Translations under genes and position numbers: made by a program
Part shown: positions 1-34,741 of the stretch, piece after piece
Position numbering within the stretch: the stretch's first letter is position 1
How the letters are laid out: each line of letters starts with the position of its first letter
Assembly (NCBI GenBank): GCA_024685775.1
Contig: JAIKVL010000004.1
Span: forward strand, 134,486 to 169,226
Length of the DNA: 34,741 nucleotides
DNA from: Clostridia bacterium
Lineage (GTDB): Bacteria > Bacillota > Clostridia > Christensenellales > CAG-1252
Direction: 5' to 3'
Notes under the pieces: generated by a model
Seen by the model: the letters and a program-made list of their open reading frames with translations, nothing else
What the model was told of the DNA's origin: nothing
Database searches by the model: none

Positions 1-2
1 GG

Positions 3-551
3 AACGCTTCGGGCGCGCACCTGAATCCCGCCGTTTCCTTTTCCCTTCTTCTCGCAAAACGGCTTTCCTTTAAGGATTTCATCGGTTACGTTTGTTCCCA
101 ACTCATCGGCGCGGCGATAGCCTGCCTGCTTTTGCTTCTCTTCTTCGGAAGAAACCAAAGCTACGGCGCGAACGTGATCCAATCCGCAATCTCCGGGCAT
201 TACGGGGCGGGCGGCGCGGTCGTCGTCGCGCTCGTCGCGGAGACGGTCTTGACCTTCGCATTTACGCTCTCCGTCCTCGGCGTCACGAGCAAGACGGAGA
301 ATAAGGGCGTGATCGGATTCGTGATCGGACTCGCCTTGACCCTCGTCCATCTGCTCGGGATCGGTTTGACGGGGACTTCGGTCAACCCCGCGCGTAGCTT
401 GATCCCCGCCTTTTTCGCGGGCGGAGAAGCGCTTCGTGAAGTTTGGATCTATATTGTCGGTCCGCTCCTCGGCGCGGCGTTCGCCGCTCTTTGCTACGCC
501 TTCTTGGACGACACGAAGAAACACGAACTTTCGGAAAATCGCGCGTACTGA
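3..551 (+). CDS. Aquaporin (MIP family), 5'-truncated by window edge
   Basis: Membrane channel for water or small neutral solutes. The reading frame is open to the left edge, so about 182 C-terminal residues are visible and roughly 50 N-terminal ones are missing compared with the usual ~230. Both pore signatures are visible: SGAHLNPAVS at the very start (first NPA half-helix) and GTSVNPARSLIPAFF (second NPA). NPARS rather than NPARD favours a water-selective AqpZ-like channel over a glycerol facilitator; this is an inference from family knowledge. About four hydrophobic segments remain, and the protein ends in a short charged tail (DDTKKHELSENRAY). It is convergent with the chromate-transporter pair and shares a bidirectional terminator with it. 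Promoter and start lie outside the window. Confidence 0.9.
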   Translation, partial: NASGAHLNPAVSFSLLLAKRLSFKDFIGYVCSQLIGAAIACLLLLLFFGRNQSYGANVIQSAISGHYGAGGAVVVALVAETVLTFAFTLSVLGVTSKTENKGVIGFVIGLALTLVHLLGIGLTGTSVNPARSLIPAFFAGGEALREVWIYIVGPLLGAAFAALCYAFLDDTKKHELSENRAY

Positions 552-595
552 CGGACCAAGCGGAAACGCAAATTCACGAAAAGCCGCCGGAAATC

Positions 596-615
596 ATATT
601 GCATTTATGCAATAT
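596..615. repeat. Inverted repeat in the AT-rich aquaporin 3' flank
   Basis: A perfect 8-bp inverted repeat, ATATTGCA-TTTA-TGCAATAT, lies 45 bp after the aquaporin stop and is followed by an A/T-rich stretch to about 660. No T-run follows directly, so it is not a clean intrinsic terminator. It could be an mRNA 3'-end hairpin or a protein-binding dyad. Confidence 0.5.
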
Positions 616-713
616 TCCACTTGTTTATAATAACAAAATAAAACGAAACAAAAAATATCGGATCTTTCGGGCGTTTTCCCGTGTGATCGAGCCTCATCCG
701 ATTTCGTTTACTG

Positions 714-743
714 AAAAAGTCTCGAACGATTCGAGACTTTTTT
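714..743. terminator. Bidirectional intrinsic terminator
   Basis: The hairpin AAAAAGTCTCGAA-CGA-TTCGAGACTTTTT has a 13-bp perfect stem flanked by A's on one side and T's on the other, so it gives a U-tract on both strands. It lies between the convergent aquaporin (+, ends 551) and CHR transporter (-, ends 764) genes and can end both transcripts. Confidence 0.85.
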
Positions 744-763
744 ATAAGCGATCGGAGGTGTTT

Positions 764-1339
764 TCAAAAGACGCCGTAGAGCAAGACGCCGAATCCCGCC
801 GAGATCAAGATCAAAAGAATCGGGGAGATTTTCTTCTTAAACGCGAATTTACTCGTCGCGGAACAACCGATCAAAATCGCGAGAATAATGAGCCCTTTAT
901 AGTTAAAGGAAAATCCTCCCGAAACGGTCGTGATGCCGAAAATCGTTTTGAGCCCCATCGTGATCGCCGTCGCGAGGATCAGGGATGCGACCGCGGGACG
1001 AACGCCCGACAGAAACCCTTGCACGCCCTGATATTTCATCAAATTTCGCAAAACCGAAGCGACAATCAAGATGATCAAAAACGCGGGAAGGACGACGCCG
1101 AGCGTCGCGAGGAACGCGCCGAGAAGCCCGCCTTGGGACGCGCCGATAAAGGTCGCGAGATTGACTGCGATCGGTCCCGGCGTCGATTCCGCGACCGCGA
1201 TGAAATTCATCAGTTGTTCTTCGGTCAAAAACCCGCGCGACAAAACCGCGTCGCGGATTACGGAGATCATCCCGTAGCCCCCGCCGAAGGAAACGGCGCC
1301 GATTTCGAGGAAAGTCAAAAAGAGTCTCAAATAGATCAT
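764..1339 (-). CDS. Chromate transporter (CHR family), second half-size subunit
   Basis: 191-residue membrane protein consisting of one CHR domain. It shows the family signatures GAVSFGGGYGMI near residue 15 and ESTPGPIAVNLATFIG near residue 52, followed by several hydrophobic helices. Full-length ChrA proteins contain two such domains. Here they are separate genes, and the ATG overlaps the stop of the upstream partner by 4 bp (ATGA), which implies translational coupling and probably a heterodimer. Family knowledge suggests chromate or other oxyanion export. Substrate is not proven by sequence, and many gut-type relatives are annotated only by homology. Confidence 0.88.
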   Translation of the reverse strand: MIYLRLFLTFLEIGAVSFGGGYGMISVIRDAVLSRGFLTEEQLMNFIAVAESTPGPIAVNLATFIGASQGGLLGAFLATLGVVLPAFLIILIVASVLRNLMKYQGVQGFLSGVRPAVASLILATAITMGLKTIFGITTVSGGFSFNYKGLIILAILIGCSATSKFAFKKKISPILLILISAGFGVLLYGVF

Positions 1340-1920
1340 TTCTCTTTCCCCCTATTCCGAATCACTCCGATGAAGTACAAAGTCAAGCCGAGCGCGCCCG
1401 CGATCAGTATATAAAAGATCGAAGAAAACCGCACGGCGAAAAGCGATAAAAGAATAAAGCACGCGAACACCGCAACCGCGACGACGACGTTGAAGACGTT
1501 CTTTTTAAGTCCTCGAAGGATCTTTATGCCCGCAGACGCAATCAGATAGACGACGGCGACTTGGATTCCGCGAAAAGCGTAGCCGACCCATTTGATTTGA
1601 AGAAAACGATCGAAAAACAGCGAGATCAAAAAGATGATCGTAAAAGACGGCAAACAGACCGCAAGCGTCGCGAGGAATGAACCGAGCGCGCCGCCGACCT
1701 TATACCCGATAAAGGTCGCCGTATTGACGGCAATCGGACCCGGCGTGGATTCGGAAACCGCAAGGATGTCCAAGAATTCTTCCTTGTCGATCCATTGTTT
1801 TTTCGAGACGAATTCGTTTTCGAGAAGGGAGATCATCGCGTAGCCGCCGCCGAAGGTAAACGCGCCGATCTTCAAAAAGGTCAAAAAAAGAGAAAGCAGT
1901 TTCGGTAACGGTTTTTTCAT
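1336..1920 (-). CDS. Chromate transporter (CHR family), first half-size subunit
   Basis: 194-residue single-domain CHR protein and partner of the downstream 191-residue subunit. Visible signatures are GAFTFGGGYAMI near residue 18 and ESTPGPIAVNTATFIG near residue 58. The remainder is mostly membrane helices ending in a basic tail (IRNRGKEK). The start is set by a strong AAGGAGGAAGT ribosome-binding site just before the ATG. The gene lies 82 bp downstream of the exchanger on the same strand, with a candidate promoter of its own in the gap. The two CHR genes form a coupled pair. Confidence 0.88.
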   Translation of the reverse strand: MKKPLPKLLSLFLTFLKIGAFTFGGGYAMISLLENEFVSKKQWIDKEEFLDILAVSESTPGPIAVNTATFIGYKVGGALGSFLATLAVCLPSFTIIFLISLFFDRFLQIKWVGYAFRGIQVAVVYLIASAGIKILRGLKKNVFNVVVAVAVFACFILLSLFAVRFSSIFYILIAGALGLTLYFIGVIRNRGKEK

Positions 1921-1949
1921 ACTTCCTCCTTTTTTATTTTATTCGAACG

Positions 1950-1978
1950 ATTTTATAAACAATCGACGCGCGCGCCAA
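1950..1978 (-). promoter_or_regulatory. Candidate promoter of the CHR pair
   Basis: On the minus strand, TTGGCG (1978-1973) is separated by 17 bp from TAAAAT (1955-1950). This places the transcription start near 1943, about 23 nt before the ribosome-binding site and start codon of the first CHR gene. It is only a moderate match to consensus. Confidence 0.45.
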
Positions 1979-2002
1979 ACGCGACGAAACGCGTCCGCTC
2001 GA

Positions 2003-3061
2003 TCACGTCAAAATAATGCGAAGCGCGATATACGCTCCGTAAATCACGAGAAGCGCGATTCCCTGCCAGCGATAGAATTTTTTCGTGATCAGCATCGGAA
2101 GAATCCCGACCGCGGAAAGCCCCAAGCAGAACGGCATATCGAGGATCAACGCCTCGCGCGGGACGATCAGGCTTCCGCCCGAAACCATCGCGCAAATCGG
2201 AAGGATCATCGTCATATCGAGGATATTCGCGCCGATAATGTTTCCGACCGATATGGAAGCTTTCTTTTTGATGACGGCGGAGATCGTCGTAACGAGTTCG
2301 GGAAGCGAAGTCCCGATCGCGACCAAAGTTACCGCGATAACGCCCTCGGGAACGCCCGCGAGAAGCGCGAGCTTTTGCCCGTAAATGACGAGGAGTTCCG
2401 CGCCGCCGACGACGCCGCCCGCGCCGCCGATAAATTTCAATATATTGATCAAAACGGTCTTTTTATCCTTTTTGACCTCGACTGCGCCATCTTGCTCCGC
2501 GTCGAGCGCGACGGCAGCGCCGTCCGAATCCGCGTTCATTTTTACGGTCGCGCCCGTACTTTCCGGCGTGAGCGGATTTTTCATCGCTTTCAACGCTTCG
2601 AGGACGTTTTCCACGACGAAGACGAAAAACAATTCGAAGACGACGATCGCCGACCAAACGTTCAAGGTATGCGTACTTCCGACGATCGGACCGCCCAAGC
2701 AGATCAAAAGAAGATCCGCGACCGCGACGAGCAAGACGACGGACTTAAAGAGATATTCTTTACGATTGACCTTTCCGGGCATACAGATCAAGGAGATCGC
2801 CATAATCAAACCGAGATTCGCGACCACGCTTCCGACCGCGTTTCCGACCGCGATCTCGACGCTGCCGCGCGTCGTGGCGATGATCGAGACGATGAGCTCG
2901 GGAAGGGTCGTCGCTACGGAGACGACGGTCGCTCCGATGAGGACCGGAGGCAGACCCGAAACTTCCGCCATCCAAGACGCGGAATCGACGAAAAAGTCGC
3001 CGCCCTTAACGATAAGAGCGATCCCCACGACAACCAATAAAACCGCAATAAAAATTTCCAT
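2003..3061 (-). CDS. Ca2+:cation antiporter (CaCA) family exchanger, probable Mn2+/Ca2+ exporter
   Basis: 352-residue inner-membrane exchanger with the two inverted alpha repeats of the CaCA family. Repeat 1 contains VSVATTLPELIVSI and GNAVGSVVANLGL near residues 48-85. Repeat 2 contains VAIGTSLPELVTTI and GNIIGANILDMTMI near residues 243-285. The halves are joined by a charged cytoplasmic loop of about 65 residues rich in Asp, Glu and Lys (about residues 158-203). The paired TLPEL/SLPEL glutamates are the expected ion ligands. Family members move Ca2+ against H+ or Na+. Here the leader carries a candidate Mn2+-sensing riboswitch, so manganese export is the better inference. AAAGGAGAGAGT precedes the ATG. 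Confidence 0.9.
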   Translation of the reverse strand: MEIFIAVLLVVVGIALIVKGGDFFVDSASWMAEVSGLPPVLIGATVVSVATTLPELIVSIIATTRGSVEIAVGNAVGSVVANLGLIMAISLICMPGKVNRKEYLFKSVVLLVAVADLLLICLGGPIVGSTHTLNVWSAIVVFELFFVFVVENVLEALKAMKNPLTPESTGATVKMNADSDGAAVALDAEQDGAVEVKKDKKTVLINILKFIGGAGGVVGGAELLVIYGQKLALLAGVPEGVIAVTLVAIGTSLPELVTTISAVIKKKASISVGNIIGANILDMTMILPICAMVSGGSLIVPREALILDMPFCLGLSAVGILPMLITKKFYRWQGIALLVIYGAYIALRIILT

Positions 3062-3101
3062 ACTCTCTCCTTTACGTCCGAAACCAACGGGATTCGATAC
3101 T

Positions 3102-3141
3102 TAAAGAAAAAGACTTTGGTGGATAATTCCGCCAAAGTCTT
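3102..3141 (-). terminator. Riboswitch-controlled intrinsic terminator
   Basis: On the minus strand the stem AAGACTTTGGCGG (3141-3129) pairs with CCACCAAAGTCTT (3122-3110), with one G-U wobble, around a 6-nt loop. It is followed by TTTTCTTT. It lies only 40 bp upstream of the exchanger start, inside its leader. Its 5' arm coincides with the 3' end of the candidate aptamer, which suits transcription attenuation. It would also stop readthrough from the lipoprotein gene. Confidence 0.85.
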
Positions 3142-3224
3142 GCAATTTAAGACGAACCGAGCCGATGAACGGCAGTGCTGTCGGCTTTGCCGCGCGAAAC
3201 GCGCTTGCTACTCCCTATGACGAT
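3130..3224 (-). promoter_or_regulatory. Candidate yybP-ykoY (manganese) riboswitch aptamer
   Basis: The RNA read from the minus strand contains the yybP-ykoY hallmarks. GGGAGUAGC at 3215-3207 is the 5' consensus element, CCGACAGCAC sits centrally at 3183-3174, and UUGCAAGACUUU at 3145-3134 is the 3' element. A closing helix can form between CGUCAUAG (3222-3215) and CUUUGGCG (3137-3130), with one U-U mismatch. The next helix pairs GCAA with UUGC, and an inner hairpin GCGCG-UUU-CGCGC is present. The closing helix uses the same bases as the 5' arm of the terminator, so ligand binding should block termination (ON switch). In this family Mn2+ is the known ligand, and metal exporters are the usual targets. 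Confidence 0.82.
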
Positions 3225-3227
3225 GCT

Positions 3228-3256
3228 ATTATACGGCGATTTCCCTTACCCGTCAA
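3228..3256 (-). promoter_or_regulatory. Near-consensus promoter of the riboswitch-exchanger transcript
   Basis: On the minus strand, TTGACG (3256-3251) is separated by exactly 17 bp from TATAAT (3233-3228), just past the lipoprotein stop codon. The predicted transcription start near 3224-3221 coincides with the 5' edge of the riboswitch closing helix. That agreement supports both calls. Confidence 0.8.
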
Positions 3257-3260
3257 GCGA

Positions 3261-4904
3261 TCAAGCAAGAGTGATCGGCAAATAGATATCCCCCTCGTAC
3301 TCGTTCGAAGAAGAATCCGAAGCGACGACGTGGAACGAGACGGCGACCATACCCGCGACCGCGACGGCGGATTCCGTCGTCGTGGTATTATCCTCGTCTT
3401 CGAGGATGACGACGAAATCGACGGAAGTCGCGTCCGCATACGCGACGACGAGATCGGATCCGTCGCTCAAACGGAAAGAGAAGACGGCGTTCGAGAAATC
3501 GAAGGTCTCCCCGACCGAATACTCTTTCTTGACGGAATCCTCGTTTTGGATGAAAAGATTGACGACGGTAAGGACGGGGCGTTCTTCGATCATTAAGACG
3601 AGATCGAGCGTCTGCTCTTTGTAAGAGATCGTGACGGTTACTTCGCCGGGATCACCCGAGATCACGCTCGGTTCGACCGAAATTCCGAGCGTTTCGCCGT
3701 AGGAGACGTAGCCCGACTCGCCGTTATTGTATTCGACGCCGAGCACCAAACCGCTGAGGTCGATCGTGTCTCCCGAATAATAAGTTTTCTTTACGGGATC
3801 GGAGAATATCCAAGCGTTCGTCGCCACGACCTTATTGACCGTTACGGGGATCTCCGCATAAGGCGTCTGCGTGCCGTGACAGGTGACGCGGACTTTTTTC
3901 GTCCCGACCGAAAGAGGATCCTTCGAAAAATCGAAATCCGAATCGTTTCCGTAGATCGAAAGGACCTGCCCGTTATTATAGGTTATCGTAAAGAGGACGG
4001 ATTGTTCATCCGGGTACATTGCGAAAGGCTCCCCCTCGAAAAAGACGAGGGATTTTTTCACGTCCGCTTGCAGATCCACCGGAATGACTTCCGTTATTCT
4101 GAGTTCGATCGTATTTTCCACCGTCCCGAAATCGGTCTCGACTTTGACCGTTACGATTTTATCCGTTCCGTCGAGCGGAGCAACGTAAGAATCCCCGTTC
4201 GCATGGAAAAATTGCGGAGTCAATTCGGAAAGCGGAGTTTCCGTCCCGTCGTTATAGACGACCTTTCCGTCCAGCCCGTCGCTCTCGAAGGTATCGCCCA
4301 CGAAATAACTTATCTTTCGGGGAAGCGAAGTGATCTGCAAGCGTTGCGCTTGCTTGCTTCGGACGGTAACTTCCAAATACGCGGTCACACCGCGATAACG
4401 GATCCCGACGCGCGTTACGGTAGTATTGAGTTTGGACGGGATGATCTCATATGCAGTCACGTCGGATTGCGTTCCGTTTTCGTAAGACGCCTTGACTTTC
4501 AACCCCGTCGGATCGAAGGTATCCCCGTCGAAATAATCGAGTTTTACCTCGGAAAAGTCGAGCGTTAAGCCGATCACCGCAGCGCGGACGACGGTTACGT
4601 TCATCGTCGCGGAAAAAGACTTCCCTTTTTCCTTATAGACGAGGACGAGCGTTTGCTCTCCGAGTTCCGCGGAATTCAAACCGCGAATTTCAAGATCTTT
4701 CATCGGGACGATCTTCGTCGAGCCATCGTCATAAGAGACAGCGATCTCGCCGCCCGCCAAATTGACGGTCGATCCCTGCGACACGGTCAAAGAAGTCGGT
4801 TCGGAGGAAATCGCGATCCCGACGGGTTTCGCGCCGCCGCAGGCGAAGAGCGCAAACGAGCAAAGGAAAAGCAAAAAACAAGCAAAAAAGATCTTCGTTT
4901 TCAT
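3261..4904 (-). CDS. Secreted lipoprotein with about six Big_3-like Ig domains
   Basis: 547-residue surface lipoprotein. The N-terminus MKTKIFFACFLLFLC is a typical type II signal peptide, and LFAC-GG gives a lipobox with the modified cysteine at about residue 22. The mature part is a string of roughly six domains of 75-90 residues. They resemble bacterial Ig-like Big_3 units, with recurring 'YFxGDTFDxxGLxVxxxYxNG' patterns (for example YFDGDTFDPTGLKV, YFVGDTFESDGL, YYSGDTIDLSGLVL, YSVGETFDFSNAVF). Such domains usually serve in adhesion or as spacers; no catalytic domain was seen. I chose ATG 4904 over an in-frame TTG at 4940 because it starts the signal peptide exactly and the TTG belongs to the -35 box. 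No Shine-Dalgarno is present, which suggests a leaderless mRNA. Confidence 0.85.
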   Translation of the reverse strand: MKTKIFFACFLLFLCSFALFACGGAKPVGIAISSEPTSLTVSQGSTVNLAGGEIAVSYDDGSTKIVPMKDLEIRGLNSAELGEQTLVLVYKEKGKSFSATMNVTVVRAAVIGLTLDFSEVKLDYFDGDTFDPTGLKVKASYENGTQSDVTAYEIIPSKLNTTVTRVGIRYRGVTAYLEVTVRSKQAQRLQITSLPRKISYFVGDTFESDGLDGKVVYNDGTETPLSELTPQFFHANGDSYVAPLDGTDKIVTVKVETDFGTVENTIELRITEVIPVDLQADVKKSLVFFEGEPFAMYPDEQSVLFTITYNNGQVLSIYGNDSDFDFSKDPLSVGTKKVRVTCHGTQTPYAEIPVTVNKVVATNAWIFSDPVKKTYYSGDTIDLSGLVLGVEYNNGESGYVSYGETLGISVEPSVISGDPGEVTVTISYKEQTLDLVLMIEERPVLTVVNLFIQNEDSVKKEYSVGETFDFSNAVFSFRLSDGSDLVVAYADATSVDFVVILEDEDNTTTTESAVAVAGMVAVSFHVVASDSSSNEYEGDIYLPITLA

Positions 4905-4911
4905 AAAGTAT

Positions 4912-4940
4912 ATTATACTCTTTTTCGGCGAAAGAGTCAA
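4912..4940 (-). promoter_or_regulatory. Near-consensus promoter abutting the lipoprotein start codon
   Basis: On the minus strand, TTGACT (4940-4935), a 17-bp spacer and TATAAT (4917-4912) are followed by only seven bases before the ATG at 4904. The expected transcription start therefore falls at, or within two bases of, the start codon. Confidence 0.8.
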
Positions 4941-5046
4941 TACGGAATCCGCGGGCTTTCTCTCCCGAAACGACGAAAATAATCGAGAGATCGTCGGGTC
5001 GCCTTCATAAAAAAAGCGAAAAAATTTTCCATTCGGCGGCGTCGGC

Positions 5047-5075
5047 TTGACAGCTAATTATCGCGGAATTATAAT
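5047..5075 (+). promoter_or_regulatory. Perfect-consensus sigma-A promoter of the phosphoglycerate mutase fusion
   Basis: TTGACA (5047-5052), a 17-bp spacer and TATAAT (5070-5075) match consensus completely. The predicted start near 5082 leaves a leader of about 10 nt that consists almost only of the ribosome-binding site (GAGGTG, 5082-5087). Strong constitutive expression is expected. Confidence 0.85.
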
Positions 5076-5091
5076 AAGCACGAGGTGAATT

Positions 5092-8013
5092 ATGAAATAC
5101 GTAGTATTTTTAGGTGATGGAATGGCGGATACTCCCGTCGAAGCGCTCGGCGGAAAAACGCCCCTTATGGTCGCGGATAAGCCGAATATCGATTCGCTCG
5201 CCGCAAAAAGCGAGCTCGGAACGGCGAAAACCGTGCCGGACGGAATGAAACCCGGAAGCGACACGGCGAACCTTTCCGTTTTGGGTTACGACCCGAGGAC
5301 CTGCTACTCCGGGCGCTCTCCTTTGGAAGCTCTGAGCATGGGGATCTATATGGAAAAGGACGATCTCGCGATCCGCTGCAACCTCGTTACCTTGTCTTCG
5401 GAAGAAGAAGCCTACGAGGATAAGACGATGATCGATTACAGCGCCGGCGAAATCTCGACCGAAGAAGCGCGCGAATTGATCGCATCCGTCGAATCCGAGC
5501 TCGGAACGGACGCGCTCGCGTTTTATGCGGGTCTCAGCTATCGTCATTGTCTGATCGTGCATCACGCGGAGCCCGCGGAAGAATTGACCCCGCCGCACGA
5601 CATCACGGGAAAGCCCGTCGCGGAGTATCTCCCCACCGGCAAACTCGGCGAACTCTTCCTCGATCTTCAAAAAAAATCGTATGAGATTTTGAAAGATCAC
5701 CCGATCAATCTCGCCCGCATCGAGCAGGGAAAGAATCCCGCGAACTCGATTTGGCTTTGGGGCGAAGGAACCAAGCCCGCCCTTCCCGACTTCAAAGAAA
5801 AGAACGGCGTTTCGGGCGCGGTCATCAGCGCGGTCGACCTCTTGAAAGGGATCGGCAAAGGCGCGAATATGAAAGTCATCGAAGTCGAAGGCGCGACGGG
5901 AAATATCGACACCGATTTCGCCGCGAAAGGCAAAGCCGCGATCGAAGCGTTCAAGAGCGGCGTGGATTACGTCTATATTCACGTCGAAGCGCCCGACGAA
6001 TCCGGGCACCAAGGCAACCTCGAAGATAAGATCAAATCCATCGAAAAGATCGACGCGGACATCGTCGGACCCGTCGTCTCGTATTTAAAAGAAAGCGGCG
6101 AACCCTTCCGCGCGCTCGTCTGCCCCGATCACCCGACTCCGCTCGCGACGCGCACGCACTCGCCCGAACCGATCCCCTATTTGCTCTATAAGAGCGACGC
6201 GGAAACGGACAGCGGCGTCACGACCTACGACGAAGAGACCGCGAAAAGCACGGGGATCTACGAGGAATACGCATTCAAACTCATCGACCGCCTGCTCGCT
6301 CCCGCAGAAGAGCCCTCGAACGCTTTGACGCCCGACCTCGTTACGGACGGCGAAGAGATCATCAGCGAAAAGGTCGCGGAAGAAAGCGAAAGTTCGGACG
6401 AGCCCGCGGAGGAAAGCGCGGAAGAACCCGAAAAAGAAGAAAATGAAGAAGTGAAAGCGGAAGAAAACGCGGACGCTCCCGAAGATCAAAAACCGAAAAA
6501 GAAAGGCGGCTTCGGCGCGTTCTTCAAAAAGCATCTCGGGATATTCATCGCGATCATCGCGCTTATCGTCGTAGCGGGCGGTTTGACGGCGGGTCACTTT
6601 ATCGCGACTTATCATATCGCGATGATCCGCTCTTCGAAAGACCTCAGCGAAGCTTTATCCAAAAAGCAGATCACGACCCTCGCCTTCAAAAAGGACGTGA
6701 CGATCGAAGGCGATCTCCTTTTGGATCGCCCCGTCGATTTCGATCTCGGCAAACGCACCTTGACCGTAAATGGCACCCTTTCCGTTTCCGTCGGAAAAGA
6801 CGTCTCGATCGGGACGAAGAAAAACGGCAAATACGGAAAAGGCGGCATGATCAAAGCCACCGCTTTCCAAGCGGTCGGATCCAAGACGCTCCGCCTTTAT
6901 TCCGATCTTTACGCAGATAACGCGACGATCGCGGCGAACGAATTCGTCTGCGCGGGTTCTCTCCTTTGGGGGCAATTCGACGTTTCGTCGCAGGAAATGA
7001 CCCTGTGCGGCTCCTCCGAAGGCGACTTGATCCTTTCCGCAGACACGACTCTTTCGGTTTACGGTTCGGCAAAAACTTCGATCGTGGGCGGCAAGACGGT
7101 CTCCGTCTTCAAAGGCGCGGAAGCCTATGAAATCAAGGACGCCGCGGTTTGCTACGTTTACGAGGGTTCGAACGTTTCAAGCGTAAAGAACGCGGGCGAA
7201 TATTATTTCGTCAAAAAGCTCGCGAAACCCGAAAACATCTCCGTCCTGCAAGAAGGGGACGATTTCTACTGCTATATTTCCGAAGTCATCGACGCGAAGG
7301 CGTTTAACGTCTCGATCAACGGAAAGGAAGGTCCCGTCGTCCAAACGAACGGCGGCCCCGTCAAATTCAAGCTCGAAGGGCTCGTTCCGGGCAAGCAAAC
7401 GCTTTCCGTCGTCGCGACCGCGGCGAACGATCCCCGCTTTACGGACAGCGACGCGGCGTCTTATTCCTTTAATTTCTCGACCAAGCTTTCTTCCCCGACT
7501 TTAAGCGTTTCGGAAGAAGAAGGCGTCGTCTATCTGACGATCGGCGCGGTGAAGTACGCCGAACAGTACGAGTATTATATCGACGGCGCGAAGTACGTCA
7601 CGCCGATGACCGATTTGAAAATCGACATCACGGAAAAGGTCGCGCAAGGCGGCGTCCATATTATCGAAGGGATCGCGAAGAGCAACGATAAATTCTTTAC
7701 CGAGAGCAACAAAGTCATGACGAGCCACGTTACCTACGTTACCCTTTCCGCGCCCGAAATCAGCGGGACGAAGGATGACGAGACCGTCACGTTCGTTTGG
7801 GAGAAGATCGAAGGCGTCACGGATTATTTCGTAACGTACGGCGACGACGCGGTCTACCTCAAAGGCGACTTTATATCCTTTGCTTATAACGAGACCTCGG
7901 CGTTCACGATCAAAGCGATCGGAGGCGGCTACTATCTGTCGAGTGAGACCAAGACGATCTCCGCGCAAGAGATCAAAGCGTTTCCCGCGCCGACGGTCAC
8001 AATCGTTTCCTGA
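5092..8013 (+). CDS. Archaeal-type phosphoglycerate mutase (ApgM/proposed homoserine kinase family) fused to TM helix and extracytoplasmic domains
   Basis: 973 residues, about 2.4 times the usual ~400 of the family. Residues 1-400 form an alkaline-phosphatase-fold enzyme: FLGDGMAD (metal site D9), PGSDTANLSVLGYDP (expected nucleophile S56), HVEAPDESGHQG near 300 and CPDHPTPLATRTHSPEP near 344 (metal Asp/His). The domain appears intact. It could interconvert 3- and 2-phosphoglycerate, or be the related 'proposed homoserine kinase'; no threonine genes are nearby. Residues ~402-466 are an acidic Glu-rich linker, 467-481 a basic KKKGGFGAFFKKH segment, and 482-504 one transmembrane helix. The ~470 remaining residues look extracytoplasmic: short beta repeats (to ~705), then about three fibronectin-III-like units. 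With no signal peptide and positive charge before the helix, the enzyme should face the cytoplasm. The reading frame is unbroken across the junction. Confidence 0.87.
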   Translation: MKYVVFLGDGMADTPVEALGGKTPLMVADKPNIDSLAAKSELGTAKTVPDGMKPGSDTANLSVLGYDPRTCYSGRSPLEALSMGIYMEKDDLAIRCNLVTLSSEEEAYEDKTMIDYSAGEISTEEARELIASVESELGTDALAFYAGLSYRHCLIVHHAEPAEELTPPHDITGKPVAEYLPTGKLGELFLDLQKKSYEILKDHPINLARIEQGKNPANSIWLWGEGTKPALPDFKEKNGVSGAVISAVDLLKGIGKGANMKVIEVEGATGNIDTDFAAKGKAAIEAFKSGVDYVYIHVEAPDESGHQGNLEDKIKSIEKIDADIVGPVVSYLKESGEPFRALVCPDHPTPLATRTHSPEPIPYLLYKSDAETDSGVTTYDEETAKSTGIYEEYAFKLIDRLLAPAEEPSNALTPDLVTDGEEIISEKVAEESESSDEPAEESAEEPEKEENEEVKAEENADAPEDQKPKKKGGFGAFFKKHLGIFIAIIALIVVAGGLTAGHFIATYHIAMIRSSKDLSEALSKKQITTLAFKKDVTIEGDLLLDRPVDFDLGKRTLTVNGTLSVSVGKDVSIGTKKNGKYGKGGMIKATAFQAVGSKTLRLYSDLYADNATIAANEFVCAGSLLWGQFDVSSQEMTLCGSSEGDLILSADTTLSVYGSAKTSIVGGKTVSVFKGAEAYEIKDAAVCYVYEGSNVSSVKNAGEYYFVKKLAKPENISVLQEGDDFYCYISEVIDAKAFNVSINGKEGPVVQTNGGPVKFKLEGLVPGKQTLSVVATAANDPRFTDSDAASYSFNFSTKLSSPTLSVSEEEGVVYLTIGAVKYAEQYEYYIDGAKYVTPMTDLKIDITEKVAQGGVHIIEGIAKSNDKFFTESNKVMTSHVTYVTLSAPEISGTKDDETVTFVWEKIEGVTDYFVTYGDDAVYLKGDFISFAYNETSAFTIKAIGGGYYLSSETKTISAQEIKAFPAPTVTIVS

Positions 8014-8027
8014 GTTTTCCGAGATTT

Positions 8028-8876
8028 ATGGCAGATAAAGTAGTTTTAACGATTCAAGACGTTTCCTGCTTCGGTCAGTGTTCGCTGACCGTTGCTCTTC
8101 CCATTCTTTCCGCAATGGGGCTGGAAACGGCGATCCTGCCTTCCGCCGTCTTATCGACGCACACGGGCGGTTTTTCGGGTTACACCTTTCGCGATTTGAC
8201 CGAAGACCTTCCCGCCATCAAAGAGCATTGGGCAAAAGAGAACGTCGCGTTCGACGCATTTTACACCGGGTATATCGGAAGTAAAAAGCAACTTGCTTAC
8301 ATCAAAGACATCGTTAAGGACAGAAGAAAACCGGACGCAAAATTCATCGTCGATCCCGTTATGGCGGATAACGGAAAGTTTTATTCCGGATTCGACGAAG
8401 ACTTCGCGCGCGAAATGAAGAAATTCATCAAAGGCGCGGACGTGATCCTCCCGAATCTCAGCGAAGCCGCGATCCTTCTCGGAAAGCCTTATATCGCGGA
8501 GGGCGGATTCAGCGAGTTTCTTACCGAAGTTATTTTGCGCTCGCTTTCCGAGATCAGCGGCGGCGACGTCGTCCTGACGGGCGTTTCCTTCGACCCGAAA
8601 CTTCTCGGCGTGGCGGTCTACAACAGAAAGAAAAAGAAATTCTCCTATTCTTTCGGCGAACGGATCGAAGGCAATTTCCACGGCACGGGCGATATCTTCG
8701 CTTCGACCTTTACCGGCGCATACATCCGCGGATTCCCCATTGAGAAAGCGGCGGAGATCGCCGTCGACTTCACCTTACGAGCGATCAAAGAAACGCTTCC
8801 CGAAAGAAAGGAGCATTGGTACGGCGTAAAATTCGAAAAGGCGCTCCCCTACCTCATAAACGAGATCAACCGATAA
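8028..8876 (+). CDS. pdxY: Pyridoxal/pyridoxamine kinase (PdxY/PdxK-like)
   Basis: 282-residue cytoplasmic ribokinase-superfamily enzyme that phosphorylates B6 vitamers to feed pyridoxal 5'-phosphate salvage. Visible features are IQDVSCFGQCSLTVALPIL at the N-terminus (substrate-binding start typical of pyridoxal kinases), VDPVMADNGKFY (residues ~105-116), ILPNLSEAAILLG (~138-150) and the C-terminal FHGTGDIFAS, whose GTGD holds the anion hole and catalytic Asp. Length is standard. It follows the fused mutase by 14 bp and is probably co-transcribed, though only a weak ribosome-binding site (CCGAG) precedes the ATG. A strong terminator follows. Choice between the names pdxY and pdxK is by convention only. 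Confidence 0.88.
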   Translation: MADKVVLTIQDVSCFGQCSLTVALPILSAMGLETAILPSAVLSTHTGGFSGYTFRDLTEDLPAIKEHWAKENVAFDAFYTGYIGSKKQLAYIKDIVKDRRKPDAKFIVDPVMADNGKFYSGFDEDFAREMKKFIKGADVILPNLSEAAILLGKPYIAEGGFSEFLTEVILRSLSEISGGDVVLTGVSFDPKLLGVAVYNRKKKKFSYSFGERIEGNFHGTGDIFASTFTGAYIRGFPIEKAAEIAVDFTLRAIKETLPERKEHWYGVKFEKALPYLINEINR

Positions 8877-8897
8877 TTCGCTTTTATCAAAAAGCAT

Positions 8898-8931
8898 AAA
8901 AAAAGCAGGATTTTCGAATCCTGCTTTTTTT
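8898..8931. terminator. Bidirectional intrinsic terminator
   Basis: A 15-bp perfect stem AAAAAAAGCAGGATT / AATCCTGCTTTTTTT encloses the stable tetraloop TTCG. It gives a U-tract on both strands and sits between the convergent pyridoxal kinase (+) and putP (-), ending both units. Confidence 0.93.
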
Positions 8932-8949
8932 CGTTTGGTTTTCAACCGA

Positions 8950-10617
8950 TCATTCTTTTTCTTCCGCAGTCTCGGCTGCTTCGGGAATCGCTTCCGTCTT
9001 CGGTTCGACCGCTTTTCCGCATTCGATCGTTTCGTCGGTTTTCGTGTAGATAACGACTTGTCCGTCCGTAACTTCGACGCGCTTCGCGTTCGCGACTCGA
9101 TCAAACAGCGCGCGCACTTCTTCGGACGGGCTTTCGGTAAACGCGCTGACGAGGATGGTCGTCAAAAGACCGATGATGAAGCCCGGAATGATCTCGTACA
9201 GTTCGACGTTATAGATCACGCTCTTCATTCCGTAATATTCCATATTGAAGAAGATCATCCAAAGAATATCGGAGACGAAGCCCGCGATGATACCCGCGGT
9301 CGCGCCCTTATAGTTTACGCGCCTGTTATAGAGCGACAGCAAGATGACGGGCCCGAACGACGCGCCGAACGCCGCCCAAGCCGCGGAAACGAGCCCCATG
9401 ATCGTGGAGAACGCGGGAACGATGGGTTTCGCGCCCGAGCCGAGCATCGCGATCGCGAAGGCCAAAAGCGAGATCGCGACGACGACGATTCTTCCGACCC
9501 AGACGATCTCTTTATCGCTCGCGTTTTTGCGGATCTTGCTCTTATAAATATCCGAAGCGAACGCGGAAGAAGAAGCGAGGAGCTGGGAATCCGCCGTGCT
9601 CATCGAAGCGGCGAGGATCGCGGTGATGATCAAGCTGCCGAGGAAGATCGGGAAGACCTTTCTCGCAAGCGTGATAAAGACGCGCTGCTGATTTCCGACG
9701 AGGGAATCGCCGAGGTATTTCCTCGCGACGAGCGCGACGACGGACGCCATAATCAAAATCAAAGCCGTCCAAATGCAACCGATGACGCGCGAACGCTTCA
9801 TCTCACCTTCGGACTTAATGGAAATATAGCGAATAATGATATGCGGCATTCCGAAATAGCCGAGCCCCCAGCCGAGTCCTGTCAGGATCGTGGCGACGCT
9901 CGTCCAATCGAACTTACCCGTCGCAAGCATATTGTAGAAGTTTTGCGGGAGCGCGGTTCCGACGCCCGCTTCGACTTTCAGGACGCAAACCGCGACGATC
10001 GGCGTCAGCATAAGCGCGACGAGCATGATCATTCCTTGGAAGAAGTCCGTCCAGCAGACGGCGTTGAACCCGCCGAGGAAAAGGTAGAGGACGATGATCA
10101 AAGTCGCGATCACCATCGCGATGCGCTCGTCCAGCCCGAAAAGGGTCTTAAACAGCGTGCCGCAAGCGCTGATCGAAGACGCGCCGTACACGCAGTAGAC
10201 GATCATAAAGATGATCGCACTGACGATCTGCAACGCGTGATTCTTCGACTTAAAGCGGTTGGTCAAATATTGCGGGATCGTGATGCTGTCGTCCGCGAGG
10301 ATCGAATAACGCCTGAGTCTCGGCGCGACGAAGATCCAAGCGAGGACGGTTCCGACCAAAAGACCGATCGAGATCCAAACCTGCCCGAGCCCGTATAAAT
10401 AGATCGAGCCGGGAAGCCCCATCAGGACCCACGCGCTCATATCGGACGCGCCCGCGCTGAGCGCGGAAACGAGACCGTTCATTTTCCTTCCGCCGAGGAA
10501 GAATCCTTTTTCGCCCGAATCCTTTCTCGTCTTGATAAAGAAATAGACGCCGATAAAGATAACGAGCGCGAAATACAAAGCAAACGCGACGATGTCACCC
10601 CAAGAAACTTTTTCCAT
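8950..10617 (-). CDS. putP: Sodium/proline symporter PutP (SSS family)
   Basis: 555-residue Na+-coupled transporter with about 13 membrane helices that imports proline. PutP signatures are visible: SAGASDMSAWVLMGLPGSIY near residue 55, WGLGYFGMPHIIIRYISI near residues 256-273, and LAASMSTADSQLLASSSAFA near residue 340, which carries the Ser/Thr of the sodium site. The C-terminus has a hydrophilic, Glu-rich tail of about 60 residues after the last helix, longer than in typical PutP. GGGGGACGG precedes the ATG. The gene begins only 10 bp after the zinc-ribbon gene on the same strand, so it is probably the last gene of the dgt-dnaG-rpoD operon. Proline versus another solute is inferred from motif similarity. 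Confidence 0.92.
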   Translation of the reverse strand: MEKVSWGDIVAFALYFALVIFIGVYFFIKTRKDSGEKGFFLGGRKMNGLVSALSAGASDMSAWVLMGLPGSIYLYGLGQVWISIGLLVGTVLAWIFVAPRLRRYSILADDSITIPQYLTNRFKSKNHALQIVSAIIFMIVYCVYGASSISACGTLFKTLFGLDERIAMVIATLIIVLYLFLGGFNAVCWTDFFQGMIMLVALMLTPIVAVCVLKVEAGVGTALPQNFYNMLATGKFDWTSVATILTGLGWGLGYFGMPHIIIRYISIKSEGEMKRSRVIGCIWTALILIMASVVALVARKYLGDSLVGNQQRVFITLARKVFPIFLGSLIITAILAASMSTADSQLLASSSAFASDIYKSKIRKNASDKEIVWVGRIVVVAISLLAFAIAMLGSGAKPIVPAFSTIMGLVSAAWAAFGASFGPVILLSLYNRRVNYKGATAGIIAGFVSDILWMIFFNMEYYGMKSVIYNVELYEIIPGFIIGLLTTILVSAFTESPSEEVRALFDRVANAKRVEVTDGQVVIYTKTDETIECGKAVEPKTEAIPEAAETAEEKE

Positions 10618-10627
10618 ACCGTCCCCC

Positions 10628-11332
10628 TTATTTCCTGTAAAGAATTCTGCCGCAGTCGGGGCACTCGATAAAGACTTCGGTATTCAATCGGGAGATCGCG
10701 TCGCCCGCAAGCTCCATAAAGCAACCGCCGCAACTCCTTCCGTCATCCATCAAAGGAACGACGACGGGGATTTTCTTTTGCTTGCGCAGACGATTATAGA
10801 CTTCGAGGAATTTCGGAGAACATTTCTTTTCCGCTTCCGCGAGCTCCGCCTGCACCTTTTGCGCTTCGGGAAGGATCTTCGCCCTTTCCTCTTCGAAACT
10901 CGCCTTGGATTGATTGAGTTTTTTCGCGGCTTCCTTGCCCGCCGCCATCGAGGCGCTGTGGCTCTGATTGAGTTCGACGATGCGCGCGCTCATCTTTCCG
11001 ATCTCGTTCGAAAGGTTTTTGAGTTGATTGATGAGTTTTTGCATATTGCGGATGAAGAAATCCGCGCCGTTTACGTCCGTTACTTCGGGAATCGCGCTCT
11101 CGGATTCTTTGAGCTCTTTTTCGAGCGCGTCGTACTCCGCGATTAACGCTTCCATCTGCTTAATGAACTCGCCCGCGTCGCGGTTTTGCTTTACGACTTG
11201 CTCTTGCGCGGTCTTGACCGTGTGCTTATTCGCCGCGTACGTTTTCGCCGCTTCGCTTTGCATCAGCTCGTTTTCGAGCTTCATCAAACGCTTGTCGAGT
11301 TCTTGATATTCCAGTATGACGGATAGTTCCAT
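10628..11332 (-). CDS. Coiled-coil protein with C-terminal C4 zinc ribbon (CdsZ/zf-RING_7-like)
   Basis: 234 residues. The first ~180 are charged and heptad-like (long coiled coil). The C-terminus has two Cys pairs, CGGC near residue 202 and CPDC near residue 226, giving a four-Cys zinc ribbon. Proteins of this family are found next to Nif3-like genes in many bacteria, and their role is poorly defined (nucleic-acid-related functions have been proposed). The start is supported by AAGGAGAGG before the ATG. It lies 24 bp after the Nif3-like gene and 10 bp before putP, in the same operon. Confidence 0.85.
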   Translation of the reverse strand: MELSVILEYQELDKRLMKLENELMQSEAAKTYAANKHTVKTAQEQVVKQNRDAGEFIKQMEALIAEYDALEKELKESESAIPEVTDVNGADFFIRNMQKLINQLKNLSNEIGKMSARIVELNQSHSASMAAGKEAAKKLNQSKASFEEERAKILPEAQKVQAELAEAEKKCSPKFLEVYNRLRKQKKIPVVVPLMDDGRSCGGCFMELAGDAISRLNTEVFIECPDCGRILYRK

Positions 11333-11356
11333 TTTGCCTCTCCTTTTCCTTACGGA

Positions 11357-12115
11357 TCAACCGTAAGGATTCGTGTTATGACGGCTTACGAAGCAAGCGA
11401 CGCGCGCCGCTTTTTCAGCCAAAAATTTCTTGATTTCGCAAGCGAACGCCCATTCGCTCGCGTAATGCGTCGGCTCGACGAGTCGAACGCCGAGGTCTTT
11501 CGCCATTTCGGCGTAGTTGTGTTTTACGTCCGCCGTAACGATCACGGCGCCGTTTTCTCTCGCTCGGAAGATCAGGCTTTCCGAGATTCCCGCCCCGCAG
11601 GACGCGATGACCTTCTTCACCTTTCCGCTCCCGATTTTGCGGATCGCCGTCTCGCCGAGCGCCGCTTTGACGCGCGCCGCGAATTCTTCGGCGTCCATTT
11701 CTCCGTCGAGATCGAATTCGGTTGCGAAACCGTCTTCGATGACGGTAAATTCTTTCGCGCCGAGCGCGCGCGCAAGCAAGGCGTTGTTTCCCTCTTCCGC
11801 GCAATCGAAATTCGTGTGGAGCGCGATCGAAGCGATCCCGTTTTCGATCAAAGAAAGCAGCAAAAGCCCCGTATAACTTTCGTCCGTGATTCTTTTCAGT
11901 TCGCGGAAGACGACGGGATGATGCGACACGATGAGCTCCGCGCCGAGTTCTTTCGCCTCTTGGATCACGGAAGACGTAACGTCCAGCGTGACGAGGACTT
12001 TATGAACTTCTTTATCCTTTCTTCCGCAGATCAATCCGACGTTATCGAAAGAAAGCGCGCCCTCGAACGGGTAGGCTTCTTTGAAAAGTTCGAGAAGACT
12101 GTTTACGGTCGGCAT
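11357..12115 (-). CDS. Nif3-like dinuclear metal-center protein (DUF34/YqfO family)
   Basis: 252-residue protein of the Nif3/DUF34 family, often labelled GTP cyclohydrolase 1 type 2; its true cellular reaction remains debated. The metal-binding residues are visible: LIVSHHPVVF near residue 63, LHTNFDCAEEGNN near residue 98, and EPTHYASEWAF near residue 217. It lacks the ~100-residue PII-like insertion of longer Firmicutes YqfO proteins (~370 aa) and so is the short form. I chose ATG 12115 because AAGGAGAT lies at ideal spacing and conserved sequence starts there; the upstream open frame is Arg-rich and overlaps trmK. The true start overlaps the trmK 3' end by 13 bp. Confidence 0.88.
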   Translation of the reverse strand: MPTVNSLLELFKEAYPFEGALSFDNVGLICGRKDKEVHKVLVTLDVTSSVIQEAKELGAELIVSHHPVVFRELKRITDESYTGLLLLSLIENGIASIALHTNFDCAEEGNNALLARALGAKEFTVIEDGFATEFDLDGEMDAEEFAARVKAALGETAIRKIGSGKVKKVIASCGAGISESLIFRARENGAVIVTADVKHNYAEMAKDLGVRLVEPTHYASEWAFACEIKKFLAEKAARVACFVSRHNTNPYG

Positions 12116-12723
12116 TGCAATATCTCCTTTTCTTCTTCGAGAGCGGCGTCGTCTTTGAACGAAAGGATGCTTTCGATCTTTTTCAGGCGCAGGCTTCGAT
12201 ACTCTTCCGCGTCCGGACCGCCCGCCCGAAAATACAGGTTGTGCGTTTCGTTCCAAGGAAGCGAGGGATCCGCTTGGATCACGGGATAAAACTTGCCCGA
12301 ATCCTTAACGATCTCGTCCGAGACGATCCCGATATTCTTTTCTTTCAAAAACGCGCGAACGAGGGGCGCGTCCGTATGCGGGACCAAAAGATAGCGTTTC
12401 GCGGCGGACGGCGTTTCGGATAAGATCTTGACGATCTCCCGTCCGCCCATGCCCGCGATCACGCAAACGTCCACCCTTTCGCTTCCGAGCGGCTTTAAGC
12501 CGTCGCCCGCGCGGCAAGAGAGCGTAACGCCCGTTTCTTCCGCGAGGACTTTCGCTTTCATCAGGCTCTTTTCGCTGATGTCGATTGCGATCGCCCGTTT
12601 GACCTTGCCTTCGAGAAGCGCGGCGACGGGCAGTTTCCCGTGATCGGTCCCGACGTCGCAAAGGCTTTCCCCCTCGATGAGCGACAGGCAGCGCGAAAGG
12701 CGTTTGTCGAGTTTGATCCTCAC
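12103..12723 (-). CDS. trmK: tRNA (adenine(22)-N1)-methyltransferase TrmK
   Basis: 206-residue class I SAM-dependent methyltransferase that makes m1A22 in tRNA in Gram-positive bacteria. Motif I is [11 protein letters not shown] (about residues 22-32), AIDIS follows as the motif II acidic site, and AGMGGREI (~90) is the characteristic TrmK catalytic-region motif. I chose GTG 12723 as start: it overlaps the rpoD stop as GTGA, a standard coupling arrangement. A TTG four codons upstream is also in frame but lies deeper inside rpoD. The position directly after rpoD and before a Nif3-like gene matches the Bacillus sigA-trmK(yqfN)-yqfO order. Confidence 0.9.
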
Positions 12724-13796
12724 CTGTCCACGCAACCGCGCAATTTATCTTTGCGCTTGGGTTGACGTAGTTTACGAAGGGCTTTCGCCTCGATCTGACG
12801 GATACGCTCTCTCGTGACGCCGAAAGCTTGTCCGACTTCTTCCAAAGTACGCGCGCGGTTATCGTCCAAACCGTAGCGCATGCGAATGACTTTTTCTTCG
12901 CGCGGCGTCAAGGTGGAAAGGACGCGCATCAATTCTTCTTTGACCATGCTTTGCTCCGCTTTGTCGGCGGGTTGCGCGGCGGTCGTGTCCTCGATGAAGT
13001 CGCCGAGGTGGCTGTCCTCCTCTTCGCCGATCGGCGTTTCAAGCGAAACGGGGTCCTGCGCGGTGCGTTGGATCTCGCGGATCCTTTCGACCGTCAAGCC
13101 CATTTCATCCGCGATCTCTTCGACCGTCGGATCGCGCCCGAGCTGCTGGGTAAGGTTACGCGTAACGCGCGCCGTCTTGTTGATGGTCTCGACCATATGG
13201 ACGGGCAGGCGGATCGTCCTCGCCTGATCCGCGATCGCGCGGGTGATCGCCTGACGGATCCACCAAGTCGCGTAGGTGCTGAATTTGAATCCTTTGGTAT
13301 AATCGAATTTCTCGACCGCTTTCAACAAGCCTTGGTTTCCCTCTTGGATCAAATCGAGGAACGCCATTCCCCTCGAAGTGTAACGTTTCGCGATGGAAAC
13401 GACAAGGCGAAGGTTGGCTTCGGCAAGGCGCTTTTTCGCTCTTTCGTCCCCGTCCGCCATCGCTTTGGCGAGATCTTTTTCCTCGTCCACGGAAAGAAGG
13501 GCGTAGCTTCCGATATCTCTCAGATACAGTTTGACCGCATCGTCCACCGAAACGTCCGAAAGCATCTTATTGATCGCGTCGGGTTTGATCGCTTCTTCCG
13601 CGTCCGTGGACGTGATCTTGATCCCCGCCTTTTCGATCTCGTTATAGACTCTTTCGATGTCGTCCGAGCTGATATCGATCTTCTGCAAACGCACGACGAT
13701 CTCATCTTCCGGGACGCTGCCTTTCGATTTGAAGTTCTCGATGATCTTGTCGATTTGCGCTTTCAGCATCAGTTCTTTTTCATTATTTGCTTCCAT
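12720..13796 (-). CDS. rpoD: Primary RNA polymerase sigma factor RpoD (SigA)
   Basis: 358-residue housekeeping sigma factor of short Gram-positive type. Regions are visible in order: 1.1-like acidic N-terminus (1-75), region 1.2 ([11 protein letters not shown], ~86), region 2 ([19 protein letters not shown] then [19 protein letters not shown], ~140-180), region 3 ([20 protein letters not shown], ~205-225) and region 4.2 helix-turn-helix ([20 protein letters not shown], ~315-340). AGGAGGGCTT precedes the ATG. The start overlaps the dnaG 3' end by 14 bp and the stop overlaps trmK by 4 bp. It should read the TTGACA/TATAAT promoters found elsewhere in the window. Confidence 0.97.
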
Positions 13797-15540
13797 AAGC
13801 CCTCCTGTACTTTTCCTCTTCTGCGGCGATTGCCTTTATGTATGTTGCCCTTTCTTCGTCGTTGGTACTTAATCGATACTTCTCGTTCAGCTCCGCTATC
13901 CTGCTTCTCGAAAACTCTTTCTTTAAGAGCGTAACGCAGTCGATAAAAGCGGCTTTTTCGTTTCCTTCGTACCGTTTGACTTCAAGGTTTATGATCTTAT
14001 CCGCCTCGTCCTCGGTCGTGACGTGATACAACGTTCCGACGTCGGCGGGGACGTTCTTCATCTGACATTCCGTCAGATAATCCGCGGCTTTTCCGAGCGC
14101 TTCGGTCGGCATCAATTCGCGGTAATTCTCCCATTTTTCAAGACCCATCACGCATTGACGCAGGACGAAGCGCGCAGCTTGGACGTTCGCTTCGAGCGCG
14201 GGAGTCGCGGCTTGCGACGGCGCGGGCGCGGCGGAGCTTTTCTCGATCGTTTTGATCTCCGACGTAACGACGTTTTTATTGATCCCCGTGCTGCTCGCGA
14301 CGAACGACGCGTAGACGTCTCTTTCCATTTCGCTCGTCAGTTCGGAAAGGATCGACGCCGCTTCTTTCGCGTAGGAAGCTCTCCCGTAAGGGGTCGAAAG
14401 ATCGTGACGTTCTTTGAGCCTTTCGAGCTTGTACTCCGTCAGCTCTTTCGCGGCGTTTTTATATTTCAAAAATTCTTCGACGCCCGCCCGTTTGATGACT
14501 TCGTCCGGGTCTTCCCCGTTCGGAAGAGAGATGACGCGGACTTTCAATCCGTGATTCTTCAAGATCTCCAAACCGCGAAGCGTCGCGTTCTGCCCGGCCG
14601 AATCACCGTCGTAACAGATATAAATATCCTCGACGTAACGCCTTGCGAGTTTCGCCTGCTCTTCGGTCAGCGACGTCCCCATACTCGCGACGACGTTCTC
14701 CACGCCCGCCTGCACGAGCGCGAGCGTATCCATATATCCTTCCACCATAATAAGGTCGGTGACTTTCTCCCTTTGGCGAAGTTTTTTGACCAGATTCAAA
14801 CCGTACAGATTCCGATTCTTGACGAAAAGAACGGTATTGTCGGTATTTTTATATTTCGCGAAATCAGTCTTTCCGAGGACTCTTCCGCCGAACGCGATCA
14901 CGTGACCGAACGCGTCGATGATCGGGAAGACGAGGCGATTCGCCATCGCGTCGAAGATTTTTCCGTCTCTTTCCTGCAAGACGCCCGCTTTCAGCATTTC
15001 CTGCCTCGAATAACCGAGCGCTTTCAGCTCGTCGATGATATTCGTGTAGCCGTCGGAATAGCCGAGCCCGAACTTGCGAACGGAGGATTCCGAGATCCCT
15101 CGCTTTCGGATATACTCCACGGCGGCGGATGCGGACGGCTTTTTCAGGTTCGCGTGATAAACGCGCGCGGCGTCCCTCGTCAGCGCGAACAGCCTTTCCT
15201 TCATCTGCTTGAAGCCTTCGTCCTGAGCGGAAACGCGCTTCGGGACTTCGAGATGCGCCCGATCGGCGAGGAACTTTATCGCTTCGGAAAAGGTCATACT
15301 CTCCTCTTCCATAACGAAGGTTATGACGTCGCCTCCTTTACCGCAACCGAAACACTTAAAAAAGCCCTGCTCGCGATTCACGGAGAACGACGGCGTTTTT
15401 TCGTGATGAAAAGGACAGTTTCCCCAGTAGTTCGACCCTTTTTTCGTCAAGGAAGGAACGTAAGAGGAAACGACGTCCACGATGTCGGAGCGGTTTTTCA
15501 GCTCCTCGATGAAATTTCCGTCAAACCCGCGAATCTCCAT
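13783..15540 (-). CDS. dnaG: DNA primase DnaG
   Basis: 585-residue replicative primase that lays RNA primers for DNA synthesis. The N-terminal CHC2 zinc finger is complete (C42-x2-H45 ... C63-x2-C66, in [11 protein letters not shown] and [10 protein letters not shown]). The TOPRIM domain follows, with [14 protein letters not shown] (E267) and CYDGDSAGQ (D311, D313). The C-terminal ~150 residues are the weakly conserved helicase-interaction region. The ATG at 15540 shares one base with the dgt stop (TGATG) and has a GGAG ribosome-binding site. Further upstream in-frame starts would extend into dgt and encode Arg-rich sequence, so they are rejected. Confidence 0.95.
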
Positions 15541-16535
15541 CAGCTTCTCCAATCGTTCGGAATAAACAGGCGTTCGTAGGTCGCGACGGCGTAACGATCG
15601 GTCATACCCGCGAGGTAGTCGCAGACGCAAGTCTCCTTGCCGTCCGTCTCCGCCATGGAGCAGTACGGTTCGGGGACTTGGTCGAAATTCTCGTAAAAAT
15701 AATAGTAAAGCGTTTCAAGCAGCTTCTTCGCTTTCTTCTCTTCGCCCTTCGCGGCGTGATAGGCGTACACGTTCTCATTCATAAAAGCATACAGCCGATT
15801 CAACGCGGTTTGCACGTCGGGCGACAAACCGACTTCGGGCTTATCGTAGGAAAAATTCACCATATCGAGGACGAGGGTATTTACCCTCGCGCTTTTGGTC
15901 GAACCGAGGACTTCGACGCACTCTTTCGGAATGCGATCTTCGGTTATGACGCCGGCGGCGAGCGCGTCGTCGATATCGTGATTGATATAAGCGATCCGAT
16001 CCGAATAGCTGACGACTTTGCCTTCGAGCGTCGCGGGATGCAAAGAAAGCTTATGATTTTCGATCCCGTCGCGGACTTCCCAAGTCAGGTTCAAGCCCTT
16101 TCCGTCGTTTTCGAGCTTTTCGACGACGCGGCGACTTTGCTCGTTATGTCGAAACGGTCTTCCGAGAATGCGGGAAAAGACTTCTTCGCCGGCGTGACCG
16201 AAGGGCGTGTGACCGACGTCATGACCGAGCGCGATGGCTTCGGTCAGATCCGCGTTCAGGCAAAGCCCCGTCGAGATCGTTCGCGCGATCTGGCAAACTT
16301 CGAGGGTATGCGTCAAACGCGTCCTGTAATGATCGCCTTCGGGAGAAATAAAAACCTGCGTCTTATGTTTCAGGCGGCGAAACGCCTTGGAATGAATGAT
16401 GCGGTCGCGGTCGCGCTGAAACTCCGTCCTGAGCGGGCAAGGCGGCACGGGGATCTCTCTTCCCCTCGTTGCGTCGGAAGGCGTTGCGTATTTCGACAAA
16501 AATATTTTTTCGATTTCCAAATAGCGATCTTTCAA
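15540..16535 (-). CDS. dgt: dGTPase-like HD-domain deoxynucleotide triphosphohydrolase
   Basis: 331-residue HD-superfamily enzyme expected to hydrolyse dNTPs to deoxynucleoside plus triphosphate. Visible motifs are FRRLKHKTQVF (~48), GDHYRTRLTHTLEV (first metal His), ALGHDVGHTPFGHAGE (HD pair) and FRHNEQSRRV, all diagnostic of the Dgt subfamily, followed by SYSDRIAYINHDIDDA with the last metal Asp. I chose a TTG start at 16535 because GGGAGGG lies 7 nt before it and conserved sequence (KDRYLEIEKIFLSKYA) starts there. A longer frame to 16628 exists but lacks such a site. It is the first gene of the dgt-dnaG-rpoD operon, which ties dNTP control to replication priming. Confidence 0.9.
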   Translation of the reverse strand: MKDRYLEIEKIFLSKYATPSDATRGREIPVPPCPLRTEFQRDRDRIIHSKAFRRLKHKTQVFISPEGDHYRTRLTHTLEVCQIARTISTGLCLNADLTEAIALGHDVGHTPFGHAGEEVFSRILGRPFRHNEQSRRVVEKLENDGKGLNLTWEVRDGIENHKLSLHPATLEGKVVSYSDRIAYINHDIDDALAAGVITEDRIPKECVEVLGSTKSARVNTLVLDMVNFSYDKPEVGLSPDVQTALNRLYAFMNENVYAYHAAKGEEKKAKKLLETLYYYFYENFDQVPEPYCSMAETDGKETCVCDYLAGMTDRYAVATYERLFIPNDWRS

Positions 16536-16649
16536 AACTTTTCCCTCCCGATTATTTGCCCAAACCACGCATTTTTCGCGCGTTCTTACCTGATTTGCGG
16601 AGCATTTCCACGCAAAAAAGATACCCACTGCCGACAGTTAGGCTATTAA

Positions 16650-16678
16650 AGCATATCACTCGCAATTTGAAATTGCAA
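16650..16678 (-). promoter_or_regulatory. Candidate promoter of the dgt-dnaG-rpoD operon
   Basis: On the minus strand, TTGCAA (16678-16673), a 17-bp spacer and TATGCT (16655-16650) put the transcription start near 16643. This gives a leader of about 108 nt before the dgt TTG. A small hairpin (TTTGC/GCAAA arms, about 16617-16594) lies in the leader, with no clear terminator. The -35 box overlaps a dyad. Confidence 0.5.
16662..16676. repeat. Perfect dyad over the dgt promoter
   Basis: GCAATTT-G-AAATTGC is a perfect 7-bp inverted repeat with one central base, placed across the -35 box and spacer of the candidate dgt promoter. Its position is typical for a repressor operator. A second TTGCAA palindrome lies ten bases upstream (16683-16688). 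No regulator is encoded next to it. Confidence 0.5.
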
Positions 16679-16718
16679 GCCTTTGCAAAAAATAATTAAA
16701 ATTCTTCGTAAAATATTT

Positions 16719-17399
16719 TTATTCCGCTTGATCGGAAGCGCCGTTTTCTTCTTCCGACGAGGGGATTTCCTCTTTCGGAAGCGCGGTTTCAGCGGCAGGA
16801 GAAAGTTCGCGTTTTCCTCTCTTGTCGATACGAAGCGCCAAGCGCAGCCCCGTCGTTATGATCGGAGCGGCGAACGTGCAGATCGCGATCTCAAAAAGGA
16901 AGTTGACGCCGAGGAGTCCGCCGAAGAACGCCGCGTTGATCGTCATGGATCCGAACGTCTTTCCGAAGTTGAAAGCCGCCATCATCGCGAGGACCAGCCC
17001 CGTGTTGGTGCAAACGCCGACGACGGAAGACGCCGCGCAGGCGATATAGGTGCTCGCGTCCTCGCTTCTCTTATGAAACAGTTTTTTGAAAAGCTTAAAC
17101 GTAAAGTAAGTCGTGATCGGGATAATAATCCTCGGAATAATGGAAACGAGCGGGTTATAAAACATCGGAGCAAGAAGGCTCGGATGCAAAAACGCGTTCG
17201 CGAAAGACGCGAAGCCGAAAGCGGTTCCCGCGAAGATCCCCATTCCGAGACCTTTTACGTCCGCCGCGAGGATCACCGCGATCAACGGGATGAACGCCAT
17301 ACTGAGCCCGATCGGATTGGGCATCGGTACCAGAACGAAAATTAAGATTAAAGATAGGAAGATTGCCGCTATTGCGATGTCGCTCGTTTTGATTTTCAT
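16719..17399 (-). CDS. ECF transporter S component (substrate-binding membrane subunit), vitamin type unknown
   Basis: 226-residue integral membrane protein of about six helices, resembling S components of energy-coupling factor vitamin importers. The N-terminal MKIKTSDIAIAAIFLSLILI and the central SSVVGVCTNTGLVLAMMAAF (N-T-x-L-V-L pattern) fit the FolT/PanT-like family. The last ~37 residues are a hydrophilic Glu/Ser-rich tail, unusual for these compact proteins. Substrate cannot be read from sequence. The EcfA/EcfT module is not in this window and is probably shared and elsewhere. AAGGAGA lies somewhat far upstream of the ATG. Because a hairpin without U-tract separates it from the giant gene, some co-transcription is possible. 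No clear terminator follows. Confidence 0.75.
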   Translation of the reverse strand: MKIKTSDIAIAAIFLSLILIFVLVPMPNPIGLSMAFIPLIAVILAADVKGLGMGIFAGTAFGFASFANAFLHPSLLAPMFYNPLVSIIPRIIIPITTYFTFKLFKKLFHKRSEDASTYIACAASSVVGVCTNTGLVLAMMAAFNFGKTFGSMTINAAFFGGLLGVNFLFEIAICTFAAPIITTGLRLALRIDKRGKRELSPAAETALPKEEIPSSEEENGASDQAE

Positions 17400-17430
17400 A
17401 AGTCTCGTTTGTCTCCTTGTTTATGTTTTC

Positions 17431-17454
17431 GGGCGGATGACAAGTCACCCGCCC
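17431..17454 (-). other. GC-rich intercistronic hairpin after the giant gene
   Basis: On the minus strand GGGCGGGTGAC and GTCATCCGCCC pair over up to 11 bp with one G-U wobble, between the giant-gene stop and the ECF start. It is followed by GAAAACAT rather than a U-tract, so it is not a classical terminator. The G-U pair makes the minus-strand RNA better paired than the plus-strand copy. It may protect the upstream mRNA 3' end or reduce readthrough. Confidence 0.6.
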
Positions 17455-17478
17455 TTTCGTTTCGTTAAATGAACGCTT

Positions 17479-18150
17479 TTATTCGCCGTCGATCTCGGAT
17501 GCGTCGTCGACCAAAAGGTCATCCGCTCCGCTTTCGGAAAGCGCGTCCGACGAGTTTTCACCCGTCGCAGCGAAGCTTTTCGCGGTTTTATTCGCCGATT
17601 TCGATTTCTTCTTATCTTCTTTCGCGCGTTTTTTCTTTTCCTTATCCGAGAGCGTTTCCTCTTTCGTATCTTCTTTTTCCTCTACGGAGAGTTCATCCGA
17701 AGATCCCTCTTCCGCAGGATTATCCAAGGCGTCTTCTTCTGAGATCGACTCGCCGCCTTGGGGCGCCGTATCCGCATCGGCGGGAACCTCCGCAGATTCC
17801 GCTTCGGTTTCGCCTTCACTTTCTCCGCTCGTCCCTTCTCCTTCGGTCTTCGAGCCTTCCGCGGGGTTTTCTCCCTCCGCAACGGGTTCGATTCCCATCC
17901 TTGCGATTACGAGCTTTTCCGTTTCGTCCGCGGGAGATCCGGCTTCGTGCGTTTCCGCAGGCGCATCTCCGCCTTCGGTATCGGTCTTTTTCGAAGACTT
18001 ATCTTTCTTCGGCGCTTTTTCCTTCTTCGGCTTCTTCGGTTTCTTGGGCTTAAACACTCTTCTCTTACTCGCCTTATGGAGAGCGACGAGGATCACGATC
18101 GTGATGATCGCCATCACGAGGACCGAGCCGCCGTAGACGAGGATCTTACC
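17479..18150 (-). other. Membrane anchor and cytoplasmic tail of the giant protein
   Basis: A single hydrophobic helix (about 18150-18076) is followed by KRRVFKPKKPKKPKK and then about 200 residues dominated by Glu, Asp, Ser, Lys and Ala, with no Cys or aromatic core. By the positive-inside rule the tail lies in the cytoplasm. Low complexity suggests disorder. A basic block KEKKKRAKEDKKKSK-like segment recurs near 17610. Confidence 0.75.
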
Positions 18151-21100
18151 CGTCGTCGTCTTCAAGAAGGATTTTTGGTTAATGACAAGTTTCGCGTCGG
18201 AAAGACCTTCTTTGGTTACGTTGCCGACGAACGCCGCACCCGTCGCCGTGGATTTATCGAACAGGGATTCGCCCGAGTAGGCGTTCACGATATCGATCTT
18301 GATATTCGAATACTCGTAACTGCCGAGGCTTTCGCCCTCCGTTCTGTCGCCAGTAACGTAGATCTCGAAAGTTCCGTCCGCGATCTCGAAATAATTCGGG
18401 ATCGCCGCGTAATCGTCGTAGGGGTCTTCCGCGGAGAGGACGTACGCGATATTGGGATCGCGGTCGCCGATCGTCTTGGACGTGGGAACGAGTTTGATGA
18501 CGATCGAGACGGGAGCGACAGAAACGTTCGCGTTAAACGTCGCTTTAACGTTATTATTCGCGGCGATCAAGCCGAGTTCGTCCGCCGTCTTTTTACCTGC
18601 GGAAGGAACGAGTCTGGAAAGCTTATAATAAGCGATCTTCAACTCGGAAGCGATGTAATCCGACGCTTCTTTATCCGTGCTGCCCACGGGGATTTTCAGG
18701 AAGTTCGCGCCTTTTTCGATCGAGAATTTCAAGGCGGCTTTGTTATCGCCGTAATAGATCGTGTTTTGCGCTTCGAGATCCGTACGCTCGACGACCGCGG
18801 GCGTAAACGCGCCTTGGCTATCGAAATAGCCGACTTCCGCTTTGACGGTGACCGCCGCCGGATTGATCGTAAAATCCCCGGGGATCACGGAGATGAAGTA
18901 GTTTTCCGTGATCGGCGCGTTTTCGGCTTTGGTCGCCTTCAACGAGAAAGTGCCGTTGATCTTATAGCTTCCGACGCTGACCGCGTTTTGCACCGAGTAC
19001 TTCTCGGCGACGACCTTGACTTTATCCTTATCCTTTTCAAGCAGACCTTCGTGCTTATAGGTGACGAGCGCTTCTCTGAAATCGCTAACCGCGTTATAGG
19101 TCTTGGTAAAGTCGGAGATGCGGATCGTTAGATATTTCTTCGTAACGATGATCATGCGTTGTCCGCTCTGCATCGTGATGCCCGAAATGCTGTCCGCAGC
19201 GTCTTGCGTGGTGAAGTCCGCGCTGAACACGGCGTCGTATTCGCCGACGTTCAAAATCGTGCTTTCATCGTAACCGACGAGCGCGTTTACGCCGAGATCC
19301 GCAAGCGTCGCGTTTCTCTTCTCGCTTCCGAACATCGCGAAATAGAGATCGGCAAGCGAAATGCTTCCGTCGCCGACGATCGGCGTGTATTTGATCGTCG
19401 AGATCGGCGTTCCGTAGATTACCGAAGTCTTATTCGGTTTCAAGCGGATCGCGACCTTCTTGATCTCGTAGAAGTTGCCGCCCTCTTTCGCCGAGGTCAG
19501 ATCGTAGCGAGCGGTCACGTCCGTCTTGTCGTCCATAACTTTATAGACGAGCGGATATTTGCCGACGCGTTCGCCCGGTTCTCTCGAAACGACGAGCGTA
19601 TGCGTCTTTTCGACGAAGGATTGCCCTTGCGTCAAAGACGCGTAGATGGTTTCCGTTCTCTTTCCGATAAACTTGACGTTTCTTTCCTCTTCGGCGGAAA
19701 CGGTCATCTTCTTCGGCGTGACCTTCAAGACTCCGTCCGCTTTGAGAACGGCTTTTCTGACGCCGTCCACGAGGGCGTATCCGTCCAAACTCGCGACCGA
19801 ATAATTCTTGTTCCGATCGGAGAACAGGCAAGCGAGATCGTAGCGAACGGTCTCCGACGGGAGAAGGATCTTGCCCTCGTTATAAGTGATCGCGTCGAAA
19901 TAGAGCTCGTCGCCTTCTTTCATTCCCGTATGCGAGCAACCGCCGCCGCACTCGCTTCCCGAGCAGACGTGGTATTTCGGCTTGTAATCCGTGTCGCCGT
20001 ATTCGATTTCGTCCGGATCGAAGATGATCTTGACCTCGGTCGGGCGCACGATGTAGTACGCTTCCTGCCCCGTCATAACGACGTTATAGTTCTTCAAAGC
20101 GAGGCTGTCGCCGACGATGATGCGATAGGCGCCCGCATCGAAGACGTCCGCATTCTCGCGGGTCAGGATCTTGGACGCGACCGCTTCGTAGTTCGCGCGG
20201 TCTTGCGCAAGAAGCCCGCTCTTGACCGTCGGAACGAACGCGACGGGCGAAGAGAATTGCGAGAGATAATCGGTTTCGATCGAAGCGACTTCGAGTTCGA
20301 GCGTCGCGCGGCGAATGTTCGCGCGAATCAAACCGTCCTGCGTAGAGGTGATCTCGTTCCCGTCGAATGCGTAATCGAGATAGACGTACTTATGATCGCC
20401 GTTCGGATCGGTCGACACGAGTTTCGCTTTTCCGCTCACGACGACGACCTTTCCTTGCTCCGCGTTCGCGTCCTTAAACGCGAATTTGACGCCGTCCACG
20501 GAGACGTACGCCGCGTCGCCGCCCTTGAAGCCTTGGATCTGCATGCTGCCGGGGAGCAATTCCGCGTCGACCTTGCCGTCGTAGACTTTATCTTTGATCA
20601 CCAAGCTCTTGAAGGTCAGGATCGCGGGCGTGATCTCCAAGCCGGAGGTCGCGTTGCAAAGGACTTTCGAGCCGGCGTAGACCTTATAGCTGACGAGATA
20701 CGAACCGGCGTGGAAAGGCTTATCGTTGACGAGCGGAGGCGTGGCGCCCAGCGCGGAATAGTTGGAGACGACGGTATAGCCTGCGTTTTGCGCGCGGGTC
20801 GTGACCGAATTCAAAGCCGAGGTCGAGGCGGTGATATTCGCGCCGCTGTACGTCGCCGAGATCCACTCCATCGGAACGTAGGTCAGTTCGGCGTTCAAGA
20901 CGATGTTGTAATGCCCCGTCGTCCAAGTGATCTCGTACTTCCAAGCGTCGGAAGAATTCCTCGTCGCGGTTTCGTGCGCGCTCGTAGAGGTCAAGCCCCA
21001 GAACATATACCCCGTTCCGATATTGCTGACTTTGACGGTGATCTTCGAACCGCTTCCTTCGAGTTCGTCCGCGAAATAGACGCCGAGACCCGAGAAGACC

Positions 21101-24100
21101 GGCATATTCGCCGCGCCGTTTTTGAGGATCTCCTCGCTGACGCCCGTGTAATTCACCGACACGAGATAGCGAAGCGCGAAGACGGCGGAGACGGGCGCCG
21201 CGAGCGAATATTCATTCTTCGCCCTGCCCGATTCGTCCTTATTGACGATCGTCCCGTTCTTATCTTTCCAAGCGCGAAGCGCGTAGTTGCCTTGCGCGGA
21301 AGCCGCGTAGACGATCGAATCGCCGAACGTCACTTCGATCGTTCCGTCGCCGTAAACGTTCATATAAGAAGCGATCGTTTCTTCGTGGACCGCGGAAGCG
21401 TTCGTTTGATACGTCACGACCGTGCAAAGGGTGAATCCGTCGCCGCGGAGCGCGTTACCGGAAAGCGTCGCGCTCTTGAACGCGACCGCGATCTTTTCCG
21501 CGGTTCCGCCTTCGCCGAGGGTAATGAAGCCCGCGTTAAAGGTCCCGCCCGTGACGGTGATCGTGTTCGAGCCGGAAAGCGCGCCTTTGAAACCGAGGAG
21601 AGGCAGGATGGTCGCGCCGTTAACGGCGAAAGATTCCGCGATGGCGACGGAGCGATCGGCGAGCTTGGTCGGAGAAACTTCGGTCGCGCGCGAGAGTTTA
21701 TTGAAGTCGCTTTCGCTTCGGACGACCGCGGGCGCATAGACCGCTTCTTTCGCCTTTTCGGAAATCGTCACGATCGACGCGAAATAGAACGCCTCGTTAT
21801 CCGATCCCGTAAAGACGGGAGTCAAACCGTCAAAGGAGGGAGTCAACACCGCTCCTTTCTCGTAATAGACGAAGGAGTACGATCCGCTCGACGCGGTAAG
21901 CGAGCTACCGTAGGTCTTATCGAAGGTCATAACGATCGCGCCGCTCGAACGATAGGACGGGATGGTCATTCCGCTGTCCGACAAGCAAAGGACGACGTTA
22001 TTCATCGTCGCGCCCGCCGTAGAGAGATCGACGTATCCTTTTCGGAGATAGACGACGCCGTTGCGGAAGACCCCGCCTTGGGATCTCGAAGTAAAGAGAG
22101 AGCCTTCGCCCATGGCTTTCATCGAGAGAGAATGCCCGCCGAGGTCGAGGATGATCCCGTCGAAATAGACGGACGGGAGATTTCTCTTGACTTCGAGATC
22201 GGACGCAAGCGTGATCACGCTGCCGGGAGCAAGCCCGCCTTCCGCGGTCAGATAACCGAGATAGACTAGTTCGTCCTCGGAAGAGATTTGAGAAATGCTC
22301 TTGACGGAGATCTTCGCGCCGGACGCGCTTTCGGGAGCGGTGTAGAATCCGGTCGCATAGTTATACGCGCCGGGGAAGACGACTTTCCCGTCGAAGTCAT
22401 ACAAGCAGACGAACGATCCGACGAGCGGCGTGAGCTCGAAGCTGACTTTCGTCCCGATATTGGTCTTTTGATAGGTCGCGCCGATAACGGTGTCGGAATC
22501 CACGCGCAATTCGTTGACGCCGACAAGGCTTCCTTCCTCGACCGCTTTTTCCGCGCCGCCGGTCACGAACCAGCAGTTCTTCATCGCGCCGCCGTTCGCC
22601 AAGCAAAGCGCCGCGCCGCCCGAGAAGGCGTCCGTATTCAAAGGCGAAAGGACGATGACCGCGCTCATCAAACCGCGGTTGATCTTAACGAGGCAAGCGT
22701 CGCCTTTAACGCTGACGCCGCTTTCGAATTCGAACACGAGATCTTTCAGCTCGCCGTACAAAGTGTGGATAAAGGGATTCGCTTGGATCTCGTAAAGGAT
22801 GACGCTGTCCGCTCCGCCGACGATGCTTCCTTTGAACGGACGCTCCGCGCTGCCGATCGTCCGGATCTCGGTATCGACGGTAAATCCTCCGTCTTTGACG
22901 AAGAAGGTCTCGTCGAGGAATTCGAATTCGCCCGCGACCGCCGTAGCAAGACGGCTGAGATCGTCCGCGGAAGACAAGACGCGATTGACGAAGTTCAACA
23001 TATACGCGTTGCCCGCGGAGGAAGCAAGCGAGACGCGCTTCTCGGAAATGACCTGCCCCGAGACTTCGCCCTGCTCGCCGTACCAACCCGCGAAGACTTG
23101 TTCGTCCGTGCTTGCCGCCGTGGCGACGATCCTTTCGCCGAATTCATACTTCACGTCGCTGAGTCCGTTTCCGAAGATCACCGAGTAGCGATCGCTGTAT
23201 GCGGAAGTCGACTTGAACGCTTCGTACAGCGACGCGCTCGAAGTTTCGAAATAGACGTTCGTCGCTTGGACGGGAGCGCCGACGGAAAGCACGTCGCGAT
23301 TTTCGACGAACACGACTTTTTCAAGCGTGACGGTTTGATCACCGTCGAAGATCGACACGCCCGCGGAAAGCGCCGCGAGATTGACGCGCGCATTTTTGAT
23401 CGTTCCCGCAAAGAGTCCGAGCGCGCTTCCGTCGAAGCCCGCAAGGAAAGTCAGAGAATGACCCGCGCCGTCCAAAACGCCTTTGAAGGCGCGCGACTTA
23501 AAGCCTGCGAGCGGAGCGGGAACGGCTACGTCCGCGCCGAGCGTAAACGTCTCGTCCGCGCCGTCGTAACCGAGCAGGATGACGTCGGAAAGGACGGTGA
23601 ACTTATACGTCGTGTCGATGACCGTGGAAATGAATTCCGCGGTATAAAGCCCCGCCGCCGCGGAGACTGTGTTCATTTCGGGATTTGCGGAAAGGATCGC
23701 ACCTTCTTTCGTCCAGCCGATGAAGATCATATCGCCTTCCGAGGCTGCGGTAAGCATCATATCGCCTTCGCCGCCCTGCTCGATCGAACCGACGCCGTTG
23801 ATGCGGACGACCGAATACGCTGCCGCGCCTTGCGCCAAAGCGTAATCGACGCGCGTCACGACCCAGAGGTTGATCGCCTCGCCCGAGCCTTCCTTCATAA
23901 ACAGACCGCCCGAAACGACCGCGCCGTTTTCGAGATAGACGACCGCGTTTTCAATCCTACCGCCGTTATTCGCTGCGAGATAAGCGTTCGTCTCTTCTTT
24001 GTCGAGGCGCAATCCGATGTTACGGATCGTAGCGGAAGTCTGACCGAAGAGACCGCCCGTCAAGGTCGTTCCGCCGACCGTGACGACGTGATGTCCGCCC

Positions 24101-27100
24101 TCGATCGTGACGGAGGAAGAAAGCGCCGCGCCGCTGCCGATCGCGTCAAAGGAACCGCCCGGAAGGAAAGCGTCCGCGGGGAGATCGAAATCGGAAACGA
24201 GGGTAAAGTTCGCGGAAGCGAAGGTATACGCGCCGCCGTTCACCGCTTGGGAGAACGCCGCGAGTTCCGCGCCGCTGCCGATCGTCTTTCTCGAAGAAAG
24301 CATCGCTTTGACGCCCGCGACGCGCCTCGAAACCACCTCGCTGCCGTTCATATCAAAGGTCGTGTACGAAAGTTCGGAACCCGAATAATTTACGTTTTTG
24401 AGGTGCGCGCCCGTTCCCGCCGCGCAAGCGCCGTTCTTGATCTCCGCAAAGGTCAGGAACGCGTCCGTTACCGCGACTTCGGTCGCGAAAGCGATCTTAC
24501 CCGCGAGGACATCCTCTTTCGAGGGACAAGACAAAACCAATCCTTCTTCATAGGTCATCGAGTTCACGAGGTCGCAGGAAGAGACCGAAGAGAGTCGATC
24601 GGTATAGACCCAAACGTTATTGACTTTTTCCGCCTCGCGAACGAGGTTGGAACCGATCGCGCTGTCCGTTCCGCCGAGCACGCAATCGACGATCTTGATC
24701 AAGCTGTTCGAAACGGCGTTGACGTTATTCCCGACGAAGCCGCCGCCGATGCCGCCCGTGATCGTCCCGTTCGTAACTTCGATATATGCGTTATCGAGAT
24801 AGCCGAGGTTCAAGCCGACGCCGACCGCGGAGAACGCGCTGAGAGAGGCTTCAACCGTGATCGCGCCTTCGAAAGAAACCGAGATTACGCGAACGCCTTT
24901 ATAGTTTTCGCCCGCGATACCGCCCGAATAGCCGCTCGCCGCTCCCGAAGAGGAGATCTTCGCCGAGGACAGGATCGAAAGATCGCTGTCTCGGAAGTAC
25001 CCGTTATTGATTCCGACGACGCCGCCCGCGACGCAGGTATTGTCGCTTCCCTTCGCGAGGATCTCGCCGCCGAGCGAAATCGAAACGTCCGAGATCGTCC
25101 CGAAATTATAACCGACGAGTCCGCCGACCGTGTTACCGATCAACTTCGCGTTTTCGGAAAGCGTAAACGTGCAATCCTTGATATCGCCCTGCGCGTTGGA
25201 AACGAGCGCGCCCGAATAGATCGCGCTTTCGGAACCGAACGTTCCCTCGTCAAGGACGTAATTGAGGTTTTTGATCAAGCTTCCGACCCCGGTGAAACCG
25301 AACAAGCCGACGTACTCCGCGCCGGGGATCGAACCGCCCTTCATCGTCAGGGTGAAATTCTTTCCGTCGAAGACGTTGTTGAACGAGTAATCCATCGTTC
25401 CGATCGTTTCTTTGAGATCGCCCGCCTCGACGGTAACGTCGTTCATCAAAGTAAAGACTATATCTTCACCCGACAGCCCGCTGCTGACGGAAGCCGCCAT
25501 ATCCGCAAGATCCGCAGCCGAGCGGATCTCGGTGTTTACAAAGACGACCATTACGCTCTTGTTTTGGATGGCCGCCTTCGGAAGGAAGGTGTTTTTCCCT
25601 TCGCCGACGTTACCCGTCTGCGCGTCGACTTGAACCCCGGAGCCGAGATACCAGCCGTCGAGCTGAGAACCGTTATCGTCCGTCATATTCGTAAACATAA
25701 CGCTTTCCGCCGTCGTGTCGATCGAGGCTTTGACCGTTCCGTTTCCTTTGACGTTCAAACTGTTGATGGTCTTTGCACCGTAGCCTGCGGTTTGTACGGA
25801 GCGATTATAAGTAACGAGCCAGCCGTTTATAACGGTAATACCGTCGAGATAACCCGCCATACCGCCCGCGTAGGAGGAAGACAGGCTTTCGCCGAATAGG
25901 AACGCGACGTTATGGTTGATCGAAGCTCTCGTGTATCCGACGAAAGCACCCGAGCGCGCTCCGCCTTCGGTGAGCGCGTTGGTTTCGACCTGCGCGTCGT
26001 TTTGAACGTAGACGATCAAATAAGACGCACTTCCGGAATAGTTGTTTCCGATCGCGCCGCCCGCATTCGCGATGCCGCCCGATTTCTTCGAAAGCGCGGA
26101 GATCTTTCCAAAGAGGAAAACGTTCGCTTCGAGATCGTACTCGTGAAGGACGAAACTTCCTCCGTCCTTAACGTAGCGCGTCGCTTTGGGCAAAATGCCG
26201 AGCGATTTCCAGCCCGAGTAATCGCCCGTACCTTCGATCACTCCGTAGTTGATTCCCGCGATGCCGCCCGCATTGATCGCGTTACCCTCGCGGCTTTCCG
26301 CGCGGATCTCACCTTTTACGATGACGAGGCAGTCTTTGATCTCGCCGTCGTTTCTGCCCGCGATACCGCCCGCGGAGTACCCGAGGACTTTACCGCTTTG
26401 AGCGATCTCGACGTAGCAGCGTTCGATCAATCCGTCATTCACCGCGGCGACCGTCCCGTAGACGTGATCGGAAGAACTCGTAATCTCGCCGATCGTCCCG
26501 TTTACCGTGACGCGGAGATCGCGGATATCGCCTTTGTTATATCCGAAGACGCCGCCGACCGAGTACCCTTCGCGCAACGTGATCGAATAGTAGGAATTAT
26601 CCAGTTTTCCGGAGAAGGTTCCCTTAAAGGGATGCGCCTCCGTTCCGATCGGGAGATAGTTTCCGGTCATGATCGAGGGGATCTCGATATTCGCGCCGAG
26701 AGTAAAGGTCAAGGTGTCGAAGGAATAACCGCCGATATTGACGTCCTCCGCGACGGCGATGAGCTCTTCCGCGCTCTCGATCGTCGTCTTAATGACCGCG
26801 ACTTCGTAGCCCGCGGCGGATAAGTCGATCGGAGCGACGAGATAACCGTGCGCGCCGCTCGTCAGGCTGCCGCCCGCAAGCATCGCCTCGGAGATCTGCC
26901 AACTCTTCTCGAAGGACTTGAACCAACCCGAAACGGGGATATCGGAAGTCGAGGTGAATTTTACGCGATAATCGTTATGCGCGACGTCCTTAAAGGACGC
27001 GTCCACCGTTCCGATACCGACGATCTTCATCGTGTTGACCGAAGTGTCGCCCGTCGTCGCGCTGCCGACGGAAAGGATCAGATCGGAAGCGTCCACCAAG

Positions 27101-30100
27101 CCCCAAACGTTCTTTACGAGGTTCGTGTTATCGTAACCGACGACGAGACCGCTGACGCCTTTCAGAGTGCGAATGTTCGCGCCGTTCGATATGACGACGA
27201 CGTTCTCGATCTGCCCGTTATTATATGCGATCGCGCCTGCGTAAGAAGCGTTGATTGCGCCCATTTCGACTTGCGCGGCGGTATATTCGTCGTGACCGAG
27301 CGTCCCTTTAAGAAGGATTCGGAGATTTTTGATCGTGCCTTCTTCCGCGACGTAGCCGAAGATACCCGCGTGCGTCCCGCCGATCACGGCTTCGGGCGCG
27401 AGAATGATCGAATGTCCTTTTCCGTCGAAGGTCCCGTTAACGCCGTTTTCCACCGTGCCGATCGAGAAGAACTCGTCGTTCTCGCCGATCGTGACGTCGG
27501 ATTTCAGCGTAAAGGTCAGTTTGTAGAAATTATAGCCTTCGTTGATATTCTCCGCGTATTGTTTGAGATCCGCGAGAGAATTGATCTCGCTGTTCAGGAA
27601 GCTGACGTTATAACCGACGCGTTTCAGATTCGCGTTCGGTTCGTAAGATCCGCCCGTCGCCCCGATGGACGCGGCTTTATCGTTCGTAAAGGAATTGAGA
27701 TCGTACCAATAAGACGTTCCGCTGTAAGTAAAGTGATACCTCGTAGCGTCGTTGGGCTGACGAATGACTCCGACCTGCCCCGCCGCGACGACCATAATGT
27801 TATTGACGCCGCCTTGGTTACTGCCGCTATCCGTGAAATTCGAAGCGGAGACGAAGCCCGCGTTGAACGTCAATTCCTCGGCGTTCAAGTCGTAATTCAT
27901 CTTGCTGTTATAGGAGATCGCCCAGCAGTTGGTCGCGACGTTGCCCGCGTTTCTCGGCAAATAACCGAACGTCCTGCCGACGCCGACCGAACCGTAAAGC
28001 GAGGCTTTCTTATCGAGAATGACGACGTTATTCTTGTATTCGCCGCCGAGAGCGTACGCCGCGAGGACGCCCGCGTAGATCGTGCGGGTCGTGTTTTCGC
28101 CGGTATCGTAACCGATCTTACATTTCGCGTTTACGGTCAGATTCTTGATCCTCGCCTGCGCGCCGACCCTGCCGAAAAGACCGGCGTAACGCGCGTCGAT
28201 GACGAGACCTTCGGGCATCGTGATCGTGTGACCTTTGCCGTCGAATCCGCCGATGAAATCGCGCTCGACGTAGTTGACGTAAGAAGTTCCCGCGCCCGTG
28301 ATGACTTCGCCGCCGATCGGATTGAACCCGATCTCGTTCAAAGTAATGTCTTTCGTAAGTTCATAAGTAATGCCGCGATAGTTTCTACCGTAACGGACGT
28401 TCATCGAAGTGCGTTCGAGGTCTTCGACGCTCGAAATGTACTTATTGATAAAGACCGCGAGCATATCGGGGCTGACCGTGTCGCTCGGGCGAACCGTCCA
28501 AACGTACAAAGACGCGCTCGCCGCTCCGTCGTGGATCGGGGTAACGACTTCATCCGTCACGTTCGTGTTGTCGATATAGCCGTAGAAACCGTCGCGACCG
28601 TCTTCGTCCACTTCGGTCGAATCGAAGGTGATCTTGGAACCGTCCGATTGGATCTCGATCCGCATCGAACCGACGCCGACCTGCTGCATCGACCTACCTT
28701 CGCCTTTGGTCGCGCGATTCGCAAGATAATAGTCGGCAAGTCCGACGGGGTTCTTAACGGTCGCATTCTCGGCGAGAACGAGCCAAGCGTTTACGAGAGT
28801 ATACCCCGCTTCCGCTCTGCCCGCGATGCCGCCCGTCGAGGGTAAGCCTTGGGTCGTATAGACGATCGTATCCGCGCGGAGAGAGACGACGACGTTTCTG
28901 AGTTCGCCGGCGAGATAACCGACCGCCATACCCGCGTAGAGCGTCGTGGTATCGCCGACTTTGACGTTTTCTCCCGCCGCGACGATATGGAGGTTTCGGA
29001 CGAGACCGCCGTTTCCGATATAACCGAAGACGCCCGCATAATCGCGCTTGATCATGCGACCCGTAACGCTCAGCGTGTAGCCGTTTCCGTCGAAGAGACC
29101 CGTGAAGGGGCGATCCGCCGTTCCTGCCGATTCGCAGGAATCGAAATTGACCGAAATATTATTGAGAAGGGTGAATTTCGCGCCTTGGTCGCCGTAGGTA
29201 TTGATGTTTTTCGCGAAACGGACGAAATCGTCTTCGTCTCGAATCGAAAGATTGATAAAGGAAAGCACGATTTTAACGTTCGAAACGTTTAAGGCGGGAG
29301 TGATCGAGACGTCTCTGTCCGAATCGGAAGCGTTATAGGTCAAAGCGCCGTACATCGATTCGTAGCCGGGGAGCGAATTCACGAGTTCCGCGGAACGAAT
29401 GTCGGAATACCAACCGCCGAATTCCTTGAAGAACTCCTCGCATCTCTTCTTGAACGCGCTGTTGCCCGTCTTCCCGTCGGGGACGGAATACTTTACGCGA
29501 ATGGGAGAGGTCGTTCCGAATTCGTAGTCTTGCAAGAAGGAGACCTGCGTCAAGCCGGAGCCGAGGACGGCGATCTCGTTTACGCCGAAGTTATCCGCGC
29601 CGGAGCCGTTTCCGATGAGGGGCGTGCGCCCGTTCAGGACGCTGATCCAAGAATTGATCGCGTCGTTTTCTTCCTGCGCCGCGTCGTAATAACCGATGAA
29701 AGAGCCCGCATATCTCTTCGCGGAGTTGAAGATCAAGCTCGAACTCAGATTAACGAAGACGTTGCGGATCTCCGCGCCGTTTCTTCCGACGAGCGCGCCG
29801 ATCTCGAAGGTGTTGACGCCGCCGATCGTGACGTCCTCGGAAATATCGAGGATGAAGTTGCGGATCACGGCGTTCTTCGTCGTGTAGCCGAAGAGACCGG
29901 TATATTCCATACCGCTGATCGCGCTGCCCGAAGCGAAGGTGATCTTATGATAGCCGCCGTCGAAGATCGCGTCGAACGGATGATCTCCGTTTCCGATCGG
30001 AGTCAAAACGGTCAGGTTGTTCAGTTGGATATCGTTTTCGACGATAAACAAAACGCCCTTATAGTAGTTATGTCCGTTGATCAGGTTCGCGAGCCCGACG

Positions 30101-33100
30101 AGCGAAGTCGCGTTCGTGATATGCAGATCGACGTAGCTCAGATGGATGTTTTGATTTACGACGTTGTTGGCGGGCGAATAGGTCGATTGATTCAAAAGTC
30201 CTTCGCTCTTTTCGGTGATTCTGCCCTTTCCTTCGTCGTCCCAATCCGAGACGTTTTTATACCAGCCTTTCGCGCCTTTGATCAAAGAACGGAAAGTAAA
30301 CATATTTTTTTCGAAATCGAGCGTGACTTGGAGAAGAGTCTCTTCCATAACGCGGATCGCGTTGAAGCCGCTGTCCGGAGTCGGGCAAGTCGGCGTGTCG
30401 GTCGAGTTACTGATCTGGACCCACGCGTTCGATCCCGCGCCGACGTGCGCTTGCGCGGCGGCAAGTCCCGTCGTCGTTCCGCGGAAAATTCCGTAACAAG
30501 TCAAAGCGGAATGCCGGACGGTACCGGTCATGACTGCGGCAAAGCCGCCCGCGTATTGCGCCTTGACGACGCCGTTCTCCCCGTTTGCCGCGCTGCCGAT
30601 ATCTCCGCGGATCGTAACGAGGGTGGAAGCGATCTCGCCCGCGTTGACCGCGGTCACCGCGCCTGCTTTCGAAGCGGTGACGAAGCATCCGTTCGCGCTT
30701 TCCGCCGTGCAGTACGAGAGAGAACCTTGGTTTTCGCCAACGAGGACCGCCGCGGAATCCGAAGCGATCGCGGGAGCGTGGATCTCGGTCAGGACGGAGA
30801 AGATCTGCCCGCTCTCTTTATTGGAGCCGACCGCGCCGCCGAAAATCTTCGTCGTCCTCGTCCCCGTCGTAAAGGCGGAAATCAAAACTTCGACGCTCGA
30901 ACCGACGGTCGGCGAAGCGTAGATATACGATTTTACGAGGGATTCGTGATCGCTTGTTACGTCGCCGATCGCGCCTTCGTTCTCGCCCGCGATACCGCCG
31001 AACGCGGTCTTTCCGAAATAATTCGCTTTTTTGTTGATCGAGACGAAACCGCTTCGGATCGTTCCGAGGTTCTTACCCGCGAGTCCGCCGACCGTACTGC
31101 CGGCGAGCATTCCGTCCACCGTCACGATCGGGAAGATCATGACGCCGGAATTCGCGTTCGTTCCGACGATGCCACCCGCCGTCGTGCCGAAAATCACGCC
31201 GCCGAGATCGCCGCCCGCTTTGATCGTAACGATGACGGAGTTGGAAGATTCGCTTCCGACGACGCCTTCGTTCAAACCGACCGCACCGCCGACGTTCTTG
31301 CCGAGGATCGCGCCGTAGCCGTCCTTGCCGATGTAGTTTGCGTACTCGAAGGTGATATTTGCGGAAGAGATGACGCCGCCGTTTTTGCCGGCGATCGCGC
31401 CCGCCGTTCCGTTCTTATTCGCGAGATAACCGCGAACGTCCATCGTAACGCCCGAGATTGTACCGTAGTTGACGTTGGTCAAGAAACCGCGTTCCTTATT
31501 CGAACCGGATTCGGTAAGGTACGTTCCCGCTTGAACGACGATCTTCAAATTCTTGATCTGCGAATAGTAATTCCCGTCGTTGTTTCCGAGGACGCCGACC
31601 AGCGCGTGCATACTGCTTGCGGAATCCAGCGTAATCGTGCAACCGTTTCCGTTCAAGCTTCCGCGGAAAGGCTTTTCCTCGCTTGCGCCGAGCGCCTTAT
31701 TCGCCGTGGCGGCGTCGATAACGAAAGAATTCGCGACCTGATAACGGACGTACAATCTGAAATCGTTCGCGACCTTATCCGCGATGTACTTGTAATCGTC
31801 TTGATTTTGAAGAACGCTCTTTTGGAAGCAAGCGTAAAAATCCCTGCCCGTAAATCCGATCGGAGCCGCGTAGACCGTCCCCGTGTTTCCTTCCGGGACG
31901 GTGACGAGGGTACCGGTCTCGAAATTCGAAACGTAATCGTAGAAATCGGGATCGTTCGCGTTCATCGCGGGCGAGGTCGAGTACTTCGTCGAATTGAAGC
32001 GGATCTGACCGCCCTTCGCGTCGTTTCCGACGACGTACTTGACGATCGAGACTTTGATCTCTCCCTTTCCGTATTGGGTCATCGAGTTCGCGCTCAAATA
32101 GTTCGTCCCGTTGACGAGGACGGATTTCGCGGTGTCGGGATTGGCTTCGCCGTTTTCGCGATAGATCTCGATCGGAGTGCCGAACGCGGGATCGTAGAGG
32201 TTTTCCTTGCTCGGATTCAGCGAGCGGAACAAGCACCACAGCGTGTCGACGTAGGTGGATTCGTTTCTGCCGATGATAAACGCGCGGAATTTATTGAGGG
32301 AAGCTTTGCTGCCGCTGTTTCCGTTCAAAGTGGTTCCCGCGTTTGTGACGCAAGAGACGACGGAGTAGACCGCCGAGCCCGCGCCGTTGATCCCGACCAC
32401 GCCGCCGAGGACGTACTTCGAGTTATTGGAGTAAAGTCCCATATGGGACGCGGTGATCTTAAAGTCCGCGATCGCGTTTTTGAGGATCGGGACGGAGGCT
32501 TCGCTCTGATCGTTCTTGCCGGCGATTCCTCCCGCGACGACCTCTTTGTTCGCGTCGGAAGAAACGGGGTTCAAGCCGCCCTCTCCGGTGACGATCGTTT
32601 CGACGTTTTGAACGAGGTTGCGATTCTCGCCGACGATACCGCCGATCACCTCGCCCGTTAAGGTCGCCGAGAGTTCCGCATAGACCTTTACGGACGCGGA
32701 ATCCTGCCCGATCGTTCCGTTATTGATCGCGGCGACCGCGCCGGCGTACTTGACTTTGGTGCTTCCCGTTTGAGACGTGACCTTGACGCGGACGTTCTTG
32801 ACGGACGCCTGATCGCCCAGACAGCCGAACAGACCCGCGTAAGAGCTGGATCCGTCGACGCCGTTCAAAGAAATGCTGAGACCGTTTCCGTCGAACGCGC
32901 CTTGGAAGGGATATTCGAGGTTGCCGATCGGGACGTAGTTGCTCGGGAGCGTAATATTCGTGCCGAGGGTAAAGGTAATGTTTTTATAATCTCTTCCTTG
33001 GATCGAGGAAGAAGCGATCTTCATAACGTCCGCGGCGAGGAAAAGTTGAAGCGGGACGACGCGAACGATGTAAAGCTGACCGCTGACGTTTTGGTTTTCC

Positions 33101-34741
33101 GGCGTAAAGAAATTGCCGTCCAAGCCCGCGAGTTGCATCGTTTCCGCGCCCGCGGAATCGACTTTGTACCAGCCCGAGAAGGTCACGCCCTCTTTCGCAA
33201 GCAAGGTAAAGGAAACGTTATCGTTTATCGCCCTGCCGATCGCGATCGTCTGTTCGACGTAAGCGCGGCTTGCGCTCGTGTTTGCGCTGTCGGAAGATTT
33301 ATCGCCGACGATAGGTCTGCCTTCGCTTCCCATCGTGCCGTACGTATACTCGACGTACGGCATGACCGCCCAAGCGTTTTGGAAGGTGATGGGGGTAACC
33401 GTGCTGCTTCCGTCCGCAAGAGTTCCCGAGCCGCCTCTGCCGACCATCGCGCCGATATTTTGCTTCCAAACGGAATCGCAATTCAGCGTGTCGGTGTTAA
33501 ACTCGCCTTTTTCCGCCATTGAACCGACGCAGTTCAAAAGGGTCGCCGGGACCGCGTTATATCCGATGATCGCGCCGACCGACTGGCAACCGTAGGTATA
33601 ATAGATCACGTCCGCGCCGTCGTATTTCTCGGTCATCTTCCCGGAATCGTCGGGGACGGACGCTCCGAAGATCATTTCCGTCTTTTTCGCCATAAGTCCT
33701 TCCGCGATAACGGCGTCTTTGAGATTCGGAAAACCGAATTTGGCGCAAACCACGTTTTTCATATCGACAAGATAAATGTTCTGAGAGACGTAGACCTTCT
33801 CAAAGGAGTAATAGACGGCTTTATGACAGGTGGAAATGTGTTCGAGGTTGAATTCGCCGCCGACGTACGCGCAAACGTTCGTCAAGGTATTTGACGAATG
33901 GTTTTCGCCGACGATCCCGCCGACATCCGCCGCATACTTGGCTTTGATCTTAACCTTGCCGTAAATATCCGCGCTGACGTTCGAGATCGAGCCCGCGTTA
34001 TAGCCGACGATCCCGCCGAATTTGACGTTGGCGGCGGCGATATTGACGAAGCCGGATTTGGAGACGTTGAGCTGGATATTCGAGACGGAACCGATGTTCT
34101 TACCGACGAGGATCCCGCAATCGTACTCCGCGACGAAGAACGTCGCGACGCACCTTTTTACGTCGACGTAGCCGGGGTTTCTCTTTCCCCTCGACGCGTC
34201 GTAACCCGTACCTGTAAAGTAGTACGCGTACGCTTTGTCCGCTTCCAAAGAGGAAGGCGCGAGTTTGGTTGCTTCTTGATTATCGAAAAATTCCTGATAG
34301 GTAAAGGTCTTACTCGCAACATCATCATCCCATTCCTTAACGCCGCTTGTTTCTTCATATATAACGCCTCTCTCGTCCACGATAGAACCGCCGAAGTCGA
34401 TCTTGACGTTGGAAATCACGCCGTTATTTATCCCAAACAGACCCGTGTAATAATGCTCGTAATAAGGAGTCTTTCGATCCTTCGGTTTCTCGTCGTAATA
34501 ATCGGAGAAATCTTTGCCGTTCGTTCCCGTCTCCATATAGCTGTGGGAAATCTTTGCGCCTGCGGCGTAGGTGATCGTGTGCCCTTGCCCATCAAACTTT
34601 CCGTTCAAAACTTCGATGACGGGCGTGCCTTCTTTAACGAGGATATCACTTCCGAGCTTGGTTTCCAACCAGCTGAGCGTAACGGCGCTTGCGCCCGAAA
34701 AATGAGCCCTGTGATCGCCCGAAGTCCCGAGTTTGGACCAA
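17479..34741 (-). CDS. Giant modular surface protein (GLUG-like and MBG/YDG-like repeats), N-terminus outside window
   Basis: Open frame of more than 5,750 codons running off the right edge. The first in-window candidate start (TTG 34668) is preceded by 24 further open codons, so it is not the true start. From N to C: about 13 beta-helix-type modules with GLUG-like motifs (GGIVGxNxGxI) and FDGxGHTIT strands; eight or nine MBG/YDG-like domains (18180-20900); a helix KILVYGGSVLVMAIITIV near 18150-18076; a KPKKPKKPKK stop-transfer segment; and a charged tail of ~200 residues. It is expected to be extracellular with a C-terminal membrane anchor. No LPXTG motif is visible at the end. Adhesion is the usual guess for such repeats but is not shown here. 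No catalytic domain was recognised in the visible part. The upstream promoter and signal peptide are not in view. Confidence 0.9.
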   Translation of the reverse strand, partial: WSKLGTSGDHRAHFSGASAVTLSWLETKLGSDILVKEGTPVIEVLNGKFDGQGHTITYAAGAKISHSYMETGTNGKDFSDYYDEKPKDRKTPYYEHYYTGLFGINNGVISNVKIDFGGSIVDERGVIYEETSGVKEWDDDVASKTFTYQEFFDNQEATKLAPSSLEADKAYAYYFTGTGYDASRGKRNPGYVDVKRCVATFFVAEYDCGILVGKNIGSVSNIQLNVSKSGFVNIAAANVKFGGIVGYNAGSISNVSADIYGKVKIKAKYAADVGGIVGENHSSNTLTNVCAYVGGEFNLEHISTCHKAVYYSFEKVYVSQNIYLVDMKNVVCAKFGFPNLKDAVIAEGLMAKKTEMIFGASVPDDSGKMTEKYDGADVIYYTYGCQSVGAIIGYNAVPATLLNCVGSMAEKGEFNTDTLNCDSVWKQNIGAMVGRGGSGTLADGSSTVTPITFQNAWAVMPYVEYTYGTMGSEGRPIVGDKSSDSANTSASRAYVEQTIAIGRAINDNVSFTLLAKEGVTFSGWYKVDSAGAETMQLAGLDGNFFTPENQNVSGQLYIVRVVPLQLFLAADVMKIASSSIQGRDYKNITFTLGTNITLPSNYVPIGNLEYPFQGAFDGNGLSISLNGVDGSSSYAGLFGCLGDQASVKNVRVKVTSQTGSTKVKYAGAVAAINNGTIGQDSASVKVYAELSATLTGEVIGGIVGENRNLVQNVETIVTGEGGLNPVSSDANKEVVAGGIAGKNDQSEASVPILKNAIADFKITASHMGLYSNNSKYVLGGVVGINGAGSAVYSVVSCVTNAGTTLNGNSGSKASLNKFRAFIIGRNESTYVDTLWCLFRSLNPSKENLYDPAFGTPIEIYRENGEANPDTAKSVLVNGTNYLSANSMTQYGKGEIKVSIVKYVVGNDAKGGQIRFNSTKYSTSPAMNANDPDFYDYVSNFETGTLVTVPEGNTGTVYAAPIGFTGRDFYACFQKSVLQNQDDYKYIADKVANDFRLYVRYQVANSFVIDAATANKALGASEEKPFRGSLNGNGCTITLDSASSMHALVGVLGNNDGNYYSQIKNLKIVVQAGTYLTESGSNKERGFLTNVNYGTISGVTMDVRGYLANKNGTAGAIAGKNGGVISSANITFEYANYIGKDGYGAILGKNVGGAVGLNEGVVGSESSNSVIVTIKAGGDLGGVIFGTTAGGIVGTNANSGVMIFPIVTVDGMLAGSTVGGLAGKNLGTIRSGFVSINKKANYFGKTAFGGIAGENEGAIGDVTSDHESLVKSYIYASPTVGSSVEVLISAFTTGTRTTKIFGGAVGSNKESGQIFSVLTEIHAPAIASDSAAVLVGENQGSLSYCTAESANGCFVTASKAGAVTAVNAGEIASTLVTIRGDIGSAANGENGVVKAQYAGGFAAVMTGTVRHSALTCYGIFRGTTTGLAAAQAHVGAGSNAWVQISNSTDTPTCPTPDSGFNAIRVMEETLLQVTLDFEKNMFTFRSLIKGAKGWYKNVSDWDDEGKGRITEKSEGLLNQSTYSPANNVVNQNIHLSYVDLHITNATSLVGLANLINGHNYYKGVLFIVENDIQLNNLTVLTPIGNGDHPFDAIFDGGYHKITFASGSAISGMEYTGLFGYTTKNAVIRNFILDISEDVTIGGVNTFEIGALVGRNGAEIRNVFVNLSSSLIFNSAKRYAGSFIGYYDAAQEENDAINSWISVLNGRTPLIGNGSGADNFGVNEIAVLGSGLTQVSFLQDYEFGTTSPIRVKYSVPDGKTGNSAFKKRCEEFFKEFGGWYSDIRSAELVNSLPGYESMYGALTYNASDSDRDVSITPALNVSNVKIVLSFINLSIRDEDDFVRFAKNINTYGDQGAKFTLLNNISVNFDSCESAGTADRPFTGLFDGNGYTLSVTGRMIKRDYAGVFGYIGNGGLVRNLHIVAAGENVKVGDTTTLYAGMAVGYLAGELRNVVVSLRADTIVYTTQGLPSTGGIAGRAEAGYTLVNAWLVLAENATVKNPVGLADYYLANRATKGEGRSMQQVGVGSMRIEIQSDGSKITFDSTEVDEDGRDGFYGYIDNTNVTDEVVTPIHDGAASASLYVWTVRPSDTVSPDMLAVFINKYISSVEDLERTSMNVRYGRNYRGITYELTKDITLNEIGFNPIGGEVITGAGTSYVNYVERDFIGGFDGKGHTITMPEGLVIDARYAGLFGRVGAQARIKNLTVNAKCKIGYDTGENTTRTIYAGVLAAYALGGEYKNNVVILDKKASLYGSVGVGRTFGYLPRNAGNVATNCWAISYNSKMNYDLNAEELTFNAGFVSASNFTDSGSNQGGVNNIMVVAAGQVGVIRQPNDATRYHFTYSGTSYWYDLNSFTNDKAASIGATGGSYEPNANLKRVGYNVSFLNSEINSLADLKQYAENINEGYNFYKLTFTLKSDVTIGENDEFFSIGTVENGVNGTFDGKGHSIILAPEAVIGGTHAGIFGYVAEEGTIKNLRILLKGTLGHDEYTAAQVEMGAINASYAGAIAYNNGQIENVVVISNGANIRTLKGVSGLVVGYDNTNLVKNVWGLVDASDLILSVGSATTGDTSVNTMKIVGIGTVDASFKDVAHNDYRVKFTSTSDIPVSGWFKSFEKSWQISEAMLAGGSLTSGAHGYLVAPIDLSAAGYEVAVIKTTIESAEELIAVAEDVNIGGYSFDTLTFTLGANIEIPSIMTGNYLPIGTEAHPFKGTFSGKLDNSYYSITLREGYSVGGVFGYNKGDIRDLRVTVNGTIGEITSSSDHVYGTVAAVNDGLIERCYVEIAQSGKVLGYSAGGIAGRNDGEIKDCLVIVKGEIRAESREGNAINAGGIAGINYGVIEGTGDYSGWKSLGILPKATRYVKDGGSFVLHEYDLEANVFLFGKISALSKKSGGIANAGGAIGNNYSGSASYLIVYVQNDAQVETNALTEGGARSGAFVGYTRASINHNVAFLFGESLSSSYAGGMAGYLDGITVINGWLVTYNRSVQTAGYGAKTINSLNVKGNGTVKASIDTTAESVMFTNMTDDNGSQLDGWYLGSGVQVDAQTGNVGEGKNTFLPKAAIQNKSVMVVFVNTEIRSAADLADMAASVSSGLSGEDIVFTLMNDVTVEAGDLKETIGTMDYSFNNVFDGKNFTLTMKGGSIPGAEYVGLFGFTGVGSLIKNLNYVLDEGTFGSESAIYSGALVSNAQGDIKDCTFTLSENAKLIGNTVGGLVGYNFGTISDVSISLGGEILAKGSDNTCVAGGVVGINNGYFRDSDLSILSSAKISSSGAASGYSGGIAGENYKGVRVISVSFEGAITVEASLSAFSAVGVGLNLGYLDNAYIEVTNGTITGGIGGGFVGNNVNAVSNSLIKIVDCVLGGTDSAIGSNLVREAEKVNNVWVYTDRLSSVSSCDLVNSMTYEEGLVLSCPSKEDVLAGKIAFATEVAVTDAFLTFAEIKNGACAAGTGAHLKNVNYSGSELSYTTFDMNGSEVVSRRVAGVKAMLSSRKTIGSGAELAAFSQAVNGGAYTFASANFTLVSDFDLPADAFLPGGSFDAIGSGAALSSSVTIEGGHHVVTVGGTTLTGGLFGQTSATIRNIGLRLDKEETNAYLAANNGGRIENAVVYLENGAVVSGGLFMKEGSGEAINLWVVTRVDYALAQGAAAYSVVRINGVGSIEQGGEGDMMLTAASEGDMIFIGWTKEGAILSANPEMNTVSAAAGLYTAEFISTVIDTTYKFTVLSDVILLGYDGADETFTLGADVAVPAPLAGFKSRAFKGVLDGAGHSLTFLAGFDGSALGLFAGTIKNARVNLAALSAGVSIFDGDQTVTLEKVVFVENRDVLSVGAPVQATNVYFETSSASLYEAFKSTSAYSDRYSVIFGNGLSDVKYEFGERIVATAASTDEQVFAGWYGEQGEVSGQVISEKRVSLASSAGNAYMLNFVNRVLSSADDLSRLATAVAGEFEFLDETFFVKDGGFTVDTEIRTIGSAERPFKGSIVGGADSVILYEIQANPFIHTLYGELKDLVFEFESGVSVKGDACLVKINRGLMSAVIVLSPLNTDAFSGGAALCLANGGAMKNCWFVTGGAEKAVEEGSLVGVNELRVDSDTVIGATYQKTNIGTKVSFELTPLVGSFVCLYDFDGKVVFPGAYNYATGFYTAPESASGAKISVKSISQISSEDELVYLGYLTAEGGLAPGSVITLASDLEVKRNLPSVYFDGIILDLGGHSLSMKAMGEGSLFTSRSQGGVFRNGVVYLRKGYVDLSTAGATMNNVVLCLSDSGMTIPSYRSSGAIVMTFDKTYGSSLTASSGSYSFVYYEKGAVLTPSFDGLTPVFTGSDNEAFYFASIVTISEKAKEAVYAPAVVRSESDFNKLSRATEVSPTKLADRSVAIAESFAVNGATILPLLGFKGALSGSNTITVTGGTFNAGFITLGEGGTAEKIAVAFKSATLSGNALRGDGFTLCTVVTYQTNASAVHEETIASYMNVYGDGTIEVTFGDSIVYAASAQGNYALRAWKDKNGTIVNKDESGRAKNEYSLAAPVSAVFALRYLVSVNYTGVSEEILKNGAANMPVFSGLGVYFADELEGSGSKITVKVSNIGTGYMFWGLTSTSAHETATRNSSDAWKYEITWTTGHYNIVLNAELTYVPMEWISATYSGANITASTSALNSVTTRAQNAGYTVVSNYSALGATPPLVNDKPFHAGSYLVSYKVYAGSKVLCNATSGLEITPAILTFKSLVIKDKVYDGKVDAELLPGSMQIQGFKGGDAAYVSVDGVKFAFKDANAEQGKVVVVSGKAKLVSTDPNGDHKYVYLDYAFDGNEITSTQDGLIRANIRRATLELEVASIETDYLSQFSSPVAFVPTVKSGLLAQDRANYEAVASKILTRENADVFDAGAYRIIVGDSLALKNYNVVMTGQEAYYIVRPTEVKIIFDPDEIEYGDTDYKPKYHVCSGSECGGGCSHTGMKEGDELYFDAITYNEGKILLPSETVRYDLACLFSDRNKNYSVASLDGYALVDGVRKAVLKADGVLKVTPKKMTVSAEEERNVKFIGKRTETIYASLTQGQSFVEKTHTLVVSREPGERVGKYPLVYKVMDDKTDVTARYDLTSAKEGGNFYEIKKVAIRLKPNKTSVIYGTPISTIKYTPIVGDGSISLADLYFAMFGSEKRNATLADLGVNALVGYDESTILNVGEYDAVFSADFTTQDAADSISGITMQSGQRMIIVTKKYLTIRISDFTKTYNAVSDFREALVTYKHEGLLEKDKDKVKVVAEKYSVQNAVSVGSYKINGTFSLKATKAENAPITENYFISVIPGDFTINPAAVTVKAEVGYFDSQGAFTPAVVERTDLEAQNTIYYGDNKAALKFSIEKGANFLKIPVGSTDKEASDYIASELKIAYYKLSRLVPSAGKKTADELGLIAANNNVKATFNANVSVAPVSIVIKLVPTSKTIGDRDPNIAYVLSAEDPYDDYAAIPNYFEIADGTFEIYVTGDRTEGESLGSYEYSNIKIDIVNAYSGESLFDKSTATGAAFVGNVTKEGLSDAKLVINQKSFLKTTTGKILVYGGSVLVMAIITIVILVALHKASKRRVFKPKKPKKPKKEKAPKKDKSSKKTDTEGGDAPAETHEAGSPADETEKLVIARMGIEPVAEGENPAEGSKTEGEGTSGESEGETEAESAEVPADADTAPQGGESISEEDALDNPAEEGSSDELSVEEKEDTKEETLSDKEKKKRAKEDKKKSKSANKTAKSFAATGENSSDALSESGADDLLVDDASEIDGE
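18180..20900 (-). repeat. Array of eight or nine MBG/YDG-like domains
   Basis: Tandem units of 80-120 residues lie between the GLUG array and the membrane helix. Boundaries recur as '(A)xxTIxxxVxxxxKxYDGxxxA' or 'xVxYGDxxP', seen in DKVYDGKVDAELLPG, IEYGDTDYKPKYHV, SVIYGTPISTIKYTP, FTKTYNAVSDFREALV and TIYYGDNKAALKF. Units end in 'xxNYxVxxxxGxYxIxP'-like strands (KNYNVVMTGQEAYYIV, ENYFISVIPGDFTINPA). This fits the MBG/YDG superfamily of surface stalk domains. One unit carries a Cys/His cluster near 19926-19974. Confidence 0.7.
21540..34741 (-). repeat. Array of about 13 degenerate GLUG/beta-helix protein modules
   Basis: Each module repeats one plan. An opener like 'INSxADLxxxAxxVN' is followed by 'xFTLxxDIxL', then 'PIGxxxxPFxGxFDGxGxxI', 'YAGLFGYxGxxxxIKNLxV', one to several 'GGIVGxNxGxIxNV', an 'NxWxV' strand and a 'GWY' turn (as in Listeria-Bacteroides-type repeats). 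Approximate module openers: 33050, 31800, 30130, 29250, 28440, 27600, 26790, 25550, 24290, 23610, 22990, 22290 and 21730. Pitch is 800-1,700 bp in most of the first eight modules and 550-700 bp in the last ones, which have lost most GLUG strands. Repeats are diverged at DNA level. Confidence 0.75.

Follow-up and report, generated by a model that had tools for sequence, protein, structure and literature searches.

The genome of a Clostridia bacterium (CAG-1252; assembly GCA_024685775.1) contains a gene in which an enzyme domain, most likely of the threonine pathway, continues in the same reading frame into a membrane helix and a large, predicted extracytoplasmic region. The gene was analysed within a window of 34,741 nt (contig JAIKVL010000004.1, positions 134,486–169,226 of the forward strand), to which all coordinates below refer. 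On comparing it with its relatives, we propose, with a probability of roughly 70%, that a conserved operon pair has repeatedly been condensed into a membrane-tethered enzyme. The parts of the protein are of known kinds, but their combination was not found in the literature searched, which yielded no description of a membrane-fused TIGR02535 or ThrB2 protein.

The fused gene occupies positions 5092–8013 (+) and runs from ATG to TGA as a single frame of 973 codons without internal stops, as the first-pass annotation had described. The encoded 973-aa protein consists, in this order, of the enzyme domain (aa 1–402), an acidic linker, a transmembrane helix at about aa 482–504, a β-solenoid at about aa 509–711 and FN3-like domains. 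The linker, which had also been recognised as acidic before, comprises 79 residues (aa 403–481; 6298–6534, +) with a net charge of −17 and a lysine-rich juxtamembrane end. Just past the enzyme domain, it contains the motif LTPDLVTDGEEI (6325–6360, +), which is kept within the otherwise variable linker of the window genus with a consensus of roughly G[IL][TSD]P-[LVM][VI]T..G.E. We rejected a separate translation of the membrane half from within the linker because the window linker contains no in-frame start codon with a Shine-Dalgarno-like site and the linkers of the relatives contain no conserved one. One polypeptide is thus the simple reading, and the fusion protein presumably remains in one piece in the cell.

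The enzyme domain (5092–6297, +) was assigned to the TIGR02535 or ThrB2 type of the ApgM superfamily by profile matches and key residues. It matched model TIGR02535 with 519 bits (cut-off 446.3) over positions 1–396 of 397 and model NF003242, which carries the NCBI name cofactor-independent phosphoglycerate mutase, with 530 bits (cut-off 426); matches to the Pfam families PF10143 and PF01676 were also obtained. Residues D9, S56, D302, H306, D346, H347 and H356 are present, invariant across an alignment of 11 sequences and matched in the structure 2zkt; they correspond to the nucleophile and metal ligands of the superfamily. With a full-length match over the cut-off and the superfamily residues intact, the domain is as complete as the first-pass annotation had judged it to be. 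It resembles other ThrB2 proteins in fitting the full model and in being found where ThrB is missing, but differs from the usual members, which are frames of about 400 aa without a membrane anchor. The archaeal ApgM proteins (2zkt, 3idd and 3kd8) belong to the same sequence family and have the metal and nucleophile residues in common with the window domain, but they have no membrane or external part, and the domain reached only 300 bits with the equivalog model for archaeal-type ApgM, NF003104, below its cut-off of 489.

The membrane half contains a lone hydrophobic segment at about aa 482–504 (6535–6603, +), and a transmembrane helix was found in 30 of the 30 sequences examined. The segment is preceded by KKKGGFGAFFKKH, a positive flank from which an orientation with the N-terminus inside and the C-terminus outside is predicted, so that the enzyme would lie on the inner face of the membrane. 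Beyond the helix, about 470 β-rich residues follow. We modelled the C-terminal part of 490 residues with AlphaFold2 from two sequences only, the window protein and one relative, and obtained a mean pLDDT of 72 for a model comprising the transmembrane helix, a β-solenoid and FN3 domains. The solenoid (aa 509–711; 6616–7224, +) reached a pLDDT of 93.6 when modelled alone. It is followed by two FN3-like domains at about aa 708–887 (7213–7752, +; pLDDT about 60–84) and a probable third one (7753–8010, +), which was modelled with low confidence (pLDDT under 50), as were the last 80 residues of the protein. Thus, the single helix, the β-rich and FN3-like character of the C-terminal part and the predicted position of the enzyme on the inner face, all of which had been proposed from the letters of the gene, agree with hydropathy, charge distribution and model.

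The best structural neighbour of the solenoid is the binding region of the SRRP of L. reuteri (5nxk; Z 16.6, rmsd 3.1, 192 aligned residues), followed in order by the HxuA secretion domain, alginate lyases and pectate lyases. The SRRP domain (5nxk/5ny0; Z 16.6 and 15.4) is the closest solved β-solenoid and likewise a cell-surface domain, but the match is one of fold only, at 13–14% identity, and implies no adhesin role for the window protein, which is moreover held by a membrane helix. The FN3 pair matched that of tenascin/fibronectin (1qr4) with Z 12.2 and an rmsd of 4.6 over 159 aligned residues. Because all these matches are at the level of the fold, they do not give a function. Sequence searches with the C-terminal half yielded just weak fn3, MtxA_IG-like and bactofilin matches in Pfam and nothing stronger than weak FN3 receptors in the PDB. 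Of 23 sequences related to the C-terminal region, 5 gave the weak Pfam fn3 matches, and those to bactofilin (PF04519; best E 6e-4) in 2 of the 23, the window protein being unmatched by this family. A separate role as a surface-binding or wall-facing structure is probable for the external region.

The gene is present in 11 of the 12 other genomes of the window genus. Rather than two separate genes in all relatives, we found the intact fusion (958–1016 aa, 55–57% identity) in seven of these genomes (G002, G003, G004, G006, G007, G008 and G011), with linkers that vary in length between the species and a frame that is open throughout. The gene is cut by contig ends in G009, G010 and G012, and G005, a 79% complete genome, gave no match. 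In G001, the gene appeared to be split, but we rejected this interpretation because the interruption is a scaffold gap, a run of Ns inside the linker. Outside the genus, the fusion was also detected in 11 genomes from three genera of another family (f6). We labelled the 57 rows of a tree of the enzyme domain as fused or separate and counted four changes of this label; well-supported branches force four, with a bootstrap range of 4–4. Starting from an ancestor with separate genes, the tree would imply four fusions, or at least two if later splits in f6 are allowed. Across 398 genomes sampled from the phylum, all other TIGR02535 frames among the matches listed are shorter than 600 aa, and only the window frame exceeds this length in the 98 genomes with matches. 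The architecture is not a one-off: it is found repeatedly within the genus and formed on more than one occasion from an adjacent gene pair.

Both halves of the fusion also occur as neighbouring genes, with the gene for the membrane half directly 3′ of thrB2. In a sister genus (g3, genome G019), the enzyme gene and a gene for a membrane protein of 711 aa overlap by ATGA, and the latter protein consists of an acidic tail, a transmembrane helix, a solenoid and an FN3 region. The pair likewise occurs as separate genes in families f6 and f8, with gaps of −37 to +23 bp. Of 30 such pairs inspected, 29 have a gap that is not a multiple of three and hence genes in different frames, so that losing a stop codon would not have sufficed for a fusion; in the remaining pair (G309), the partner ORF is shortened and the apparent gap is 447 bp. 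In another genus of the same family as the window genus (g2), the membrane protein occurs alone (690–828 aa) without thrB2, and its gene is flanked by dusB and genes for a YabN/MazG-type pyrophosphohydrolase and a SpoVB-like protein, which offer no functional clue. Conversely, when about 55 thrB2 loci were sampled in other families of the order, none had the partner gene downstream. The solitary module in g2 and these loci without it indicate that neither half needs the other. Outside families f1, f6 and f8, full-length homologues of the membrane protein were found in just two genomes of family f24. These homologues (L204 in G042 and L205 in G106) have 800–829 aa and lie outside the thrB2 operon, the one in G042 close to thrB2 but on the other strand; they represent a possible transfer or an older arrangement.

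We explain these observations best by the condensation of two neighbouring operon genes, thrB2 and a gene for a single-pass membrane protein, into one polypeptide. The second ancestral gene would have coded for an acidic cytoplasmic tail, an external β-solenoid and an FN3 stalk, and the former acidic tail would now act as a flexible leash some 80 residues long. The enzyme would hang on the inner face of the membrane while the solenoid and FN3 domains project outside, and the likeliest consequence would be a fixed 1:1 ratio of enzyme to membrane protein and a membrane-localised enzyme. The sequences themselves provide the continuous frame in several species, the domain content, the adjacency of the genes in relatives and the repeated change between fused and separate; we infer the topology, the uncleaved state of the protein and the enzyme activity.

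The main rival is a neutral fusion, in which two closely spaced genes of an operon happened to merge, each half works on its own, possibly once the linker has been cleaved, and the tethering serves no purpose. Such an origin is made conceivable by neighbouring genes that already overlap or nearly touch, and the occurrence of the membrane module alone in g2 and of most thrB2 genes of the order without it fits with independent halves. Given the frame mismatch in nearly all of the separate pairs, a mere stop loss would not fuse the genes, yet the tree records four changes of state; moreover, the fusion was retained through the whole genus, and the linker motif is conserved. We therefore regard neutral fusion as the less probable account, though one with a real share of the probability. 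It overlaps in part with the tethered-enzyme reading because both assume the same anatomy and differ only in whether there is a benefit. Beyond tethering as such, the membrane protein could be a working partner of ThrB2 that positions or regulates the enzyme in response to something external or to the envelope's state, with the fusions selected for this coupling. We consider this stronger version rather unlikely; if true, it would make ThrB2 a membrane-tethered and possibly outside-in regulated enzyme of amino acid biosynthesis.

Concerning the enzyme that would be tethered in this way, the genome itself, which is 97% complete, argues for a role in threonine synthesis. It encodes a homoserine dehydrogenase (Hom, 213 bits) and ThrC (256 bits), and no ThrB was found in it: the best match reached 31 bits and is a 287-aa frame that looks like a different GHMP kinase. 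The fused gene itself gave no match to TIGR00191, the model of the GHMP-type homoserine kinase ThrB. Throughout family f6, TIGR02535 was found over the cut-off in 44 of 46 genomes and ThrB in none of 45, which is the complementary pattern of occurrence described for ThrB2 and ThrB (PMC9026213). Genus g2 has no TIGR02535 protein over the cut-off, and a true ThrB was present in two of its genomes, in one frame with ThrC; in two others (G015 and G016), neither ThrB nor ThrC reached the cut-off. These single-frame proteins (L045 in G018 and L046 in G013) have 756–781 aa. Like the window protein, they are fusions at the homoserine kinase step, but they join two cytoplasmic enzymes of one pathway and contain a ThrB of the GHMP type. 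A TIGR02535 member of Bacteroides thetaiotaomicron, BT2402, is required for threonine prototrophy (PMC7311316). It failed, however, to complement E. coli lacking thrB (PMC7311316), so that the reaction assigned to TIGR02535 proteins, BT2402 included, is putative. On this basis, the enzyme domain is most likely a threonine-pathway enzyme and likely a homoserine kinase that supplies O-phosphohomoserine where ThrB is absent.

The fused enzyme might alternatively be a phosphoglycerate mutase that places a glycolytic step at the membrane, as its match over the cut-off of NF003242 and its similarity to the archaeal ApgM structures would allow. This is improbable, since a full-length GpmI (670 bits) is encoded in the same genome (G000:C29) and GpmI also occurs across the family, and since ThrB is absent although Hom and ThrC are present; we rejected a glycolytic role because of the GpmI in the same genome. 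Of the two labels offered by the first-pass annotation, that of a proposed homoserine kinase is therefore preferable to that of a central-metabolism enzyme. Another function, the phosphorylation of L-threonine for corrinoid side-chain synthesis, was proposed for Dehre_1608, a TIGR02535 gene of Dehalobacter restrictus (PMC4285132). That proposal relies on an operon with corrinoid genes, whereas the window gene has a pyridoxal-type kinase, a symporter and a Big_3 protein as neighbours and belongs to a genome in which ThrB is missing next to Hom and ThrC, which leaves this minor rival with very little probability. An assembly or sequencing artefact joining two genes might be suspected because the window stems from one assembly and the N gap of G001 falls exactly in the linker, but it has a negligible probability and was rejected, as the same open frame with differing linker lengths in seven other assemblies of the genus excludes a lost stop codon or an assembly error and the f6 genomes show the fusion independently; the compared assemblies thus show that the fusion is real.

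The fused gene is preceded by an exact sigma-70-type consensus promoter, TTGACA-N17-TATAAT (5047–5075, +), which was located by a pattern search and had already been reported as perfect. Three sites within one mismatch of this pattern were found in the whole window versus 0.02 expected by chance, and the exact pattern occurs 25 times in the genome versus 0 times for the reversed control pattern. A Shine-Dalgarno-like GAGGTG (5082–5087, +) follows the −10 box after a few bases, and about 16 bases separate this box from the ATG, an arrangement common to the same-genus relatives. Among those with readable upstream DNA, the layout of spacing, −10 box, Shine-Dalgarno site and ATG recurs in G001–G004, G006–G009 and G011; G010 is an exception in that its assigned start is upstream of the conserved one. 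With its conserved layout, the site is a plausible strong promoter. Given the presumed transcription start, the transcript would begin at the Shine-Dalgarno site, with a leader as short as about 10 nt. An Rfam search of the window revealed no riboswitch or T-box match upstream of the fused gene.

A pyridoxamine-kinase-type gene (8028–8876, +) starts 14 bp 3′ of the fused gene, is also found directly downstream in G002 and may share a transcript with the fusion. On the other side lies a divergent gene for a protein with three Big_3 Ig-like domains (3261–4940, −); its near-consensus promoter (4912–4940, −) is upstream of, and divergent from, that of the fusion. Half of the window is taken up by an open frame of 5729 aa (17479–34668, −), rich in G, A, V, S and T, with weak MBG_2/YDG matches and an acidic, lysine-rich C-terminal end; from its composition, it probably codes for a giant surface protein. 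At 764–1920 (−), two single-domain chromate transporter genes lie next to each other and share 4 bp.

In many bacteria, threonine synthesis has a gap that TIGR02535 proteins fill, and a conserved operon partner that was repeatedly fused to them offers a new and concrete lead, in that the enzyme may be active at the membrane or jointly with this partner. Should TIGR02535 activity turn out to require the partner, this might be relevant to the lack of complementation of E. coli thrB. For these uncultured Clostridia, the fusion would be a clear example of how a biosynthetic enzyme can become part of a membrane protein exposed at the surface.

Follow-up and report, generated by a model that had tools for sequence, protein, structure and literature searches.

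Giant proteins of bacteria are often treated as isolated curiosities, and the locus described here raises the question of whether an open frame of this size, broken off at the end of an assembled contig, is a true gene, what kind of protein it encodes and what that protein may do for the cell. The window, that is, the whole stretch of DNA that was analysed (34,741 nucleotides; bases 134,486-169,226 of contig C4), belongs to a genome of 1.7 Mb in 38 contigs which is 97% complete. One frame on its minus strand, called giant2 hereafter, occupies 17479-34740 and has 5,753 codons and a stop, no internal stop in its translation and an open 5' side. Contig C4 has 169,226 bases and ends at the right edge of the window, so giant2 has been cut by the assembly, not by nature, and cannot be followed further in this assembly. 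The features of the window are as follows.

17479..34740, minus strand: giant2 gene, 5'-incomplete (ORF listing, translation, complete orthologues)
21328..34740, minus strand: predicted right-handed β-helix module region of giant2, aa 1-4471 (iterated profile, AlphaFold model, PDB comparison)
18151..21063, minus strand: predicted Ig-like YDG/MBG stalk of giant2, aa about 4560-5530 (profile matches, model)
18082..18150, minus strand: single transmembrane (TM) helix of giant2, aa about 5531-5553 (hydropathy, model, 10 orthologues)
17482..18081, minus strand: Lys/Glu-rich, charged segment of about 200 aa that follows the TM helix (composition)
16719..17399, minus strand: gene for a 226-aa membrane protein, next downstream of giant2 (neighbour conserved in the genus)
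15540..16628, minus strand: dgt-like HD phosphohydrolase (HD E 1.4e-13, HD_assoc E 5e-19; synteny marker)
13783..15630, minus strand: dnaG primase (downstream synteny marker)
12720..13796, minus strand: rpoD sigma-70 (downstream synteny marker)

Two queries taken from giant2, its C-terminal 1,253 aa and a middle 1,500-aa segment, were run against its own genome and 40 relatives and gave matches in 14 and 18 of the 41 genomes, respectively. Complete orthologues are found as single open frames in 10 other genomes, namely G004, G005, G006 and G008 of the same genus, G014, G015, G016, G018 and G019 of a sister genus (g3) and G026 of another family. They measure 5,998-6,400 aa from stop to stop and 5,991-6,394 aa from the start codon, and all 10 give a full-length colinear alignment with the window protein, to which they are identical by 74, 63, 46 and 43% within the genus, 27-28% in g3 and 22% in G026. 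In addition, contig-cut pieces of giant2 occur in further genomes of the family (G001, G009-G013 and G017), and the tail of the G004 protein contains an N run. In the orthologues an ATG start stands after a GAGG or AGGAG-type site and is followed by a hydrophobic segment, and 587-696 residues precede the point where the window protein begins. Since these orthologues are complete, the window giant2 lacks about 590-630 N-terminal residues, and the full-length protein is about 6,340 aa.

Giant2 is kept intact by purifying selection along its whole length. Compared with G005 over 5,719 codons, dN is 0.188 and dS 0.883 (NG86), a ratio of 0.21, and dN/dS does not exceed about 0.31 in any of twelve 500-codon windows; compared with G006, the values are 0.309, 1.335 and 0.23 (NG86). 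Although plus-strand antisense frames of 1,000-1,200 aa are also present opposite giant2, the minus-strand frame is the conserved one. Because single open frames are found in 10 other genomes, colinear and with these two dN/dS ratios, the giant2 ORF is neither chance nor an accident of assembly. The sequence-only reading had described a single gene of more than 5,750 codons continuing past the window and had taken its intactness as a sign of selection, and both statements are borne out, the former by the codon count and by the orthologue lengths which it had proposed to compare, the latter by the ratio to the nearest relative. It had also named frameshifts or an upstream pseudogene as what would speak against it; the orthologues are intact, each with a start codon behind its GAGG/AGGAG-type site. 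Its suggestion to reach the N-terminus by extending the contig comes to a halt at the window edge, and the start codon and N-terminal signal were obtained from the orthologues instead.

A point beyond that reading is that the window giant2 is the second of two giant genes, the upstream one being larger. This upstream frame, giant1, lies outside the window and is found in the relatives directly upstream of giant2 on the same strand. Its length, counted from the start codon, is 10,277 aa in G008, 10,290 in G006, 10,372 in G004, 10,458 in G019, 10,531 in G014 and 9,109 in G026, and counted from stop to stop 10,305 aa in G012, 10,553 in G015 and 9,077 in G055; in G005 the frame is ended by an N run at 9,889 aa. 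Wherever the junction lies on one contig, which is the case in 11 genomes (nine of family f1 and two of family f8), giant1 and giant2 are direct neighbours on one strand, and from the giant1 stop to the giant2 ATG there are 75 (G004), 109 (G006), 107 (G008), 105 (G014), 103 (G016), 106 (G018), 107 (G019) and 136 nt (G026), the other three junctions being those of G005, where the giant1 end is broken by the N run, G012 and G055. The junction is broken by contig ends in G015 and in the window's genome, and in the latter the start of giant1 is on contig C30, as a 1,244-residue stop-to-stop frame that runs off the contig end at 7,600 bases. Neither the C-terminal 1,519 aa of giant1 nor the N-terminus of giant2 was found in the window's genome, whose bin seems to lack about 27 kb, as estimated from orthologue length. 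A pair amounts to about 16,700 residues, which is about 3.6% of one genome.

Giant1 is under similar constraint, with a dN/dS of about 0.18 between G005 and G006 and none of ten 1,000-codon windows above about 0.30. Conservation of length, order and spacing over two genera of one family and in another family means that the evolution and function of these proteins can be compared across many genomes. On the other side, G003 gave no match to the giant2 queries and G002 and G007 none or a weak one, and when 12 further genomes of the genus are compared, G003 shows no match to the giant1 or the giant2 profile and G007 a weak one, so that the giant locus may be dispensable, though those bins are fragmented. 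Downstream, the 226-aa membrane protein gene and the dgt-like gene lie 3' of giant2 in G004, G005, G006 and G008, and, where the stretch is long enough, dnaG follows further downstream in G004 and G008 and rpoD in G008. The 226-aa protein looks by eye like the S subunit of an ECF transporter and has no Pfam match. In four g3 genomes (G014, G016, G018 and G019; L067, L069, L072 and L074) a different, lipoprotein-like gene of about 325-355 aa follows giant2.

As to the architecture of giant2, an iterated profile of 166 columns recognises 22 copies or part-copies of one module between aa 19 and 4471, of which 12 are near-complete. Two modules (aa 1940-2760) were modelled by AlphaFold with 13 aligned proteins (mean pLDDT 86.8), and by this model the modules are of the right-handed parallel β-helix fold. 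Foldseek against the PDB gave no match to the two-module model at E ≤0.001, with top rows that were largely β-helix proteins, so that the model and a second-look alignment are the basis of the assignment. In the whole-model structural comparison 8 of 855 chains had a Z of at least 8; the top row of the second-look alignment was the Bacteroides ovatus protein 3n6z (Z 11.4, rmsd 3.9, 198 aligned), and further matches were the Streptococcus pneumoniae IgA1 protease 6xja (Z 9.2, rmsd 3.7, 173 aligned), a fucoidan lyase domain 7xz8 (Z 9.2, rmsd 5.4, 175 aligned) and the serine-rich repeat adhesin (SRRP) of L. reuteri, 5nxk_A (Z 7.0, rmsd 3.3, 135 aligned).

The Pfam GLUG family (PF07581) reached only 7.3 bits (E 9.6) against a 20.5-bit cut-off in the window segment and matched one of the 13 aligned proteins; the modules, which had been called GLUG-like from the sequence, therefore deserve this name as a statement of fold only. 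The MBG/YDG stalk proposed at the same time is probable: YDG (PF18657) scores 24 bits in the window protein (E 4.6e-5), just below the 25-bit cut-off, and matches nine of 12 aligned stalk proteins (E up to 10; best E 1.3e-11), and MBG_2 (PF18676) matches 10 of the 12 (E up to 10; best E 3.3e-9), the window protein not being among them. The stalk model is mostly β and of lower confidence (pLDDT 67.9, pTM 0.37). A hydropathy peak of 2.67 at aa 5533-5551 marks the TM helix, which also appears as a C-terminal helix in the model and is present in all 10 orthologues, and together with the repeated modules it upholds the earlier description of a membrane-anchored giant repeat protein. What does not hold generally is the long cytoplasmic tail, since the segment after the TM helix varies from 14 to 212 aa across the 10 orthologues and the Lys/Glu-rich tail of about 200 aa in the window protein is not a conserved feature.

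An N-terminal hydrophobic signal accompanies the C-terminal TM helix in 10 of 10 giant2 orthologues. The signals of G016, G014 and G018 (L068, L072 and L074) end in LTAC or FVGC, which are lipobox-like, and those of the other orthologues end in AxA-like sites; by this sequence feature the giant2 of G016, G014 and G018 might be tethered at both ends. Among 18 orthologous giant proteins or fragments none has an LPxTG motif within its last 150 residues, nor was one seen by eye in the C-terminus of the window protein, and no Pfam or NCBIfam enzyme family exceeded its cut-off in the window giant2. An IgA1 metalloprotease of the M26 type was considered for giant2 and rejected, as the window protein has no HExxH zinc site; a single HExxH among the 18 orthologous proteins or fragments falls in a stalk and is taken as chance.

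Giant1, by its sequence, is a bacterial lipoprotein: in all seven orthologues followed from the start (G004, G005, G006, G008, G014, G019 and G026) the N-terminal signal ends, by eye, in a lipobox-like Cys (for example ALVAFAC and VFVLVAC), and no C-terminal TM helix was seen in giant1 orthologues. Windowed profile-profile comparison of the G008 protein with itself shows strong similarity in two separate parts, the first ~7,400 residues and about aa 8000-9800. The repeat unit of the former part, which by its profile recurs roughly every 280 aa over these ~7,400 residues, gave 141 domain hits at iE <1e-3 in seven proteins, about 20 in each (iterated profile). A 40-unit profile found no match among PDB sequences at E 10; against Pfam there were scattered matches among the 40 units, the best at E 0.0028 in a single member, and no family; and no NCBIfam family reached its cut-off. 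Giant1 is thus built mainly of a domain family absent from the sequence libraries used. Alternation of hydrophobicity in the units is β-like (0.39-0.41, against 0.30-0.31 for shuffles and 0.22 for dnaG and rpoD), but this measure is weak evidence because it does not single out giant2, a β-helix protein by its model (0.32 against 0.31). In the distal part of the G008 protein Big_4 (PF07532) scores 83.5 bits and, in the preceding piece, 36.3 bits against a cut-off of 22.1, and there is one Flg_new-like domain (23.6 of 27 bits).

Moreover, Cys-rich runs with a unit like CGCx4Cx4-5Cx7-9CxxxCxCxC occur 5-11 times per protein in six giant1 of family f1 (G004, G005, G006, G008, G014 and G019) and are absent from the G026 giant1 and the G018 giant1 fragment. 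They are presumably metal-binding or disulfide modules in what is presumed to be an anaerobe. The giant1 of four genus members contain 205-207 Cys each (C4:1728-32558 of G008, loci L109, L101 and L062, and orthologues). A cyclotide identity was rejected for these runs, the PDB matches being weak (E 0.04-0.5) and taken as chance, and so was a transglutaminase in giant1, of which a core-like stretch was noticed in G005 and the pattern was present in one of eight giant1 sequences.

What, then, may such a pair do? Omp85 was found in none of 41 genomes (the window's own and 40 relatives) and in seven of 14 controls, so no outer membrane is expected and the bacteria are taken as monoderm; the sources of the relatives include goat rumen and roe deer caecum, and several come from ruminants. 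Taken together with the gene structure, conservation, selection and pairing described above and with the predicted export signals and membrane anchors, giant1 and giant2 are best read, with a probability of roughly 0.6, as two giant partners in an adhesive structure on the surface of Clostridia that are monoderm and host-associated and belong to uncultured, Christensenella-like lineages. The lipidated N-terminus of the ~10,300-residue giant1 would sit in the membrane, its about 20 amphipathic-β domain copies and Cys-rich inserts would form a long chain and its Big_4-type Ig-like domains would make the distal end. The ~6,340-residue giant2 would be held by its one C-terminal TM helix, and the YDG/MBG stalk would carry about a dozen β-helix modules across the cell wall, so that they reach the exterior. 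There the β-helix and Ig-like modules would attach to glycans or proteins, be it on plant fibre, on host mucus or on other microbes, and giant1 would be the second strand or the base of one structure with giant2. Surface exposure, co-expression, joint assembly and adhesion of the two proteins are thus what we infer, adhesion being suggested by likeness to the SRRP β-helices and, as far as the available text of two papers goes, to the giant proteins of Apilactobacillus (PMC12863079) and Omnitrophota (PMC10066038); the filament or contact role which the sequence-only reading had proposed for giant2 would likewise fit as an inferred one. If the pair is an adhesive organelle, it would show how mostly uncultured Clostridia of gut and rumen hold on to fibre, host and other microbes.

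Many polysaccharide lyases and tailspike enzymes share the β-helix fold, which by itself is therefore no proof of adhesion, and the absence of a sortase-type LPxTG motif from the giant2 orthologues also speaks against the adhesive reading. The modules of giant2 could instead be lyase- or epimerase-like polysaccharide processors which the stalk presents to plant fibre as a surface enzyme complex; pectate and pectin lyases, PL6 alginate lyases, GH110 and tailspike depolymerases do match the giant2 model (Z 6.5-9), and the ruminant origin of several relatives would suit such a task. The window giant2, however, yields no enzyme family above the cut-off of Pfam or NCBIfam, its best fold matches are 3n6z and the middle part of the IgA1 protease, a β-helix that is taken as non-catalytic, and its modules are divergent copies of one another as in scaffold repeats, so that we regard an enzymatic role as unlikely. 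It seems similarly improbable that the pair makes up a protective cell coat or sheath, S-layer-like or a fibrillar capsule, that binds nothing in particular: the amount of protein (16,700 residues and 3.6% of one genome, as given above) and the giant coat proteins proposed in Omnitrophota in the available text of PMC10066038 would agree with it, but neither the window giant2 nor the scanned giant1 has an S-layer homology domain, and two different membrane anchors are not the signals of a self-assembling lattice.

Two further explanations concern giant1 more directly. Its first ~7,400 residues might be a chain of hydrophobic pockets or grooves that binds or passes on lipids or other hydrophobic compounds while giant2 holds the chain, a view which takes up the lipid anchor and the about 20 tandem domain copies of strong alternating hydrophobicity and no known family; since the domain matches no lipid-binding family and the alternation only indicates amphipathic β strands, we hold this to be very unlikely. 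Finally, drifting or decaying sequence that is kept open by chance or by assembly would account for the truncation of the window ORF at the contig end and for the fragmentation of several bins, but hardly for genes that are intact in many assemblies, colinear and with a dN/dS of about 0.2 along both proteins, and it is scarcely credible.

The adhesive reading can be compared with what is known of giant surface proteins, which, as tandem genes, are a known kind of thing. According to the available text of PMC12863079, Apilactobacillus kunkeei, a host-associated Gram-positive bacterium, has tandem giant genes (Giant1-5) for extracellular proteins of 3,000-8,000 aa that take up to 6% of its 1.5 Mb genome, and their β-solenoid domain is likened to that of binding proteins. 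Those proteins consist of one N-terminal β-solenoid followed by an α-helical repeat rod and DUF5776 (same text), whereas here there are a dozen β-helix modules, an Ig-like stalk and a TM anchor, accompanied by a lipoprotein of ~10,300 aa; DUF5776 was not found in the window giant2 and its stalk model is all-β, and giant2 falls outside the definition of the Apilactobacillus Giants. The Omnitrophota, in the available text of PMC10066038, have ORFs of more than 20 kb with proposed adhesion roles, one of which encodes 39,678 aa. Most giant ORFs in Velamenicoccia are described there as poorly conserved and the 39,678-aa protein as having 42 predicted TM helices, whereas in the present case length and order are conserved across the family and giant2 has a single TM helix, at its C-terminus. 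The streptococcal IgA1 metalloprotease and B. ovatus 3n6z share a similar β-helix fold within a large surface protein, the window giant2 differing by the lack of HExxH. The binding regions of L. reuteri SRRP (5nxk and 5ny0) are an adhesin β-helix matched by part of the giant2 model, but SRRP has a single β-helix, its Z is only 7 and no serine-rich repeats were seen in the giant proteins described here. A literature search, which reached neither many subscription papers nor any bioRxiv preprint, found nothing describing the giant1-giant2 locus. As far as that search shows, a giant gene pair that maintains its size and spacing across a family of uncultured Clostridia is new, and so, as far as the searches show, is a lipoprotein of ~10,000 residues made of a domain absent from Pfam, NCBIfam and PDB sequences.

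How widely the two genes are spread differs between them. The giant2 profile has hits in 221 of 396 genomes of the order, most of those listed matching only short GLUG-like stretches in ordinary-sized proteins, and the giant1 profile matches in 49 of the 396, the matches being strong in families f1 and f8 and weak in f3, f6 and f24, where they fall in frames of 1.8-11.7 thousand aa. In a class-wide sample of 391 genomes giant1 was found in two, which belong to this order as well. A viral or plasmid origin was rejected, as no relative of giant1 or giant2 was found among viral contigs and none of the giant2 segment among plasmids and phages. One might go further than the adhesive reading and see in the pair an order-specific two-gene surface machine, in which the ~10,000-residue giant1 lipoprotein forms a continuous amphipathic β chain, possibly a groove by which hydrophobic molecules are bound or passed across the thick wall, and is operated together with the TM-anchored β-helix giant, but this we consider decidedly unlikely.

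The weaker giant1 loci had, at a loose threshold, 15 unit hits in G203, 14 in G354, 14 in G380, 15 in G172 and 13 in G143 and, at the same threshold, 15 each in G111, G197 and G241 and 10 in G266. No large giant2-like neighbour was seen at giant1 in G354, G380 and G111 of f3 (for G111, among frames of at least 500 aa) or in G203 and G172 of f24, G197 and G241 being outside this comparison as their giant1 runs to the contig end; these pairless loci make the lipoprotein look more widely spread than the pair. In f6 a lipoprotein of 7,368 aa (G143) or 7,250 aa (G266) is followed by a protein of 4,444 or 4,520 aa, respectively, with hydrophobic C-terminal segments. These partners are not matched by the giant2 profiles, and the f6 locus resembles the pair by layout and, in G143, by Ig-like/GLUG-like sequence read by eye. 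Furthermore, G316 of f28 (L146-L148, C2:45893-64897) has a lone giant2-like protein of 6,335 aa with a C-terminal TM helix, and a 3,766-aa lipoprotein lies about 10 kb from it. The longest frame seen, a single-frame lipoprotein of 11,674 aa with giant1 units, is that of G203 of f24 (L133-L134, C47:3749-38770).
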